Part shown: positions 1 to 64,000 of the stretch, in pieces
Layout: each line of letters begins with the position of its first letter
Numbering within the stretch: position 1 is the stretch's first letter
NCBI RefSeq assembly: GCF_030814995.1
Contig: NZ_JAUSVX010000004.1
Location: 372,001-436,000, forward strand
Length of the DNA: 64,000 nt
DNA from: Labrys wisconsinensis
GTDB taxonomy: Bacteria; Pseudomonadota; Alphaproteobacteria; Rhizobiales; Labraceae
Direction of reading: 5' to 3'
Translations under genes and position numbers: made by a program
Notes under the pieces: generated by a model
Told to the model about the DNA's origin: nothing
What the model saw: only the letters and a program-made list of their open reading frames with translations
Database searches by the model: none

Positions 1-44
1 GCCATCGTCGTTCCCAGAAGCGCAATGAAGTCGCGGCGGCGCAT
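1..44 (-). CDS. Exported protein, N-terminal fragment only
   Basis: Only the first 14 codons are inside the window. They read MRRRDFIALLGTTMA, a twin-arginine-like or Sec signal start often seen on periplasmic solute-binding proteins. A good ribosome binding site (GGGAGGA) lies just upstream of the ATG. A LacI-type operator shared with the neighbouring sugar genes sits about 35 bp upstream, so this gene probably belongs to the same regulon. The function cannot be told from what is visible. Confidence 0.6.
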   Translation of the reverse strand, partial: MRRRDFIALLGTTM

Positions 45-77
45 GAAATCCTCCCGTTTGTCTGCTTTGCCTGCAGT

Positions 78-95
78 TGATATATCGATGTACCC
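78..95. promoter_or_regulatory. Putative LacI-family operator, copy 1
   Basis: The site reads TGATATATCGATGTACCC and is centred on CG at 86/87. It matches three other sites in the window (1331, 7318, 12810) with consensus TGATAnATCGwTnTAyC. CpG-centred 18-bp palindromes are typical of LacI-family operators. It lies upstream of the fragmentary exported-protein gene. That the LacI protein encoded at 4761-5792 binds here is inference. Confidence 0.6.
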
Positions 96-124
96 AATCG
101 GCTGCTTTGTAAAGGCGAGGCCTC

Positions 125-1228
125 TCAGCCGCCTTTCCCGATCCGGTCCGCCGTGTCGCGATAGACCGACCGGAGAGCCGGATCCTCGCCGTGGCGGTCG
201 GCGACGGCGCGCAGCTCCGCCGGCCCGAAGGCGGGGTGGCCCGGCGCGCCTTCCAGCGCGGCGCTCAGGCGGACCAACCGGGCGAGCACGTCGAGGGCCG
301 CCTCGACGGCCTCGCCGCGGCGCCGCAGCGCGATCAGCGGCGCGAAGAACCGTTCCCCCGGCTGCATCTTGCGCCAGAGGTCGCGGGCGACGGTGTCGAG
401 GCGGCGGGGGATGAAGCCGTTGGCGAGACGCTCCCGGCTGGTCGCGGCGTAGCGGACGAGCCCGTCGCGGTCGAGGCCGTGCTCGAGCGCCAGATGCCGC
501 TGCAGGGCATCGACGAACGGCGTCAGCTCGGCCAGCAGCGCCCCGTCGCCGAACGCCTGCGACAGCAGCGTGTCGCCGCGCGAGCGCCCGAGGATCGCCG
601 CCGCGTCCGCCAGGCTGTTCACCAGGTAGCGCTTGCGGTCGAACAGGGCGTCGATGCTCTGCGCCGCCTCGATGCCGGGGATGGTCGGGCCGGCCCGCGA
701 GGCGGCGAGCTCGCCATAGGTCTCGGTCCGGATGGTGGTGGAGGCGGGCCAGGCATTGGCGCAGATGCGGTCGACCACCGTCCGGGGGATGTGGAGGCGC
801 GCCAGGGCCTCCCCGGCGATCCCGGCCGCTATCAGGGCCTGCGTAAGCGCCTCGTCGACCGCCTCCACGTTCTCGCAGCCGAGAAGGGTGCAGGGCGCGG
901 CACGGCCGGCGCCGGCGGCGACGAGCTGGCGGGCGACGCCGGCGAGGTTCTCCTTGCGCACCGCCGTGGTCACCAGCGGCGCCTCGCCGAGCCGCCGCAT
1001 CAGCTCGGCCCGGTCCCGCTCCGGGTGCAGGGCACGGGCGATCGGCACCCGGATCTCGCGCGTCGCCCCGCCTTCCTGCATCTCCAGGCCATAGCCGCCC
1101 TGTCGGTCGAGGGCCTCGACCAGGTCGGGCAGCGGGTCGACGACGGTCACCGTCCAGCCGGCCTCGACCAGGCGCGGCACCACCAGCCCGCGGCCGAGGG
1201 CTCCTCCTCCGAAATGGATCGCCTCCAT
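125..1228 (-). CDS. Mannitol-1-phosphate 5-dehydrogenase-like polyol-phosphate dehydrogenase
   Basis: The 367-residue product starts MEAIHFGGGALGRG, the N-terminal NAD-binding glycine-rich motif of MtlD-type mannitol-1-phosphate/mannitol dehydrogenases. The C-terminal half carries the family stretch around NGFIPRRLD and DLWRKMQPGERFF. Such enzymes interconvert a polyol phosphate and a ketose phosphate in the cytoplasm using NAD(H). The ATG at 1228 is preferred because GAGGTG lies just upstream and the homologous region begins there; the frame stays open 16 codons further upstream. It is divergent from the phosphomannose isomerase gene across a LacI-type operator. The exact substrate is unknown. 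Confidence 0.75.
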   Translation of the reverse strand: MEAIHFGGGALGRGLVVPRLVEAGWTVTVVDPLPDLVEALDRQGGYGLEMQEGGATREIRVPIARALHPERDRAELMRRLGEAPLVTTAVRKENLAGVARQLVAAGAGRAAPCTLLGCENVEAVDEALTQALIAAGIAGEALARLHIPRTVVDRICANAWPASTTIRTETYGELAASRAGPTIPGIEAAQSIDALFDRKRYLVNSLADAAAILGRSRGDTLLSQAFGDGALLAELTPFVDALQRHLALEHGLDRDGLVRYAATSRERLANGFIPRRLDTVARDLWRKMQPGERFFAPLIALRRRGEAVEAALDVLARLVRLSAALEGAPGHPAFGPAELRAVADRHGEDPALRSVYRDTADRIGKGG

Positions 1229-1330
1229 CCCCACCTCGCAATCCGGCGCCGGGCCGGCGGCGGCCGCCGGCTTCACCCGCCGTCGCGGTCATTGACGAAT
1301 TGACCGGCATCGGCGAGCTTGCTACGCACA

Positions 1331-1348
1331 TGATACATCGTTCTACCA
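1331..1348. promoter_or_regulatory. Putative LacI-family operator, copy 2
   Basis: The site reads TGATACATCGTTCTACCA and lies in the 129-bp divergent gap between the polyol-phosphate dehydrogenase and the phosphomannose isomerase operon, only 9 bp before the isomerase ATG. It matches the copies at 78, 7318 and 12810. The operon it precedes encodes the LacI regulator, so autoregulation is likely. Confidence 0.6.
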
Positions 1349-1357
1349 GGAACCATC

Positions 1358-3103
1358 ATGGCCAAGAGTCGATCCTATGACAAGCGTCCTTCGGTGGTCG
1401 TGCCCGATGCCGGCCACGGCGCGGCGGTCCGCGGCTGGGCGGCGGTGGCCGAGCGGCTCGGAGCCGCGATCGGCGGGGGGGCGGCCGGCGTCCTGACGGT
1501 CGATGCCTATCCCGGCGTCGACCTCGACGAGATCGCCGCGGCCCTCGGCCGGGCGCTGCCGGACCTCGCGGTGTTCGGGGTCCGCGACGCCATGAAGGAG
1601 CCCGCCGCGATCGAGGCCATGCTGGCGCGCTTCCTCACCACCGACCGGGTGTTCGGCTACATGGCGCCCTTCCGCATGGAGGAGTTCTTCCGGCCGGAGG
1701 GGCTGGCGGCGCTGCGCGCGGCGGTGCGCGAGGCCGCCGGGCGCGGGCCGGTGGCCGTCATCGGCGTCGGCGCGGCCCTGGTCACGCCGGGCGACGTGCT
1801 GGTCCTGGCCGACATGCCGCGCTGGGAGATCCAGCTGCGCTTCCGCGCCGGCATGCCGAGCTGGACCTGCGACAATCCCGGCGAGGATTTCCTGCGCAAG
1901 TACAAGCGCGGCTTCTTCGTGGAATGGCGCACCGCGGACCGGCACAAGCTCGACCTGTTCGACCAGGCCGATTTCTTCCTCGACACGACCGTCCGCGGGG
2001 ATCCGCGCCTGGCGGCGGGCGAGGCGATGCGCGCGGCTGTCGCGGCCACGACACGCCGGCCGTTCCGCGTCGTGCCGTTCTTCGATCCCGGGGTCTGGGG
2101 CGGGCAATGGATGCGGCGGGAATTCGAGCTGCCTGCCGAGGCGCCCAACTATGCCTGGGGCTTCGACTGCGTGCCGGAAGAGAACAGCCTCCTCCTCGAT
2201 TTCGGCGGCGTCGAGGTCGAGATCCCGGCGATCAACGTGGTGCTGCGCCATCCCAAGGCCCTGCTCGGCGAGCGCGTCTTCGCGCGCTTCGGCGCCGAGT
2301 TCCCGATCCGCTTCGACTTCCTCGACACGATCGGCGGCGGCAACCTGTCGCTGCAGGTCCATCCCACGACGGACTATATCCGCCAGGCCTTCGGCATGAG
2401 CTACACCCAGGACGAAAGCTACTACATGCTGGAGGCTGGCCCCGATGCGGCCGTCTATCTCGGCCTGAAGACCGGCGTCGCGCCCGACGCCTTCTTCGCG
2501 GCGGTCGAAGAGGCGCATCGGCCGGGCGGCGAGCTCGACGTGGAGGCCTTCGTCAACCGCTGGCCGGCGCGCCGGCACGACCATTTCTCGATCCCCGCCG
2601 GCACGGTGCATTGCTCGGGCTCCGACTGCCTCGTGCTCGAGATCAGCGCCACGCCCTACATCTTCACCTTCAAGCTGTGGGACTGGGGCCGGGTCGGCCT
2701 CGACGGCGTGCCGCGGCCCCTGCACGTCGACCATGGCCGCGGGGTGCTGGACCCGGAACGGGACACGGCCTGGGTCGAGCGGACCGTGCTCGGCCAGGTG
2801 CGGCCGGTCGCCTCGGGCGAGGGCTGGCGCGAGGAGCGCACCGGCCTGCACGAGCTCGAGTTCATCGAGACGCGGCGCCACTGGTTCACCGCCCCGGTGA
2901 CGCACGAGACCGGCGGCTCGGTCCACGTCGTCAACCTGGTCGAAGGCGAGCGGGCGACGATCGAGAGCCCGACCGGCGCCTTCGCGCCCGTCCGTTTCGG
3001 CTTCGCTGAGACCGTGATCGTCCCGGCCGAGGTCGGCGCCTACCGGGTGGTGCCGGACACGGCGACGCAGCACGCCACCATCCGCGCCTCGGTGAGGCTC
3101 TGA
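1358..3103 (+). CDS. Class I (zinc) mannose-6-phosphate isomerase-like protein with long N-terminal domain
   Basis: The product has 581 residues. The C-terminal half has the zinc-binding signature of type I phosphomannose isomerases: Q333 and H335 in LQVHP, E353 in the DESYYML stretch and H418 in the PAGTVHCSG stretch. These enzymes interconvert mannose-6-phosphate and fructose-6-phosphate. Residues 1 to about 250 form an extra domain not found in short ManA proteins (about 390 residues). It contains a P-loop-free but kinase-like region (MPRWEIQ...FVEWRTADRHK), and I cannot assign its function. First gene of a three-gene operon with the dehydrogenase and the LacI regulator. Confidence 0.75.
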   Translation: MAKSRSYDKRPSVVVPDAGHGAAVRGWAAVAERLGAAIGGGAAGVLTVDAYPGVDLDEIAAALGRALPDLAVFGVRDAMKEPAAIEAMLARFLTTDRVFGYMAPFRMEEFFRPEGLAALRAAVREAAGRGPVAVIGVGAALVTPGDVLVLADMPRWEIQLRFRAGMPSWTCDNPGEDFLRKYKRGFFVEWRTADRHKLDLFDQADFFLDTTVRGDPRLAAGEAMRAAVAATTRRPFRVVPFFDPGVWGGQWMRREFELPAEAPNYAWGFDCVPEENSLLLDFGGVEVEIPAINVVLRHPKALLGERVFARFGAEFPIRFDFLDTIGGGNLSLQVHPTTDYIRQAFGMSYTQDESYYMLEAGPDAAVYLGLKTGVAPDAFFAAVEEAHRPGGELDVEAFVNRWPARRHDHFSIPAGTVHCSGSDCLVLEISATPYIFTFKLWDWGRVGLDGVPRPLHVDHGRGVLDPERDTAWVERTVLGQVRPVASGEGWREERTGLHELEFIETRRHWFTAPVTHETGGSVHVVNLVEGERATIESPTGAFAPVRFGFAETVIVPAEVGAYRVVPDTATQHATIRASVRL

Positions 3104-3104
3104 C

Positions 3105-4748
3105 ATGGGCGCGGGGCCGGCGAACCGCTGGTGGCCGCTGTCGGGGGCGGGGCTCGAGCATTTCGGCCGGGACGGCGGCTGGATCGAGGGCGAGGTCCCG
3201 AAGCCCGGCGCCGGCGATCTCCTCGCCGGGGTCGAGGCGGTGACGATCTGCGCCAGCGACGCCAAGATGGTGCGGCTCGGCGCGGACTATCCGCTGTTCG
3301 GCGGCCGCGATCTCGCGCGCGAGCCGGTCTGCCTCGGCCACGAGCTCGCCCTGCGCGTCGACGAGCCGGGCAGCGGCGTCGACCCCGGGCTGAGGCCGGG
3401 CACGCGCATCGGCGTGCAGCCCGACGTCTACAAGCACGGCCGGCGGTCCTGCATCGGCGTGACCCGGCCGGGCGGCATGGCCGATCGGATCCTGCTCGAT
3501 GCCGAGGTGCTGCAGTCCGACGACGGGCCCCTGGTCTTTCCCGTGCCGGCGCCGCTCAGCCGGGCGGCCACCGCGCTGCTCGAGCCGCTCGGCTGCATCG
3601 AAGGCGCCTTCCGGCCGTGGGGCCGCGACGCGGTGCGGCCGGGCGGGCGGCTGGTGGTGCTGTGCGCCGATCCTCGGGCGGGCTGGATGCTCGACGCTCC
3701 GCTGCCGGCCGGGACCATCGACCTCGTCGGCCTGGACGAGCCGGCCTGGCGTGCCGCCGGCGGACCGGCTACGGGCCGGATCCGCAGCCTCGGGCTCGAC
3801 GAGGCTCTCGCCGATGCCGGGCCGGTCGACGACTGCCTGGTCCTCGGCCCGGTCGATCCCCGGGCGGTCGGCCGCGTCTACGACCGTCTGGCGAGCGGCG
3901 GCACCTTCACCTGGCTCTCCCCAGTGGTGGTGGAGCCCGGGGTGCCGGCCGATCTCGCGCATTTCCACTACGGCAAGCTGACCCAGCGCGGCGCGCGCTC
4001 GCTGCGTCTCTCCGAGGCCTGGGCGCGCCCGATCCGCTGCGACTATCGCCCGGGCGGGCGGCTGCTGCTCTTCGGAGCCTCCGGCGCCATGGGCCGCATG
4101 CACCTGATGCGCGCCATCGAGGCGGCCGAGGGGCCGGCGGCGATCGTGGCGCTGGCGCGCCGGGCGGACAAACTGGCCGCGCTCGTCGCGGAGCTACGGC
4201 CTCTCGCCGAAGCCCGGCGCCTGGCGCTGCACGCCGTGGCGTCGGACGGGCCGGACTGGCAGGCCGAGCTCGCGGCGCTGGCGCCCGGCGGCTTCGACGA
4301 TGTCGTCGTCGTCGCTCCAGGGGATGAGCCGATGCGCCGGGCCATTCCCTTCCTGGCGCGGAACGGGCTCCTGATCGGCTTTGCCGGCACCCGGGCGGGC
4401 GAGGTCGTCGACCTGCCGCTCGGGCGTCTGGTGACGGACGGCATCAGCATCACCGCCAGCAGCGGCTCGACCGTGTCGGACCAGCAGGCGGTGATTCGGC
4501 GCATCCTTCAGGGAACGTTGACGCCGGAACGGCTGATCGCCGCCGTCGGCGGCTTCCCGGCCATGCGGGATGGCGTGCGCGCGGTGCTGGAAGGCCGCTT
4601 TTCCGGCAAGGTGATGATCATGCCGGCGCTCGACTGGCCTCTGATGAGCCTTGCCGAGCTGTTTGAAGCCCATCCCCAGTTGCGCTCCCTTGCCGGGCCG
4701 GGCCAATCTTGGTCAAAGGCGATCGAGGACACCGTCCTCGACGGCTGA
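3105..4748 (+). CDS. Zinc-dependent MDR dehydrogenase (L-sorbose-1-phosphate reductase-like)
   Basis: 547 residues, starting 1 nt after the isomerase stop. The medium-chain dehydrogenase order is visible: a catalytic N-terminal domain with CASDAKM and GHELALRVDEP (zinc-site Cys and His-Glu), a central region, and a Rossmann domain beginning LLLFGASGAMGRMH near residue 325. It is longer than normal ADHs (about 350 residues) and resembles the SorE-type sugar-phosphate reductases. Expected to oxidise or reduce a sugar or polyol phosphate with NAD(P)H. The substrate assignment is inference from the neighbours. Confidence 0.65.
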   Translation: MGAGPANRWWPLSGAGLEHFGRDGGWIEGEVPKPGAGDLLAGVEAVTICASDAKMVRLGADYPLFGGRDLAREPVCLGHELALRVDEPGSGVDPGLRPGTRIGVQPDVYKHGRRSCIGVTRPGGMADRILLDAEVLQSDDGPLVFPVPAPLSRAATALLEPLGCIEGAFRPWGRDAVRPGGRLVVLCADPRAGWMLDAPLPAGTIDLVGLDEPAWRAAGGPATGRIRSLGLDEALADAGPVDDCLVLGPVDPRAVGRVYDRLASGGTFTWLSPVVVEPGVPADLAHFHYGKLTQRGARSLRLSEAWARPIRCDYRPGGRLLLFGASGAMGRMHLMRAIEAAEGPAAIVALARRADKLAALVAELRPLAEARRLALHAVASDGPDWQAELAALAPGGFDDVVVVAPGDEPMRRAIPFLARNGLLIGFAGTRAGEVVDLPLGRLVTDGISITASSGSTVSDQQAVIRRILQGTLTPERLIAAVGGFPAMRDGVRAVLEGRFSGKVMIMPALDWPLMSLAELFEAHPQLRSLAGPGQSWSKAIEDTVLDG

Positions 4749-4760
4749 GCAGACGGGGAC

Positions 4761-5792
4761 ATGGCGACGTCGCGCGTCAATATCAGGGATGTTGCCATTG
4801 CGGCAGGCGTCTCCCGCGCCACGGTCTCGCAGGTCCTGCGCGGCACCGGCCGCATTTCCGACGAGACGCGCCGGCGCGTCGAAGCGGTGATGAAGCAGAT
4901 CGGCTATGTCTACAACCGCGCCGCCGCCAGCCTGCGCGCCGGACAGTCGACCACCATCGCCATCGCCGTGACCGGCCTCGGCAATCCCTTCTTCGCCGAG
5001 TTGGCCTCGCGTGCGGCGCAGGTGCTGGAGAAGGCCGGCTACGTCGCCGCCATCGTCGACACCCATGACGACCTCACCGGCCAGGCTCGGTTCCTGCGCA
5101 TGCTGCGCGAGAACATGATGGCCGGCGCCATCGTCTCCCCGGCCTCCTCCACCACCGACGCCATGGCGCGCGACTGGCAGGCCGGGGCGCCGCCGATCGT
5201 CGGCCTGCTCCGGCGCTCGATCAGCGCCGCCTTCGACTTCGTCGGCGTCGACAACGTCATCGGCATGGCGGCGGCCACGACGCATCTCATCGAGCTCGGC
5301 CACCGCACCATCGGCTTCGTCGGCGGACGCTCCGGCTCGCAATCGCGCGAGGAGCGCCTCGCGGGCTGGCGCAGCGCCCTCGCCGGCATCGGCCAGCAGG
5401 CACCGGAGGCCTGGATCGAGCCGTGCGAGGCCAGCATCACCGCCGGCTCGCAGGCCGTGACGCGGCTGATCGCGCGCTGCCCCGACCTGACCGCCGTGGT
5501 CTGCCACCAGGACATCGTCGCCTTCGGCGTCACCATCGGCCTGCGCAAGCTCGGGATCGAGCCCGGCCGGGCGGTCTCTGTGGTCGGCTTCGACGACATC
5601 GGCGCCGCCGCGGACTGGGATCCCGGCCTGACCACCATGTCGGTGACACCCGGCACGCTGGGGGCCGAGGCCGCAAGGATGCTGCTGCGCCGCATCGAGG
5701 AGCCGGATGCGCCGCTGCAGTCCATCGTGCTGCGCCCGCGCCTGGTGCAGCGGGCCTCGAGCGGGCCGCCGCTTCAGGCCTCCGCGAGGTAG
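4761..5792 (+). CDS. LacI-family transcriptional regulator
   Basis: 343 residues. The N-terminus (VNIRDVAIAAGVSRATVSQV) is a canonical LacI helix-turn-helix followed by the hinge helix (NRAAASLRAG). The rest is a periplasmic-binding-protein-like effector domain, including GVDNVIGMAAATTHLIELGH and VVGFDDIG. Third gene of the isomerase operon. Four copies of an 18-bp CpG-centred palindrome at 78, 1331, 7318 and 12810 are the obvious binding sites. It probably represses the island until a sugar or sugar phosphate binds. The 3' end overlaps the convergent kinase gene by 19 bp. Confidence 0.9.
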   Translation: MATSRVNIRDVAIAAGVSRATVSQVLRGTGRISDETRRRVEAVMKQIGYVYNRAAASLRAGQSTTIAIAVTGLGNPFFAELASRAAQVLEKAGYVAAIVDTHDDLTGQARFLRMLRENMMAGAIVSPASSTTDAMARDWQAGAPPIVGLLRRSISAAFDFVGVDNVIGMAAATTHLIELGHRTIGFVGGRSGSQSREERLAGWRSALAGIGQQAPEAWIEPCEASITAGSQAVTRLIARCPDLTAVVCHQDIVAFGVTIGLRKLGIEPGRAVSVVGFDDIGAAADWDPGLTTMSVTPGTLGAEAARMLLRRIEEPDAPLQSIVLRPRLVQRASSGPPLQASAR

Positions 5793-7288
5793 TCCCAGGC
5801 CGGCTTCAGCCGCTCGATCAGGCCGCGCCGGCGGCCCGCCAGCCGGGCATAGGCCTCGGTGTTGGCGCGATCGGGCTCGAACCGGTCGGACTGCAGCCGG
5901 ATCCGGCCCGCGGCGCTCCTGAGGTCGGGCCAGAGGCCGACGGCGACGCCCGCCGTCAACGCGGCGCCGGTCGGCGCGCTCGGCGCCGCGCCGAAGCGCT
6001 CGGCCGGCACGCCCAGCATGTCGGCCTGCATCCGGCACCACAGCGCGCTCCTGGCGCCGCCGCCCGTCAGCCGCAGCGTCTGCGGGCGCCAGCCCTCGAT
6101 ATGCTCGGCGATCGCCTCCGTGGTGTCGATGAGGTCGAAGGTGAGGCCTTCCATGACGGCCCGCCAGGCTTCGCCGCGGCCATGGGCGAGCGTCAGCCCG
6201 TGGAAGCCGCCGGAGGCATGCGGCTGCGGCGGGCAGAAGCGGCCGAGCATATAGGGCATGAAGGCAAGGCCAGCCGCGCCCGGCGGCACTGCCCCGGCAG
6301 CTTCGTCGAGCGCGGCGAAGGTCTCGGGGCCCTCGCCGCCGCCGAGCAGCTCGGCCATGCGGCGATGCACGAAGCCGCCGCCGGCGACGTAGAGGATCGC
6401 ATACCAGACATCGTCGAGGGGGCTCGCCAGCGGCTGGAAGCGCTCCTGGCCGGCATCGATCAGGCAGCGGTCGAGGCAGACGAGATAGTTGATGAAGGAG
6501 CCGTTGACCGAATAGACCTCGCCGGGCGTGAGCACGTTGGCGCCGATCAGCGAGGCGACGGTGTCGCCGATCCCAACCACCAGCGGGATGCCCGGGCTGA
6601 GGCCCGTGGCGGCGGCGACGGAACGGCCGAGGGCGCCGACCACGGAGAAGCTCGGCACCAGCGTCGGCAGCACGGCGGCCGGCAGGCCGAAGGCGCGGAC
6701 GAGGTCGTCGTCCCAGCGGCGGGCGGCGAGGTCGGCGGCGCCGTACCAGGTGAGCGTGGTGGCGTCGCAGGCCATGGCCGGCAGTGGCGCTTCCGCCAGG
6801 GAGCCGATGACGAAGCCGGCCAGCGAGGGGACGCAGGCGATGGCGTCGAAGGTGGCCGGCGAGGTGTCCCGCCACCACAGCATGCGCGGGGTGGTGAACG
6901 GCCAGGCGCCGTTGCGGGCGAAGAGCACATCTGCCGCGATCGCCTTCATCCGCTCGAGCTGGGGCCGGAAGCGGGTGTCGAGGGCCGAGGGGTACCAGGG
7001 GGTCAGCGGCGCCCCTTGGCGGTCCACCGCGATGGAGCCGGCGGTCTGGCCGCTGGCGCCGATGGCGGCGAGGCGGGAGACGGCCTCCGGCTGCCGCTCG
7101 GCGAGCTCGGCGAGCATGGCGAGGATGGCGGCGATGACGGCCGCGCCGTCCTGCTCGGCGACGCCGGCCTCCGGCATGGCCGTGCGCACCGGCCGCTCCG
7201 CCTCGGCCAGGCAGACGGCGTCCGCGTCGACGAGGCAGATCTTGATCAGGCTGGTGCCGACGTCGATGCCGAGGACCGTGGCTGACAT
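5774..7288 (-). CDS. FGGY-family carbohydrate kinase
   Basis: 504 residues. The N-terminal phosphate-binding motif GIDVGTSLIKI and the C-terminal LTGGGARSALWCRMQADMLG adenosine-binding motif define the FGGY (xylulokinase/ribulokinase) family. The kinase phosphorylates a ketose or polyol with ATP, feeding the phosphosugar dehydrogenases and isomerase nearby. The ATG at 7288 is chosen because GGGAG lies 4 nt upstream; an in-frame ATG five codons earlier is less well placed. Convergent with the LacI gene, divergent from the epimerase gene across operator copy 3. Confidence 0.85.
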   Translation of the reverse strand: MSATVLGIDVGTSLIKICLVDADAVCLAEAERPVRTAMPEAGVAEQDGAAVIAAILAMLAELAERQPEAVSRLAAIGASGQTAGSIAVDRQGAPLTPWYPSALDTRFRPQLERMKAIAADVLFARNGAWPFTTPRMLWWRDTSPATFDAIACVPSLAGFVIGSLAEAPLPAMACDATTLTWYGAADLAARRWDDDLVRAFGLPAAVLPTLVPSFSVVGALGRSVAAATGLSPGIPLVVGIGDTVASLIGANVLTPGEVYSVNGSFINYLVCLDRCLIDAGQERFQPLASPLDDVWYAILYVAGGGFVHRRMAELLGGGEGPETFAALDEAAGAVPPGAAGLAFMPYMLGRFCPPQPHASGGFHGLTLAHGRGEAWRAVMEGLTFDLIDTTEAIAEHIEGWRPQTLRLTGGGARSALWCRMQADMLGVPAERFGAAPSAPTGAALTAGVAVGLWPDLRSAAGRIRLQSDRFEPDRANTEAYARLAGRRRGLIERLKPAWDYLAEA

Positions 7289-7317
7289 AGGCTCCCGCCC
7301 CATGCTGGATCATTGTC

Positions 7318-7335
7318 TGATAGATCGTTATATCT
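7318..7335. promoter_or_regulatory. Putative LacI-family operator, copy 3
   Basis: The site reads TGATAGATCGTTATATCT, centred at 7326/7327, in the divergent gap between the FGGY kinase (start 7288) and the AGE-family epimerase (start 7409). It is almost identical to copy 4 at 12810 and could control both genes. Confidence 0.65.
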
Positions 7336-7408
7336 TGAGTATGGCAGGGCCGGGATGTCAGCGTCAATCCGGTCGCGGCGGCCCTGCCGGCACTGGGAAG
7401 GCAGGGAC

Positions 7409-8539
7409 ATGTCGCTTCGCAACTACCTCGCCTGGGTCCGGGACCAGGCCCTGCCGTTCTGGCTTCCGCGCGCGGCCGATGCCGAGGGCCTGTTCCACGA
7501 GACGCTGGCGATGGACGGGACGCCGCAGCCCGAGGCGGAGCTGCGCCTGCGCACCGGCATGCGGCAGGCCTATGTCCTCGCCCATGCCGCCGAGCTCGGC
7601 CTCGTCGACCGCGCCCCGGCCCTGGACCTCGCGGCGCGGATGATGGAGCGCCTGCGCGCTCTCGCCTGGGCGCCCGACGGCCGGCCGGGCTGGGCCGCCC
7701 GTTTCGATCGTGCCGGAGGCATCACGGATGGCCGGCGCGATCTCTACGACCATGCCTTTGCGCTGCTCGCTTTGGGGCACCTCGGCCGGGCCACCGGCGA
7801 GGCGCGCTACGCCGCCTGGATCGAGGAGACGCTGGCGGTGGTCGACGGCGCGCTGGCGGCGCCGCACGGCGGCTGGGCCGAGAGCGACCGGGGCGAGCTG
7901 CCGCGTCGGCAGAACCCGCACATGCACCTGTTCGAGGCGAGCCTCGCCCTGCACGAGACGACGGGCGAGGCCCGGCATCTGGCCCGCGCGGGCGAGATCT
8001 TCGGCCTGCTGCGCGCCCGCTTCCTCGACGAGGAGGCCGGCGTGCTGACCGAGTTCTTCGGCCCGGCCTGGGAGCGGTCGCCGCAGGTCCGCTCCGAGCG
8101 CCTGGATCCCGGCCACATGGCCGAATGGACCTGGCTGCTGCGCCGCTACGAGCGCGCCGCCCGCCGCCCCGTGGACGCGCTCTGCGGCCGCCTTTTCGAC
8201 GCCGCCGTGCGGCTGGGGCTGACAGCCGACGGCTTCCTTGTCGACGAGGTCGATATCGCCGGCCGCCCGCTGGTCGACCGCCGGCGGCTCTGGCCGCAGA
8301 CCGAATACCTCAAGGCCCTGGTCGTCCAGGGATCGGCCGGGCATCGGCCCGAGCTCCTGGAGGAGGCCGCGGCCCTGGCCGGGCGGCTCGGCAAGACCTA
8401 TCTCGCCGGCGTGCCCGCGGGCGCCTGGCGCGACGCCTTCACGCTCGACGGCCGGCCCTCGGCATCCGCCATCCCCGCCAGCACGCTCTACCATCTCTTC
8501 GCGCCGGTGCCGGAGATCCTGCGGCTCGAGGCGTCGTGA
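7409..8539 (+). CDS. AGE-family epimerase/isomerase (mannose isomerase/YihS-like)
   Basis: 376 residues from the ATG at 7409, which follows GGCAGGG; the frame is open upstream but lacks a binding site there. The (alpha/alpha)6-barrel family features are visible: RTGMRQAYVLAHAAELG, DLYDHAFALLAL, RQNPHMHLFEASLAL, DPGHMAEWTWLL and RRLWPQTEYLKA, with the conserved histidines of N-acylglucosamine 2-epimerases and mannose/sulfoquinovose isomerases. Likely interconverts an aldose and a ketose that the FGGY kinase then phosphorylates. Which sugar is not shown by the sequence. Confidence 0.8.
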   Translation: MSLRNYLAWVRDQALPFWLPRAADAEGLFHETLAMDGTPQPEAELRLRTGMRQAYVLAHAAELGLVDRAPALDLAARMMERLRALAWAPDGRPGWAARFDRAGGITDGRRDLYDHAFALLALGHLGRATGEARYAAWIEETLAVVDGALAAPHGGWAESDRGELPRRQNPHMHLFEASLALHETTGEARHLARAGEIFGLLRARFLDEEAGVLTEFFGPAWERSPQVRSERLDPGHMAEWTWLLRRYERAARRPVDALCGRLFDAAVRLGLTADGFLVDEVDIAGRPLVDRRRLWPQTEYLKALVVQGSAGHRPELLEEAAALAGRLGKTYLAGVPAGAWRDAFTLDGRPSASAIPASTLYHLFAPVPEILRLEAS

Positions 8540-8586
8540 GCCGCCTCAGGGGGGACGCCGCTTCGGGGGGCGTGAGCCGCCTCAGG
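8535..8586. repeat. 16-bp direct duplication at a convergent gene junction
   Basis: CGTGAGCCGCCTCAGG occurs at 8535-8550 and again at 8571-8586, exactly 36 bp apart. The first copy contains the stop codon of the epimerase gene and the second contains the stop codon of the convergent permease gene. The second copy extends into a small palindrome (CCGCCTCAGGCGG, 8577-8589) that could act as a weak bidirectional terminator. Confidence 0.5.
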
Positions 8587-9466
8587 CGGTCTGCAGGGCC
8601 AGGCCCTGCATGAAGTAGCGGCGCAGCAGGAAGAACAGCCCCAGGGTCGGCAGGCTCGCCAGCACCGTCGCCGTCACCACCAGGTTCGGCGTCGTGCCGG
8701 CATAATTGCCCTGGAACACCATCAGGGAATTCATGATCGAGCGCTTGCTCTCGTCGACGGTCAGCACCATCGAGAACACGAGGTCGTTCCAGATCCAGTT
8801 GAACTGCAGGAGGAAGGTGGCGATCAGCGGCCCGCGGCAGTTCGGCAGCACGATCGACCGGAAGATGCGCCATTCCGAGCAGCCGTCCATCCGGGCGGCC
8901 TCGTCGAGCTCGCGCGGCAGCTGGCCCATGTAGTTCTTCAGGACCAGGGTCGGGAACGGGATGCAGATGGCGATGTAGACCAGCAGCAGGCCGATGCGCG
9001 TGTCGAGCAGGCCGAGGCGCGCGAAGCTCTGGAACAGCGGGATGAGATAGATCTGGAAGGGGAAGATGGTGCCGCTGAAGATCAGCAGGAACCAGAAGGC
9101 GCGGCCGCGGACGTCGAGCCGCGCCAGGCCGAAGGCGGCCGAGGCGGCGATCAGCACCGCCGCGCCGGCGCCGACGGTGCCGTAGAGCAGCGAGTTGAGC
9201 ATGCCCGAGGCCATGGAGGTGCGGATCCAGGCCTGGACGATGTTGTCGACGACCGGCGCCAGCGAGGCGGGCAGGGCGAGCGGCCCGCCCTGGACATAGT
9301 CGCTGCCCGATTTGAACACGGTGATCGCGGCATAGTAGAACGGCGCGATCCACAAGAGGCTGACCGCCACCGCGATCCAGAAGACGGCGCGGTTGGCGCG
9401 GGCGTGACGCCGGGCGGTTTCGGAGGCGGCCGGCGACAGGCCGGCATCGAGCGCGGCGGCCTTCAT
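8582..9466 (-). CDS. Sugar ABC transporter permease (MalG type)
   Basis: 294 residues. It has an N-terminal membrane segment (VFWIAVAVSLLWIAPFYYAA), five further hydrophobic segments and the EAA loop (ELDEAARMDGCSEWRIFRSIVLP) that contacts the ATPase. It forms the inner-membrane channel of a carbohydrate importer with the next gene. The start at 9466 overlaps the previous stop (ATGA), which argues for translational coupling and against the longer open frame upstream. Last gene of the four-gene transporter operon. Confidence 0.88.
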   Translation of the reverse strand: MKAAALDAGLSPAASETARRHARANRAVFWIAVAVSLLWIAPFYYAAITVFKSGSDYVQGGPLALPASLAPVVDNIVQAWIRTSMASGMLNSLLYGTVGAGAAVLIAASAAFGLARLDVRGRAFWFLLIFSGTIFPFQIYLIPLFQSFARLGLLDTRIGLLLVYIAICIPFPTLVLKNYMGQLPRELDEAARMDGCSEWRIFRSIVLPNCRGPLIATFLLQFNWIWNDLVFSMVLTVDESKRSIMNSLMVFQGNYAGTTPNLVVTATVLASLPTLGLFFLLRRYFMQGLALQTA

Positions 9467-10410
9467 CGCGAGCGCTCCTCCAGGCGCTGCTGCAGCAGCG
9501 CCTGCACCCAGGTGATGAGAAGCGCGATGGCGCCGAGGATCACCGCCACGGCCGCGCCATAGGCCCAGCGGCTGGAGCGGAAGGATTCCCAATATTGATG
9601 CGTCGCCAGCGTCAGCGTCGAGCGGTTGGGATAGTCGCGCCCCATCACCCAGACCAGGTCGAAGGTGGTGAAGCCGGCGATCACCGAGATGATCGTCACC
9701 ACCACCAGGGTCGGGAACAGCATCGGCAGGACGACCAGGCGGAAGGTCTGCCAGGGCGAGGCGCCTTCCACCGTCGCCGCCTCGATCGGATCGGGCGGCA
9801 GGGCGGCGAGGCCGAGCAGCAGGAGCACCATCACCAGCCCGGTGGTCTGCCAGACATGGGCGAGGATCATCGCCGGGGTGATCCAGGTCGGATCATAGAG
9901 CCAGCTGCGCGCCAGCCCGCCGAGGCCGACGCCATGGAGCACGGTGTTGAGGATGCCGGCGTCGGCATAGACATAGTACCAGATCGTGCCGATCGCCGTC
10001 GGCGCCAGCAGCCGCGGGATGAAGAACAGCGAGCGGAACGCGCCCTGGCCCGGCACGCGGCGCAGCAGCACGGCGAAGGCGAGGCCGAGCAGGATCGGCA
10101 GGGTGAGCGAGGCGACCACCCACACCACCGTGTTGACGGTCGCCTCGTAGAAGTTGGGGTTCGACAGCGCCTGCCGATAGTTCAGCGCGCCGACGAAGCG
10201 GTTGAAGCCGGAGAACTTCGCCCAGCCGGTCAACGAGATCCAGATGTTGTCGGCGACGGGATAGAGCAGGAATACCGAGACCATGACGATCGCCGGCGCC
10301 ATGAAGGCGAGCGCCGTCAGCGTGGTGCGCCGGCGCACGCGCCGCTCGGCGGCGGACAGGGGAGGGCGCCGGTCCTCCGCCTCGGACGGTGTCGCCGTCG
10401 GGTCGCTCAT
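9463..10410 (-). CDS. Sugar ABC transporter permease (MalF type)
   Basis: 315 residues with six predicted membrane helices, starting with LTALAFMAPAIVMVSVFLLY, and the EAA motif (PPDPIEAATVEGASPWQTFRLVVLP). It pairs with the MalG-type subunit downstream. The ATG at 10410 (after AGGACG) is preferred over a GTG four codons upstream. Lies 21 bp downstream of the binding-protein gene. Confidence 0.88.
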   Translation of the reverse strand: MSDPTATPSEAEDRRPPLSAAERRVRRRTTLTALAFMAPAIVMVSVFLLYPVADNIWISLTGWAKFSGFNRFVGALNYRQALSNPNFYEATVNTVVWVVASLTLPILLGLAFAVLLRRVPGQGAFRSLFFIPRLLAPTAIGTIWYYVYADAGILNTVLHGVGLGGLARSWLYDPTWITPAMILAHVWQTTGLVMVLLLLGLAALPPDPIEAATVEGASPWQTFRLVVLPMLFPTLVVVTIISVIAGFTTFDLVWVMGRDYPNRSTLTLATHQYWESFRSSRWAYGAAVAVILGAIALLITWVQALLQQRLEERSR

Positions 10411-10431
10411 CGTCCTGCTCACCCGCCGGGC

Positions 10432-11661
10432 CTATTTGTGGGCCGCCCAGTAGTCGGAGGCGATCTTGTCGACCGCCGCCATCACCTGGTCCGCCACCTC
10501 GGGCGTCGGGGTGACCATGAACTTGTTGAACTGCTCGACCGCCGGCAGCACGATGTCGGAGGGCGAGGCCTCCCAGTAGCGCGGATAGGGCTTGGCCTTG
10601 GTCGCGGCCAGCACCTTGGCGACGTCCTCGACCACGACATTGGGCTTGGGCGCCTTGATGTTGCCGATGTTGAGCGAGGGGTCCTTGGCCCATTGCGAGG
10701 CGGCCTCGTCGGTCATCCACCATTTGACGAAGGCCATGACGTCCGGGTTCTTGGCGCCGGCCTTGGAGACGACGATCGGCGCGCCCTCGTTGATGACGGA
10801 GGGCGGCAGCGACGGGTCGACATTGGGCATGACGAAGGCGCCGAAATCCTCGCCGGGCTTCATGCCGCCTTCCTTGATGTTCTGGATGGCCCAGTCGCCC
10901 ATCAGGTACATCGCCGCCTTGCCGCGCGCGAAGTTCAGCACCTCCTCGTTCGAGGTCGCCGGCGTGAAATAGCCCTTGGCGTAGAGGTCGCCCCAGAGCT
11001 TGAACACCGCCTTGACCTGCGGGCTGGTGTAGGAGAGCTCGCCGCTGTTCAGCTTCATGTAGGCCGCCGGGTCGGTGCGCAGCAGCAGCTCCTCGAACCA
11101 GATGAAGCCGCGCCAGCCGTCCTGCACGGTGGCGTCGAACGGGGTGATGCCGGCAGCCTTCAGCTTGTCGCAGGCGGCGAGCAGGTCGCTCCAGCTCTTG
11201 GGCGGCTCGAGGCCGGCCTGCTTGAACAGCGCCTTGTTGTAGAACACCACCCAGGAGGAGAGGTGCAGCGGCACGCCGTAGATCTTGCCGTCCACGGTGT
11301 AGAGCTCGGCGCTGGCCGGATCCATCTGGCCGGCGCTCACCGCCTCCTTCCAGACGTCGTCGAGCGGCTGCAATGCGTCGGCGTCGACCAGGTCCTTGAG
11401 CTTGGTGCCGTTCCACCAGGTGAAGATTTCGGGCGCGTTGCCGGACTGCACGCCGGTGGCGATGAAGGCCTGGTACTGGTCCGTGGCATAGGGCGTCGGC
11501 ACGAAGGGATGGCCCTTGCTCTCGGCATAGGTCGCCATGCGCTTCATGCTCTCCTGCCAGAAATACTTGTCGTGGTAGAGCTTCAGGGGCTCGGCAAAGG
11601 CCATTGTGCTCGCCCCGATGGCGATTGCGGCCAGTACGGTCCTCATCCAGCGCGCCGTCAT
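10432..11661 (-). CDS. Sugar ABC transporter periplasmic binding protein
   Basis: 409 residues. A Sec signal peptide (MRTVLAAIAIGASTMAFA) is followed by a family 1 extracellular solute-binding domain with FTWWNGTKLKDLVDADALQPLDD and the typical YNKALFKQAG and AMYLMGDWA motifs. It captures an oligosaccharide or monosaccharide in the periplasm for the adjacent MalFG-type channel. AAGGAGG precedes the ATG at ideal distance, so this is the best translated gene of the operon. Substrate not deducible. Confidence 0.88.
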   Translation of the reverse strand: MTARWMRTVLAAIAIGASTMAFAEPLKLYHDKYFWQESMKRMATYAESKGHPFVPTPYATDQYQAFIATGVQSGNAPEIFTWWNGTKLKDLVDADALQPLDDVWKEAVSAGQMDPASAELYTVDGKIYGVPLHLSSWVVFYNKALFKQAGLEPPKSWSDLLAACDKLKAAGITPFDATVQDGWRGFIWFEELLLRTDPAAYMKLNSGELSYTSPQVKAVFKLWGDLYAKGYFTPATSNEEVLNFARGKAAMYLMGDWAIQNIKEGGMKPGEDFGAFVMPNVDPSLPPSVINEGAPIVVSKAGAKNPDVMAFVKWWMTDEAASQWAKDPSLNIGNIKAPKPNVVVEDVAKVLAATKAKPYPRYWEASPSDIVLPAVEQFNKFMVTPTPEVADQVMAAVDKIASDYWAAHK

Positions 11662-11692
11662 CTTGGTCCTCCTTGGGGGTTCGGCTTGTTGT

Positions 11693-12796
<1,104 letters not shown>

Positions 12797-12809
12797 GCGG
12801 TCACTCGGG

Positions 12810-12827
12810 TGATAGATCGTTATATCA
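12810..12827. promoter_or_regulatory. Putative LacI-family operator, copy 4
   Basis: TGATAGATCGTTATATCA is the most symmetrical of the four copies, centred at 12818/12819. It lies 14 bp before the transporter ATPase start and 124 bp before the divergent gene at 12951. A repressor here would block the transporter promoter. Confidence 0.68.
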
Positions 12828-12950
12828 CCATAAGTGCAGCAAGGCGCGGCCGCAAGCCGCTCCGCGGAATCGGGCGCGCGCCAGATCCGGCTTGAACACC
12901 CCGCCCCGAGGACGGCATATGCGCCGGGATCGTTCGGTGGGAGGCGGGCC

Positions 12951-14084
12951 GTGGACCTCAGGTTCGGCGTCAAGATCTACGACAACGACTGGTTCCTGCG
13001 TCACCGCATGAGCCCGGCCGAGGCCGCCGACCTCCTGGCGGCCTGGGGCGTCACCTATGTCATCGCCCAAAGCCGCTTCCTGCCGATGTCGAATTCGGCG
13101 GTGGCGAGCGCGGTCGCCGACGCCGACCGCGGGGCCTATGGCGGCCTCGACGACGTCGCCTTCCGTGCGCTCCTGCGCGAGCGCGGCATCGCCTATCTCG
13201 CCTGCCTCAACATCTGCTTCGATCCCGCCTTCTCCGCCGCCCATCCCGGGCTCGCCGCCATCGACCAGCGGGGCCGGCCGGCCGAGCAGGTAGATTGGTA
13301 TATCGGCCTGCCGCCCGACCGCGAGGAGAACCTCGACCACAAGATCGGCCTGCTCCGCCGGGGCGTCGCCGAGCTGAAACCGGATGCCGTGCATCTCGGC
13401 TTCATCCGCTGGCCCGGCTTCTGGGAGACCTGGCTGCCCGGCGATGCCCGCGCCGACAAGCCGGACTATTGCTTCTCCCGCCGCACGGTGGAGGCCTTCG
13501 GCCGCGACCTCGGCCTCGACCTGCCGGCCGGCGACCCCGTCGCGGCGGCCGGGGTGATCGGGGCGCAGCACCGGCAGGCCTGGACGCGGTGGAAATGCGG
13601 CCGCACGGTCGCGGCGATCGCGCGCATCCGCCGGGAGCTCGCCGCCGTGCGGGACGGCCTGCATTATTCGATCAACACCCTGCCGTTCTTTCGCGCCGAC
13701 TTCGACAATGCGGTGGAGGAGGTGTTCGGCCAGGACATCGCGGCGCTCGCCGAGGTGGTCGATGTCTTCGAGGTCATGGCCTATCACCAGATCCTCGCCC
13801 GGCCGCCGGCCTGGCCCGCCGCGGTCGCCGCCGACATCAAGGCGCGCAGCGGCCGCCGCGCCATCTGCACCCTGCAGGGGCGGGCCCTCTATCTCGACGG
13901 CATGCATGCCGGCAACGGCCGCGAGAGCGAGCTGACGGCCGCAGCCTTCGGGCAGGCCCTGGACGCGCTGGAGCCGACGGCGGTCGACGGCGTCTGCGTC
14001 TTCACCTTCACCGATCTTCTCGACCGCGCCGGCAGCGCCGACGGCGCGGCGATGCTGGCAAGGCTCGCCGCGTTCCGGTGCTGA
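12951..14084 (+). CDS. Uncharacterised protein, probably TIM-barrel, of the polyol island
   Basis: 377 residues from a GTG at 12951, preceded by GGGAGG six bases upstream. I do not recognise the family with certainty. Visible features fit a barrel-type glycosidase or deacetylase-like fold: alternating hydrophobic strands (LRFGVKIYDND, VTYVIAQSRF, IAYLACLNICFDP, AVHLGFIRWPGF, LHYSINTLPFF, VVDVFEVMAYHQIL, GVCVFTFTDLLDR) spaced by helices. No signal peptide, so cytoplasmic. It diverges from the sugar importer across operator copy 4 and may process the imported compound. Its stop abuts the stop of the convergent ATPase gene with no spacer. Confidence 0.6.
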   Translation: MDLRFGVKIYDNDWFLRHRMSPAEAADLLAAWGVTYVIAQSRFLPMSNSAVASAVADADRGAYGGLDDVAFRALLRERGIAYLACLNICFDPAFSAAHPGLAAIDQRGRPAEQVDWYIGLPPDREENLDHKIGLLRRGVAELKPDAVHLGFIRWPGFWETWLPGDARADKPDYCFSRRTVEAFGRDLGLDLPAGDPVAAAGVIGAQHRQAWTRWKCGRTVAAIARIRRELAAVRDGLHYSINTLPFFRADFDNAVEEVFGQDIAALAEVVDVFEVMAYHQILARPPAWPAAVAADIKARSGRRAICTLQGRALYLDGMHAGNGRESELTAAAFGQALDALEPTAVDGVCVFTFTDLLDRAGSADGAAMLARLAAFRC

Positions 14085-15629
14085 TCAGGCCATGCCCGGC
14101 AGGTTCTCTGAACCTGTTTGCGCATCGGAAGCCACCCGGCTGATGGCGGCGAGCAGGCTGGCGCGGTTGAGCTCGTTCGGGCGATAGGATCCGCCCAGCG
14201 CGCCGGCGGTCATGACGACGACCCGGTGGCTGAGCTCGAGCAATTCGTCGAGGTCGTCGGAGATGACCAGGATGCCGGCGCCCTCGCGGGCGGCGAGGCG
14301 GATCTGGTTGTGCAGCTCGGCCTTGGCGCCGATGTCGACGCCGGCCGTCGGCTGGTCGAGGATCATCACCTTCGGCCGCGAGGCGACCGCCCGCGCCACC
14401 AGCACCTTCTGGGCGTTGCCGCCGCTGAGCTTGCCGACGATCTTCCGGCGGTCCGGCGGGCGGATGGCGAAGCGGCGGATCATGTCGAGGGCCAGGCGCG
14501 GCCGGCTGCCGGGGCGGACGAAGCCGGCGGTGGAGAGCAGCTTGGCCAGCGAGCTCGCCACCACGTTGGCCTCGACCGAGGCGGTCAGCGCCAGGCCGGC
14601 GGCCTTGCGGTCCTCCGGGACCAGCACCAGGCCGTGGCGGGTGGCGCGCTCGGGCGTGCGCCGGCCGAGCGCCCGCCCGTCGACCATGACGCTGCCGGTG
14701 CCGGCGACGTCGCCGATCAGCGCCCGGGCAAAGCGCGTGCGGCCCGAGCCGACCAGGCCGGCCAGCCCGACGATCTCGCCGCGGCGGATGGCGAGGTCGG
14801 CCGGCGGCCGGCCGGCGACGCCGAGGCCGCGGACCTCGAGCGCCATCCCGTCCGTCGCCGCCGCCTCGCCGGGGGCAGCGGAGGACGCGGGCGCGGCGAT
14901 CTCGTGGCCGACCAGCAGCTGCGCCAGGCTGTCGACCGTGTAGGCCGAGCCCGCCCCGGTCTCCACCACGGAGCCGTCCCGCATGATGGTGATGCGGTCG
15001 GCCAGCCGGCAGACCTCGTCGAGGAAATGGCTGATATAGACGATGCCGACCTGCCGCTCCCGCGCCATGCGGCGCATCGTGGCGAACAGCAGCTCGCGCT
15101 CGGCTGGGGCGAGGCGCGCCGTCGGCTCGTCCATCACCAGGATGCGCACGTCCTGCGAGCAGGCCCGCACGATCTCGGTCAATTGCTGGGCGCCGACGCC
15201 GAGGCGCCGCACCGGCACGTCCATCGGCAGCGCGATGCCGAGGCGCTCGGCCTCCTGCCGCGAGCGCTCGCGCAGCCGGGCGTGGGCGACGGTGCCGGAG
15301 AAGTGCCCGCGCGGCTCGCGGCCGAGGGCGATGTTCTCGGCCACCGTCATGTCGGGCACCAGGGAGAAGTCCTGATAGATGATGGCGATGCCGCGCGCGA
15401 GCGCCTCGCGTGGGGCTGCGAGCCGGATGGCCTCGCCGGCCAGCCGGATCTCGCCTTCATAGTCGGGATAGTTGCCGCCCAGCACCTTCATCAGCGTGCT
15501 CTTGCCGGCCCCGTTATGGCCGACGAGAGCGTGGATCTCGCCCGCCTGCAGCGAGAAGTCGACGCCTCGGAGCACCGGAACGCCGGCGAAGCCCTTTCGG
15601 ATGTCCCGCATCTCCAGAAGCGTCGACAT
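14085..15629 (-). CDS. Ribose-type ABC transporter ATPase (tandem nucleotide-binding domains)
   Basis: 514 residues with two ABC domains, as in RbsA/XylG/MglA. The first has Walker A GHNGAGKST, signature region LGVGAQQLTEIVRA and Walker B ILVMDEPTARL. The second has the degenerate Walker A GLVGSGRTRF and an intact LSGGNAQKVLVARA signature. It energises uptake of a monosaccharide through the permease encoded two genes upstream. Last gene of a four-gene operon; 6 bp separate it from the binding-protein gene. Confidence 0.9.
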   Translation of the reverse strand: MSTLLEMRDIRKGFAGVPVLRGVDFSLQAGEIHALVGHNGAGKSTLMKVLGGNYPDYEGEIRLAGEAIRLAAPREALARGIAIIYQDFSLVPDMTVAENIALGREPRGHFSGTVAHARLRERSRQEAERLGIALPMDVPVRRLGVGAQQLTEIVRACSQDVRILVMDEPTARLAPAERELLFATMRRMARERQVGIVYISHFLDEVCRLADRITIMRDGSVVETGAGSAYTVDSLAQLLVGHEIAAPASSAAPGEAAATDGMALEVRGLGVAGRPPADLAIRRGEIVGLAGLVGSGRTRFARALIGDVAGTGSVMVDGRALGRRTPERATRHGLVLVPEDRKAAGLALTASVEANVVASSLAKLLSTAGFVRPGSRPRLALDMIRRFAIRPPDRRKIVGKLSGGNAQKVLVARAVASRPKVMILDQPTAGVDIGAKAELHNQIRLAAREGAGILVISDDLDELLELSHRVVVMTAGALGGSYRPNELNRASLLAAISRVASDAQTGSENLPGMA

Positions 15630-15635
15630 CCCGTC

Positions 15636-16595
15636 TCAGCCGCCCCAGGCCGCCGGATAGTGCTCGACGTTCTCCTTGGTGATCGTCGGCAGGTCGAGAT
15701 AATGGTTCGGCGCGGGAATGTCGCCGCCCTTGCCGGCGAACCACAGCACCGCATCCTCGATCGCCACCTTGCCCTGGGGCGCGGGATCCTGGTTCACGGT
15801 GCCGTAGACCGTGCCCTTGATGACGGCATTGCGCACGTCCAGGGGATAGTCGCCAAGGATGAACTTGACGTCGGTGCGCCCGCTGGTGGTGGCGAAATTG
15901 GCGCCGTTCACCCCTTCCGGGCCCTGGTCGACGATGGCGTCGATCGTCCCCTGCGGATATTTGCTGAGATAGTCCTGCGTGATGGCGAGCGCCTTGGAAT
16001 TGTCCCAGTCGGCCGCCTGCTTCTCCAGGATGGTGATGCCGGGATGCTTCTTCAGCGTGTCGAGCAGGCCGGCCTCGCGGTCGAGCTGGGCGGAGGTGCC
16101 GAGCTTGCCGAGGATATAGGCGATCTTGCCGGTCTCGCCCACGGCCCTGGCCACGAGCTCGCCCTGACGCTGGCCGAAGACGAAGTCGTCGACGCCGACA
16201 TAGGTGATCACCTCAGCGCCGGTGCTGACGTCGGCCTTGGTGTTGACCGCCATCACCGGGATATTGGCCGCGCTCGCCTGGCGGATCACCGGCACGATGC
16301 CCTTGGGATCGCTCGGCGCGATCAGGATCATGTCGACCTGCTGGGCGATGAACTGCTGCACGATGGCGATCTGGGCGGAGAGGTCGCCGTTGCCGCTCTG
16401 GAGGTCGAGCGCGATGCCGTTCTTCTCCGCCGTCTCCTTGGCCGTCCTGATCAGGTTGGAATAGAACGGCACCGACGTGTTCCAGATCATGAAGCCGATC
16501 CGCTTGCCCTGCTGGGCCTGCGTCAGGCCCGTCCCGGCCAGCAGGGCGATGCCGGCGGCTCCGGCGAGCACCGAACGGCGTGTCAGCTCGGTCAT
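15636..16595 (-). CDS. Ribose-type sugar-binding periplasmic protein
   Basis: 319 residues. It begins TELTRRSVLAGAAGIALLAG, a twin-arginine-type signal peptide, followed by a Peripla_BP_4 domain (KRIGFMIWNTSVPFYSNL, VDMILIAPSDPKGIVPVIRQA). Binds a small sugar or related ligand for the adjacent permease and tandem ATPase. GGGAGGAA upstream of the ATG is a good ribosome binding site. Confidence 0.9.
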   Translation of the reverse strand: MTELTRRSVLAGAAGIALLAGTGLTQAQQGKRIGFMIWNTSVPFYSNLIRTAKETAEKNGIALDLQSGNGDLSAQIAIVQQFIAQQVDMILIAPSDPKGIVPVIRQASAANIPVMAVNTKADVSTGAEVITYVGVDDFVFGQRQGELVARAVGETGKIAYILGKLGTSAQLDREAGLLDTLKKHPGITILEKQAADWDNSKALAITQDYLSKYPQGTIDAIVDQGPEGVNGANFATTSGRTDVKFILGDYPLDVRNAVIKGTVYGTVNQDPAPQGKVAIEDAVLWFAGKGGDIPAPNHYLDLPTITKENVEHYPAAWGG

Positions 16596-16613
16596 GGTGG
16601 TTCCTCCCTTTGT

Positions 16614-17600
16614 TCAGCGCAGCTCGCGCCGTTTGCGTTGATAGCTGTCGAGTCCCACGGCCACGAGGATGACCGCGCCGGTCACGGCGGGTTGCCAGAA
16701 GGGCGACACGCCGATGAGGTTGAGGGCGTTGGCGATGATGCCGAGCAGCAGCGTGCCGAGCACCGCGCTCCAGACCTGGCCGACGCCGCCGCTGAGCGGC
16801 ACGCCGCCGACCACCACCGCGGCGATGGCGGTGAGCGGCCAGTCGGTGGCGCTGGCGGGCTGGCCGATATTGGTCTGGCCGAGCAGCACCACGCCGGCGA
16901 TGGCCGCGCAGAGCCCGCCGAGGGCATAGGTGGTCAGGATGACGCGGTCGACATTGATGCCGGCGAGGCGGGCGGCAGTCTTGTTGCCGCCGACGATGTA
17001 GATGTAGTGGCCGAGCGTGGTGAAGCGCAGGATCGCCCAGGTGACGAGCGCCACCACGGCGAAGATCAGGGTGGGGACCGGGATCGGCCCGATGCGCCCG
17101 AGCCCGAGCCAGGTGAAGGATTCCGGCACGCCGTAGACCGGCTGCGCCGAGGTGCCGACGAACAGGAAGCCGGTGACCAGCACCTGCGTCGCCAGGGTGG
17201 TGACGAAGGGGTTGATGCCGACCTTGGCGATGAAGAAGCCGTTGGCGGAGCCGACCGCCAGGCCGAGGAGCAGCGCGGCGGCGATGCCGAGCGGCATCGA
17301 GACCTCGACGATCAGCGCCGCGGCCACCACCGAGGACATGGCGCCGACCGCGCCGACCGAGAGATCGAAGCCGCCGGTGACGATCATCAGGAGCATGCCG
17401 CAGGCGACGATGCCGATGATCGAATTGCGCTGCAGCACATTGCCGAGATTGGCCCATGTGGCGAAGTGCGGCACGGTCAGGCTGAAGCCGATCAGCAGGG
17501 CCACGAAGATGATCGGCAGCGCATAGCCCGACAGGAAGGCCCAGCCCCGGGCGGCCTTCTCCTGGCGGGCCGGATCCGCGGCGCCGTCGACCGATGTCAT
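16614..17600 (-). CDS. Ribose-type ABC transporter permease (RbsC family)
   Basis: 328 residues, about eight to ten hydrophobic segments. Contains the RbsC-family signatures GGFDLSVGAVGAMSSV and GINPFVTTLATQVLV, and GGVPLSGGVGQV near the C-terminus. The ATG at 17600 overlaps the stop of the ROK gene (ATGA), so regulator and permease are translationally coupled. Confidence 0.9.
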   Translation of the reverse strand: MTSVDGAADPARQEKAARGWAFLSGYALPIIFVALLIGFSLTVPHFATWANLGNVLQRNSIIGIVACGMLLMIVTGGFDLSVGAVGAMSSVVAAALIVEVSMPLGIAAALLLGLAVGSANGFFIAKVGINPFVTTLATQVLVTGFLFVGTSAQPVYGVPESFTWLGLGRIGPIPVPTLIFAVVALVTWAILRFTTLGHYIYIVGGNKTAARLAGINVDRVILTTYALGGLCAAIAGVVLLGQTNIGQPASATDWPLTAIAAVVVGGVPLSGGVGQVWSAVLGTLLLGIIANALNLIGVSPFWQPAVTGAVILVAVGLDSYQRKRRELR

Positions 17601-18832
17601 GATGACCGTCCTTTCCTCTGAAGCCCGGCGGCCGCTGCCGGCAGCGCCTCGGCCGCCCGTGCCCGCTCGCCGGCTCGCGTTCGCTCGCTGGCTCGCGTTC
17701 GCTCGCCGGCATAGAGCAGCGTGCCGATCAGCTCGGCTTGCTCGCCCAGGGCTGCCGGCACGACCCGCACGTTCTCGGTCGCCCGCGCGATGGAGAAGCG
17801 CCGCATCGTGTCGCGCAGGGGCGCGAGCAGCACTTCGCCCGCTCGCATCAGCTCGCCGCCGACGATGACGAGCTCCGGGTTGAAATAGCTGCAGAGATGG
17901 CCGACCGAGCGGCCGACCAGCGCGCCGGCATCGGCGACGATGCGGCCGGCGCCGATGTCGCCGGCCACGGCCCGGCGCAGCATCTCGTCGGAGGAGATGT
18001 TGCCGTGCGAGACGCTGAGCCCCCGGGCGAGCGCATGCACCGAGACCACGGCCTCCAGGCAGCCGCGGCTGCCGCAGCGGCACACCGCGCCGTGCTCGTC
18101 GACGACGACGTGGCCGAGCTCGCCGGCAATGCCGCCGGCGCCGCGGAAGACCTGGCCGTCGATGAGGATGCCGAGGCCGACGCCGACCGAGAGCAGCACA
18201 TAGAGCGCCACCCGCGTCTCGCGCGCCGCGCCGTAGACGCTCTCGGCCAGCGCGCCGAGATTGGCGTCGTTGTCCATGTAGACGGGCAGGCCGAGGCGCT
18301 GCGCCAGGCCGCCCGGCACGTCGGTGCCGACCCAGCGTGCCAGGATCGAGCCGGCATGGAGCTGGCCCGTCGCCGCGTCGACCGGGCCGGGCACGCCGAT
18401 GCCGACCGCCTTGATCTCCTGGCGCCCGACCCCGGCCCGGGCGATGATGGTCTCGACCTCGGCCGCCGCGAGATCCAGCGCCTCGCTGGCGGGAATGTCG
18501 ATGTCGAAGTCGCAGGAGACCTGCTCCAGGATGCGGTAATTCGCGTCCGAGATCGCCGCCTTGATGAACAGGCGGCCGAAATCGATGCCGATGAAATAGC
18601 CCTCCGGCGCCGCCAGCGCGATGCGCGTGCCGGGCCGCCCCGCCGCCCGGGCCGCCGGACCTTCGCCGTCGCTCTCGGTCACCAGCCGCTCGGCGATCAG
18701 GGCGGCGATCACCGCCGAGATGGTCGAGCGGGAGACATCGAAACGGCGCGCCAGCTCGGCCCGCGACTGCGCGCCGTTCGCCCGCAGCACCTCCAGCACT
18801 CCCGTGCGCAATCGTGCCTGTGACGGCGTCAT
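17597..18832 (-). CDS. ROK-family transcriptional repressor
   Basis: 411 residues from the ATG at 18832. Residues 1-70 form a winged helix (VLRANGAQSRAELARRFDVS, then RSTISAVIAALI). The ROK sugar-kinase-like domain follows, with GIDFGRLFIKAAISD, GIGVPGPVDAATG, and the zinc motif CRCGSRGCLEAVVS. It is first in the operon with the ribose-type transporter and is divergent from an amidohydrolase gene across a strong palindrome, so it probably represses both directions until the transported sugar binds. The C-terminal tail carries a short tandem repeat. An in-frame GTG at 18868 has no ribosome binding site. Confidence 0.88.
   Translation of the reverse strand: MTPSQARLRTGVLEVLRANGAQSRAELARRFDVSRSTISAVIAALIAERLVTESDGEGPAARAAGRPGTRIALAAPEGYFIGIDFGRLFIKAAISDANYRILEQVSCDFDIDIPASEALDLAAAEVETIIARAGVGRQEIKAVGIGVPGPVDAATGQLHAGSILARWVGTDVPGGLAQRLGLPVYMDNDANLGALAESVYGAARETRVALYVLLSVGVGLGILIDGQVFRGAGGIAGELGHVVVDEHGAVCRCGSRGCLEAVVSVHALARGLSVSHGNISSDEMLRRAVAGDIGAGRIVADAGALVGRSVGHLCSYFNPELVIVGGELMRAGEVLLAPLRDTMRRFSIARATENVRVVPAALGEQAELIGTLLYAGERTRASERTRAGERARAAEALPAAAAGLQRKGRSS
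17665..17710. repeat. 18-bp tandem repeat in the ROK C-terminal tail
   Basis: A unit close to GGCTCGCGTTCGCTCGCT occurs about two and a half times in tandem. On the coding strand it gives the tail GERTRASERTRAGERARA after the last conserved ROK residues (LLYAGE). It is probably a slippage expansion of a poorly constrained, charged tail. Confidence 0.6.
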
Positions 18833-18910
18833 CGCTGCGGCGTCCTCCCCTGGTCGCGCCTTTGACACACCCGTCCATATATGTCAAATCCGCACAATAT
18901 TTTGAAATAA

Positions 18911-18930
18911 TTGGTCCAATATTGGACTAA
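18911..18930. promoter_or_regulatory. Near-perfect 20-bp palindrome between ROK and amidohydrolase genes
   Basis: TTGGTCCAATATTGGACTAA has 9 of 10 matching positions per arm. It lies 15 bp before the amidohydrolase GTCGCG-ATG region and about 80 bp before the ROK gene, in an unusually AT-rich stretch. It is the natural candidate for the ROK operator. Confidence 0.6.
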
Positions 18931-18944
18931 TTTGGGGGGTCGCG

Positions 18945-20189
18945 ATGGCGTCGAGGCTGAAGGCGGGGCTGGTCCTGGCGGGGCCGGCGCTGGAGGCGAT
19001 CCCGGAGGGCGCGGTCCTGGTCGAGGCCGGCCGCATCGTCGCGGTCGGCGAGGACGCCGCCGTGCCGCGGCCGGAGGGATGCGAGGCGCTCGACCTCGGC
19101 AACGCCACGCTGATGCCGGGCATGATCGACGCCCATCTGCACACGTTCGGCGTCGACAGCACGCGGCTCCACCTCATCGCCACCGAGCGCGAGCCCTATC
19201 GCGCCGCCCGTGCCCTGGCCGAGCTCGGCCGCCTGCTCCAGGCCGGGTTCACCGCGGCCCGCTGCCTCGGCTCGAGCGTCGGGCCGGACGTCCGGCGCGC
19301 CATCGACGACGGCCTCGCCGAGGGGCCGCGCCTCAAGGTCGCCGGCGGCTTCATCTCCTCCACCGGCGGCACCTGGGACGGCCCGTCCGTTTCCCTGTCG
19401 GCCGCGCGGCTGAGCGGCGAGGTGGCCGACGGGATCGACGGCCTCGTGCAGGCCGTGCGCCAGCGCGTGCGCCAGGGCGTCGACGTGATCAAGCTCGGCC
19501 TCTCCAAGGGCGGCGTCGCCGACCGCTACCACGCCTGGGGCGACGATCCCCTGCGCCAGGTCGCGGCCTATGGCCCGGCCGAGGTCGTCGCCGCGGTCGA
19601 GGAGGCCCGCCGCAACCGTCTGCCGGTCAGCGCCCACGCCATCGGCGAGGAGGCGGTGACGCTGGCGCTGGACGGCGGCGTCGACACCATCGAGCACGGC
19701 TACGGCATCTCGGAGGCGACGCGGGCGCGCCTGGCGGCCGAGGGCAGGATCGTCGTCTCCACCATCTCGCAGCTGCATTTCCACCGGGCCGCCTACGAGG
19801 CCCATGGCTATCCCCAGTGGGAACGCGAGGTCTATGAACGCCACTGGGCCGTCATGCGGCGCGATTTCGAGCGCGGCCTCGCCGCCGGCGTGCGCTACGC
19901 GCTCGGCACCGACCTGATCGGCGGCCCGACCCATCCGCTGCACGAGGCGGCGAGCGAGTTCCGCCTCGCCGTCGACTGGGGCATGAGCCCGCACGAGGCC
20001 CTGCGGGCCGGCACCATCGTCGCGGCCGAGGCGGTCGGCATCGCCGCCGACACCGGCAGCCTCGAGCCCGGCAAGGCCGCCGACATCGTCGCGGTGGCCG
20101 GCAACCCGCTCACGGATATCGGGACGCTGCGCGCGCCACGCCTCGTCATGAAGCAAGGTCGCGTCGTGCGCTCGCAGGCGCCGGCCTGA
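18945..20189 (+). CDS. Metal-dependent amidohydrolase (imidazolonepropionase/prolidase-like subgroup)
   Basis: 414 residues. The binuclear-metal ligands of the amidohydrolase superfamily are in order: H64 and H66 in DAHLHTF, a lysine in VIKLGLSKGG (probable carboxylated Lys), histidines in SAHAIGEEA and IEHGYGISE, and the aspartate in GTDLIGG. It hydrolyses an amide, lactam or ester bond in the cytoplasm. Substrate unknown; the neighbouring ROK-regulated sugar importer suggests a ligand brought in by that system. Confidence 0.78.
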   Translation: MASRLKAGLVLAGPALEAIPEGAVLVEAGRIVAVGEDAAVPRPEGCEALDLGNATLMPGMIDAHLHTFGVDSTRLHLIATEREPYRAARALAELGRLLQAGFTAARCLGSSVGPDVRRAIDDGLAEGPRLKVAGGFISSTGGTWDGPSVSLSAARLSGEVADGIDGLVQAVRQRVRQGVDVIKLGLSKGGVADRYHAWGDDPLRQVAAYGPAEVVAAVEEARRNRLPVSAHAIGEEAVTLALDGGVDTIEHGYGISEATRARLAAEGRIVVSTISQLHFHRAAYEAHGYPQWEREVYERHWAVMRRDFERGLAAGVRYALGTDLIGGPTHPLHEAASEFRLAVDWGMSPHEALRAGTIVAAEAVGIAADTGSLEPGKAADIVAVAGNPLTDIGTLRAPRLVMKQGRVVRSQAPA

Positions 20190-20264
20190 GCGGCGGCGCC
20201 TTGCGGCCGGGGGCTCGGCGGCTGTCGAGGAAGCCGGTATCCGGGCGGGCCGGATATTCATTCT

Positions 20265-20284
20265 GAACAATTTTGGCGTTGTTC
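20265..20284. promoter_or_regulatory. Inverted repeat GAACAA-N8-TTGTTC upstream of the third transporter operon
   Basis: A 6-bp dyad lies about 125 bp before the binding-protein ATG, in the 219-bp gap after the amidohydrolase. It may be an operator for the long operon that follows, which contains no regulator gene of its own. Short arms make this weak. Confidence 0.3.
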
Positions 20285-20408
20285 CGGACCGGACCTCCAG
20301 TAGGTTCGCGTGGCCAGCGGCTCGCAAGAAGCTGCGAAGAGGAGACGCCAGCGGCAAGATTTCAGCCCGCCGTCGGCTTCCCCTGCCAGATTGGTCAGAG
20401 GAACCATC

Positions 20409-21545
20409 ATGAAAAGACTTCTCGGCGCCCTTGCCGGCGCAACGATGCTGTGCGGCCTGTACGCCCCATCCCTCGCCGAGGAATATAAGGGCGCGCCCCG
20501 AACCTTTCTTTTCAATCCTTCGGCCGAAGTCTGCTTCAAGGACACGTCGAAGTACAAGAAGGACGGTCCCTATACGATCGGCTTCGCCAATGCCGGGCTC
20601 GGCGACAGCTGGCGGGTGGTCGCGCTCGATTCCATGAAGAAGGCGGCGGGCGAGCACAAGGACAAGATCCAGCACCTGCTGATCACCGATGCCGGCCACG
20701 ACGACGCCAAGCAGATCGCCGACATCCAGGATCTCGTCTCGCGCGGCGTCGACCTGCTGATCGTCTCCGCCAACACCGAGAAGGCGCTCGATCCGGCGGT
20801 GTCGCGGGTGATGAAGCAGGGCATCCCGGTCGTGATGGTCGACCGGCGCACGTCCTCCGACAATTTCGTCACCTTCGTCACCGCCAGCGACCAGCTCGAA
20901 GGGCGGCTCTGGGCGCAGTGGCTCGTCGAGAAGCTGCACGGCAAGGGCAACGTCATCATCCTCGGCGGCCAGGCCGGATCGAGCCCCAACGAGGCGCGGG
21001 TGCGCGCCGCCATGCAGGTGCTCGACCAGTACCCCGACATCAAGATCCTCGACACCGTCTACTCCGATTGGAGCCCGGTGAAGGGCAAGCAGGTGATGCA
21101 GGCCGTCATCGCCAAATACGGCAAGAAGATCGACGCGGTGCTGTCGACCCACGGGCTGCAGACGCCGGGCTCGATCGAGGCCTTCGTCGAGGCCGGCTAC
21201 AAGGCCGGCGAGATCCCGCCCCACACCACGGCCGACGTCAACGGCGCGCTGCAGATGGCGATCAAGTACAAGGTGCCGGTGCTCGAGGTCGGCTATCCCC
21301 CGGCCATGTACGGCCTGGCGATCGAGACGGCGCTCAAGGTCCTGGCCGGCACCAAGGTCGCCTGCACGACGCAGATCAACGCCCAGATCGGCCTCAGCCG
21401 CGGCGACGAGACCCCGTCCCTGCCGCATCCCGATCTCTATATCGACCAGATGGTCGTCCCCGACGGGCCGCCGGACATGCTCATCACCGGCGGCATGGGG
21501 CCGGGCTACGACCCGAAGACCTACAAGGCCGACTACAACCAGTAG
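20409..21545 (+). CDS. Ribose-type sugar-binding periplasmic protein
   Basis: 378 residues. Sec signal peptide MKRLLGALAGATMLCGLYAPSLA, then a Peripla_BP_4 domain (YTIGFANAGLGDSWRVVALD, RGVDLLIVSANTEKALDPAV, PVVMVDRRTSSDNFV, VIILGGQAGSSPNEARV). Binds a monosaccharide or polyol. The ATG at 20409 follows AGAGGAACC and begins the signal peptide; the open frame upstream is not needed. First gene of an operon running to 31527. Confidence 0.9.
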   Translation: MKRLLGALAGATMLCGLYAPSLAEEYKGAPRTFLFNPSAEVCFKDTSKYKKDGPYTIGFANAGLGDSWRVVALDSMKKAAGEHKDKIQHLLITDAGHDDAKQIADIQDLVSRGVDLLIVSANTEKALDPAVSRVMKQGIPVVMVDRRTSSDNFVTFVTASDQLEGRLWAQWLVEKLHGKGNVIILGGQAGSSPNEARVRAAMQVLDQYPDIKILDTVYSDWSPVKGKQVMQAVIAKYGKKIDAVLSTHGLQTPGSIEAFVEAGYKAGEIPPHTTADVNGALQMAIKYKVPVLEVGYPPAMYGLAIETALKVLAGTKVACTTQINAQIGLSRGDETPSLPHPDLYIDQMVVPDGPPDMLITGGMGPGYDPKTYKADYNQ

Positions 21546-21643
21546 TGTCCACGGTCCGGTCGGTCCCTCCCGCCGACCGGGCAACTCCGGCGTCGCGGGG
21601 CTGCCACGCCCCGCCGCCGCTCTCCCCATCGAGCCTCGCCGCC

Positions 21644-23134
21644 ATGCTGACCCTGACCGACATCACCAAGGCCTTTCCGGGCGTGACGGCGCTGCAGGGT
21701 GTCAGCCTCGAGGTGAAGGCCGGCGAGATTCACGCCCTGGCGGGGGAGAACGGCGCCGGCAAGTCGACGCTGATCCGGGTCATCGCCGGCGTGTTCGCGC
21801 CGACCGCCGGCGCGCTCGCGCTGGAGGGCCGGCCCGTCGCCTGGGCCTCGCCGCGCGAGGCGGCGGCTGCCGGCATCCACGTCATCTACCAGGAGTTCAA
21901 TCTCTTCCCGCATCTGTCGGCGGCCGAGAACATCTTTCTCGGCCATGAGCGGCGCAATCGGCTCGGCCTGGTCGACCATCGCCGCACGCGGCGCGAGGCG
22001 GCCGACATCCTCAAGCGGCTCGGCGTCGCCATCGATCCCGATGCGCTGGTGGCGGAGCTCTCGGTCGCCGACCAGCAGATGGTCGAGATCGCCCGCGCCC
22101 TCGTGCACGACGTCAAGCTGCTGATCCTCGACGAGCCCACCGCCGTCATCTCCGGCCGCGAGGTCGACCTCCTGTTCGAGCGGCTGCACGCCCTCAAGGC
22201 CAGCGGCGTCGCCATCATCTACGTCTCGCATCGCCTGGAGGAGATCTTCGCCCATTGCGACCGCGTCTCCGTGCTGAAGGACGGCCGCCATGTGGCGACC
22301 CGGACCGTGGCCGAGCTCGACCGAGACGGGCTCGTCTCCCTGATGGTCGGCCGCGACATGCGCGAGCTCTTCCCGCCGCGGCGGACGGCGCGGGCGGATG
22401 CGCCGGTCGTCCTCACCGCCCGCGGCATCACCGTGCCGGGCCGCGTGCGCGGGGCCGGCCTGGAGCTGAAGGCCGGCACGATCACGGGCCTGGCGGGCAT
22501 GGTCGGCTCCGGGCGCACCGAGCTGGCGCTGGCGCTCTTCGGCGCCCTGCCGATGGGCGGGGGCACGGTCCTGCTCGACGGCGAGAGCTTCGCCAGCCTG
22601 ACGCCGGCCCGCGCCATAAGGCTCGGCATCGGCCTGGTCACCGAGGACCGCAAGAGCCAGGGCCTCGCCATGCTGCTCGACGTGGCCGCCAACGTCTCGG
22701 CCTCCACCCTCGACCAGCTGTCGAGCCGGGGCCTGCTCGACCGCGCCCGCGAGACCGGCATCGCCGAGGAGGCGATCCGCGCCTACCAGATCGCCTGCCG
22801 CGGCCCGTCGCAGCCGGTGGCGCTGATGTCGGGCGGCAACCAGCAGAAGGTGATCGTGGCGCGCTGGGCGCGCACCGCCCGCCGGGTGCTGATCCTCGAC
22901 GAGCCGACCCGTGGCGTCGACGTCGGCGCCAAGATGGAGATCTACCGCATCATGCAGGCCCTGGCCGACCGCGGGCTGGCGATCCTGATGATCTCCTCGG
23001 AGCTGCCGGAGATCGTCGGCATGTCGGACCGCGTCGTCGTCATGCGCGAGGGCGAGATCAGCGGCGTGCTCGAGCGCGACGAGATCGACGAGGCCGCGAT
23101 CGTCATGCTCGCGACCCATCGCAAGGCGGCGTGA
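21644..23134 (+). CDS. Ribose-type ABC transporter ATPase (tandem domains)
   Basis: 496 residues, RbsA/XylG family. First domain: Walker A GENGAGKST, Walker B LLILDEPTAVI. Second domain: degenerate Walker A GMVGSGRTE and signature MSGGNQQKVIVARWA with VLILDEPTRGVD. It lies 98 bp downstream of the binding-protein gene, the widest gap at the head of this operon. No strong ribosome binding site is visible before the ATG, but the conserved start MLTLTDITKAFPGV fixes it. Confidence 0.9.
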   Translation: MLTLTDITKAFPGVTALQGVSLEVKAGEIHALAGENGAGKSTLIRVIAGVFAPTAGALALEGRPVAWASPREAAAAGIHVIYQEFNLFPHLSAAENIFLGHERRNRLGLVDHRRTRREAADILKRLGVAIDPDALVAELSVADQQMVEIARALVHDVKLLILDEPTAVISGREVDLLFERLHALKASGVAIIYVSHRLEEIFAHCDRVSVLKDGRHVATRTVAELDRDGLVSLMVGRDMRELFPPRRTARADAPVVLTARGITVPGRVRGAGLELKAGTITGLAGMVGSGRTELALALFGALPMGGGTVLLDGESFASLTPARAIRLGIGLVTEDRKSQGLAMLLDVAANVSASTLDQLSSRGLLDRARETGIAEEAIRAYQIACRGPSQPVALMSGGNQQKVIVARWARTARRVLILDEPTRGVDVGAKMEIYRIMQALADRGLAILMISSELPEIVGMSDRVVVMREGEISGVLERDEIDEAAIVMLATHRKAA

Positions 23135-23146
23135 GGTGACCCGGCC

Positions 23147-24127
23147 ATGAGCGATGTCATGCCTTCCCCGGGCGGGTCTCTGCGGTGGCGCCGCCGCGCG
23201 GCCAGCAATGCCGGGCTGCTGATCGTGCTCGCCCTGCTCGTCGTGATGCTGCTGATCGGCGCGGTCGTCAGCGACCGGTTCCGCACCTTCGGCAATGTCG
23301 CCAACGTGCTCGAGCAGTCCACCGGCCTGGCGCTGGTCAGCCTCGGCCAGACCCTCGCCATCCTGACCGGCGGCATCGACCTCGCCATCGGCTCGCTGAT
23401 CAGCCTGATCATCTGCCTCACAGCCGGGCTGCTCGACGGCGATGCCACCTATCTCTATCCCGTCATCGCCGGGATGCTGGCGCTCGGCGCGGCCATCGGC
23501 CTGGTCAACGGGCTCGGCGTGGTGCTGCTGCGCATCCACCCGCTGATCGTCACGCTCGGCATGGGCGCCATCCTGCAGGGCGTCACGCTGCTCTATGCGC
23601 AGGGGCCGGTCGGCTCCGTGCCGGACGGGTTCGACTCCATCGCCTACGGCACCTTCGGGCCGCTGCCGGCGGCGGCCACCGTCACGCTGGCGCTCTACAT
23701 CGCCGTCGCGTTCTTCCTGCGCTCGACGCGCTTCGGCCGCTACATCTATGCCGTCGGCGACGATGCCGACGCCGCCAAGCTGATCGGCCTGCCCAGGACC
23801 CAGGTCATCCTGTTCGTCTATGCCTTCTCCGGTTTCTTCGCCGCGGTGACCGCCATCTATCTCGTGGCCCGCTTCGGCTCGGGCCAGCCCTATGCCGGCG
23901 CCAACTACACGCTCGCCTCGATCACGCCCGTCGTGGTCGGCGGCACCATGCTGAGCGGCGGCCGGGGCGGGGTCATGGGCACGCTCTTCGGCGCCTACCT
24001 GGTGTCGCTGCTCAACAACCTTCTGAACTTCCTCGACGTCTCCACCTACGTGCAGCTGATGGTCCAGGGGCTGATCATCATCCTCGCCGTGTCGGTCTAT
24101 GTCGAAAAGCGCCGGAGCCTGGCATGA
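23147..24127 (+). CDS. Ribose-type ABC transporter permease, subunit 1
   Basis: 326 residues with about ten hydrophobic segments. RbsC-family signatures: GQTLAILTGGIDLAIGSLISL, HPLIVTLGMGAILQGV and GGTMLSGGRGGVMG. GAGGTGA precedes the ATG. Two different permeases follow each other, so the channel is probably a heterodimer rather than the usual RbsC homodimer. Confidence 0.9.
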   Translation: MSDVMPSPGGSLRWRRRAASNAGLLIVLALLVVMLLIGAVVSDRFRTFGNVANVLEQSTGLALVSLGQTLAILTGGIDLAIGSLISLIICLTAGLLDGDATYLYPVIAGMLALGAAIGLVNGLGVVLLRIHPLIVTLGMGAILQGVTLLYAQGPVGSVPDGFDSIAYGTFGPLPAAATVTLALYIAVAFFLRSTRFGRYIYAVGDDADAAKLIGLPRTQVILFVYAFSGFFAAVTAIYLVARFGSGQPYAGANYTLASITPVVVGGTMLSGGRGGVMGTLFGAYLVSLLNNLLNFLDVSTYVQLMVQGLIIILAVSVYVEKRRSLA

Positions 24128-25098
24128 CCGCCGCCATCCCCAGCAAAGTGTCGGCGCCCAGGCCACGAAGCGAAACCCTGGCCCGTTTCCTCGCGCGCCA
24201 CGGCATCTACCTCTTCCTGGTCGCGCTGTTCGTGGTGTGCGGCGCGCTGGCGCCGAGCTTCCTGTCGCCGGAGAACCTCGGCAACCTCATGGCGCAATGG
24301 GCGCCGCTCGCCATCGTCGTCATCGGCCAGACCTTCGTGATCCTGGTGCGCGGCCTCGACCTGTCGGTCGCCTCGATCATGGCCACCGCGGCGGTCGCGG
24401 CCACCAGCTTCTCCGGCCGCGACGCCGACGCCCTGCCGGTGCTGCTCGTCGGCCTGGCGATCGGGCTGGCGACCGGCCTCCTCAACGGCCTGCTCGTCAC
24501 CAAGCGGCAGGTCTCGCCGTTCCTGGCCACCCTCGCCACCATGATCGTGCTGCAGGGCGTGCGCTTCGCCTGGACGCACGGCGCCCCGTCGGGCTCGGTG
24601 CCGCCGATCTTCCGCACCCTCGGCGCCGGGACGATCGGCGGCATCCCCTACGGCCTCTTCGTCCTCGCCGTCGTCGCCGCGATCTTCCTGGTCCTGCTGC
24701 ACAGGACCGCCTTCGGCCGCAAGGTCTACATCACCGGCGGCAGCCCGGTGACGGCGCGGCTCGTCGGCATCGACGCGGATCGGGTGACGATCATCTGCTA
24801 CGTCATCTCAGGGATGCTCGCCGCCCTGGCCGGCCTGATCCTGTCGGGCTTCGTCGGTGTGGTCGACAACTGGGTGGGCAAGGGCTTCGAGCTCAACTCG
24901 ATCGTGGCGGCCGTCATCGGCGGGGTCGCGCTGTCCGGCGGCCGCGGCACGCTGCCGGGCGCGCTCGCCGGCGCCGCCATCCTGGTCGCCGTCTTCAATG
25001 CCGTGCTGCTCTTCGGGCTGCCCGTGCAGTTCCAGATCATCATCCAGGGGCTGGTGATCATCGTCGCGACGGCTTTCTACGCCCGGCAGAGCGCCTGA
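24124..25098 (+). CDS. Ribose-type ABC transporter permease, subunit 2
   Basis: 324 residues, overlapping the previous gene by ATGA. Signatures: GQTFVILVRGLDLSVASIMA, SPFLATLATMIVLQGVRFAW and GGVALSGGRGTLPG. Close in layout to subunit 1 and clearly of the same family, so the pair arose by duplication and probably forms one channel. Confidence 0.9.
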   Translation: MTAAIPSKVSAPRPRSETLARFLARHGIYLFLVALFVVCGALAPSFLSPENLGNLMAQWAPLAIVVIGQTFVILVRGLDLSVASIMATAAVAATSFSGRDADALPVLLVGLAIGLATGLLNGLLVTKRQVSPFLATLATMIVLQGVRFAWTHGAPSGSVPPIFRTLGAGTIGGIPYGLFVLAVVAAIFLVLLHRTAFGRKVYITGGSPVTARLVGIDADRVTIICYVISGMLAALAGLILSGFVGVVDNWVGKGFELNSIVAAVIGGVALSGGRGTLPGALAGAAILVAVFNAVLLFGLPVQFQIIIQGLVIIVATAFYARQSA

Positions 25099-25136
25099 GG
25101 CGACATCGGCAATCCGAGCATTCAAGGAGTATCGGC

Positions 25137-25925
25137 ATGAGCAGCGATCTCGACGGCAGGTCGATCATCGTCACCGGCGCGGGGCGCGGCATCGGCGCCG
25201 CCATCGCGGCCGACCTCGCGGCCAAGGGTGCCCGGGTCGCCGTCGCCGACCTCGATCGTGCCACTGCCGAAGCCGTGGCGGCCCATATCCGCCGGCAGAG
25301 CGGCGAGGCGAAGGCCTTCGAGGTCGACGTCGCGCAGCGGGAGAGCGTCCGCGGGCTCGTCGCCGGCGTCGCCGAAGCGTTCGGGCGGCTCGACGTGATG
25401 TTCAACAATGCCGGCATCAGCAAGACGCTGAACTTCATGGACACGACCGAGGCGGATTTCGAGCGCATCATGCGGGTGAACGGCCTCGGCGTGATGATCG
25501 GCACCCAGGAGGCCGCCCGCCAGATGATCGCCCAGGGCGGCGGCGGCAAGATCGTCAACACCGCCTCGATCGCCGGCAAGCAGGGCTATCCCCTGTTTGC
25601 CGCCTATTGCGCCAGCAAGTTCGCGGTCGTGGCGCTGACGCAGGCCGCGGCCCGGGCGCTGGCCGAGCACAGGATCACGGTGAACTGCTTTGCTCCCGGC
25701 GTGGTGAAGACGGAGCTCTGGCAGCAGCTCGACAGCGAGTTCATGGACCTCGGCCTGACCAAGGAGGCGGGCCAGGCCATCAACGAGTTCTCCGCCTCGA
25801 TCCTCATCGGCCGCCCCTCGCTGCCGGCTGACATCGTCGGGACCACCGCGTTCCTGGCGTCGAAGGCGTCGGACTACGTCACCGGCCAGACCATCATGAT
25901 CGATGGCGGCATGGTCCTGACTTGA
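25137..25925 (+). CDS. SDR-family oxidoreductase (first of three)
   Basis: 262 residues with the classical short-chain dehydrogenase layout: cofactor motif TGAGRGIG, the NNAG motif in NNAGISKT, catalytic Ser in TASIAG, YCASK as the Tyr-Lys pair, and GQTIMIDGG near the C-terminus. Oxidises an alcohol or sugar with NAD(P). AAGGAG lies 9 nt before the ATG. Its position right after the importer suggests it acts on the imported sugar or polyol. Confidence 0.88.
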   Translation: MSSDLDGRSIIVTGAGRGIGAAIAADLAAKGARVAVADLDRATAEAVAAHIRRQSGEAKAFEVDVAQRESVRGLVAGVAEAFGRLDVMFNNAGISKTLNFMDTTEADFERIMRVNGLGVMIGTQEAARQMIAQGGGGKIVNTASIAGKQGYPLFAAYCASKFAVVALTQAAARALAEHRITVNCFAPGVVKTELWQQLDSEFMDLGLTKEAGQAINEFSASILIGRPSLPADIVGTTAFLASKASDYVTGQTIMIDGGMVLT

Positions 25926-25960
25926 GCGCAGGCGCGACAACGAAGAGGGGAGGGGCCGGG

Positions 25961-26728
25961 ATGGCACGTCTTAGGGATAAGGTTTCGATCGTCACGGGTG
26001 GTGGCACGGGGATCGGGGAGGCGACCTGCCATCGCTTCGCCGAGGAAGGCGCGAAGGTCGCGATCTTCGACTTCAACGCCGAGGCTGGGGAGGCCACCGC
26101 GGCCGCCCTGAAAGGCCGGGGCTTCGACGCGCTGTTCGTGAAGGCGGACGTGTCGCGGGAGGCCGATGTCGAGGCCGCCGTCGCCGCCGTGCTGGCGCGC
26201 TGGGGCACCATCGACATCCTGGTCAACAATGCCGCTATCCCCGGCGTCAACAAGTTCGCCCATGAGGTTGCGGTGGCGGAATGGGACCTGGTCTTCGCCA
26301 TCAACGTGCGCGGGCCGTTCCTGTGCACCAAGCACGTGGTGCCGACGATGATGCAGGCCGGGCGCGGCGCCATCGTCAACTTCTCCTCGATCTACGGCCT
26401 GATCGGCAATGACGACCTGCCGCCCTACCACGCCGCCAAGGGCGCGGTGCTGATGATGACCAAGACCGACGCCATGTGCTACGCGCGCCACGGCATCCGC
26501 GTGAACGCCGTCCATCCCGGCTCGACCAAGACGCCGCTGTTCCTGAAGGCAGGCGAGACATATCCGGGCGGCCTCGACGTCTATCTCGACATGATGAAGC
26601 AGAAGCACCCGCTCACCCTCGGCGAGCCCATCGACGTCGCCAATTGCGTGCTGTTCCTCGCGTCCGACGAGGCCCGCTTCGTCACCGGCGCCAGCCTGGT
26701 GTGCGACGGCGGATACACCGCGCAGTGA
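25961..26728 (+). CDS. SDR-family oxidoreductase (second of three)
   Basis: 255 residues. Motifs: TGGGTGIG (cofactor), NNAAIPG, SSIYGL and YHAAK (catalytic Tyr/Lys), TGASLVCDGG. The ATG at 25961 follows GGGGAGGGG. Same operon as the other two SDRs, but clearly different in sequence, so the three probably act on different steps or positions rather than being recent copies. Confidence 0.88.
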   Translation: MARLRDKVSIVTGGGTGIGEATCHRFAEEGAKVAIFDFNAEAGEATAAALKGRGFDALFVKADVSREADVEAAVAAVLARWGTIDILVNNAAIPGVNKFAHEVAVAEWDLVFAINVRGPFLCTKHVVPTMMQAGRGAIVNFSSIYGLIGNDDLPPYHAAKGAVLMMTKTDAMCYARHGIRVNAVHPGSTKTPLFLKAGETYPGGLDVYLDMMKQKHPLTLGEPIDVANCVLFLASDEARFVTGASLVCDGGYTAQ

Positions 26729-26738
26729 GGAGCGTGTC

Positions 26739-27512
26739 ATGACCGCAGCACAGCTGTTCCGCCTCGACAACCGCGTCGCGCTGGTCACGGGGGCGGCGCG
26801 CGGCATCGGGCAATGCATCGCGCAGACGCTGGGCGAGCTCGGCGCGACCGTGGTCCTCGCCGACCGGCTCGACCTCGTGCACGAGACCGCCGCAGCGCTG
26901 GCCCGCGAGGGCGCCAGGACCGATGCCGTCGTGCTCGACGTCACCGATCGCGCCGCCGTCGACGCGGCCATCGACGGCGTTGTCGCCCGCCATGGCCGGA
27001 TCGACGCGCTCGTCGCCAATGCGGGCTGGTCCTACGAGGAGGACGGCCTGAGCCACAGCGACGAGAACTGGCAGCAGGCGCTGAACATCAACCTCACCGG
27101 CGTCTTCCATGCCGTGCGCCGCGCCGGCCGGCACATGGTGGCGCAGCGCTCCGGCGCGGTGGTGGCGCTTTCGTCGATCGCGGGTGTGAAATATGTCCGG
27201 CCCGAACGCCATGTCGGCTACGACGTGGCCAAGGCCGGCGTCGCGCATCTGTGCCGGGTGCTCGGCTGCGAATGGGCGCCCATGGGCGTGCGCGTCAACG
27301 CGGTCGGTCCCGGCTACACCGACACCGAGATGCTCGCCGAAGTCGGCCGGACCCGGCCGGAGGTCATGCGGCGCTGGCTCGACGATATCCCGATGAGGCG
27401 CCTGCTGCGCCGCGAGGAGATCGCGGCTTCGATCGCCTTTCTCCTCAGCGACGCGGCCAGCGGCATCACCGGCCAGCTCGTGATGGTCGATGCCGGCTAC
27501 AGCGCGGCTTGA
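26739..27512 (+). CDS. SDR-family oxidoreductase (third of three)
   Basis: 257 residues. Motifs: TGAARGIG, VANAGWSYEE in place of the usual NNAG, SSIAGVKYV, YDVAK and TGQLVMVDAG. TGAGGAG precedes the ATG 10 bp after the previous stop. NAD(P)-dependent alcohol or sugar dehydrogenase; substrate unknown. Confidence 0.87.
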   Translation: MTAAQLFRLDNRVALVTGAARGIGQCIAQTLGELGATVVLADRLDLVHETAAALAREGARTDAVVLDVTDRAAVDAAIDGVVARHGRIDALVANAGWSYEEDGLSHSDENWQQALNINLTGVFHAVRRAGRHMVAQRSGAVVALSSIAGVKYVRPERHVGYDVAKAGVAHLCRVLGCEWAPMGVRVNAVGPGYTDTEMLAEVGRTRPEVMRRWLDDIPMRRLLRREEIAASIAFLLSDAASGITGQLVMVDAGYSAA

Positions 27513-27526
27513 ATGCGAAGGACGTG

Positions 27527-28528
27527 ATGATGATCAATCTGGCAATGGTCGGCCTCGGCTGGTGGGGCCGCAAGATGGTCGATGTGGTGCAGGGCCACAG
27601 CGACGTGGTGAGGATCGCCCGCGTGGTCGAGCCCAACACCAATGCGGCCCGGCCCTTTGCCGGGGAACGCGATCTGCCCCTGTCGGCCAGCCTCGAGGAG
27701 GCGCTCCACGACCCCGACGTCGCGGCCGTCGTGCTGGCGACGCCCCATGCCCTGCACGACGAGCAGATCCGCATGGCGGCAGCGGCGGGCAAGCACGTGT
27801 TCTGCGAAAAGCCGCTGGCCCTGACCAGGGCGGGCGCCGAGAGCCTGGTCGGCCTCTGCCGCGAGGCCGGCCTCGTGCTCGGCATGGGCCACGAGCGCCG
27901 CTTCGAGCCGCCGATGGCGGCGCTGCTCGCCGACATCGATGCCGGCCGGCTCGGCCGGATCCTGCAGATCGAGGCCAATTTCAGCCATGACAAGTTCCTG
28001 AGCCTCAGTCCCGACAATTGGCGGCTCGATCCGGCCCACGCGCCGGCCGGCGGCATGACCGCGACCGGCATCCACCTGACCGACCTCGCCACCCGCATTC
28101 TCGGCCCCGCCAGGGCCGTGACGGTGGATTGCGAGCGGCTGGTTTCAGACCTGCCCTCCGGCGACACGATCAGCGCCTTCGTGCAGTTCCACGGCGGCGG
28201 CACGGCCTATGTCTCGGCATCGCTGAGCTATCCCTTCATCTCCCGCTTCGCGGTGTATGGTGCGCAAGGCTGGGTCGAGATCCGCGACAGGGCCCATGTC
28301 GAGGCGCCCGACGGCTGGGTCGTCACCAAGGGGCTGAAGGGCCGGCCGATCACGGTCGAGGAGGTCGGCAAGGCCGAGCCCGTGCTGTGGAACCTGGAAG
28401 CCTTCGGCCGCGCCGTTGCCGGCGAGGCGCCCTATCCCATCACGGGCGAGCAGCTCGTGAACAACATCGCCCTGCTCGAGGCGATCGTCACCGCCTCGAA
28501 ATCAAAGCAGACCGAACCGGTCGCGTGA
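27527..28528 (+). CDS. Gfo/Idh/MocA-family oxidoreductase
   Basis: 333 residues. The N-terminal Rossmann fold starts INLAMVGLGWWG; the family EKP motif is FCEKPLALT at residues around 98-106, and the C-terminal alpha/beta domain includes GGMTATGIHLTDLATRILG with a catalytic-site histidine. These enzymes oxidise sugars or inositols with NAD(P). Two adjacent ATG codons (27527 and 27530) are both possible after AAGGA. Confidence 0.87.
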   Translation: MMINLAMVGLGWWGRKMVDVVQGHSDVVRIARVVEPNTNAARPFAGERDLPLSASLEEALHDPDVAAVVLATPHALHDEQIRMAAAAGKHVFCEKPLALTRAGAESLVGLCREAGLVLGMGHERRFEPPMAALLADIDAGRLGRILQIEANFSHDKFLSLSPDNWRLDPAHAPAGGMTATGIHLTDLATRILGPARAVTVDCERLVSDLPSGDTISAFVQFHGGGTAYVSASLSYPFISRFAVYGAQGWVEIRDRAHVEAPDGWVVTKGLKGRPITVEEVGKAEPVLWNLEAFGRAVAGEAPYPITGEQLVNNIALLEAIVTASKSKQTEPVA

Positions 28529-28545
28529 ACCAAGGAGCCAGTCCC

Positions 28546-29529
28546 ATGAAAGCCCTGGTGTTCGAAAAGCCCGATCAGCCCGTCGTCAGGGACGTCCCGG
28601 TGCCTGACATCGACGAGAACGGCGTGCTCCTGAAGATGAAGGCGGTCGGCATCTGCCATTCCGACTATGAGCTGCTGGCCGGCCGCTACATCATCCCGAT
28701 CTCCTATCCCGTGACGCCTGGGCATGAGTGGTGCGGCGAGGTCGTCGAGGTCGGGCGCAACGTCAAGACCGTCAGGCCGGGCGACCGGGTGGTTGGCGAA
28801 TGCGTGGTCAAGCTGCCCGACCGCATCCATCATTTCGGCTTCTCCCTCGACGGCGCCGACCGGGAATACCTGACGGCCAAGCCCGAATGGCTGCACAAGC
28901 TGCCGGACGGCATCAGCGACAAGCAGGCGGCGCTGATCGAGCCCTTCACCTGCGGCTTCTATGCCGTGAACCGGCTTGGCGGCACCAATGCCAGCGAGAC
29001 CGTGGTGATCTCGGGCGGCGGCACGATCGGGCTGGTCTCGGCCGCGACCGCCATCGGCATGCGGGCGCGCACCATCGTCATCGATCCGCTGGCCCATCGC
29101 CGTGACACCGCGCTGAGGCTCGGCGCCGAGGCGGTGATCGATCCCGTGGCCGAGGACGCGGTCGAGCGGGTCAAGGAATTGACCGGCGGAACCGGTGCGG
29201 ATCTCGTGGTCGAGGCATCCGGCCATGACGCTTCGCTCGCCAGCGTCTTCGACCTCGCCCGCGAGGACGGCCGCATCGCCATGGTCGGCATCAATATCGG
29301 CCGGACCATCGGGGCGCATCTCGGCAACATCCAGATGCGCAACCTCACGGTGCGCGGCTCCATCGGCTCGCCCGGCGTCTGGCCGGCCGCGATCCGCTTC
29401 CTCGAGCGCACCGGCCTCGACCTGTCGCCGATCCAGACCCACGACTTCCCGCTCGGCGAGAGCGTGAAAGCCTTCGAGCTCGGCAAACAATCCGACAAAT
29501 GCATCAAGGTCACGCTGTTCAACGCGTGA
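28546..29529 (+). CDS. Zinc-dependent alcohol/sugar dehydrogenase (MDR)
   Basis: 327 residues. Catalytic zinc site: Cys in GICHSDYE, His-Glu in GHEWCGEV. The structural-zinc four-cysteine loop is absent. Rossmann motif SGGGTIGLVSAATAIG. Resembles sorbitol/threonine-type dehydrogenases. AAGGAG lies upstream of the ATG. Part of the long sugar-oxidation operon. Confidence 0.86.
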   Translation: MKALVFEKPDQPVVRDVPVPDIDENGVLLKMKAVGICHSDYELLAGRYIIPISYPVTPGHEWCGEVVEVGRNVKTVRPGDRVVGECVVKLPDRIHHFGFSLDGADREYLTAKPEWLHKLPDGISDKQAALIEPFTCGFYAVNRLGGTNASETVVISGGGTIGLVSAATAIGMRARTIVIDPLAHRRDTALRLGAEAVIDPVAEDAVERVKELTGGTGADLVVEASGHDASLASVFDLAREDGRIAMVGINIGRTIGAHLGNIQMRNLTVRGSIGSPGVWPAAIRFLERTGLDLSPIQTHDFPLGESVKAFELGKQSDKCIKVTLFNA

Positions 29530-29549
29530 TATCAGGCAAGGACAGGACC

Positions 29550-30443
29550 ATGGCGACTGAAACCGTCGGCTGGATCGGCGCCGGCAAGATGGGCGGCCCG
29601 ATGAGCAAGCGGCTCATCGGCGCCGGCTGCCGCGTCATCGTGCTCGAACCGGACGCGGAGAACCGGCGAGGTGCGGTCCAGGCGGGCGCCGAGGCGGCGG
29701 CCGACATGGCGGCGCTGGCCCGCGAGGCGGTGGTGATCTTCTCGATGATTCCCAACGACCGGATCCTGACGGGTCTGGTTTGCGGCGAGCCCGGGCTGGC
29801 GAGCCTCATGGCGCCCGGCGCTGTCCTGGTCGAGATGAGCACGGTCTCTCCGGCCGCCTCCAAGGCCGCGGCGGAGGCCTTGGCGCGGCGGAACATCGGC
29901 TATCTCCGCGCGCCCGTGTCGGGCAGCACGGCGCTGGCGGCCGCCGGCACGCTCTCGGTCATGGCCTCTGGGCCTCGCGCGGTCTACGACCGGGTCGAGC
30001 CGCTGCTCGCCGCCTTCTCGGCCAAACGCTTCTATCTCGGCGAGGCCGAGCAAGCCCGCTACCTCAAGCTCGTGGTCAATTCGCTGGTCGGCGCCACGTC
30101 GTCGCTGCTGGCCGAGGCCCTGGCCCTTGGCCGCAAGGGCGATCTGTCGCTCGACGACATGCTCGACGTGATCGGCCAGAGCGCCGTCGCCTCGCCCCTC
30201 ATCGGCTACAAGCGCGACATGGTGGTGAGCGGCAATTACGCGCCGGCCTTCACCGTCGAGCAGATGATCAAGGATTTCGATCTGATCATGGACACGGCGC
30301 GTACCGATCACGTACCGATGACGATGGCGGCTCTGGTGCGCCAGCTCTATGAGCAGGCCTATGTCGACGGCGACGGCCAGCGCGACTTCTTCGTCCTGTG
30401 CGAGACGGACGCCGCCCGCCGCAGCCCGCAACCGGCCGAATGA
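29550..30443 (+). CDS. Beta-hydroxyacid dehydrogenase (3-hydroxyisobutyrate dehydrogenase-like)
   Basis: 297 residues. Cofactor motif VGWIGAGKMGGPM, substrate motif APVSGST, and the catalytic lysine in ARYLKLVVNSLVG. The family oxidises beta-hydroxy acids such as 3-hydroxyisobutyrate, tartronate semialdehyde or glycerate derivatives with NAD(P). A second gene at 42841-43752 encodes a clear paralogue. Oxidation of a sugar-derived hydroxyacid fits the operon. Confidence 0.85.
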   Translation: MATETVGWIGAGKMGGPMSKRLIGAGCRVIVLEPDAENRRGAVQAGAEAAADMAALAREAVVIFSMIPNDRILTGLVCGEPGLASLMAPGAVLVEMSTVSPAASKAAAEALARRNIGYLRAPVSGSTALAAAGTLSVMASGPRAVYDRVEPLLAAFSAKRFYLGEAEQARYLKLVVNSLVGATSSLLAEALALGRKGDLSLDDMLDVIGQSAVASPLIGYKRDMVVSGNYAPAFTVEQMIKDFDLIMDTARTDHVPMTMAALVRQLYEQAYVDGDGQRDFFVLCETDAARRSPQPAE

Positions 30444-30453
30444 GGATGAGGAC

Positions 30454-31527
30454 ATGACCCGCAAGAACGCACTCGTGGTCGGCGTCACGGGCATCTCCGG
30501 CGCCAATGCGGCGGATCTCCTGGTCGCGGAGGGTTGGACCGTCCACGGGCTGGCGCGGCGCCCGCCGGAGGATCTGCCCGGCGTCAACCCCGTTGCAGCC
30601 GACCTGCGCGATGCCGCCGGCACCCGCGCGGCGCTCGCCGGCCTCGACATCAGCCATGTCTTCTTCTGCACCTGGGCCCGGCAGGAGAGCGAGGATGCCA
30701 ATTGCCGCGTCAACGGCGCCATGCTGCAGACCCTGCTCGACGGGGTGACGGCCCATTCCAGGCTCGACCACGTCGCGCTGGTGACCGGCCTGAAGCACTA
30801 TCTCGGGCCGTTCGAATCCTACGGCAAGGTCAAGCCCGACACGCCGTTCCGCGAGGACCAGCCACGGCTGCCCTACCAGAACTTCTACTACGTGCAGGAG
30901 GACATCCTCTTCGCCGAAGCCGCCCGGCACGGCTTCGGCTGGTCGGTGCACCGCCCCCACACCATGATCGGCTGGGCGATCGGCAACGCCATGAACATGG
31001 GCGTCACGCTCGCGGTCTATGCGGCGATCTGCAGGGAGATCGGCCGCCCCTTCCTGTTCCCCGGCACGCCGCAGCAATACGAGGCGGTGACCGACGTCAC
31101 CGACGCCCGCATCCTGGCGAAGCAGCTCGTCTGGGCCGCGACGACGCCGGCGGCCCGCGACCAGGCCTTCAACATCACCAATGGCGACGTGTTTCGCTGG
31201 CGGCGGCTCTGGGCCGCCCTGGCGGCCGATCTCGGCGTCGAGGTCGCGCCCTATCCCGGCCACCCCACGCCGCTGGAGCAGCAGATGGCCGGCCAGGAGG
31301 GCACCTGGGACCGCATCGTCGCCAAGCACGGGCTCGCGCCCCATCCGCTCGGGACGCTGGCCTCCTGGTGGCACACCGACGCCGATCTCGGCCGCGAGCT
31401 CGAAACCTTCACCGACATGACCAGGAGCCGCGCGCTCGGCTTCATGGATCTTCAGATCACCGAGCGCTCCTTCACCGACCTGTTCCAGCGCCTGCGCGCC
31501 GAGCGGATCATTCCGCCGCGCGGCTGA
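30454..31527 (+). CDS. PRISE-type SDR (progesterone 5-beta-reductase/iridoid synthase-like)
   Basis: 357 residues. The N-terminal NAD(P) motif is the variant VVGVTGISGANAADLL. The diagnostic atypical-SDR motifs are present: TGLKHYLGPFESYG with catalytic Lys114, and NFYYVQEDIL with the catalytic tyrosine at residue 145 or 146. Plant members reduce enone double bonds; bacterial members act on unknown, possibly sugar-derived, enones. Last gene of the operon, convergent with the HutC-type regulator (13-bp gap). Confidence 0.82.
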   Translation: MTRKNALVVGVTGISGANAADLLVAEGWTVHGLARRPPEDLPGVNPVAADLRDAAGTRAALAGLDISHVFFCTWARQESEDANCRVNGAMLQTLLDGVTAHSRLDHVALVTGLKHYLGPFESYGKVKPDTPFREDQPRLPYQNFYYVQEDILFAEAARHGFGWSVHRPHTMIGWAIGNAMNMGVTLAVYAAICREIGRPFLFPGTPQQYEAVTDVTDARILAKQLVWAATTPAARDQAFNITNGDVFRWRRLWAALAADLGVEVAPYPGHPTPLEQQMAGQEGTWDRIVAKHGLAPHPLGTLASWWHTDADLGRELETFTDMTRSRALGFMDLQITERSFTDLFQRLRAERIIPPRG

Positions 31528-31540
31528 CCGGTCGCCGCGT

Positions 31541-32332
31541 TCAGGGCGGTCCGTGCACCGGCGCGGACGGCGTGAAGCGCACGACGAAGCGGTGGCGGTC
31601 GCCGGGATAGATCAGCCGCACGAAGGTGATGAGGTCACCGTTGAGCCAGGTGCGCCGGGCGATGGAAATGCAGGCGGTGCGCTCCACCACCTGCAGCTTC
31701 TTGGCCATCATGGCATCGGCGGAGATCGCCCGGATCGAGTGCTCGCCTTCGCTGAAGGACACGTTCTTCAGCAGCCAGCTTCCCGGCGGCTCGTCCTTGA
31801 ACTGGAGGCGCTCGGCCTGCGGCACCACGTCGAGGTTGATCTGGCGGGTCTCCATGGTGAAGGGCAGGCTGTCGGCATAGTGCATCACCTCCATGAACAA
31901 GAGCCGGGTGCCGATGGGCACGCGGACATGCCGGGCGTCGGTCGCCTCCGTCACCTTGCGGATGCTGCGATTGCTGATCTCGAAGCTGTAGGTCCGGTCG
32001 ATCGCCAGGATCTCGGCGCGGATGTCCTGGATGTGCATCAGGGGCTCTTCCAGGCGCGGCGGCGCCACGTAGGAGCCCAGCTTGCGCTTGCGCGTGATCA
32101 TGCCGGCCGCCGCCAGGCTCGACAGGGCCTTGTTGACCGTCATCCGCGAGCATTTGTAGATCTCGACCAGCTCGAGCTCCGAGGGGATGCGCGTTCCCGG
32201 CCCCCATTCGCCGGTCGCGATCTTGGTCTCGATGCCGCGCTGGATTTCCGCGTAGAGAGGCATGGATTGCCTGGCCGGCTGGGTATCGTCCTCGGACAGG
32301 GGCGCCCTCGCTGAAACTTCGTTCTCGCTCAC
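31541..32332 (-). CDS. GntR/HutC-family transcriptional regulator
   Basis: 263 residues from a GTG. Residues about 25-95 form the GntR winged helix (PLYAEIQRGIETKIATGEWG and CSRMTVNKALSSLAAAGMI); residues 100-260 form the UTRA ligand domain (FEISNRSIRKVTEATDARH, IGTRLLFMEVMHYADSLPF). Classical HutC binds urocanate and releases hut operons. It lies 144 bp downstream of hutH on the same strand. The GTATATAC-centred sites at 34068, 35308, 35584 and 36816 resemble published HutC boxes (TTGTATATACAA-like) and are the likely targets. Confidence 0.82.
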   Translation of the reverse strand: MSENEVSARAPLSEDDTQPARQSMPLYAEIQRGIETKIATGEWGPGTRIPSELELVEIYKCSRMTVNKALSSLAAAGMITRKRKLGSYVAPPRLEEPLMHIQDIRAEILAIDRTYSFEISNRSIRKVTEATDARHVRVPIGTRLLFMEVMHYADSLPFTMETRQINLDVVPQAERLQFKDEPPGSWLLKNVSFSEGEHSIRAISADAMMAKKLQVVERTACISIARRTWLNGDLITFVRLIYPGDRHRFVVRFTPSAPVHGPP

Positions 32333-32476
32333 GGACCGGACCCCTCGTCAGGCACAATCATACCAGTCAGGCCCTCATTCCCGAACAGGTGCCGATGAAG
32401 TGATCCATCGGCGGTCCGATCATGTCCGGCCCGGCGGCGCAGTGAGGAGCGCTCCGCCCGGGCGGGACGCCGACCG

Positions 32477-34012
32477 TCAGCTGTCCAGGACGGGAAGAAT
32501 GCCGGCGCTCACGGCCCGCGCCAGGTGCCCGGTTGAAACCAGGTCGGCAGCCAGGCGCAGGTCCTCGGCCATGTAGCGATCGTCCGCCAGCTCCGGCACG
32601 ACGCTGCGCACGATTTTGCGGACTGCGTTCAGCTCCGGGCTCGAGGCGAGCGGTCGCCTGAGGTCGATGCCCTGGGCCGCGGTCAAGGTTTCGATGCCGA
32701 TGATCGAGAACAGGTTCTCGGTCATCGCCAGCAGCCGCCGCGCGCCGTGGCATGCCATGGACACGTGGTCCTCCTGGTTGGCGGAGGTGGGCGTCGAATC
32801 GACCGAAGCCGGATGCGACATCTGCTTGTTCTCGGACATCAGGGCCGCGGAAGTGACCTCGGCGATCATGAACCCGGAATTCAGGCCGGGCCTCGGCGTG
32901 AGGAAGGCGGGCAGGCCGTAGCTCAGGACCGGATCGACCAGCAGCGCGATGCGCCGCTGCGCGATGGAGCCGATCTCGCAGACCGCGATCGCGATCTGGT
33001 CCGCGGCAAAGGCGACGGGCTCGGCGTGGAAGTTTCCGCCGGACACGATCGTGCCATCGGAGAGCACCAGCGGGTTGTCGGTGGCCGCGTTGGCTTCCAT
33101 CTTGAGGGTCTGGGCCGTCTGGCGCAGGAGGTCGAGGCAGGCGCCGACCACCTGCGGCTGGCAGCGCAGGCAATAGGGGTCCTGCACCCGCTCGTCGCCC
33201 AGTTGGTGGCTGGCGCGGATCTCGGATCCCTGCATCAGCAGGCTCAGGGCGGACGCGGCGTCGATCTGGCCGCGATGTCCGCGCAGGCCGTGGATCTCGG
33301 GATGGAAGGGCGAGGTCGAGCCCATCGCGGCGTCGGTCGAGAGCGCACCCGAGATCAACGACGACACCAGCGCCCGGTGCGCCCTGAAAAGGCCCGCCAG
33401 GGCCAAGGCGGTGGAGGTCTGGGTGCCGTTGATCATGGCCAGCCCCTCCTTGGCCTTCAGGGCGATCGGCGACAGGCCTGCCTTCGCCAGGCCCTGGCGC
33501 GCCGGGACGAGATCGCCGTCGACCCTGACCATGCCTTCCCCGATCAGGGCCGCGGTCATGTGCGCCAGCGGCGCCAGGTCGCCGGATGCGCCCACGGATC
33601 CCTTTTCCGGGATGATCGGCAGGACGCCGCTTTCGAGCATGGCGGCGAGCGCCTGCACGACCTCGGGCCGCACGCCGGATGCTCCGCGCCCGAGCGAGAT
33701 CAGCTTCAGCGTCATGATCAGGCGCACGACCGCGTCCGGCAGCGGCGCGCCGACGCCGCAGCAATGGGAGAGGATGAGGTTGCGCTGCAGCCTGTCCACA
33801 TCTTCCGTGGGGATCCGCACGCTGGCGAGCTTGCCGAAGCCGGTGTTGATGCCGTAGTGGGCCTCGCTGCCCCCGAGAATGTCCGATATCCGCTCGGACG
33901 ATGCCCGCACGCGCGGCAAGCAGGCGGGATCGAGACGCGGGACGATCCCGGTTTCATAGACCGCCTGGAGCGTGTCGAGCGAGACATCACCGGGAACGAG
34001 CACGTTGGCCAT
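32477..34012 (-). CDS. hutH: Histidine ammonia-lyase
   Basis: 511 residues, the usual length. The self-forming MIO cofactor triad Ala-Ser-Gly is at 142-144 ([15 protein letters not shown]). Also seen: YGINTGFG at 53-60, H83 in LSHCCG (the histidine typical of histidine-specific lyases), [12 protein letters not shown] and SGGNFHAEP. It converts L-histidine to trans-urocanate and ammonia. The other hut genes (hutU, hutI, hutG) are not next to it, so it may serve a different route here, for example the histidine part of an opine. Start at 34012, upstream of which lies a HutC-like operator. Confidence 0.88.
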
Positions 34013-34067
34013 GGGTCGAGCCTCTACGGGAGCGCCGCAGCGGGAAGGCCGACGGCCGCGCGTTGAT

Positions 34068-34079
34068 TTGTATATACAA
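34068..34079. promoter_or_regulatory. HutC-like operator TTGTATATACAA before hutH
   Basis: A perfect 12-bp palindrome 56 bp upstream of the hutH start. The same GTATATAC core recurs before both cucumopine-synthase-like genes and before the ABC importer. It resembles HutC boxes described in Pseudomonas and Brucella. Confidence 0.65.
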
Positions 34080-34155
34080 TAGCAAATTGCGGGGACGTGT
34101 AAAGCGCCGCCGGCGGCCGTGGGGCAGGGCGGCCCGGGATCGCGGGCCGCCTGGA

Positions 34156-34251
34156 GCGTTTTGCGATTTGCCGGAATCGGCAAGAATCGCAAAGACGCGT
34201 CGAAACAATGAGTGAGAGCAAAACGCGTTTACGCACAAACGCGCTTTGCTC
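34156..34251. repeat. Palindromic intergenic repeat, copy A
   Basis: A mosaic of two hairpins. The first runs from GCGTTTTGCGA to TCGCAAAGACGC; the second has arms GAGCAAAACGCGTTT (34216-34230) and AAACGCGCTTTGCTC (34237-34251). The same mosaic recurs in the same orientation at 36623-36729. It lies downstream of the cucumopine-synthase-like gene at 34294 and may stabilise or end its transcript. Repeats of this style are common in Hyphomicrobiales genomes. Confidence 0.7.
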
Positions 34252-34293
34252 TGGCGCCGGGTGCTGATCGCTGATCTCCGATCGGGCCTCCGC

Positions 34294-35256
34294 TCAGGCC
34301 GGATTCGTCAGGTTGAAGCGGCCGGGGAGCTCCTGGCCCCTGACGCTGCGGCCGAAGAACACGCCGATATGCCAGGGGAAATAGTGATAGGACCAGGCGC
34401 ACAGGCGATTGCCGTACATGACGAAGGTCCGGAGCAGGGCGCGCAGTTCCTCCTTGTCCTCGGTGTCCCGGATCGCGGCGCGCAGCTTCAGCGAGAAGTC
34501 GCGCAGCGTCGTCAGGCCGGAGAAGCCGAGATATTCCGAATAGGGCTCGTCCTCGGTGTCGACGACCGCGATCAGGTCTTTGTGCGAGAGCATGTCGACA
34601 TATTTCACCCAGTTGAACGCGGTGTACATGATGTGGTCGCGCAGCATGCCGTTGGCGAAGTCCCAGGCCGTGAAGTACTGGCCGTAATTGCCGGTCTCGC
34701 CGATCTCGCCGAGCCGGATGCGGCGCAGGTCCTCCGGCTCCACCGTCTGGATGCGCTTGGCTTCGGCGTAGAATTCCGCGGCCACGCCCTCGAGGCCGGC
34801 AAAGCGGCTCTTGCCGGTGAAAGCCTGCGCCGGATCGTGCGGGCTCACCTCGACGAAGATGTGCTCCTTGGCGAAGAACAGGTTGTTCCAGATCGCCTTG
34901 CCGACGACGGGCAGGAGATGCAGGTAGTCCGGCAGAACCTTGCCGAGAACCGGCTGGGCCAGGGTCTCGGTGCTCCGGCCGTAGTTGATGGAGAACTTGT
35001 TGCCGGTCTTCTGCGAATAGCGCAGGTCGCCTGGCCGGCAATCCGAAAGACGGATCGTCTGGCGCACCGGCGCCGTGCTGATCGTCGGGGCCCAGGCATA
35101 GAGGGACTCGCCGGAGACCACCGGATGGGCCTGCATCACCTTGAACGGCAGATCCTGCCAGAACTCCTCGCAGAGTTCCGGGTTCAGCTCATCGGCGAGC
35201 TCGGCGACCACCGCCATGCCGAGCTCCGGCCATTTGATGTCAACAAGTCGGCCCAT
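34294..35256 (-). CDS. Cucumopine synthase-like protein, canonical domain order
   Basis: 320 residues from the ATG at 35256 (AGGAAAGGAA upstream). Residues 1-138 look like the cyclophilin-like (DUF3830) domain, with HPVVSGESLYAWAP at 44-57 and RYSQKTGNKFSINYG at 79-93. Residues 155-302 look like the helical bundle named after cucumopine synthase, with GQYFTAWDFANGMLRD at 192-207 and AWSYHYFPW at 287-295. In Agrobacterium, cucumopine and mikimopine synthases condense histidine with 2-oxoglutarate. No signal peptide. The neighbouring histidine lyase and HutC-type regulator support an imidazole substrate. Recognition is from memory of the family; the direction of the reaction here is unknown. 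Confidence 0.7.
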   Translation of the reverse strand: MGRLVDIKWPELGMAVVAELADELNPELCEEFWQDLPFKVMQAHPVVSGESLYAWAPTISTAPVRQTIRLSDCRPGDLRYSQKTGNKFSINYGRSTETLAQPVLGKVLPDYLHLLPVVGKAIWNNLFFAKEHIFVEVSPHDPAQAFTGKSRFAGLEGVAAEFYAEAKRIQTVEPEDLRRIRLGEIGETGNYGQYFTAWDFANGMLRDHIMYTAFNWVKYVDMLSHKDLIAVVDTEDEPYSEYLGFSGLTTLRDFSLKLRAAIRDTEDKEELRALLRTFVMYGNRLCAWSYHYFPWHIGVFFGRSVRGQELPGRFNLTNPA

Positions 35257-35307
35257 CCGTCGGTTCCTTTCCTGCGTGCGGGGTTGGCATGCAATAACCC
35301 CATAAAG

Positions 35308-35319
35308 GTCTATACATAA
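35308..35319. promoter_or_regulatory. HutC-like operator, variant copy
   Basis: The reverse complement reads TTATGTATAGAC, which differs from the importer site (TTATGTATATAC) at one position. Located upstream of the minus-strand cucumopine-synthase-like gene. Confidence 0.5.
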
Positions 35320-35583
35320 AACAAAGCCCGATCGACGCAAGCCGATTTGTCCGACGGTCGAATCGGCCGGCGCCAAGGGCCGTCGGGCTGGACAGTCTCT
35401 CCGTCCGGATGATGTGAGATGTGACGCTCGTGGAAATATATCCTTCAATATCAAGGTTTTGTCTATCTAGTCGGGCACTTTTGACATCCTCGGCTGCGCG
35501 ATCGACCGACTTGCTCCCTGCCTCCATGGGAGCTTCGAAGGGGTGCGTTGGGCGCCAAAAATGTCTGCGTTACCTCTGATTAA

Positions 35584-35593
35584 GTATATACAA
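35584..35593. promoter_or_regulatory. HutC-like operator before the permuted synthase-like gene
   Basis: GTATATACAA, with the wider reverse-complement context TTTTGTATATACTTA, matches the core at 34068 and 36816. Confidence 0.58.
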
Positions 35594-35664
35594 AACGATC
35601 ATTATGATTATGCTGCCGTCACGGGTGAGGCCCGTCGCATCGCCAACCAGGGACGAGTGGGACC

Positions 35665-36621
35665 ATGTCGGATAGAAGCCTGAGCGAAGTGGTCAGGGCG
35701 ATAAGGGAGGAGACCGACAAGATCCGGGCTGCCGAGCCCGAGGAGGTCTACAAGATCCGGACCGGAGCCATGGACAATCAGGCCGGCACGAATGGCCAGT
35801 ATTTCACGACGTGGGATTTCGCCAATGGCATGATCCGCGACATGTCGATGTACACTTGGTATCACTTCGTCGAGCTGGCGGAGGATGAGAGCTTCTCGCT
35901 CGACCAGCTCTGCGCCGTCGTCAACCTGTTCGACCATCCCTACAGCAACTACCTGCGCTACAGCGGCTTTCCGAAGCTGGGCGGCTTCGCCCTCGCGCTG
36001 CGGCGGCATCTGCCGTCGGCGGCGAGCCGGCAGGACGCGGTCGAGGCCGTGCGCGCCATGTGCGCCTATACCAATCTGCTCAGCGCCTGGTCCTTCCACT
36101 ATTTTCCCTGGAATCTGGGCGCGGGGCAGTTCGGCTATGCGGCGCCGGGCGAACCGCTCCCGTCCCTGTCCGACCTCTCCCGCCGCGTGGCAATTCGCGA
36201 CGGCCGCAGGGTCAGGCTCACCTGGAAGCCTCTCGGCATCACCGTCGAGGCGATCCTGGCGGTGAGGGAGAATCCGGATCTCTGCGAGGACATCGTCGCG
36301 GCACTGCCTTTCACCATCCTGCAGGACCATGCCGTGGTCAGCGGCGAGGCCATCTATGCCTGGGCGCCGGTGGTCAGCACGGCGCCCGTGCAGGTGAAGG
36401 AGCGTCAATGCGACGCTCCGGTCGGGCGAATCCGCTTTTCCCAGGGGACGGGAAACAAGCTCATCATCCAGTATGGCGCGGCGACCGAGGACATCGCGAC
36501 GCCGGTGCTCGGCGAGGTCGTGCCGGAACACAAGGATCGGCTCGTCGAGGTTGGGCGGCATGTCATGAAGAGCACGTTCGAGACCAAGGAGCCGATCTGG
36601 CTCGAGGTCGCGCTGGCCTGA
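35665..36621 (+). CDS. Cucumopine synthase-like protein with circularly permuted domain order
   Basis: 318 residues. The same two domains as the divergent neighbour are present, but swapped. The helical bundle comes first (residues 5-157: GQYFTTWDFANGMIRD at 44-59, AWSFHYFPW at 141-149). The cyclophilin-like domain comes last (residues 181-318: DHAVVSGEAIYAWAP at 221-235, RFSQGTGNKLIIQYG at 257-271). Total length is nearly the same as the neighbour's, so nothing was lost. Probably acts on the same or a related imidazole or opine substrate, perhaps as a partner subunit. A GTATATAC operator lies 72 bp upstream. Confidence 0.7.
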   Translation: MSDRSLSEVVRAIREETDKIRAAEPEEVYKIRTGAMDNQAGTNGQYFTTWDFANGMIRDMSMYTWYHFVELAEDESFSLDQLCAVVNLFDHPYSNYLRYSGFPKLGGFALALRRHLPSAASRQDAVEAVRAMCAYTNLLSAWSFHYFPWNLGAGQFGYAAPGEPLPSLSDLSRRVAIRDGRRVRLTWKPLGITVEAILAVRENPDLCEDIVAALPFTILQDHAVVSGEAIYAWAPVVSTAPVQVKERQCDAPVGRIRFSQGTGNKLIIQYGAATEDIATPVLGEVVPEHKDRLVEVGRHVMKSTFETKEPIWLEVALA

Positions 36622-36622
36622 G

Positions 36623-36729
36623 GCGTCTTGCGATTTGGCGGACTCGCCGAGAGTCGCCAAGAGTCGCAAAGACGCGTCGAAGCAAGGATCTGGAGCAAGG
36701 CAGCGTTTCCGCCCGAACGCGCTTTGCTC
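36623..36729. repeat. Palindromic intergenic repeat, copy B
   Basis: Begins 1 bp after the stop of the permuted synthase-like gene. It shares GCGTCTTGCGATTTG, TCGCAAAGACGCGTCGAA and AACGCGCTTTGCTC with copy A, in the same order and orientation. The two copies bracket the synthase-like gene pair. It can fold into hairpins and may act as a transcript end. Confidence 0.7.
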
Positions 36730-36813
36730 CGCGGCGGCGGACCTGCGGGGGCGTGCGGGAATGGCGCCGGTGCCGGCGGAATCCGTCTTGTCACGCCGGC
36801 TCCGGTTGGTATT

Positions 36814-36825
36814 ATGTATATACTA
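36814..36825. promoter_or_regulatory. HutC-like operator before the importer operon
   Basis: ATGTATATACTA around the GTATATAC core (36816-36823). It matches the sites before hutH and both synthase-like genes, and so links the transporter to the same regulator. Confidence 0.58.
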
Positions 36826-36834
36826 AACTGCCGC

Positions 36835-36866
36835 ATATAAGGCAGAAAAGCTTAGATATAAGGCAG
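36835..36866. repeat. Direct repeat ATATAAGGCAG, spaced 21 bp
   Basis: ATATAAGGCAG at 36835-36845 and again at 36856-36866. The 21-bp period equals two DNA turns, as expected for sites bound by adjacent protein protomers on one face of the helix. Located between the GTATATAC site and the small open frame. Confidence 0.45.
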
Positions 36867-36884
36867 CAGAGGAGAACGGACGCC

Positions 36885-37037
36885 ATGGCGTTCAGGATGG
36901 ATGCCGGCTGCGTCGGCGCCGAGCCGGCGACTGGCCTTTTCCCGCCTCCGGCCGACGGGCCGGGGGCTCGTGCCGCGGAGCCTGTCGGCCACGCTTCATC
37001 CGGCGGCGTGCGTCCGGCCTCGGCCCGCCTCGACTAG
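36885..37037 (+). CDS. Possible small leader open reading frame (50 residues)
   Basis: ATG preceded by GAGGAG at a proper distance, reading MAFRMDAGCVGAEPATG and ending in TAG. The composition (Ala, Pro, Gly, Arg) is what random GC-rich sequence gives, and I recognise no family. It may be a leader peptide, a small protein, or chance. It lies 302 bp before the importer binding-protein gene. Confidence 0.25.
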   Translation: MAFRMDAGCVGAEPATGLFPPPADGPGARAAEPVGHASSGGVRPASARLD

Positions 37038-37339
37038 TGCGGCACCCGGCCTTTCGCGAGGCCAGCCCGGCAGGACGGCGCCGGGCGGCGATGCCGCGAG
37101 CCTGGCCCGGACGGGCTGCGGTGTTCGGGCCGGGAAGCGACGTGGCGCCGGTCTGACGTGCCGATGTGGATCGCGCTGGCCGCAGGAGCCGGCGCCGTCT
37201 TGACGCGACCGGATACCGACCGGGGCTGCCGGCGCCCGGTTCATGGACTTCACGGACATTGCGCTGGCCGTATGGTCTCGGCCGCGACGAACCGCTCCGC
37301 GCCGATGACGGGCCGGCGGACAACAGCCTCGAGGGGAAG

Positions 37340-38374
37340 ATGGCGATGACATGGATCGGACGTCGAACGCTGCTCAAGAGCATGGCCGTGATCGCGGCCA
37401 TGGCCCTGGGCGCATCCACGCAGGCCCGGGCGCAGGAGAGGGAGCTCATCCTCAGCGGCTTCGGCGGCGCCTATGACGAGGCAATGGCGCAGAGCGTCAA
37501 GGATTTCGAGAAGGCCAACGACGTCAAGGTCACGATCGTGGCCGGATCCGGGGCCAACAACATGGCGCGCGTCCGCAACAAGGAGATCGACGTCATCGTC
37601 TCCGATCCAGTCTTCGCGCTGCGCATGGAGGCGGAGGGCGCCTTCGCGCCGCTGGACCCGAAGCTGGTGCCCAATCTCGCCTCGCTCTACCCCAAGGCCA
37701 TCTATTCGCCGGCGGTCGTCGCGGCCAATTTCGGCGCCTATGTCCTTGCCTACAATCCGGGCGAGGTGAAGCCGCCGCAGTCCTGGTACGATCTGGCCGA
37801 TCCTCAGTACAAGGGGCGCGTCGCGTTGCGCGGCTTCCGGCCGGAGAACATCGAGCTGATCACCCTGTTCGCCAAGCTCGCGGGCGGCGACGAGCGTCAT
37901 CCCGATGCCGGCTTCGCCGAGCTGGCCAAGATCGCCGGCAACATCGACGTCTGGATCAATGCCCACGCCGATCACCTCGAGCTCTATCGCAACGACCAGA
38001 TCTCCATGAGCGTGTGGACCGACGGCCGCATCGCCTGGGCGCACGACGCCGAAGGCGTCAATGTCAAGGGCGCCATTCCGAAGGAGGGCTTCTTTCCGCT
38101 GGCCTCGACGCTGAGCGTGGTCGCCGGCCGCCCGAACACGGACCTGGCGGAGAAGCTCGCGAACCACCTGCTCGGCGCGCAGGCCGGCCTGATCATGGCG
38201 CAGAAGCTGGGCTATTTCCCCACCAACAAGCAGGCGGTCCTGCCGCCGGACGTGCAGGCCAAGATGATGCTCACGCCGCAGAACGTCGACAGCTTGCAGA
38301 GCGCCGACTGGAAATACATCGTGACCGTGTATGACGCGTGGCAGTCTCGGTGGGAGCGGGAAATCCAGAGATAA
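37340..38374 (+). CDS. ABC transporter periplasmic binding protein (PotD/AfuA-like)
   Basis: 344 residues. A twin-arginine-like signal peptide (IGRRTLLKSMAVIAAMALGA) is followed by a family 8-type solute-binding domain (ILSGFGGAYDEAMAQSVKDF, NNMARVRNKEIDVIVSDP, FGAYVLAYNP, ISMSVWTDGRIAWAH). This type binds polyamines, ferric ion or opines; the Ti-plasmid mannopine/agropine uptake systems belong to it. With the synthase-like and histidine-lyase genes nearby, an opine or imidazole ligand is plausible, but that is inference. Confidence 0.82.
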   Translation: MAMTWIGRRTLLKSMAVIAAMALGASTQARAQERELILSGFGGAYDEAMAQSVKDFEKANDVKVTIVAGSGANNMARVRNKEIDVIVSDPVFALRMEAEGAFAPLDPKLVPNLASLYPKAIYSPAVVAANFGAYVLAYNPGEVKPPQSWYDLADPQYKGRVALRGFRPENIELITLFAKLAGGDERHPDAGFAELAKIAGNIDVWINAHADHLELYRNDQISMSVWTDGRIAWAHDAEGVNVKGAIPKEGFFPLASTLSVVAGRPNTDLAEKLANHLLGAQAGLIMAQKLGYFPTNKQAVLPPDVQAKMMLTPQNVDSLQSADWKYIVTVYDAWQSRWEREIQR

Positions 38375-39456
38375 TGGCCGATGGCATCGATATCGAGCTG
38401 TCGCATTGCGGCAAGAGCTACGGACAGTTCAGCGCCCTGAAGGACGTCTCCCTGCAGGTCCGGAGCGGCGAGTTCATCACCGTTCTCGGCCCCAGCGGCT
38501 GCGGCAAGACCACGACGCTCCGCGTCATCGGCGGATTCACCATCCCCGACGAAGGCCGCGTCTCGATCCGGGGCCGGGATGTCACGACCCTGCCGCCGCA
38601 TCGGCGCAACATCGGCGTGGTCTTCCAGAACTACGCCTTGTGGCCGCATATGACGGTCTTCGAGATCATCGCCTTCGGCCTGCGCATCCGCCGGATGGCA
38701 CGCGAGGAGATCGCCCGGCGTGTCGACCGGGCGCTCGGAATGGTCCAGCTTTCCGGCCTGAAGGATCGCTATCCCCGCGAGTTGAGCGGCGGCCAGCAGC
38801 AGCGCGTCGCGACGGCGCGGGCCCTGGCCATCGATCCCGAGGTCATCATTCTCGATGAGCCGCTGTCCAATCTCGACAGGCGCCTGCGCGAGGACATGCG
38901 CATCGAGCTGAAGCGGCTGCAGCGCTCCCTCGGGGTGACGATGCTGTTCGTCACCCACGACCAGGAGGAGGCGCTGTCGATGTCGGACAGGGTCGTGGTC
39001 ATGCAGGCGGGCAGCATCCAGCAGGTCGCCGATCCGCGCACGGTCTACGAGCGCCCGGCCAACAGCTTCGTCGCCGGCTTCCTCGGCAGCGCCAATTTCC
39101 TCGACGGCGAGATCGTCGAGAATGCCGGGGACCAGAAGGCCCTCGTCCGCCTGCCGGGAGGGGCGGTCGTCGGCGCCCATTCGCCGGTCCAGGCGCGCGC
39201 CGGCGAGACGATCCGCCTGATCGTCAGGCCGGAATGGCTGGTGCTGGCGCGTCCGGCGGCCGGTGCGGATGCGGGCGAGCTCGGCGGGACCGTCCGCGAG
39301 ATCATCTACGAAGGGTCTGCCGTCCGCTACGGACTGAGCCTCGATCACGGGCCGGAAGCGCTCGTGTTCCTGCAGGAGCGGTCCAATGCCGACGTGCTCA
39401 ACCCGGGAGACAGGGTCAGGATCCATGTCGCGAGCGCCGTCATTGCCCAGGACTGA
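38374..39456 (+). CDS. PotA-type ABC transporter ATPase
   Basis: 360 residues, starting inside the previous stop (TAATG). Walker A GPSGCGKTT, Q-loop VFQNYALWPHMTV, signature LSGGQQQRVATARAL, Walker B VIILDEPLSNLD and the H-loop VTHDQEEAL. A TOBE domain follows from about residue 275. Energises the spermidine/putrescine-like importer. Confidence 0.9.
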   Translation: MADGIDIELSHCGKSYGQFSALKDVSLQVRSGEFITVLGPSGCGKTTTLRVIGGFTIPDEGRVSIRGRDVTTLPPHRRNIGVVFQNYALWPHMTVFEIIAFGLRIRRMAREEIARRVDRALGMVQLSGLKDRYPRELSGGQQQRVATARALAIDPEVIILDEPLSNLDRRLREDMRIELKRLQRSLGVTMLFVTHDQEEALSMSDRVVVMQAGSIQQVADPRTVYERPANSFVAGFLGSANFLDGEIVENAGDQKALVRLPGGAVVGAHSPVQARAGETIRLIVRPEWLVLARPAAGADAGELGGTVREIIYEGSAVRYGLSLDHGPEALVFLQERSNADVLNPGDRVRIHVASAVIAQD

Positions 39457-40330
39457 CGGCCCCGGCGACGGCGCCCTGGCGAGGGCCGGCGGACTGATCG
39501 CCCGCGGCTCGCTCTTCCTGCCGTTCGCCTTCGTCGCCCTGTTCTTCTTCGTGCCCATGGGCTGGCTGATCGCCACCAGCCTGTCGTCGCACGAGCTCGG
39601 CAGCGCTCCCCGGTTCACCGGCACGCTGGAGCACTATGCCCGGTTCTGGACCGATCCGTTCTATCTGGAGACGGCGCTGTGGACCACGATCAAGCTGTCC
39701 GTCCTGTCGACGGTCTTCGCCCTGATCATCGGCTATGTCCTGGCCTATTACATCGCCGGGCTGCCGTCCAATCGCCGCGGCCTGCTCACCAGCCTGGTGG
39801 TCGTCTCGCTGTCGGTCAACATCGTCATCCGCATCTTCGGCCTCAACGTGCTCCTGATGAACGGCGGCCTGGTCACCGGCGCGCTCGGCCTGATCGGGCT
39901 CGGGCCGATGCGGATCATGTATACCGAGCTCGGCGTGCTGATCGGGCTCGTCCAGATCGCCGTGCCCTATGTCGTGCTGCCGCTGATCGGCGTGCTCGCC
40001 GCCATCGATCCGGCGCTGAAGGAGGCCGCCGCGAGTGTCGGGGCGGGCCGGCAGCGGACCTTCTGGGCCGTGACCTTTCCGCTGTCGCTGCCCGGCGTCG
40101 TCGCCGGCACGCTGATCGCGTTCACCCTCAATGCGGCGGCCTTCGCCATCCCCTCGCTGATGGGGGGCGGACGGGTGAGGATGATGGGCATGATGGCCTA
40201 CGAGCAGGCCACGATCCAGGGCAACTTCCCCTTCGCCGCCGCGATCGGCATCAGCCTGACGGTGCTCAGCATCGTCGTGACGGCCATCTATCTCGTCGCC
40301 GTTCGTCGCATCTTCCGGACATCGAGGTAA
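39425..40330 (+). CDS. PotB-type ABC transporter permease
   Basis: 301 residues from the ATG at 39425 (AGGATCC upstream), overlapping the ATPase gene by 32 bp. Six hydrophobic segments, beginning SLFLPFAFVALFFFVPMGWL, and the EAA loop LKEAAASVGAGRQRTFWAVTFP. Inner-membrane channel half. Confidence 0.88.
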   Translation: MSRAPSLPRTDGPGDGALARAGGLIARGSLFLPFAFVALFFFVPMGWLIATSLSSHELGSAPRFTGTLEHYARFWTDPFYLETALWTTIKLSVLSTVFALIIGYVLAYYIAGLPSNRRGLLTSLVVVSLSVNIVIRIFGLNVLLMNGGLVTGALGLIGLGPMRIMYTELGVLIGLVQIAVPYVVLPLIGVLAAIDPALKEAAASVGAGRQRTFWAVTFPLSLPGVVAGTLIAFTLNAAAFAIPSLMGGGRVRMMGMMAYEQATIQGNFPFAAAIGISLTVLSIVVTAIYLVAVRRIFRTSR

Positions 40331-40336
40331 CGCCGA

Positions 40337-41164
40337 ATGACAGCCCTCGCCCGAAACACCGGCCGGCCTGCGCGACTGCGCCTTCCGATGGGCCTCGGCA
40401 TCGCGGCGTTCTGCGGCTTCGTGTTCGTCGCCGCGCCGCTGGTCGTGGTCGCCGGTGCCGCCCTCAATGCCGACGCCATGGTGTTTCCGCCGCGATCCCT
40501 GACCCTGCATTGGATGATCGCGGCGCTGACCGATCGAAGCTTCGTCGATGCCGCGCTGGTCAGCCTGGCCGTCGCCGTCGTGGCCGCGGCCGTCTCGACC
40601 ATCTTCGCCCTGCCGGTCGCCCTGCGGCTGCGCAAGGCATCGCCCTTCGTCGCCAGCGTGCTGACGCTGTCCTTCATGGGGCCGCTGCTGGTGCCCTCGG
40701 TGATCTTCGCGCTCGCGCTCTATTCGGTGATCATGTCCGCGTTCGGGGTCACGAGCCTGGCGGCGCTGATGATCGGCCACGTCATCATCACCATGCCCTA
40801 TCCCGTCCGGACCATCACCGCCGTCATGGACAACCTCGACCCGGCGCTGGAGGATGCGGCGGGCAGCGTCGGCGCGACGCCCTGGCGGACGTTCCTGTCG
40901 ATCACCCTGCCGCTGATCAAGCCGGGCGTGATCGCCGGCTTCCTGTTCGCCTTCATCACGTCCTGGAACGATTTCTCCATCTCGATCTTCCTGACGCCGC
41001 GCCAGCTCCAGCCGCTGCCGATCAGGATCTACGAGTACCTGCTCTATCAATACCGGCCGCTGATCGCCGCCGTCTCCACCTGGTCGGTGATCGGCTCGGC
41101 GATCATCGTCATCGTCATCGACAGGCTGGTCGGGCTGAACGTCTTCTCCGGCCGCAGGGGCTGA
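40337..41164 (+). CDS. PotC-type ABC transporter permease
   Basis: 275 residues with six hydrophobic segments and the EAA loop (ALEDAAGSVGATPWRTFLSITLP), followed by the PotC-family FAFITSWNDFSISIFLT. Partners the PotB-type subunit 6 bp upstream. Last gene of the importer operon, convergent with the small YciI-like gene. Confidence 0.9.
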   Translation: MTALARNTGRPARLRLPMGLGIAAFCGFVFVAAPLVVVAGAALNADAMVFPPRSLTLHWMIAALTDRSFVDAALVSLAVAVVAAAVSTIFALPVALRLRKASPFVASVLTLSFMGPLLVPSVIFALALYSVIMSAFGVTSLAALMIGHVIITMPYPVRTITAVMDNLDPALEDAAGSVGATPWRTFLSITLPLIKPGVIAGFLFAFITSWNDFSISIFLTPRQLQPLPIRIYEYLLYQYRPLIAAVSTWSVIGSAIIVIVIDRLVGLNVFSGRRG

Positions 41165-41179
41165 GGGACGCCGCCGAGG

Positions 41180-41464
41180 TCAGCGGTTGTCGACCCGCTT
41201 CAGGAAGGGGTTGATGTGGACGTGCTCCCACACGCCGGCCGCCTTGAACGGGTCGTTGTCATGGAAGGCCAGGACCTCGTCCTTGCTGTCGGCCTCGACC
41301 ACGAAGCAGCTGCCGATCATGGTCTCGCCGTCGTCGGCGACCAGCGGGCCCGAGATCACCGTCCTGACCTTGGCCTGCGCCAGATAGGCCTTGTGGGCGT
41401 CGTAGTTGGCGAGCCGCGTCGGCAGGGCGCCGGGCTTGTCGAGGGCGTGGATGACATAGTGCAT
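41180..41464 (-). CDS. YciI-family protein
   Basis: 94 residues from the ATG at 41464 (AAGGAC upstream). Typical YciI features: MHYVIHALDKPGAL, the central SGPLVADDGETMIGSCFVVEA with the conserved histidine/aspartate region, and FHDNDPFKAAGVW. Members often act on muconolactone-like intermediates or chlorinated aromatics; some are stand-alone enzymes of unknown substrate. Downstream of the butanediol-type dehydrogenase on the same strand (32-bp gap), probably one operon. Confidence 0.75.
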   Translation of the reverse strand: MHYVIHALDKPGALPTRLANYDAHKAYLAQAKVRTVISGPLVADDGETMIGSCFVVEADSKDEVLAFHDNDPFKAAGVWEHVHINPFLKRVDNR

Positions 41465-41496
41465 GCGCGTTGTCCTTGCGGTGGGGCGGCGGCCGG

Positions 41497-42567
41497 TCAG
41501 CTGGAGCGGACCAGGATCTTCATGTTGCGGCCGGAGGGATCGAGCAGCTCGTCGAAGCCCCTGGCCACGACATGCTCGGGATCGATGGTCGATGTCACGA
41601 TCGCCTCGACGGGATAGAGCCCCGCCGCGATCATCCCGGCGATCCGCGGCCACACCGTGGTCGGATAGCACCAGGTCGCTTCGATCGTAATGTCCTTCAG
41701 CGCCCACAACATGGCGTCGATCGCCGCCGGCCGGGTGTGTAGCCCGACCTGCACCACGCGGCCGCGCCGGCGCACCGCCTTGGCGCAGCTGTTCAGCGAG
41801 GCTTCGAGGCCGACGCATTCGATCGCCACGTCGACGCCGACGCCGTCCTCGCTGTGCTCCCGGACGAAGGCGGCGACGTCGACCGCCTTCGGGTCGACGA
41901 CGAGGGCATCGGGCACCAGCCGCCCGGCGAGGGCACGGCGGTTCGGGTTCGGCTCGGCCACGATGATGGTGCTCGCGCCGGCGGCCCGGCAGGCGAGCAA
42001 GGTCAGGGCGCCGATCGGACCGAGGCCCGAGAGCAGCACGGTCGACCCGGCCTGCACCCCGCCGCGATCGACGGCGTAGAGGGCCACGGCGGCCGGCTCG
42101 ATCATCGCCGCCTGCACGTCGCTCACCGCATCCGGCACCTTGAAGACGTTGTAGTCGTTGACGACGGCGCGCTCGGCCATGCCGCCCCAGGCCCAGGACA
42201 GGCCGACGCAGCCGAGGTTCTCGCTGAGATGGAAGAGCCCGCGCCGGCCGTAATAGTCGTCGCGCGGCGACACCAGCGGCTGGATCGAGACGCGGTCGCC
42301 GGGCCTGACGTTGGTCACCGCCTTGCCGGTGTCGAGCACCTCGGCCGAGAACTCGTGGCCGAGGATCTGCGGCAGCCGGGCGCCGGTGTAGCGATGCGGC
42401 TCGGCCGGCGTGACGATCGGCCCTGCCACATATTCATGCAGGTCGGTGCCGCAGATGCCGCACACGATCGGCCGGATCAGGACATCGCCGTCCTTCAAGG
42501 GGCCCTGGGGGCCCGGCACGTCTTCGACGCGAATGTCGCGCCTGTCATGGAAGCGCACGGCGCGCAT
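41497..42567 (-). CDS. Zinc-dependent 2,3-butanediol dehydrogenase-like alcohol dehydrogenase
   Basis: 356 residues. Catalytic zinc motifs CGICGTDLHEY and LGHEFSAEV, Rossmann motif SGLGPIGALTLLACRAAG. The long second domain with LVSPRDDYYGRRGLFHLSEN and CVGLSWAWGGMAE is characteristic of the butanediol dehydrogenase branch. Oxidises vicinal diols or related alcohols with NAD. Divergent from the beta-hydroxyacid dehydrogenase gene. Confidence 0.82.
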   Translation of the reverse strand: MRAVRFHDRRDIRVEDVPGPQGPLKDGDVLIRPIVCGICGTDLHEYVAGPIVTPAEPHRYTGARLPQILGHEFSAEVLDTGKAVTNVRPGDRVSIQPLVSPRDDYYGRRGLFHLSENLGCVGLSWAWGGMAERAVVNDYNVFKVPDAVSDVQAAMIEPAAVALYAVDRGGVQAGSTVLLSGLGPIGALTLLACRAAGASTIIVAEPNPNRRALAGRLVPDALVVDPKAVDVAAFVREHSEDGVGVDVAIECVGLEASLNSCAKAVRRRGRVVQVGLHTRPAAIDAMLWALKDITIEATWCYPTTVWPRIAGMIAAGLYPVEAIVTSTIDPEHVVARGFDELLDPSGRNMKILVRSS

Positions 42568-42840
42568 GGTTCCTCCCCACCTGTGGGAGCTGGGGCCTCG
42601 GCGGCGCTCCCTTCGTCCTAGAGCACGTCTGCAGATAAGCGCGCTGCGCTCTCCGCCGTCATGGCCGGACTTGATCCCCGGACGACGCCTCGAGCTCGAA
42701 GCCTAGCGACCGGTCGCCGCGAGCCCAGCACGAAGATGTTCAAGATGAATATCTTCCCGGGCGACGACCTGGTGAAGAGGCGCCAAGCTGTCCTGCAGAA
42801 GACGCAACCTGGGATGCCGGCCGGGCCGGGAGCGGCGGAC
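42568..42840. other. 273-bp divergent intergenic region with repeat-like elements
   Basis: No gene. Contains a fragment (around 42656-42683, GTCATGGCCGGACTTGATCC) of a type often dispersed in Hyphomicrobiales intergenic DNA, and a 23-bp inverted repeat at 42733-42755. Promoters for both flanking dehydrogenase genes must lie here; none is clear. Confidence 0.4.
42733..42755. promoter_or_regulatory. Inverted repeat AAGATGTTCA-N3-TGAATATCTT
   Basis: Arms match at 9 of 10 positions. It lies 86 bp before the beta-hydroxyacid dehydrogenase start. Could be an operator or a small hairpin. Confidence 0.35.
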
Positions 42841-43752
42841 ATGCGGATCGGGTGGATCGGAATCGGCAAGATGGGCAGCCCGATGGCCCGGGCGGTGCTG
42901 TCGGCCGGCTATGCCGTCACCGTGCTGGAGCCCCTGATCGAGAACCGTGCCAGCACCGTCGCAGCGGGCGCCGGGGTTGCCGATTCGATCGAGGAGCTGG
43001 CGGCACGCTCGGATGTGATCCTCACCACCGTGGCGCAGGACGACGTGCTGCATGATCTCGTGTTCGGCGACGGCGGGCTGGCGCAGCATCTGGCGTCCCG
43101 TCACGTCTTCGTCGACGTCAGCACGGTGTCGCCGCGTCTCTCCGCCGAGATCGGCGACGTGCTCGCGGCCCGGGCCGTCGACTATCTTCGCGCGCCGGTG
43201 TCCGGCAGCACCGCGACGGCGCAATCGGCGCAGCTGACCGCGATGGTGTCCGGCCCGAAGCGGGCCTGGGCCCTGGTGAAGCCGGTCCTCGCCTGCTTCG
43301 CGGCAAGGCAGTTCTGGGTCGGCGAGCGGGAGGAGGCGCGCTATCTCAAGCTCGCGATCAACGTGCTGGTGGGCGGCACCTCGGCGCTGCTGGCCGAGGC
43401 TTTGGCCGTCGGCCGCGCCGGCGGCCTGCCCGTGTCCGTGCTCATGGACGTCATCTGCCAGAGCGCCGTCGGCTCGCCCCTGCTCGCCTATAAGCACCAG
43501 GCCATCGTCGGCAACGATTTCGATCCGTCCTTCTCGATCAGTCAGATGATCAAGGATTTCGAGCTGATCTGCGAGGTCGTGCGGCAGACGGACGGCCCGG
43601 CCGAGCTGAGCGAGGCGGTGCGGCGCCGCTTCGAGGCCGCGCGCCGCCGCGGCCTGGGCGACCGGGACTATTTCGTGGTGACGCGCGACCACGAGCCGGC
43701 GGAGCCCGTCGACCCCGTCCCCGGCTCCTTCCCCGGCATCGAGTTCGGCTGA
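42841..43752 (+). CDS. Beta-hydroxyacid dehydrogenase (3-hydroxyisobutyrate dehydrogenase-like), paralogue 2
   Basis: 303 residues from the ATG at 42841. Motifs: IGWIGIGKMGSPM, VDVSTVSPR, APVSGSTATAQ, and the catalytic Lys in ARYLKLAINVLVG. It aligns along its whole length with the product of 29550-30443 and shares the distinctive VSGST and QMIKDFEL/QMIKDFDL segments, so the two are paralogues. NAD(P)-dependent oxidation of a beta-hydroxyacid. Convergent with the winged-helix/binding-protein fusion gene. Confidence 0.83.
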   Translation: MRIGWIGIGKMGSPMARAVLSAGYAVTVLEPLIENRASTVAAGAGVADSIEELAARSDVILTTVAQDDVLHDLVFGDGGLAQHLASRHVFVDVSTVSPRLSAEIGDVLAARAVDYLRAPVSGSTATAQSAQLTAMVSGPKRAWALVKPVLACFAARQFWVGEREEARYLKLAINVLVGGTSALLAEALAVGRAGGLPVSVLMDVICQSAVGSPLLAYKHQAIVGNDFDPSFSISQMIKDFELICEVVRQTDGPAELSEAVRRRFEAARRRGLGDRDYFVVTRDHEPAEPVDPVPGSFPGIEFG

Positions 43753-43770
43753 GCCTTCCTCGATCGCGGC

Positions 43771-45432
43771 TCAGGCGCGCGCGAGCTCGGGCTCGGCCCG
43801 CTGCATGATGTGCTCCACGGCCCTCTGGGCTTTGCCGAGGGCCTCGGCATCGCTGCACTCGCGGCGCAGGGCGCGGTGCAGCACCTCGCCGAGGACGGCC
43901 TCGATTGCCGCATATTGTGGAATCTCCGGCCGCTGATGCGTGCTGAGAAGGTTGCGCTTCGCCAGCCCGTCGACGAAGGGGATCAGCGGCGATCCGGCCT
44001 GCACCTCGGGGTCGGCCGCGACGCTGAACCGGGGCACGACCGGGAAGCCGTTCTTGGCGTGGGCGCGCATGGCCTCCGGCGAGGCCATCGAGGCGATGGC
44101 CTCGAAGGCCCGGCGGGCTCGCGCCTCGGGCAGATTGGCCGGCACGGCGAGCAGGAAGCCGCCCATGGGGGAGAGGTTGCTGCCGCCGGGACCCGCAGCG
44201 TGCGGGAGATATCGGACCTTCCGCTTCACCGCCGAATGGATGTCGTATTCGAACCGTGCGGCCCGCATGGTCCAGACATAGGAGAGGGCGCTCCGGCCGT
44301 GCAGGAAGAGATCGAGGCCGCGCTTCCATTCCATGGTCAGCACGTCGGGCGGCGACACCTCGACGAGGCGGTGCATAAAGTCGAGAACCTCGCGGCCGGC
44401 CCTGCCGTCAATGTCGACGGCGCCGGCTGCCGCATCCCGGCGCCGGCCCAGGATGCCGCCGCCGCAGGCGCCGAGGAAGAACATGAAGCTGTGCGCCAGC
44501 GGCATGCCCCGGGCGGCGTTCCAGACGACGCCGTAGCGATCGCGTCCGGGATCGTGGAAGGCGCGGGCGACGCCGACCACGTCGTCGAAGCTGCGCGGCG
44601 GCTGCAGGCCCGCTTCGTCGAGCCAGTCCCGGCGGGCTGCCAGGATCTCGATCGTGACGTAGATGGGCACCGCGAACTGCACGCCCTGCCAGGCGCCGGT
44701 CTGCCAGACCATAGGCTGGAAATCGTCGGGGTTGATCAGCCGCGGCTCGTTGAAGCCGGCGAGGGGGGCCAGGGCGCCGCGGCTGGCGAATTCGCCGAGC
44801 CAGGGCATGTTGACGGTGACGACGTCGAAGGCGGAGACCTCGGCTTCGGCATTGGCGCGCAGCCGGCCGTAGAGCTCGGGCAGGATGCGCATCTCGAAGT
44901 CGCGGCGCGTGGCCCGGTTGCTGCGGAAATCCACCCACATGTTGTGCATCGAGGCGAAGTAGTTGTCGTCGTGCAGCAGGAAGCGCAGCCGGTCGTCCGT
45001 CGCCCCGCCGGCGCTCGCGGGACGTTCGGCCATGCCGCCGAAATAGAAATCGCTCTCGTCCTCGATCGCCATGCTCCGGCCGAAGGTCTCGGCCAGGAGG
45101 CACTTCATCTGCCGCGCATAGGTCTCGAAGCGCGCCCTGAGCTCGGGGCTCGGATGCAGCGTGAAGCTCTTGCCCGTCGCCGTGCGCGAGCGCTTGAGGA
45201 TGGCGCCCTCGTCGATCATCCGGTGAACGCGGCGCAGCGCCGTCGCATAAGGCAGCTCCGCCACGTCGACCAGGGAGGAGAGCGTCACCGGCTGGCCGGC
45301 GATCTCCGACTCGATGAGATGCGTGACGATGTTCCAGGACGCATCCGGCTCGGCCGACGGCACGAGGGAGACATAGGGCTGCCGCGTGCGCCGGAGGAAG
45401 CGGATGACGCGCTGGAGCTCATATTCGTTCAT
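43771..45432 (-). CDS. Fusion of winged-helix DNA-binding domain and extracellular solute-binding-protein domain
   Basis: 553 residues. Residues about 35-95 look like a MarR/IclR-type winged helix (PVTLSSLVDVAELPYATALRR and MIDEGAILKRSRTATGKSF). From about residue 147 the protein turns into a family 1 solute-binding domain (LRFLLHDDNYFASMHNMWVD, VVTVNMPWLGEFASRGALAPL, FAVPIYVTIEILAARRDWL, HSFMFFLGACGGGILG). There is no signal peptide, so it is probably a cytoplasmic regulator that senses a ligand with a transporter-type fold. It starts 7 bp after the dioxygenase stop, in the hydroxyquinol operon. Confidence 0.72.
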   Translation of the reverse strand: MNEYELQRVIRFLRRTRQPYVSLVPSAEPDASWNIVTHLIESEIAGQPVTLSSLVDVAELPYATALRRVHRMIDEGAILKRSRTATGKSFTLHPSPELRARFETYARQMKCLLAETFGRSMAIEDESDFYFGGMAERPASAGGATDDRLRFLLHDDNYFASMHNMWVDFRSNRATRRDFEMRILPELYGRLRANAEAEVSAFDVVTVNMPWLGEFASRGALAPLAGFNEPRLINPDDFQPMVWQTGAWQGVQFAVPIYVTIEILAARRDWLDEAGLQPPRSFDDVVGVARAFHDPGRDRYGVVWNAARGMPLAHSFMFFLGACGGGILGRRRDAAAGAVDIDGRAGREVLDFMHRLVEVSPPDVLTMEWKRGLDLFLHGRSALSYVWTMRAARFEYDIHSAVKRKVRYLPHAAGPGGSNLSPMGGFLLAVPANLPEARARRAFEAIASMASPEAMRAHAKNGFPVVPRFSVAADPEVQAGSPLIPFVDGLAKRNLLSTHQRPEIPQYAAIEAVLGEVLHRALRRECSDAEALGKAQRAVEHIMQRAEPELARA

Positions 45433-45439
45433 GGCCGAT

Positions 45440-46372
45440 TCACGCGGTCACGGAACCCGCGGGCTTGCCCGCGGCGGCGCGGGCGAGGGCGAAGTCCCAG
45501 TCGACCTGCCAGAACGGCCGGCCGAAGCCGCTCTGCGCCACGGCCGCGGGATCCTCGACCTTGCGGAAGTCGGCGATCAGCGACTCCTTGACGCCGAACA
45601 CCGCATCTTCCGAGAGATAGGGGCAATCGGGCGTGAAGATATGGGTGATCACCGGATCGTAGCCCGGCACGGTGACGATGAAGTGGAGATGCGCCGCCCG
45701 GTTGGGATGGCGGCCGAGCGCCGCCAGCATCTTGCCCACCGGCCCGTCGTCGGGGATCGGGTAGTAGCGCGGCTTGGACGAGCGGAACCAGTAGCGCCCC
45801 TCCGCGTCGCTGGTGAAGACGCCGCGCAGGTTGAAGTCCGGCTGCACGCCCTTCTGCTGCACGTCGTAGAAGCCGTCCTCATTGGTCTGCCACACGTCGA
45901 TCGTCGCGCCGGCGATCGGGTGCCCTTCGGTGTCGAGCACGCGCCCCCGCACGATCGCCGGCTCGCCCTTGCCGTCGAGGCAGATGTTGGCGCCGTGCTC
46001 GTAGCGCGGCGCGTCGGCGACGTAGAAGGGCCCGAGGATGGTGTTCTCGGTCGCGCCGCTCGGGCGGCGATGGTTGATCGAATCGACCAGCATGGAGACG
46101 CCGAGCGTGTCCGACAGCAGGATGAATTCCTGCCGCCATTGCGTGCACATGTGGCCGGTCTCGGTGAGGAACTTGATGGCGGCCAGCCATTCCTCGTGCG
46201 TCGGCTCGATCTCCTTGACGGCCGCGTGCAGATGCTTGACCACCGCGGTCATGACCTGCCGCAGGCGCGGCGTGACGTCGGGCCCCATGCGGGCATTGAC
46301 CACCGCTTCTGAGGTCTCCTCCTCGAAATAGGGGTATTTCTGGAATTGCCGGTGGGGCTTCACCTCGGTCAT
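45440..46372 (-). CDS. Intradiol ring-cleavage dioxygenase, probably hydroxyquinol 1,2-dioxygenase
   Basis: 310 residues, with the N-terminal helical dimerisation region and the beta-sandwich core. Iron ligands by alignment: Y169 (DGFYD), Y204 (PRYYPIP), H228 and H230 (AHLHF). It splits the ring of a 1,2-diol between the hydroxyls. Hydroxyquinol rather than catechol is favoured because the next gene upstream encodes maleylacetate reductase, which handles the product of hydroxyquinol cleavage. 84 bp downstream of that gene. Confidence 0.82.
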   Translation of the reverse strand: MTEVKPHRQFQKYPYFEEETSEAVVNARMGPDVTPRLRQVMTAVVKHLHAAVKEIEPTHEEWLAAIKFLTETGHMCTQWRQEFILLSDTLGVSMLVDSINHRRPSGATENTILGPFYVADAPRYEHGANICLDGKGEPAIVRGRVLDTEGHPIAGATIDVWQTNEDGFYDVQQKGVQPDFNLRGVFTSDAEGRYWFRSSKPRYYPIPDDGPVGKMLAALGRHPNRAAHLHFIVTVPGYDPVITHIFTPDCPYLSEDAVFGVKESLIADFRKVEDPAAVAQSGFGRPFWQVDWDFALARAAAGKPAGSVTA

Positions 46373-46456
46373 CGGCCGTCTCCTTGCTTGTTCTTGTGGT
46401 CTCGCCGGGCACTCGGAGCCTTCCGACGCCGCATCCCCGCGAGCCGTGCCGCGCTT

Positions 46457-47518
46457 CTAGGCGCGCGGCGGCTCGCCGGCATAGGCGCGCGCGATCAGGT
46501 CGCGCAGGGCCGTGCGGTCGAGCGGGCGCGGGTTCCAGTAGGGGTTCTTCATGGCGCTGTCGGCGGCGGCCTCGATGCCGCTCTCCGGCATGCCGAGATC
46601 GCGCAGGGCGAGCGGCGCGCCGAGGCGGGCGGCGAGGTCGTAGAGGCCCGGCGCCGCCTCCGCGGCGCCGAGCGCCTCGGCGATCGCGCCCATCGCTTCC
46701 GGCGCCGCCGGGGCATTGTAGGCGGTCGCGTGCGGCAGCACGGCCGTATGGGTCTCGGCATGCGGCAGGTCGAAGGCGCCGCCGAGCGTATGGCAGAGCT
46801 TGTGGTGCAGCGCCATGCCGACGGCGCCGAGGCAGGTGCCGCAGAGCCAGGCGCCGTAGAGCGCGTCGGAGCGTGCCTCCGCATCGTGCGGCGTCTCGAC
46901 GATGCGCGGCAGGGCGCGGGCCAGCGCCCGGATGCCTTCGGCCGCCATCATGGCGATGATCGGGTTGCGGTCCTGCGCATAGAGCGCCTCGACCGCATGG
47001 GCGATGGCGTTCATGCCGCTTACGGCCGAGAGATGGGGCGGCAGCGACAGGGTGAGGTCCACGTCGTAGATGACCACTTCGGGGAGCACCCTGGGGCTCT
47101 TCTGCGTCGTCTTCACGCCGCCCTGGGTCTCGCCGAGGATCGGCGTCATCTCCGAGCCCGCATAGGTCGTCGGCGCGACGATCTGGGGCAGGTCGGTCCG
47201 GAGCGCGATGGCCTTGGCGAGCCCGGTGGTCGAGCCGCCGCCGACCGCCACCAGCCCGTCGATCCGCTCGGCCGCCACGTGACGCATGGCCGCCTCGGTG
47301 ACGCCGACCGGCGTGTGCATGGTGGCGCCGGCGAACACTCCGGCGGCGCGCGTCCCGATGCGCCCGGCCAGCGCGCCGGCTTCGGCCTCCTGCTGCGGTG
47401 TCGACAGCACGAGCACCCGCTCGAGGCCGAGCCGCTCGACCTCGGCCGGCAGCCGGGCGAGCGTTCCCGATCCGAAGATGACGCGCGCCGGATGGGCGGA
47501 ATAGATGAAGGGCTGCAT
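46457..47518 (-). CDS. Maleylacetate reductase (iron-containing alcohol dehydrogenase family)
   Basis: 353 residues. VIFGSGTLARLP start, nucleotide motif AVGGGSTTGLAKA, PTTYAGSEMTPILGET and the metal-site region SGMNAIAHAVEALYA and HHKLCHTLGG. It reduces maleylacetate to 3-oxoadipate with NAD(P)H. First gene of the minus-strand operon with the dioxygenase and the fusion regulator; divergent from the IclR gene across operator 47579-47614. Confidence 0.86.
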   Translation of the reverse strand: MQPFIYSAHPARVIFGSGTLARLPAEVERLGLERVLVLSTPQQEAEAGALAGRIGTRAAGVFAGATMHTPVGVTEAAMRHVAAERIDGLVAVGGGSTTGLAKAIALRTDLPQIVAPTTYAGSEMTPILGETQGGVKTTQKSPRVLPEVVIYDVDLTLSLPPHLSAVSGMNAIAHAVEALYAQDRNPIIAMMAAEGIRALARALPRIVETPHDAEARSDALYGAWLCGTCLGAVGMALHHKLCHTLGGAFDLPHAETHTAVLPHATAYNAPAAPEAMGAIAEALGAAEAAPGLYDLAARLGAPLALRDLGMPESGIEAAADSAMKNPYWNPRPLDRTALRDLIARAYAGEPPRA

Positions 47519-47578
47519 CGCTCGTCGCCTCCGATCCGGTTTCCCCGCGCAAACCGCCTCGACTTGACGCGGCCAAAA

Positions 47579-47614
47579 TGTTCAATTATCGAACAATATT
47601 GTATTATCGCACAG
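47579..47614. promoter_or_regulatory. IclR-type operator, copy 1
   Basis: A 36-bp block aligned without gaps to 48494-48529. Both begin TGTTC(A/G)ATTATCGAAC (a 15-bp palindrome) and end TTATCGCACA. It lies between the divergent maleylacetate reductase and IclR genes. Palindrome plus downstream half-site is the arrangement known for PcaR/PobR-like IclR regulators. Confidence 0.68.
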
Positions 47615-47675
47615 TTGAGCACCGGGATGGCCGGGCGTCAACTTTTTCGTGCCGCGTCCGGCTTCGAGGTCCGCC

Positions 47676-48440
47676 ATGAGCGACGAACGTCCCGGAGACA
47701 TGATGGGAGGCTTCGCCAAGGGCCTCTCGGTGCTCGGCGCCTTCGGCCAGGGCCATGAGCGCCTGACCATCGCGGCGGCGGCGCGGCTGGCCGGGCTCGA
47801 CCGGGCGACGACGCGCCGCTGCCTGATCACGCTGCAGCGGCTCGGCTTCGCCACCTTCGACGGCAAGTGCTACGCCCTCACGGCGCGGGTCCTGACGCTC
47901 GGCCATGCCTATCTCGCCTCGACGCCGCTGCCGGAGCAGCTGCAGCCCTTTCTCGACCGGCTCGCGGGCACGATTCAGGAATCCTGCTCCTGCTCGATCC
48001 TCGACGGCACCCATATCGTCTACATCGCCCGGGCGGCCCAGCGCCGCGTCATGTCGATCAGCCTGGGTGTCGGCAGCAGGCTTCCCGCCTATTGCTCCTC
48101 CATGGGGCGGGTGCTGCTCGCCGCGATGACGGACGAGGAAGCCCTGGCGCTGATCGACCGCTCGGACCTGCAGGCGCTCACGGCGCGGACCCTGACGAAG
48201 CGGGAGGACCTCGCCACCGAGATCGCCAGGGTGCGGCGCGAGGGCTATTGCATCGTCGACGAGGAGCTCGAGATCGGGCTTCGCTCCTTGGCCGTTCCCA
48301 TCCGCAGCCGGTCCGGCCGCGTGGTGGCGGCGCTGAACACCGGCGTGCAGACGAGCCGCGTCGGCCTGGACCGCCTGCGCGCCGAGTTCCTGCCGAACCT
48401 GCTCGAGGTCCAGGCCCAGCTCGCGGCCGTCATCGCCTGA
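47676..48440 (+). CDS. IclR-family regulator (PcaR/PobR-like)
   Basis: 254 residues from the ATG at 47676 after GAGGT. N-terminal winged helix (LTIAAAARLAGLDRATTRRC) and C-terminal effector domain (QESCSCSILDGTHIVYIARA, YCSSMGRVLLA, GLRSLAVPIRSRSGRVVAAL). PcaR-type members respond to 3-oxoadipate and activate pca genes. It stands between the dioxygenase operon and the pcaIJF genes and has a matching operator in front of each. Confidence 0.87.
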   Translation: MSDERPGDMMGGFAKGLSVLGAFGQGHERLTIAAAARLAGLDRATTRRCLITLQRLGFATFDGKCYALTARVLTLGHAYLASTPLPEQLQPFLDRLAGTIQESCSCSILDGTHIVYIARAAQRRVMSISLGVGSRLPAYCSSMGRVLLAAMTDEEALALIDRSDLQALTARTLTKREDLATEIARVRREGYCIVDEELEIGLRSLAVPIRSRSGRVVAALNTGVQTSRVGLDRLRAEFLPNLLEVQAQLAAVIA

Positions 48441-48493
48441 CCCCTGCGAGCCATCGCTCCCGACGCGAGGCTTCGCCTGACTCGGCCATACTT

Positions 48494-48529
48494 TGTTCGA
48501 TTATCGAACGAAGATTTTTTATCGCACAA
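48494..48529. promoter_or_regulatory. IclR-type operator, copy 2, before pcaI
   Basis: Contains GTTCGATTATCGAAC (48495-48509), a perfect 15-bp palindrome, and TTATCGCACA downstream, as in copy 1. It lies 84 bp before the CoA-transferase start. Confidence 0.7.
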
Positions 48530-48613
48530 ATTTCTTGTCGTCGCGGCGATTGCGCCGTATTCCTCGCGAGGCACCGCACGCACCAAGACCAAGGCGCCGG
48601 TGAGGAGGTGGGG

Positions 48614-49336
48614 ATGGACAAGACGATCGCCAGCCTGGCGGAGGCCGTCGCCGGCATCGAGGACGCGAGCACGGTGATGATCGGCGGCTTCGGCGGCTCC
48701 GGCGCTCCGATCGAGCTGATCCATGCCCTGATCGACCGTTTCACGCGGACGGGCAGCCCGGGGGGGCTGACCGTCGTCAACAACAATGCCGGCAATGGCA
48801 GGGTCGGCCTCGCCGCGATGATCGAGCTCGGCATGGTGGCCAAGCTGATCTGCTCCTTCCCGCGTTCCGCCGATCCCCGCGCCTTTGCCGAGAAATATCA
48901 GGCCGGCGCGATCGCCCTGGAGCTGGTGCCGCAGGGCACGCTGGCCGAGCGCATCCGGGCCGGCGGGGCCGGCATTCCGGCCTTCTACACCCCGACCTCC
49001 TACGGCACCGAGCTGGCGGCGGGAAAGCCGACGGCGGAATTCGACGGCAGGCCCTATGTGCAGGAGCGCTGGCTCAAGGCCGATGTCGCCCTGGTCAAGG
49101 CGCATGTCGGCGACCGGCTCGGCAACCTCATCTACAACAAGGCGGCGCGCAATTTCGGCCCGCTGATGTGCATGGCCGCCCGCAGCGCCATCGTCCAGGT
49201 TTCCCGGATCGTGCCGCCCGGCGGGATCGACCCCGAGCACGTCGTCACGCCGGGTATCTTCGTCGACAAGCTGGTCGAAGTGTCCGAGCCGCAGCAGGAA
49301 GAGCTGCTCAACCGCGCCGGAGCGAGCTATCCATGA
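48614..49336 (+). CDS. pcaI: 3-oxoadipate CoA-transferase subunit A
   Basis: 240 residues. CoA-transferase subunit A features: VMIGGFGGSGAPIELIHALI, NNNAGNGRVGLAAMI and PTSYGTELAAGKPTAEFDGR. With subunit B it moves CoA from succinyl-CoA to 3-oxoadipate. GGAGGTGGGG precedes the ATG. Downstream of IclR operator copy 2; overlaps pcaJ by ATGA. Confidence 0.9.
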   Translation: MDKTIASLAEAVAGIEDASTVMIGGFGGSGAPIELIHALIDRFTRTGSPGGLTVVNNNAGNGRVGLAAMIELGMVAKLICSFPRSADPRAFAEKYQAGAIALELVPQGTLAERIRAGGAGIPAFYTPTSYGTELAAGKPTAEFDGRPYVQERWLKADVALVKAHVGDRLGNLIYNKAARNFGPLMCMAARSAIVQVSRIVPPGGIDPEHVVTPGIFVDKLVEVSEPQQEELLNRAGASYP

Positions 49337-50022
49337 GCGACATCATCGTCGAGGACATCAAGCTGTCCAACGCCCAGATCGCCTGGCGCGCGGCGCAGGA
49401 CATCGCCGACGGCGCCTATGTCAATCTCGGCATCGGCTTTCCCGAAATGGTCGCCCGCTATCAGCCGCCCGGGCGCCAGGCCATCTTCCACACCGAGAAC
49501 GGCATCCTCGACTTCGGCGAGTCCCCGCCGCCGGGCGAGGAGGACTGGGACCTGATCAACGCCGGCAAGAAGGCGGTGACGCTGCGCCCGGGCGCCTCCT
49601 TCTTCCATCATGCCGACAGCTTCGCCATGGTCCGGGGCGGCCATCTCGACGTGGCGATCCTCGGCGCCTATCAGGTCGCCGAGACCGGCGATCTCGCCAA
49701 TTGGAGCGTCGGCGCCAAGGGCGTGCCGGCGGTCGGCGGGGCGATGGACCTGGTGCACGGCGCCAGGCGCGTGGCTGTCGTCACCGAGCACGTCACCAAG
49801 ACCGGCGAGCCGAAGCTCGTCGAGCGCTGCAGCCTGCCGCTCACCGGCGTCGGCTGCGTGACGCGCATCTATTCCAGCCTGGCCGTGATCGACATCGAGC
49901 GCGGCCGCTTCGTGCTGCGCGAGAAGCTGGCGTCGATGAGCCTTCCCCGGCTGCAGGCCCTGACCGGGGCCGAGCTCGTCGTCGACGGGCCCGTGGCCGA
50001 TCTGACCGTGCCCGACCTCTGA
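49333..50022 (+). CDS. pcaJ: 3-oxoadipate CoA-transferase subunit B
   Basis: 229 residues. Contains the catalytic-glutamate motif HTENGILDFGESPP near residues 53-66, VNLGIGFPEMVA and GAKGVPAVGGAMDLVHGAR. Forms the heteromeric transferase with the preceding gene's product; the ATGA overlap ensures equal translation. Confidence 0.9.
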   Translation: MSDIIVEDIKLSNAQIAWRAAQDIADGAYVNLGIGFPEMVARYQPPGRQAIFHTENGILDFGESPPPGEEDWDLINAGKKAVTLRPGASFFHHADSFAMVRGGHLDVAILGAYQVAETGDLANWSVGAKGVPAVGGAMDLVHGARRVAVVTEHVTKTGEPKLVERCSLPLTGVGCVTRIYSSLAVIDIERGRFVLREKLASMSLPRLQALTGAELVVDGPVADLTVPDL

Positions 50023-50033
50023 AGGAGCGACCC

Positions 50034-51236
50034 ATGCCGGAGGCCTTCATCTGCGATTACGTCCGCACGCCGATCGGCCGCTTCGGCGGCGCTCTCTCGG
50101 CCGTGCGCGCCGACGATCTCGGCGCGGTGCCCCTCGCCGCGCTCATGGCCAGGAATCCCGCCGTGGACTGGGGGGCCGTCGACGACGTGATCCTCGGCTG
50201 CGCCAACCAGGCGGGCGAGGACAATCGCAACGTCGCCCGCATGTCGCTGCTGCTGGCCGGCCTGCCGGTCGGGGTGACCGGCACGACGATCAATCGGCTG
50301 TGCGGCTCCGGCATGGACGCCGTGATCGCAGCGGCCCGCGCCATCCGGGCGGGCGAGGCCGGGCTCATGATCGCCGGCGGGGTGGAGTCGATGTCGCGCG
50401 CGCCGTTCGTCCTCCCCAAGGCCGATGCCGCCTTCTCCCGCAATGCCGAGATCCACGACACGACCATCGGCTGGCGCTTCGTCAACCCGCTGATGAAGGC
50501 GCAGTACGGCGTCGATTCGATGCCGGAGACCGGTGAGAACGTGGCCGAGGACTTCGCCGTCAGCCGCGCCGACCAGGATGCCTTCGCGCTACGCTCGCAG
50601 GTCAAGGCCGCGGCCGCGCAGGCGAGCGGGCGGCTGGCGCGCGAGATCACGCCGGTGACGATCCCTCAGCGCAAGGGCGATCCGCTGGTGGTGGATCGCG
50701 ACGAGCATCCCCGCGCGACCACGCTGGAGGCCCTGGCCAGGCTGCCGACGCCGTTCCGCAAGGGCGGCACGGTGACGGCGGGCAATGCCTCCGGCGTCAA
50801 CGACGGAGCGGCCGCCCTGCTGCTCGCCGGCGAAGCCGCCGTGGCCAGGCACGGCCTGCGGCCGCTCGCCCGCGTTCTCGGCGGGGCGACGGCCGGTGTT
50901 CCGCCGCGGATCATGGGCATCGGCCCGGCGCCGGCCTCGAAGAAGCTGATGGCGCGGCTCGGGCTGACGGCAGCGGATTTCGACGTGATCGAGCTCAACG
51001 AGGCCTTCGCCAGCCAGGGGCTCGCGACGCTGCGCGACCTCGGCATCGCCGACGACGATGCCCGGGTCAACCCGAACGGCGGCGCCATCGCGCTCGGCCA
51101 TCCCCTCGGCATGTCCGGGGCGCGTCTCACCGGCACCGCCGCGCTCGAGCTCACCCTGAACGGCGGCCGGCGGTCGCTCTCGACCATGTGCATCGGCGTC
51201 GGCCAGGGCATCGCCATCGCCCTGGAGCGGGCCTGA
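50034..51236 (+). CDS. pcaF: 3-oxoadipyl-CoA thiolase
   Basis: 400 residues. Thiolase motifs: nucleophilic Cys in NRLCGSGMDAVI, NEAFASQGLA, the His in NGGAIALGHPLGMSGAR and the second Cys in STMCIGVGQG. Cleaves 3-oxoadipyl-CoA to succinyl-CoA and acetyl-CoA, closing the hydroxyquinol route. AAGGAG upstream of the ATG, 11 bp after pcaJ. Confidence 0.9.
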   Translation: MPEAFICDYVRTPIGRFGGALSAVRADDLGAVPLAALMARNPAVDWGAVDDVILGCANQAGEDNRNVARMSLLLAGLPVGVTGTTINRLCGSGMDAVIAAARAIRAGEAGLMIAGGVESMSRAPFVLPKADAAFSRNAEIHDTTIGWRFVNPLMKAQYGVDSMPETGENVAEDFAVSRADQDAFALRSQVKAAAAQASGRLAREITPVTIPQRKGDPLVVDRDEHPRATTLEALARLPTPFRKGGTVTAGNASGVNDGAAALLLAGEAAVARHGLRPLARVLGGATAGVPPRIMGIGPAPASKKLMARLGLTAADFDVIELNEAFASQGLATLRDLGIADDDARVNPNGGAIALGHPLGMSGARLTGTAALELTLNGGRRSLSTMCIGVGQGIAIALERA

Positions 51237-51345
51237 GGCTTCCCAAGCGCCGGCCGAGCGTCAACCCTCGCGACTGCGCGGGAAGCATCATCCGCGCCAG
51301 ATCCGCGCCCGAGGCCATATCGGCGGCCCGCCGAGGCGTGCCCTC

Positions 51346-51380
51346 GGACAATCTGTCCACGTCGGTTGGACAAATTGTCC
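51346..51380. promoter_or_regulatory. Two GGACA-N3-TGTCC palindromes before the molybdopterin oxidoreductase gene
   Basis: GGACAATCTGTCC at 51346-51358 and GGACAAATTGTCC at 51368-51380, centres 22 bp apart. The second is identical to the first of three copies before dnaK. They lie 63 to 98 bp upstream of the ATG. A -35-like TTGGAC overlaps the second copy, and no convincing -24/-12 promoter follows. Confidence 0.65.
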
Positions 51381-51443
51381 ATCGATTTCAATAAGATATC
51401 ATGATCTATTGGGTCCGGGACAGCTTCACGGGAGCGCTCGGAC

Positions 51444-53711
51444 ATGACGGACGGCAAGCCCCGCTATCAGACATACAACCATCCGGCCGGCGGCTGGGGC
51501 GCCGCCGCCGCAACCGCGAAGGTGCTCTTCGAGCAGAGCGTCATCACCAAGGGGTCCCGCGCCCTCCTGGCGATGAACCAGCCCGGCGGCTTCAAGTGCC
51601 CGAGCTGCGCCTTTCCCGATCCGGATCATCGGCAGACGCTCGAGTTCTGCGAGAACGGCGCCAAGGCGCTGGCGTTCGAGGCGACCAAGCGCAGGGTCAC
51701 CCGCGCGTTCTTCCAGGCCCACACCGTGTCCGAGCTGATGGCGCAGTCCGACCATTGGCTCGAGATGCAGGGCCGGCTCACCGAGCCGATGCGCTACGAC
51801 GCCGCCTCCGATCGCTATGTCCCCTGCGACTGGGACGCGGCCTTCGCCCTGATCGGCGCCCATCTGCGGGCGCTGGAGAGCCCGCATCAGGCGGAGTTCT
51901 ACACGTCGGGCCGCACGCCCAACGAGGCCGCGTTCCTGTACGCCATCTTCGTCCGGGAGTTCGGCACCAACAACTTCCCGGACTGCTCGAACATGTGCCA
52001 CGAGCCGACCAGCCGCGGCCTGCCGCCCGCCATCGGGGTGGGGAAGGGCACGGTGGTCATGGAGGATTTCGAGCACGCCGAAGCCATCTTCGTCATCGGC
52101 CAGAACACCGGCACCAACTCGCCGCGGATGATGACCAATCTCGTCGAAGCCCGGCGGCGCGGCGTGCCGATCGTGGCGGTCAATCCGATGCCGGAGCGGG
52201 CCCTCATCCGCTTCACCGAGCCGCAGGACGTGGTGCAGATGGCGACCTTCGGCTCGGTGCCGATCGCCAGCGAGTTCGTCCATATCCGCATCGGCGGGGA
52301 CCTCGCCCTGTTCAAGGGCATGATGAAGGTGATGTTCGAGCGCGAGGCGCAGGGGGAGAGCATCATCGATCACGATTTTCTCGGCCGGCACACGGTCGGG
52401 TTCGAGGCCGTCCGCGACGACGTCCTGGCGCAGGCCTGGTCGGACATCGTCGAGGCGTCGGGCCTGGCGGAGGATCAGATCCGGCGTGTCGTCGACATCT
52501 ATATCCGCTCGCGCGCGACGATGATCTGCTACGGCATGGGCCTGACCCAGCATCAGGAGGGCTCGCGCCTCCTGCAGCAGGTGGTCAATCTGCTGCTGCT
52601 GCGCGGCAATTTCGGCAAGCCCGGCGCCGGCATCGCGCCCATTCGCGGCCATTCCAACGTCCAGGGAGACCGGACGGTCGGCATCGACGAGCAGCCGCCG
52701 CAGGACTATCTCGACCGGGTGCGTGATGTCTTCGGCTTCGAGCCGCCGCGCGAGCCCGGCCATCACACCGTCGAGACCCTGGAGGCGATGGAGGCCGGCA
52801 CCGCCAGGGTGTTCATCGGCATGGGCGGCAATTTCGTGCGCGCCGTCCCCGATACCGAGCGCTCCTATGCCGCCATGCGCAAGCTGGACCTGACCGTCGG
52901 CATCACCACGAAGCTGAACCGGGGCCACCTCGTGCACGGCCGCGACGCCCTCATCCTGCCGGTGATCTCCCGGTCCGAGGTCATCCGCACGGCGGCCGGC
53001 GAGCAGTTCGTCACGATCGAGGATTCGATGTCGAAGGTGACGGCGTCCCGCGGCGTGCTGGCCCCGGCCAGCCCGCACCTCCTGCCGGAGGTGGAGATCG
53101 TCTGCCGGATGGCGCTCGCGACCCTTCCCGACAGCAAGGTGTCGTGGGCGAGCTACATCCACGACTACGATCTCATTCGCGACAAGATCGCGGCGGTCTA
53201 TCCCGACATCTATCGCGGCTTCTCGGAACGGATCAAGGCGCCGCAGGGCTTTCACCTCGACGTGCCGCCCCGGCGCCTGGTCTGGCCGACGCACAACGGC
53301 AAGGCCAATTTCCTGCTCCTGCCCGGCCTGGCAGTGAACGTTCCGGTCGCCGACCCGTCCATGCTGCGGCTGGCCACGGTGCGCTCGCACGACCAGTTCA
53401 ACACGACGATCTACAGCAACAACGACCGCTATCGCGGCGTCTACAACGATCGCATGGTGCTGTTCATGAACGCCGAAGATCGGGCCGCGAGGGGACTGGA
53501 CTCCGGATCCAGCATCGCGCTCGAGACGATCACCGACGATGGCGTGCGGCGCCGCGTGGACGGGCTGACGGTCCTGGACTATCCGATGCCGCGGGGCGCG
53601 GTCGCCGGATACTATCCCGAGTTGAACCCGCTCCTGCCGCTCGAATATTTCGACAGGATCAGCGGCACCCCTGCCGCCAAGTCCATCCCGGTCCGCGTCG
53701 TCGCTGTCTAG
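51444..53711 (+). CDS. FdhF/YdeP-family molybdopterin oxidoreductase
   Basis: 755 residues. N-terminal CPSCAFPDPDH fits the YdeP branch, in which the usual four-Cys iron-sulfur motif is reduced. The molybdopterin domain includes YTSGRTPNEAAFLYAIFVRE, NMCHEPTSRG, FVIGQNTGTNSPRMMTNL and GHSNVQGDRTVG; a dinucleotide-binding beta-barrel ends the protein (RSHDQFNTTIYSNNDRYRG). No twin-arginine signal, so cytoplasmic. Related E. coli YdeP takes part in acid resistance; the true substrate of the family is unknown. Followed by genes for a quinol oxidase, which may take its electrons. Confidence 0.82.
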   Translation: MTDGKPRYQTYNHPAGGWGAAAATAKVLFEQSVITKGSRALLAMNQPGGFKCPSCAFPDPDHRQTLEFCENGAKALAFEATKRRVTRAFFQAHTVSELMAQSDHWLEMQGRLTEPMRYDAASDRYVPCDWDAAFALIGAHLRALESPHQAEFYTSGRTPNEAAFLYAIFVREFGTNNFPDCSNMCHEPTSRGLPPAIGVGKGTVVMEDFEHAEAIFVIGQNTGTNSPRMMTNLVEARRRGVPIVAVNPMPERALIRFTEPQDVVQMATFGSVPIASEFVHIRIGGDLALFKGMMKVMFEREAQGESIIDHDFLGRHTVGFEAVRDDVLAQAWSDIVEASGLAEDQIRRVVDIYIRSRATMICYGMGLTQHQEGSRLLQQVVNLLLLRGNFGKPGAGIAPIRGHSNVQGDRTVGIDEQPPQDYLDRVRDVFGFEPPREPGHHTVETLEAMEAGTARVFIGMGGNFVRAVPDTERSYAAMRKLDLTVGITTKLNRGHLVHGRDALILPVISRSEVIRTAAGEQFVTIEDSMSKVTASRGVLAPASPHLLPEVEIVCRMALATLPDSKVSWASYIHDYDLIRDKIAAVYPDIYRGFSERIKAPQGFHLDVPPRRLVWPTHNGKANFLLLPGLAVNVPVADPSMLRLATVRSHDQFNTTIYSNNDRYRGVYNDRMVLFMNAEDRAARGLDSGSSIALETITDDGVRRRVDGLTVLDYPMPRGAVAGYYPELNPLLPLEYFDRISGTPAAKSIPVRVVAV

Positions 53712-53859
53712 AGGCGGTCATGGACCGCGGATAGCGTCGCGATCGGACGATCCTGGCGGAGGGCCGGCGGGGACGCAGGTCCCGGCAACGCCGTGCCTCC
53801 CATCCGGCAGGTCTTGACTCCATCCGAACGCGATCTCCATGGTCCGTGACTGCCTCTAG
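53708..53859. repeat. 152-bp element with 19-bp imperfect terminal inverted repeats
   Basis: Left arm CTAGAGGCGGTCATGGACC (53708-53726) and right arm GGTCCGTGACTGCCTCTAG (53841-53859) pair at 17 of 19 positions. The left arm contains the stop codon of the molybdopterin gene. The inner flanks are partly complementary as well. It may be a miniature inverted-repeat element or a long hairpin separating the oxidoreductase and cytochrome genes. Confidence 0.55.
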
Positions 53860-53935
53860 GTGAGCCCGGCCGGGCGGCGATCCCGGCCTGGCACGACGTC
53901 GAAGACGATTTCGGCTCTGCAGGGAGGGTGGGACG

Positions 53936-55348
53936 TTGCTCGAGCAGTTGGACCCGGTGATCCTCGCACGCGCGCAGTTCGCCTTCACGGTTTCCTTCCA
54001 TTTCATCTTCCCGGCCTTCTCGATCGGGCTCGCGAGCTACCTGATGGTGCTCGAAGGGCTCTGGCTGAAGACCGGGGAGGGCGTCTACGCCAACCTCTAC
54101 CGCTACTGGCTGAAGATCTTCGCGGTGGCGTTCGGCATGGGCGTGGTGTCCGGCCTGGTGATGTCCTACCAGTTCGGCACCAACTGGTCGGTGTTCTCGG
54201 CCAAGGCGGGTCCGGTCATCGGCCCGCTCATGGCCTATGAGGTGCTGACCGCCTTCTTCCTGGAGGCCGGCTTCCTCGGCGTGATGCTGTTCGGCATCAG
54301 CAAGGTGGGCAAGGGCCTGCATTTCTTCGCCACATGCATGGTGGCGCTCGGCACGCTGATCTCGGCGACGTGGATCATCGCGGTGAACAGCTGGATGCAG
54401 ACGCCTGCCGGCTTCGCGATCAACGCCAAGGGCCAGTTCGTGCCGGCGGGCTCCTGGCTGACGATCATCTTCAACCCCAGCTTTCCCTACCGCCTCGTCC
54501 ACACCGTGATCGCGGCCTATCTCACCACCGCCTTCGTGGTCGGCGCCGTCGGCGCCTGGCACCTCCTCAAGGACCGCGCCAATCCCGGCGCGCGCAAGAT
54601 GTTCTCGATGGCGATGTGGATGGCGGCCCTCGTCGCCCCCATCCAGATCCTGGCCGGCGATGCGCACGGCCTCAACACGCTGGAGCACCAGCCGGCCAAG
54701 GTCCTGGCCATGGAGGGCGACTACCAGCCGAGCCCCGACGGCGCTCCGCTCATCCTGTTCGGCCTGCCCAGCAACGAGGAGGCCCGCGTCCACTACGAAG
54801 TGTCGATCCCCCATGTCGGATCGCTGATCCTCAAGCACGATCCCTTCGCGCCGCTGCCGGGCCTCACCGACTTCCCGCGCGACCAGTGGCCGCCGGTGCC
54901 GATCGTCTTCTGGTCGTTCCGGATCATGGTCGCGATCGGCTTCGCCATGCTCGGCCTCGGCCTGTGGAGCCTGTTCGCCCGCTTCCGCGGCTGGCTCTAC
55001 GACTGGTCCTGGCTGCACCGGGCCGCCGTCCTCATGGGGCCTGCCGGCTTCGTCGCGGTGATCGCCGGCTGGGTGACGACCGAGGTCGGCCGCCAGCCCT
55101 TCACGGTCTATGGCCTGCTGCGCACCGACGAGTCGCATTCGCCGCTCGCGGCCCCGGCGATCGCCGCGTCGCTGCTCGCCTTCGTCCTGGTCTATTTCAC
55201 CGCGTTCGGGGCGGGCACCTATTATCTCCTGCGTCTGATGGGCAAGCCGCCCGAGCGTGGGGAGACGGAGCCGCCGAACGTGCCGCACCGCGCGGCCGGC
55301 ATCACGCCGGCGGCGACCGTCGCCCTGCCCGTGCCGGCGGAGAAGTGA
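53936..55348 (+). CDS. cydA: Cytochrome bd-type (cyanide-insensitive) quinol oxidase subunit I
   Basis: 470 residues from a TTG start after GGGAGGGTGGGACG. About nine membrane helices. The haem ligand region AQFAFTVSFHFIFPAFSIG, the quinol-binding region and TTEVGRQPFTVYGLLRT are visible. The quinol loop is short, which places it in the CIO/CioA branch. Reduces oxygen to water with ubiquinol electrons. TGGCACGACG at about 53889 resembles half of a sigma-54 promoter but lacks the -12 part. Confidence 0.9.
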   Translation: MLEQLDPVILARAQFAFTVSFHFIFPAFSIGLASYLMVLEGLWLKTGEGVYANLYRYWLKIFAVAFGMGVVSGLVMSYQFGTNWSVFSAKAGPVIGPLMAYEVLTAFFLEAGFLGVMLFGISKVGKGLHFFATCMVALGTLISATWIIAVNSWMQTPAGFAINAKGQFVPAGSWLTIIFNPSFPYRLVHTVIAAYLTTAFVVGAVGAWHLLKDRANPGARKMFSMAMWMAALVAPIQILAGDAHGLNTLEHQPAKVLAMEGDYQPSPDGAPLILFGLPSNEEARVHYEVSIPHVGSLILKHDPFAPLPGLTDFPRDQWPPVPIVFWSFRIMVAIGFAMLGLGLWSLFARFRGWLYDWSWLHRAAVLMGPAGFVAVIAGWVTTEVGRQPFTVYGLLRTDESHSPLAAPAIAASLLAFVLVYFTAFGAGTYYLLRLMGKPPERGETEPPNVPHRAAGITPAATVALPVPAEK

Positions 55349-55351
55349 GCC

Positions 55352-56356
55352 ATGGCCAGCCTCGACCTCACCATCGTCTGGGCCGGGATCATCGGCTTTG
55401 CCGTGATGGCCTATGTCGTGATGGACGGCTTCGACCTCGGCATCGGCATCCTGTTTCCGACCCTCGCGGTCGGAGACGAGCGGGACCAGGCGATGAATTC
55501 GATCGCGCCGGTGTGGGACGGCAACGAGACCTGGCTGGTGATGGGCGGCGGCGGATTGTTCGCGGCCTTTCCGCTCGCCTACGCCATCATCCTTCCGGCG
55601 ACCTATCCCCTGATGATCGCCATGCTGCTCGGCCTGGTCTTCCGCGGCGTCGCCTTCGAGTTCCGCTGGCGCGATTCGGGTCACCGGCCGCTCTGGGACG
55701 CGGCCTTCTCGATCGGCTCGGTGGTCGCGGCCCTGGCCCAGGGCATCACGCTCGGCGCCATCCTCCAGGGCATCCGTGTCGAGAACGACGCCTATGCCGG
55801 CGGCTGGCTGGACTGGCTGAGCCCGTTCAGCGTGCTGACCGGCGTCGCGGTCGTGATCGGCTATGCGCTGCTCGGTGCGACCTGGCTGATCTGGAAGACC
55901 GAGGGGCCCTGCCAACGGCATGCCCGCCGTGCCGCGTTCTGGCTCGGCCTGGCGACGCTCGTCGCCCTCGGCGGCGTGAGCGCGGCGACGCCGTTCCTGC
56001 ACTACGACTATTGGCGCCGCTGGTTCGCCATGCCGGGGGTGCTGGCCACGGCGCAGGTGCCGCTGCTGGTGGCGATCTCGACGGCCACCTTCTTCTGGAG
56101 CCTCCGGCGCGAGTTCGAATTGCTGCCGTTCCTCATGGCCCTCGTGCTCTTCCTCCTTGGCTTCGTCGGCCTCGGCATCAGCATCTACCCCCACATCGTG
56201 CCGCGGACGGTGACGATCTGGGACGCCGCCGCGCCGCACGACAGCCAGGTCTTCATGCTGGTCGGCGCCGTCGTCATCATCCCCCTCATCCTCGCCTATA
56301 CGGCCTGGGCCTATTGGGTGTTCCGCGGCAAGGTCGGCACGCACGGCTATCACTGA
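55352..56356 (+). CDS. cydB: Cytochrome bd-type quinol oxidase subunit II
   Basis: 334 residues, eight or so membrane helices. Family landmarks: GFAVMAYVVMDGFDLGIGIL, APVWDGNETWLVMGGGGLFAAFP, FEFRWRD and GISIYPHIVP. Partners CydA 3 bp upstream; its stop overlaps the start of the small subunit gene. Confidence 0.92.
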   Translation: MASLDLTIVWAGIIGFAVMAYVVMDGFDLGIGILFPTLAVGDERDQAMNSIAPVWDGNETWLVMGGGGLFAAFPLAYAIILPATYPLMIAMLLGLVFRGVAFEFRWRDSGHRPLWDAAFSIGSVVAALAQGITLGAILQGIRVENDAYAGGWLDWLSPFSVLTGVAVVIGYALLGATWLIWKTEGPCQRHARRAAFWLGLATLVALGGVSAATPFLHYDYWRRWFAMPGVLATAQVPLLVAISTATFFWSLRREFELLPFLMALVLFLLGFVGLGISIYPHIVPRTVTIWDAAAPHDSQVFMLVGAVVIIPLILAYTAWAYWVFRGKVGTHGYH

Positions 56357-56478
56357 TGGCCTCGCCCGCGCCCCTCTGGCAGCGCCTCGCCTGGATGGCG
56401 GCGATCTGGGCGGCGAGCGTCCTCGCCCTCGGGGCCGTCGCCGGCGCGATCCGGTTCATGCTGGCGGGCTCGGGGTGA
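56356..56478 (+). CDS. Small cytochrome bd-associated membrane protein (DUF2474/CydX-like)
   Basis: 40 residues with one membrane helix (LAWMAAIWAASVLALGAVAGAI) preceded by PLWQR. The start overlaps the cydB stop (TGATG). Small single-helix proteins of this kind follow CIO-type cydAB genes in proteobacteria and stabilise the haem-containing core. Position and helix make the call; the sequence is too short for more. Confidence 0.78.
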   Translation: MASPAPLWQRLAWMAAIWAASVLALGAVAGAIRFMLAGSG

Positions 56479-56517
56479 GCGGGCGTCGCCGGAGCGTGGC
56501 AGGCGCTTCGCCCGTCG

Positions 56518-56994
56518 TCACGCCGGCGCGCCGGGTGCTCCGGGGACGGGCGGGTGCGCGGCGGCCGGCATTGCCTTCCCCGCGACCGCGCGGTGGATCT
56601 CCTCGGTCAGGGTGTTGTTGGTCTCGATCAGCCGATGGATCTCGTCCTGGATCTTCAGGAGCGCCTCGGCGTCCTTGTAGGTCTGCAGAGCCTGCTTGTC
56701 CGAGGCCGCGGCCGCGACCTTCTGGCCCACCATGATGACCGACAGGAGCACGAGCTGCAGGAAGGTCTGGGCGATCCAGGCGATCAGCGACGCCACGCCG
56801 CCCTCGATGGCCGCGGGCAGGCTGACCAGGGCGATCGCGGCGAAGATATAGGCGCACCACATGGTGCCGACCGCGTCGGTGATCACGAGGGCGATGCGCC
56901 CGTTCAGCCCGATATGCTCCTGATCGGTCAGGTGCGGTCCGGCCTTCTGGCGTTCCGCAAGTCGCTGCTTGGGACTGTGTTCGACCTTCGTCAT
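56518..56994 (-). CDS. DUF1003-like membrane protein
   Basis: 158 residues. Two membrane helices (about residues 47-65, [18 protein letters not shown], and 70-92, [20 protein letters not shown]) are followed by [20 protein letters not shown] and an amphipathic helix ([20 protein letters not shown]). This resembles the DUF1003 inner-membrane family. Function unknown. Its promoter region is shared with the dnaK control region, so it may respond to the same regulator. Confidence 0.6.
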
Positions 56995-57143
56995 CGGGCT
57001 CTCACGACGGAATGGACCAGGGCTTCGACCATGCGGCCTGCGCGCACCGCCATGTCACGGATCGACGCACGCGCATCTGCGAGACCTCGGCCGGGCTGCC
57101 CCTCCACCTGCCGAATAGAGCATGTCATCTCGCTGAAATACAT

Positions 57144-57229
57144 GGACAAATTGTCCGTCGGCGGCGGACGGAACGACCGTGGCGGACGCGAATGGACATT
57201 TTGTCCGGCTCGCCGGGGACAGCTTGTCC
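57144..57229. promoter_or_regulatory. Three GGACA-N3-TGTCC palindromes, probable activator sites
   Basis: GGACAAATTGTCC at 57144-57156, GGACATTTTGTCC at 57194-57206 and GGACAGCTTGTCC at 57217-57229. Centres are 50 and 23 bp apart. They lie about 53 to 138 bp upstream of the -24 element, where enhancer-binding proteins usually sit. The sigma-54 activator encoded at 61080 is the natural candidate to bind them. Confidence 0.68.
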
Positions 57230-57281
57230 GCCGCCGTGGGCTTCCGGTCCTCAAGCCCTTGAAACCATTGTATGCTCGGGC

Positions 57282-57297
57282 TGGCACGCGTGTTGCT
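57282..57297 (+). promoter_or_regulatory. Sigma-54 (RpoN) promoter of dnaK
   Basis: TGGCACGCGTGTTGCT matches the -24/-12 consensus TGGCAC-N5-TTGC(A/T) at every defined position. It faces dnaK. A sigma-54 promoter is unusual for dnaK, which is normally driven by sigma-32 or HrcA-controlled promoters. Confidence 0.8.
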
Positions 57298-57509
57298 GTC
57301 CAGGTCGCTGTCGGGCAATGCCGCGGCGTCGGCGGACGGACGAGACACCATGGCACGGGGCGGGAGGCTCGCCCGTGGCCGCCTGTGCCGAAGGGTGCCA
57401 CCCGAGTGGAGGGGGCGACCCTGGTGAAAGGCCGATGAAGCCGTCCGCCGGAAGCGCCGGGCGGCGAGACAGCGTTCGAGCGAGAGCATCAAGTCCAGGG
57501 AGGAGCAAG

Positions 57510-59408
57510 GTGGCCACAGTCATCGGGATCGATCTGGGTACGACCAATTCCTGCGTCGCCGTCATCGACGGCAAGACGACGCGCATCATCGAGAATGCCG
57601 AGGGCGCCCGCACGACGCCCTCGGTCGTCGCGTTCACCAGCGATGGCGAACGCCTCGTCGGACAGCCGGCCCGCCGGCAGGCCGTGACCAATCCGACCAA
57701 CACGATCTTCGCGGTGAAGCGGTTGATCGGCCGGCGCTACGACGACCCGACCGTCGAGAAGGACAAGGCGCTGGTTCCCTACAGGATCGTCAAGGCGGCG
57801 AACGGCGACGCCTGGGTGGAGGCGGATGGCAAGGCCTATTCGCCCTCGCAGATCTCGGCCTTCATCCTGCAGAAGATGAAGGAGACGGCCGAGGCCAATC
57901 TCGGCGAGAAGGTCAGCCAGGCGGTCATCACGGTTCCGGCCTATTTCAACGATGCGCAACGCCAGGCGACCAAGGATGCCGGCAGGATCGCCGGCCTGGA
58001 GGTCCTGCGCATCATCAACGAGCCGACGGCGGCGGCGCTCGCGTATGGGCTGGAGAAGAAGAAGCAGGCCAAGATCGCCGTCTACGATCTCGGCGGCGGC
58101 ACGTTCGACATCTCCATTCTCGACATCGGGGACGGGGTCTTCGAGGTCAAGTCGACCAATGGCGACACGTTCCTCGGCGGCGAGGACTTCGACATGCGCC
58201 TGGTCAACTATCTCGCCGACGAGTTCCAGCGCGAGCAGGGCATCGATCTGAGAAAGGACAAGCTGGCGCTGCAGCGGCTGAAGGAGGCCGCGGAGAAGGC
58301 CAAGATCGAGCTCTCCACCACCACGCAGACCGAGGTCAACCTGCCCTACGTCACGGCCGACGCTTCGGGGCCGAAGCATCTGCTGGTCAAGCTGACGCGC
58401 GCCAGGTTCGAGTCGCTGGTCGAGGACCTCGTGCAGAGAACCATCGAGCCCTGCCTCAACGCGCTGAAGGACGCGGGACTGACCGCCCAGGACATCGGCG
58501 AGGTGGTGCTGGTCGGCGGCATGACCCGCATGCCGAAGATTCAGGAGGTCGTGCAGAAGATCTTCGGCCGGGAGCCGCACAAGGGCGTGAACCCGGACGA
58601 GGTGGTCGCGGTCGGCGCGGCGATCCAGGCCGGCGTGCTGCAGGGAGACGTCAAGGACGTTCTCCTGCTCGACGTGACCCCGCTGTCGCTCGGCCTCGAA
58701 ACCCTGGGCGGCGTCTTCACGCGTCTCATCGAACGCAACACCACGGTCCCGGCCAAGAAGAGCCAGGTCTTCTCCACGGCGGACGACAACCAGAGCGCCG
58801 TCACCATCCGGGTGTTCCAGGGCGAGCGCGAGATGGCGGCCGACAACAAGCTCCTCGGGCAGTTCGACCTGATGGGCATTCCGCCGGCGCCGCGCGGCGT
58901 GCCGCAGATCGACGTGACCTTCGACATCGATGCCAACGGCATCGTCAACGTCTCGGCCAAGGACAAGGGCACGGGCAAGGAGCAGCGCATCCAGATCCAG
59001 GCGTCCGGCGGCCTGTCCGAGGCCGACATCGACAGGATGGTCAAGGACGCGCAGGCCCATGCCGCCGAGGACAAGAGGCGCCGGGAAGCCGTCGAGGCGA
59101 AGAATGCCGCCGAGGCGCTGCTGCACGCGACGGAGAAGACGGTGGCCGAGCATGGCGCCAAGCTGTTTGACGCCGACCGCCGGGCGATCGAGAATGCCAT
59201 GGCCGACCTTCGCGAGGCGCTGAAAGGGGACGATGCGTCCACGATCGGCGCGAAGGCGGGCGCTTTGCAGCATCAGTCGACGAAGCTCGCGGAGGCCATC
59301 CATGCAGCGTCTGGGAAGACTTCCGACACGGCGCCGCGGCCGGATGGCGACGGCGTCGTCGATGCCGAGTTCACGGAGGTCGACGACGACAGGAAGAAGC
59401 CGACGTGA
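57510..59408 (+). CDS. dnaK: Hsp70 chaperone DnaK
   Basis: 632 residues from a GTG with AGGGAGGAG upstream, beginning [17 protein letters not shown]. The ATPase domain shows [13 protein letters not shown] and [14 protein letters not shown]; the substrate-binding domain begins near residue 385; the tail ends [12 protein letters not shown]. It folds and disaggregates proteins with the CbpA-type co-chaperone downstream. It is probably a second, specialised copy, because it is driven by sigma-54 and has CbpA/CbpM instead of DnaJ/GrpE as neighbours. Confidence 0.93.
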
Positions 59409-59535
59409 GAGGGCGACGGAGCGGGGAGGTCCGCGCCATCTTCGGCCATGCGCATCGCCGGCGCAGGCGAGGCCTCCCGATCGATCGGAGGGCGGTTCGC
59501 ATGCCGTTCTCCACCAAGCTCTTCCGGAGTGAGTT

Positions 59536-60441
59536 GTGAAAAGTCCCTATGAGGTTCTCGGCGTCGCTCCGACGGCTTCCACGGCCGAGATCCAGAGCGC
59601 GTACCGCAAGCTGGCCAAGAAGCTGCATCCCGATCTCAATCCCGGCGACAAGGCGGCGGAGGAGAAGTTCAAGGAGGTCGCCGGCGCCTACGACCTGCTC
59701 AGCGATGCCGAGAAGCGCAAGCGCTTCGACAAGGGCGAGATCGACGCGACCGGGGCGGAGCGCCCGCAGCAGCATTTCTATCGCGACTTCGCCACCGCGG
59801 ACGAAGGCCATCCCTACGCCGATGCCGGCGGCTTCGCCGACTTCATGGAGTCCGACGATGCCTTCGCCGAGCTTTTGCGGCGCAGCCAGCGGGCGCAGGC
59901 CAACCGGCGCGGACGGGATCTGCACTACCGCCTGCCGATCGAGTTCGTGGAAGCGATCACGGGCGCCAACAAGCGCCTGACCCTGCCGGAGGGGGGCACG
60001 CTCGACGTCAAGATCCCGCCCGGCCTGGTCGACGGGCAGGTCCTGCGCCTCAAGGGCAAGGGCGCGCCGGGGGCCGGCCAAGGCGGCCCCGGGGACGCGC
60101 TGATCGAGGTGGAGGTGCTGCCCGATCCCCGCTTCGCCCGCGAGGGCGACGACATTTCCCTGGAGCTGCCCGTCTCGCTCGCCGAGGCGGTGCTCGGCGG
60201 CAAGGTCCGCGTCCCGACGCCGACCGGAGACGTGACCATGTCGGTGCCGAAGGGATCCAACACCGGGACGACCCTGCGCCTGAGAGGCAAGGGCGCGCCC
60301 CGGCGCGGCGGCGGGGCCGGCGACCAGTTCGTCAAGCTGAAGGTGGTCCTGCCGAAATCGCCGGATCCCGAGCTCGAGGCGTTCGTGTCGAGCTGGAGCA
60401 AGGGTCGAGACTTCAATCCGCGCGAGGATGGGACGTCGTGA
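59536..60441 (+). CDS. cbpA: CbpA-type DnaJ co-chaperone
   Basis: 301 residues from a GTG. J domain at residues 1-68 with the HPD motif in [11 protein letters not shown]. Residues 110-300 form the two C-terminal peptide-binding domains ([42 protein letters not shown]). The zinc-finger region of true DnaJ is missing, as in CbpA. Stimulates DnaK ATPase. 127 bp after dnaK. Confidence 0.88.
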
Positions 60442-60719
60442 CGATGGACAAGCAGGAGTTCCTGGCCTCCTCGGGCCTCGAGGTGCAGACGCTGGAATTC
60501 TGGATCGAGCAGCGCTGGCTCATTCCGGAAGAGACCGCCGTCGGCATGCGGTTTTCGGATGTCGACATGGCGCGCGCCCGCCTCATCCGGGAGCTGAGGC
60601 ATGATTTCGGCGCGAACGATGCGGGCATCGACGTCATCCTCCATCTCATGGACCAGCTCCACGGGATGCGCCGCGCCCTGGCGCAGCTGCGCGGGGAGAT
60701 CCAGGGGCGTTCGTCCTGA
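60438..60719 (+). CDS. cbpM: CbpM-type chaperone modulator
   Basis: 93 residues from the GTG that overlaps the cbpA stop (GTGA); an ATG two codons later is the alternative. MerR-like helical fold ([59 protein letters not shown]). CbpM binds the J domain of CbpA and inhibits it. The cbpA-cbpM pair is conserved in E. coli, which supports both calls. Confidence 0.85.
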
Positions 60720-60756
60720 GCAGCTTCTCGTGGCCTCGGCCACGAGAAGCTGCTCA
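60717..60756. terminator. Perfect 19-bp-arm hairpin at the end of cbpM
   Basis: Arms TGAGCAGCTTCTCGTGGCC (60717-60735) and its exact complement (60738-60756) enclose a 2-bp loop. The left arm starts with the cbpM stop codon. No T-run follows, so it is either a terminator of the type common in GC-rich bacteria or a stabilising or attenuating structure within the operon. Confidence 0.65.
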
Positions 60757-60803
60757 GCGGCGAAAGGGGCGCGAAATCAGGGCCGAGAGACCGGAGACAT
60801 CCC

Positions 60804-61031
60804 ATGAGCGAGCGGCTGGCGGCACTGGGGCACGGCGAGATCGACACCCTCATCCTGCAGGCGCTGGTGCGCAAGCTCGTCGCCAAGGGGGTGCTGACGC
60901 CGGACGAGGTCCGGGCGCTGCTGTTCGAGGCGGCGACGCGGCTGGACGAGGTCGGCAGCGAGCAGACGCCGCAGGCGGCCCGGAGCATGGTCGAGGAAGA
61001 CCTGGCGCCGGCGTTCCTCGGGAAGGACTAG
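60804..61031 (+). CDS. Small hypothetical protein
   Basis: 75 residues, starting after GGAGACATCCC and ending 48 bp before the response regulator. Mostly helical (HGEIDTLILQALVRKLVAKG, TPDEVRALLFEAATRLDEVG). No recognised family and no cysteine. Position between the chaperone hairpin and the two-component genes suggests the same transcript as the regulator. Confidence 0.65.
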   Translation: MSERLAALGHGEIDTLILQALVRKLVAKGVLTPDEVRALLFEAATRLDEVGSEQTPQAARSMVEEDLAPAFLGKD

Positions 61032-61079
61032 CCGTCCGGGGCGGGCGGACATCGCGCACCGGCGTCGGAAGGACCTGAC

Positions 61080-62465
61080 ATGTCGGAGGATGCAAGCCGC
61101 GAAGCGGCCGAGCCTGTCGCAGACCCGGAATTCGGCCCCTGGCTGGCCCAGGCATCGATCCTGGTCGTCGACGACGAGCCGGGCATGCGCAACTTCCTGG
61201 TCAAGGTCCTCGGGCCGCGCTGCAAGCGGATCGAGGCGGCGGCCGATACCAGGCAGGCGTCGCGCAAGCTCGACGAGCAGCCTTTCGATGTCGTCATCCT
61301 CGACAACATCATGCCGGGCCAGAACGGCCTGGACTGGCTCGCCCAGCAGCGGGCCATCGGCTTCTTCGCCGACGTCATCCTCATGACCGCCTATGCCGAT
61401 CTCGATACGGCGATCAGGGCCCTGCGTGCCGGCGCGGTCGATTTCGTCCTGAAGCCGTTCCGGTCGAACCAGCTTCTGAACGCCGTGGCGCGGTGCCTCG
61501 ACCGCATGAGGCTGCAGCGGGAGAACGACGTCCTGCGCCAGGAGCTGCGCTCGCCGTCGCATCAGATCTTCCTGCGCAACAAGCTGCTCGGTGGCTCCAA
61601 GGCGATCCAGCACGTGCGCGAGACCATCGCGCGCGTCGCGCCCCTGCCGACCTCGGTCCTCCTGACCGGCAAGTCGGGAACCGGGAAGGAGGTTGCAGCC
61701 CGCTCGCTCCATGCGCTGTCCAACCGCTCCGACAAGCTGTTCGTGCCGATCAACTGCGGCGCCATTCCCGCGGACATGATCGAGAGCGAGCTGTTCGGCC
61801 ACGTGAAGGGGGCCTTCACGGGGGCGGGGCGCACGCGCGAGGGCCTGTTCATGCATGCCCATGGCGGCACCGTCTTTCTCGACGAGATCGGCGAGCTCCC
61901 CTATCTCCTGCAGACCAAGCTCTTGCGCGTGCTGGAGGATCGCCGCGTGCGACCGGTCGGCTCGGAGCGCGAGGTTCCCTTCGACGCCCGTTTCGTCTTC
62001 GCCACCAACGCCGATCTGCCCAGGCGCATCGAAGCCGGCACCTTCCGTGCCGACCTCTATTTCCGCATCAATGTCATGCAGGTCCATCTGCCGCCCCTGA
62101 ACGACCGCGGCGACGACGTTCTGGAGCTGGCGGCGCTGTTCATGCACGAGTTCGCCCGCCAGCTCGGCATGCCCCCGGTCGCGATCGACGACAAGGTCCG
62201 CGCCTCGCTCCTGCGCTATGACTGGCCCGGCAACATCCGGGAACTGCGCAACCTGATCGAGCGGACGGTGATCCTCGGCGGCTTTCCCGACGACGTCGAG
62301 AGGGTCGCCGACGGCGACGGAGGCGGCCAGAGCCTGGCCGACGTGGAGAGGCGGCACATCCTGTCGGTCCTGCGCGAGGCCGGTGGAGATCGCGAGGAGG
62401 CCGCCCGCCGGCTCGGCATCTCGCGCAAGACCATCGACCGCAAATGCGTCAGCTGGCATGTCTGA
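61080..62465 (+). CDS. Sigma-54-dependent response regulator (NtrC family)
   Basis: 461 residues. Receiver domain with phospho-acceptor D75 ([12 protein letters not shown]), AAA+ domain from about residue 165 with a Walker A variant GKSGTGKE, the sigma-54-contacting GAFTGA loop, Walker [12 protein letters not shown], and a C-terminal Fis-type helix-turn-helix ([15 protein letters not shown]). It activates sigma-54 promoters when phosphorylated by the kinase downstream (8-bp overlap). The dnaK promoter and its three upstream palindromes are the likely target. Confidence 0.9.
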
Positions 62466-64000
62466 GGCCGCCGCCAGCATCGCGAGCGGACGCAAATCGG
62501 TCCGCTACCGCCTGCTGGCCATCGCGCTCGTGCCGATGCTCGTCATCCTGCCGCTTCTGCTCGGCATCAGCATCTACCGCTGGAATGCCAGGTTCGACGC
62601 CATGGCGGTTTCCAAGGTCAACGACGACCTGACCATCGCCCATCAGTCCATGGCCCGCATTCGCGAGACCCTGGCGGCGCAGCTGGCGTCCCTGGGCGAT
62701 TCGGCGCGGTTCCACGAGCTGCTCCTGAAAGGAAGCCATGCCGACGGCGCCCTCGCGGCGTTCCTGAAGGAGACCGCCGAGGGGCGCGGGTTCGATTTTC
62801 TCTACCTCCTCGGCGAGGACGGCCAGGTCGTCGTCAGCGGATACCCGATGGCCTCGGCTTCCGTCCGCCGGGACTGGCCGATCATCGCCGCGGCCCTGGC
62901 AGGCCGCTCGGGAACGGGCATCGACGTCTTCGCGCCCGAGGAGCTCGCGGCGTTCTCCTCCGAGCTCGCCCGGCGCGCCCGCATCGAGCTCGTCCCCACG
63001 CCCGCCAGCGCCCCCACCATCCTCACGGAGGAGGCACGCGGCCTGGTCCTCCAGTCGGCGAGCGCCCTGACATTGCCGGACGGACGGCGCGCCGCACTGG
63101 TCGGCGGCATGCTCCTGAACCGGAACCTTGCCTTCGTCGACACGATCAACGACCTGATCTATCACGATGCCGGCCTGCCCGAAGGCAGCCGGGGCACGGT
63201 GACGCTGTTTCTCGGCGACGTTCGCATCAGCACCAATGTGCGCCTGTTCGAAGGGCGGCGCGCCATCGGCACGCGTGTTTCGGAGGCGGTCCGGAGCGCC
63301 GTGCTGGATCAGGGCCGGACCTGGCTCGACAGCGCCTTCGTCGTCAACGACTGGTACGTCTCGGCCTATCAGCCGATCCTCGACAGCTATGGCCGCCGCG
63401 TCGGCATGCTCTATGCGGGATTTCTGAAAAGGCCGTTCACGCAGGCCAAGCGGGAGACCCTGCTGTCGATCGCGGCCGCATTCCTGCTGGCCGTCGCCGC
63501 GACCGTTCCCTTGCTCCTGACCTGGGCGCGCGGCATCTTCAGGCCGCTGGAGCGCATGACCGGCACGATCGCCCGCGTCGAGGGCGGCGACCTCTCCGCC
63601 CGGACCGGCCCCGTCGGCAACAGGGACGAGGTCGGCCAGGTCGCCCTCCATCTCGATCGCCTCCTCGATCTCGTCCAGGAACGCGATGTCCAGCTGAGCC
63701 GCTGGAACGAGGAGCTCAACCGGCGCGTCGAGGAGCGCGCGCTCAAGCTGCAGCGGGCGACGCTGCAGCTTGAGACGGCGACCAGGCAGCTCGTCATGTC
63801 CGAGAAGCTCGCGGCGATCGGGGAGATCACCGCGGGCATCGCCCACGAGATCAACAATCCGATTGCGGTCATGCAGGGCAATCTCGAGGTGATCCGCGAT
63901 CTGATGGGGAAGAATGCCGAGAAGGCGGGAACGGAGTTCCGGCTCATCGACGAGCAGATGCACCGCATCACCGAGATCGTGACCAAGCTGCTGCAATTCG
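62458..64000 (+). CDS. Sensor histidine kinase (cut at the window end)
   Basis: 514 codons are visible. Transmembrane helix 1 (about residues 18-40), a periplasmic double-Cache-like sensor region, transmembrane helix 2 (about 334-358), a HAMP domain ([21 protein letters not shown]), a coiled coil and the start of the HisKA domain with phospho-acceptor H463 in [12 protein letters not shown]. The ATP-binding domain lies beyond the window. The large periplasmic domain suggests it senses a small extracytoplasmic ligand or redox state. Partner of the response regulator. Confidence 0.88.

What the first reader, a model, noticed from the sequence alone, without database searches (positions are those of the whole stretch)
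31541..41164. Possible histidine-opine locus: HutC, histidine ammonia-lyase, two cucumopine-synthase-like proteins and an opine-type importer
Seen: genes for a HutC-type regulator, a MIO-containing lyase with histidine-type motifs, two proteins with cyclophilin-like and cucumopine-type helical domains, and a Pot/Mot-type ABC importer, joined by four shared operators. Known: cucumopine and mikimopine are made from histidine and 2-oxoglutarate, and Ti-plasmid opine importers include Pot-type systems. Inference: the locus makes, takes up or breaks down a histidine-derived imidazole compound. The other hut genes are absent, so this is not an ordinary hut operon.
Basis: partly seen in the sequence, partly recalled or inferred. 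Interest (0 to 1): 0.85.

Follow-up and report, generated by a model that had tools for sequence, protein, structure and literature searches.

The report
Histidine-opine uptake and breakdown locus
A bacterium carries, apparently on its chromosome, the same eight genes that crown-gall and hairy-root plasmids carry for using cucumopine, a histidine compound made by infected plants, and one of its two central enzymes is a close relative of the enzyme that makes cucumopine in those plants.

Summary
In detail: hutC, hutH, two Cucumopine_C proteins (A, B) and a four-gene importer lie at 31541-41164, with three strong operator-like sites and one weak. The same eight genes, in the same order and orientation, form part of the cucumopine-catabolic region of Ti, Ri and opine-catabolic plasmids, at about 60-82% protein identity. 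The five window proteins searched each rank the same 13 plasmid records first. Best explanation: uptake of a histidine opine (cucumopine or a close relative) and cleavage to histidine plus a keto acid by B, perhaps with A, running the Pictet-Spengler reaction backwards, drained by HutH. In six plasmids (two lineages) the catabolic B gene and the T-DNA gene taken as cucumopine synthase share a core of 99.3-100% DNA identity, against 85% between lineages. Window B is 59% identical to that T-DNA protein and matches KslB, which joins tryptophan and 2-oxoglutarate. The window shows no T-DNA border and the genome no RepC. Later hut genes lie elsewhere in the genome, which has no other HutH over the curated cut-off. 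Direction, substrate and A's role are inferred. New variant of a known kind.

The parts
31541..32332 (-). hutC-type repressor (GntR/UTRA)
   Evidence: TIGR02018 260.5 bits over cut-off 220; 75-78% identical to 13 cucumopine-type plasmid records, the next record listed 46%
32477..34012 (-). hutH, histidine ammonia-lyase
   Evidence: TIGR01225 696 bits; histidine ammonia-lyase entries 1gkm and relatives best in PDB; the only HutH over the cut-off in this genome
34294..35256 (-). protein A: cyclophilin-like domain then Cucumopine_C helical domain (cyc-hel)
   Evidence: AlphaFold mean pLDDT 85.1, best fold match McbB 3x27
35665..36621 (+). protein B: helical domain then cyclophilin-like domain (hel-cyc), the order of KslB and of the pRi2659 T-DNA gene taken as cus
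   Evidence: AlphaFold mean pLDDT 86.6, best fold match KslB; 59% identical to the pRi2659 T-DNA protein
37340..38374 (+). importer solute-binding protein
   Evidence: SBP_bac_8; first 13 cucumopine-type records (76-81%), then 4 records that carry the mikimopine-type split pair (44-46%), then 32% (25 of 176 records listed)
38374..39456 (+). importer ATPase (PotA type)
   Evidence: TIGR01187 360.6 bits over cut-off 355.6
39386..40330 (+). importer permease 1 (listed from the first ATG of the ORF; it overlaps the ATPase gene, so the true start may be later)
   Evidence: BPD_transp_1; 80-82% identical to three plasmid copies
40337..41164 (+). importer permease 2
   Evidence: BPD_transp_1; 79-82% identical to three plasmid copies
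34069..34078 (.). HutC-type operator TGTATATACA, about 57 bases upstream of hutH
   Evidence: exact match
35307..35316 (.). weak operator-like site about 51 bases upstream of A
   Evidence: two mismatches; Chelatococcus L035 has a one-mismatch site and Microvirga L039 a two-mismatch site about 55 bases upstream of A
35583..35592 (.). operator about 73 bases upstream of B
   Evidence: one mismatch
36815..36824 (.). operator between B and the importer genes
   Evidence: one mismatch

Best explanation
The locus takes up a histidine opine, most likely cucumopine (histidine + 2-oxoglutarate) or a near relative, and feeds it into histidine catabolism. The four-gene ABC importer brings it in. B, and probably A, cleave it in the cytoplasm by running the Pictet-Spengler condensation backwards, giving histidine and a keto acid. 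HutH at once deaminates the histidine to urocanate, which would pull the cleavage forward; urocanate is broken down by HutU, HutI, HutF and HutG encoded elsewhere in the genome. HutC represses the block from shared TGTATATACA operators until an inducer (urocanate in known HutC proteins, recalled) releases it. Shown by sequence: gene content, synteny with plasmid cucumopine-catabolic regions, family and predicted fold, conserved glutamate, operator-like sites, position of the remaining hut genes. Inferred: substrate, direction, division of labour between A and B, regulation and inducer.
For: Same eight genes, order and orientation on pRi2659, pAtAg67 and an A. vitis CG957 plasmid, about 60-82% identical; pAtAg67's cucumopine-catabolic region is named so in print (PMC10745273, passages). 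HutC, HutH, A, B and the solute-binding protein each rank the same 13 plasmid records first, with sharp drops below for HutC (75% to 46%) and the solute-binding protein (76% to 44-46%, the latter being two mikimopine-type Ri records and two Sinorhizobium medicae plasmids with the same split pair). In six plasmids of two lineages holding both genes, catabolic B and the T-DNA gene share a core of 99.3-100% DNA identity, against 84.8-84.9% between the lineages. B's best solved match is KslB with a Trp + 2-oxoglutarate product. The glutamate at A97/B275 is in 59 of 59 sequences compared. The mikimopine plasmid has a parallel layout: split A/B-type genes beyond a T-DNA border sequence, a hydantoinase pair, two importers, hut genes. 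22 of 37 loci found in genomes have hut or hydantoinase genes in the fetched stretch.
Against: I know of no enzyme of this family shown to run backwards, and the C-C bond made by a Pictet-Spengler reaction is usually stable (recalled). The solved members McbB and KslB are biosynthetic. Window B is only 59% identical to the T-DNA protein, so its substrate may differ. The block lacks the hydantoinase pair, amino-acid importer and hutFIGUD that adjoin it on plasmids; the hydantoinase A homologs of this genome reach at most 37% identity. A has no assigned role and is a broken remnant in one relative (Neorhizobium L045); one actinobacterial MAG locus (L042) has A without B. 15 of 37 loci have no hut or hydantoinase neighbour, including all 7 Streptomyces, Amycolatopsis and Actinosynnema loci. 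Operator sites with at most one mismatch are missing from Paraburkholderia L041 and L006, Caballeronia L061, Bradyrhizobium L060 and the mikimopine stretch L072.
Confidence: 0.65

Rival explanations
1. Same logic, different compound: the locus takes up and cleaves another imidazole-fused Pictet-Spengler product (mikimopine, a spinacine-like compound, or another histidine-carbonyl adduct) rather than cucumopine.
For: Window B lies outside the plasmid B / T-DNA clade, nearest to a Bradyrhizobium protein (76% over the domains) that stands in another context; the solved homolog KslB also has a structure with a product from another carbonyl partner, succinic semialdehyde (title of 9nsu).
Against: All eight genes keep the order of the cucumopine plasmids, and in the plasmid collection the solute-binding protein and HutC are far closer to those than to any other record listed.
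Confidence: 0.2
2. Biosynthetic: A and B make a histidine-2-oxoglutarate compound inside the bacterium, and the importer recovers it or a precursor.
For: McbB and KslB are biosynthetic (PMC7024544 and PMC12513458, passages); the T-DNA gene sharing B's core is read as a synthase.
Against: Shared operators with HutH, which destroys the amino acid substrate, and with an importer; homologous genes sit in catabolic regions, also on pAtAg67, which lacks a T-DNA according to PMC10745273 (passage).
Confidence: 0.1
3. A and B are not the cleaving enzymes: they act on a downstream or side product (epimerisation, lactam interconversion), and an unlinked enzyme releases histidine.
For: Two different paralogs, the role of A unknown; plasmids add a hydantoinase/oxoprolinase pair that may open a lactam (suggested for other opines in PMC6733357, passage).
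Against: B without A, in the fetched stretch, accompanies hutH and hydantoinase genes in Sodalis, Acerihabitans, Caballeronia and Paraburkholderia phenoliruptrix loci; no other shared candidate for the cleavage was seen. Against this counter-argument, L042 has A and a HutH match without B.
Confidence: 0.1
4. An ordinary but scattered hut operon that happens to sit beside unrelated genes.
For: HutC and HutH pass equivalog cut-offs, and this HutH is the only one over the cut-off in the genome.
Against: Shared operator-like sites, the same block in plasmids and in Microvirga, and a HutC far closer to the block's plasmid copies than to others.
Confidence: 0.03

Closest known systems
Cucumopine-catabolic region of pRi2659, pAtAg67 and octopine/cucumopine Ti plasmids
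   Same: Same eight genes in the same order and orientation, about 60-82% identical; operator-like sites at a similar place upstream of hutH
   Different: Plasmid regions continue into hutF, hutI, hutG, hutU, hutD and, on the other side, a hydantoinase/oxoprolinase pair, an amino-acid importer and MmgE/PrpD; the window block has none of these beside it and lies in a genome without a RepC match
Cyclophilin-like Pictet-Spenglerases (KslB, McbB; Pfam Cucumopine_C)
   Same: Both domains, predicted fold (TM 0.83 for A on McbB, 0.86 for B on KslB, by query), invariant glutamate
   Different: KslB and McbB serve biosynthesis from tryptophan; here the genes sit with an importer and a histidine-degrading enzyme
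T-DNA opine synthase genes of pRi2659 (taken as cus) and pRi1724 (taken as mis); both annotated 'hypothetical protein'
   Same: B has the domain order of the pRi2659 T-DNA gene and 59% identity; A has the domain order of the pRi1724 T-DNA gene but is not close to it
   Different: The window has no T-DNA border better than chance, and no tumour gene was among the ten flanking ORFs scanned
Mannopine catabolism genes homologous to T-region synthesis genes (Kim and Farrand 1996; title seen in a reference list only)
   Same: Catabolic genes that are homologs of the opine's own synthesis genes
   Different: Different opine and different enzyme families (recalled)

Membership tests
Cucumopine-catabolic block of Ti/Ri/opine-catabolic plasmids | hutC-hutH-A divergent from B-SBP-ATPase-permease-permease | tested here: met
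   three plasmid regions compared gene by gene
Cucumopine-catabolic block of Ti/Ri/opine-catabolic plasmids | HutC-type operator sites in the intergenic regions | tested here: met
   three sites with at most one mismatch and one weak site; binding itself not tested
Cucumopine-catabolic block of Ti/Ri/opine-catabolic plasmids | adjoining hydantoinase/oxoprolinase pair, amino-acid importer and hutFIGUD | tested here: not met
   no match in the 64-kb window; hut genes at two other places; hydantoinase A homologs elsewhere at most 37%. Microvirga L039 shows none of these in its 20 kb either, so I treat them as accessory
Cucumopine-catabolic block of Ti/Ri/opine-catabolic plasmids | growth on or uptake of cucumopine | not testable with these tools
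   needs an experiment
Cyclophilin-like Pictet-Spenglerases | Cucumopine_C plus cyclophilin-like domain, same fold | tested here: met
Cyclophilin-like Pictet-Spenglerases | invariant glutamate (catalytic in McbB as I recall) | tested here: met
   59 of 59 aligned sequences
Cyclophilin-like Pictet-Spenglerases | Pictet-Spengler activity | not testable with these tools
   needs purified protein
T-DNA opine synthesis locus | T-DNA borders | tested here: not met
   one site with 2 mismatches in 64 kb; 31 of 100 shuffles have at least as many
Ordinary hut operon | hutU, hutI and hutG or hutF beside hutH | tested here: not met
   absent in the window, found on contig C1 at two places

The most novel reading that the evidence does not exclude
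A and B are reversible opine lyases (retro-Pictet-Spenglerases) with opposite domain orders, in bacteria outside Agrobacterium; the T-DNA cucumopine synthase is this catabolic enzyme recruited into the T-DNA and kept nearly identical to it, by repeated recruitment or by gene conversion, in each of two plasmid lineages, so that plant and bacterium use one active site in opposite directions. Bacteria with chromosomal blocks would then be free-living consumers of histidine opines.
Probability: 0.45. Interest if true: 0.78.

Novelty: new variant of a known kind. Interest (0 to 1): 0.6.

Why it matters
It places the cucumopine-type block outside crown-gall and hairy-root plasmids, in a genome where its third-position GC is like that of its neighbours. 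If the mechanism is right, it adds a catabolic, reverse use of a fold known for alkaloid biosynthesis, and suggests where the T-DNA synthase came from: one enzyme, run one way in the plant and the other way in the bacterium. The claim is directly testable with purified A, B and HutH. It also bears on naturally transgenic plants that keep intact cus-like genes (Arachis species, PMC11351324, passages), since other soil bacteria could be consumers.

Tried and rejected
Ordinary hut operon, T-DNA insertion and recent plasmid acquisition were considered and set aside. Searches find the other hut genes elsewhere. No T-DNA border exceeds chance. Third-position GC of the eight genes is 0.86-0.92, like four neighbouring genes (0.88-0.92), against 0.69-0.71 for four pRi2659 genes; total GC of A, B and the solute-binding protein gene (0.64-0.65) is a little below the neighbours (0.69-0.70). 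Two copies of an intergenic repeat lie inside the block; the first has at least 40 further matches in this genome, one of them short (40 of 66 candidates scored; the block's second copy is not in that list). No RepC match exists in the genome.

An empty site was sought in the congeners G002 and G004: only a homolog of the ADH gene (53%) was found, without the rest of the flank, so the insertion history is unresolved. A census of PF18631 found it in 1 of 398 genomes drawn from the phylum, namely this one. The genome-contig scan used two short peptide patterns, so relatives without them are missed. Literature: in the listings and passages I saw from searches there was no description of cucumopine cleavage by these enzymes or of the identity between T-DNA gene and catabolic gene; no paper was read whole. 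The key paper on pAtAg67 (Hooykaas et al. 2022) is not held, was not seen, and may already say some of this. Dropped rows: in the tree I left out L036 and L038 (taken as copies of plasmid A proteins), single-domain ORFs without a partner (L057, L059, one L038 fragment) and one Sinorhizobium medicae pair with a truncated domain; the CFBP2407 plasmid, which has only short hypothetical ORFs at the T-DNA place, was not used. Rows are not independent: several of the 13 plasmid records are the same or sister strains; K599 and O132 are identical over the core, the four Ti-type T-DNA genes are identical to each other, and so only two lineages are compared; for pRi2659 K599, B was taken from record NC_010841 and the T-DNA gene from NZ_CP019703. 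L037/L052 and L049/L071 share contigs. The counts use bit-score thresholds of mine, and its hutC in L048 (29%) and hutH in L042 (42%) may be other GntR or MIO proteins. The species was not identified.
Full report
What is there. Eight intact genes occupy 31541-41164. On the minus strand: hutC (31541-32332), hutH (32477-34012) and A (34294-35256). On the plus strand: B (35665-36621) and an ABC importer made of a solute-binding protein (37340-38374), an ATPase (38374-39456) and two permeases (39386-40330, 40337-41164). HutC and HutH pass NCBI's curated equivalog cut-offs. A and B pass the Pfam cut-off for Cucumopine_C; DUF3830 is only a sub-threshold match in A.

A and B have their domains in opposite order. 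BLASTP aligns the start of A with the end of B (48%) and the end of A with the start of B (39%). AlphaFold models are good (mean pLDDT 85.1 and 86.6). The best fold match of A, over its full length, is McbB (3x27; TM 0.83 by query), and of B it is KslB (9nst, 'product of L-Trp and a-ketoglutaric acid'; TM 0.86, 47% identity); each matches the other's template over one domain only. Other genomes and plasmids hold the two domains as separate neighbouring reading frames (pRi1724, Sodalis praecaptivus, Sinorhizobium medicae, a Martelella, and two gut Firmicutes). One glutamate (A97, B275) is in 59 of 59 sequences aligned; that it is McbB's catalytic residue is recalled.

Regulation. TGTATATACA with up to two mismatches occurs five times in 64 kb, against 0.80 expected, and four of the five are in the block's intergenic regions; the site upstream of A is weak. 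In the whole genome there are 22 positions with at most one mismatch, 3 of them here; the reversed control pattern has 34 in the genome, so the sites are clustered here rather than common. Sites 57-66 bases upstream of hutH recur in pRi2659, pAtAg67, the A. vitis plasmid, Microvirga and Neorhizobium, and the site 73 bases upstream of B recurs at the same distance in Neorhizobium. The stretches holding this genome's hutF-hutU-hutD and hutI-hutG have none with up to two mismatches, and five related stretches (L041, L006, L061, L060, L072) have none with up to one.

The same block on opine plasmids. pRi2659, pAtAg67 and an A. vitis plasmid carry the same eight genes in the same order and orientation, with protein identities of 74.5-81.5% for seven of them and 59.7-60.6% for B. 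Searches of 72,556 plasmid records with HutC, HutH, A, B and the solute-binding protein each return the same 13 records first. After those, HutC drops to 46% in the records listed (20 of 645). The solute-binding protein drops to 44-46% in four records, two mikimopine-type Ri plasmids and two Sinorhizobium medicae plasmids that carry the same split pair, and then to 32% (25 of 176 listed). HutH falls only to 72% (40 of 454 listed). A and B matched 16 and 21 records in all. pRi2659 is called cucumopine-type and pRi1724 mikimopine-type in PMC8554961 (passages); pAtAg67's cucumopine-catabolic region is named in PMC10745273 (passages). On the plasmids the block continues into hutF, hutI, hutG, hutU, hutD and, on the other side, a hydantoinase/oxoprolinase pair, an amino-acid importer and MmgE/PrpD. 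None of the hut or hydantoinase genes among these has a match in the window, and they are not among the flanking ORFs scanned.

Outside plasmids. One scan of genome contigs, with two peptide patterns, gave 37 loci. The eight-gene block is complete in Microvirga puerhi (L039); Chelatococcus asaccharovorans (L035) has it without hutH; Neorhizobium (L045) has it with a broken A. Paraburkholderia, Caballeronia, Sodalis, Acerihabitans and Martelella loci combine B, with or without A, with various sets of hutH or hutC, hydantoinase genes and amino-acid importers; one actinobacterial MAG (L042) has A without B. In all, 22 of 37 loci have hut or hydantoinase matches within the fetched stretch, by thresholds of mine; some of these are Agrobacterium plasmid contigs. 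The 7 Streptomyces, Amycolatopsis and Actinosynnema loci have none; their own context was not examined, and biosynthesis there is a guess from KslB. A gut Yanshouia locus has a TRAP-type importer and an asparaginase-like gene beside its copies. In a sample of 398 genomes of the phylum only this genome has the family, and the four congeners lack it.

The T-DNA gene and the catabolic gene. In pRi2659 (NZ_CP019703) a gene annotated 'hypothetical protein' lies between two T-DNA border sequences with RolB-family genes. I take it to be cus; the label is inferred. It has B's domain order. Against the catabolic B of pRi2659 it is 92% identical in protein, the differences being at the two ends. Over codons 24-290 the DNA of the two genes is 100.0% identical in pRi2659 K599 and in pRiO132, and 99.3-100.0% in four Ti-type plasmids (CG957 99.9, Ag57 100.0, CG412 99.3, NCPPB3554 99.3). 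Between Ri and Ti types the same genes are only 84.8-84.9% identical, and within a plasmid the first 23 codons are 39-49% and the last part 62-69% identical. The six plasmids amount to two lineages. The pattern means either recruitment of B into the T-DNA more than once or gene conversion within each lineage; in both cases the central part of the presumed synthase and of the catabolic protein is practically one sequence. In pRi1724 the T-DNA gene taken as mis (cyc-hel) groups with the split pairs and is 45% identical to the pair on the same plasmid, which lies beyond the border sequence next to it. The precedent of catabolic genes homologous to T-region synthesis genes is the mannopine system (Kim and Farrand 1996; title seen in a reference list only).

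This genome. It has one urocanase and one HutI over the cut-off, on contig C1 at two places, with hutF-hutU-hutD and hutI-hutG. hutI and hutG are adjacent there without a hutH between them, whereas all four congeners have hutI-hutH-hutG (three of them also; sequence of the own pair). The own HutI and HutG are only 62-66% identical to those of the congeners, so the two cassettes may not be the same locus. The only HutH over the curated cut-off is the one in this block; four lower-scoring MIO-family genes remain. So this HutH probably also serves ordinary histidine use, with the caution that the assembly is a draft of 55 contigs. Third-position GC of the block genes is 0.86-0.92, like neighbouring genes and unlike pRi2659 (0.69-0.71), and two copies of a repeat that is common in the genome lie within it: it is not a recent arrival from such a plasmid. 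No RepC match was found in the genome, so the locus is probably chromosomal; plasmids of other types are not excluded.

How it most likely works. Import, cleavage by B (and A) in the reverse Pictet-Spengler direction, immediate deamination of histidine by HutH, and derepression of HutC by a downstream product. What sequence shows is the parts, their conservation together, and the near-identity of B's plasmid counterpart with the T-DNA gene. The direction, the substrate and A's role are inference. A may take a second stereoisomer, form a mixed assembly with B, or be a better lyase; I cannot choose between these. That the T-DNA genes taken as cus and mis, whose products are diastereomers (recalled), have opposite domain orders, while this locus holds one protein of each order, is suggestive only, since A is not close to the mis group.

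Novelty. The block on plasmids is a known kind; a version in a genome without a RepC match, lacking the adjoining genes and with host-like third-position GC, is a new variant. The retro-reaction and the shared core of the T-DNA and catabolic genes may or may not already be in print: the one paper most likely to discuss them could not be read.

Noticed in passing
window 34149-34251 and 36616-36729: A roughly 100-base intergenic repeat, two copies in the block; the first copy has at least 40 further matches in the genome (which scored 40 of 66 candidates and does not list the second copy).
   Followed up: partly
window 28018-30443 and 41497-43752: A zinc alcohol dehydrogenase and a 3-hydroxyisobutyrate-dehydrogenase-like gene stand on both sides of the block; the two latter proteins are 47% identical.
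   Followed up: partly
window 30349-31527: A PRISE-like short-chain reductase directly left of hutC.
   Followed up: no
L023 8186-10366 (own genome, contig C1): hutI and hutG are adjacent without hutH, while the four congeners have hutH between them.
   Followed up: partly
L092 19225-20188 (pTiAg57): The A gene of pTiAg57 is annotated as two short ORFs, and its hutH match falls in two pieces with no annotated gene; pAtAg67 has full-length annotated copies of both.
   Followed up: no
L065 4003-10984 (Yanshouia hominis) and L066: Gut Firmicutes carry both a split and a fused version of the family; in L065 a GntR regulator, an asparaginase-like gene and a TRAP-type importer lie beside them.
   Followed up: partly
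L060 2834-3787 (Bradyrhizobium valentinum): The closest relative of window B found (76% over the domains) stands between a gene with a sub-threshold integrase-core match and a luciferase-like monooxygenase gene.
   Followed up: partly
G000:C19:44207-44216: The only other exact TGTATATACA in the genome, on another contig; what it regulates was not examined.
   Followed up: no
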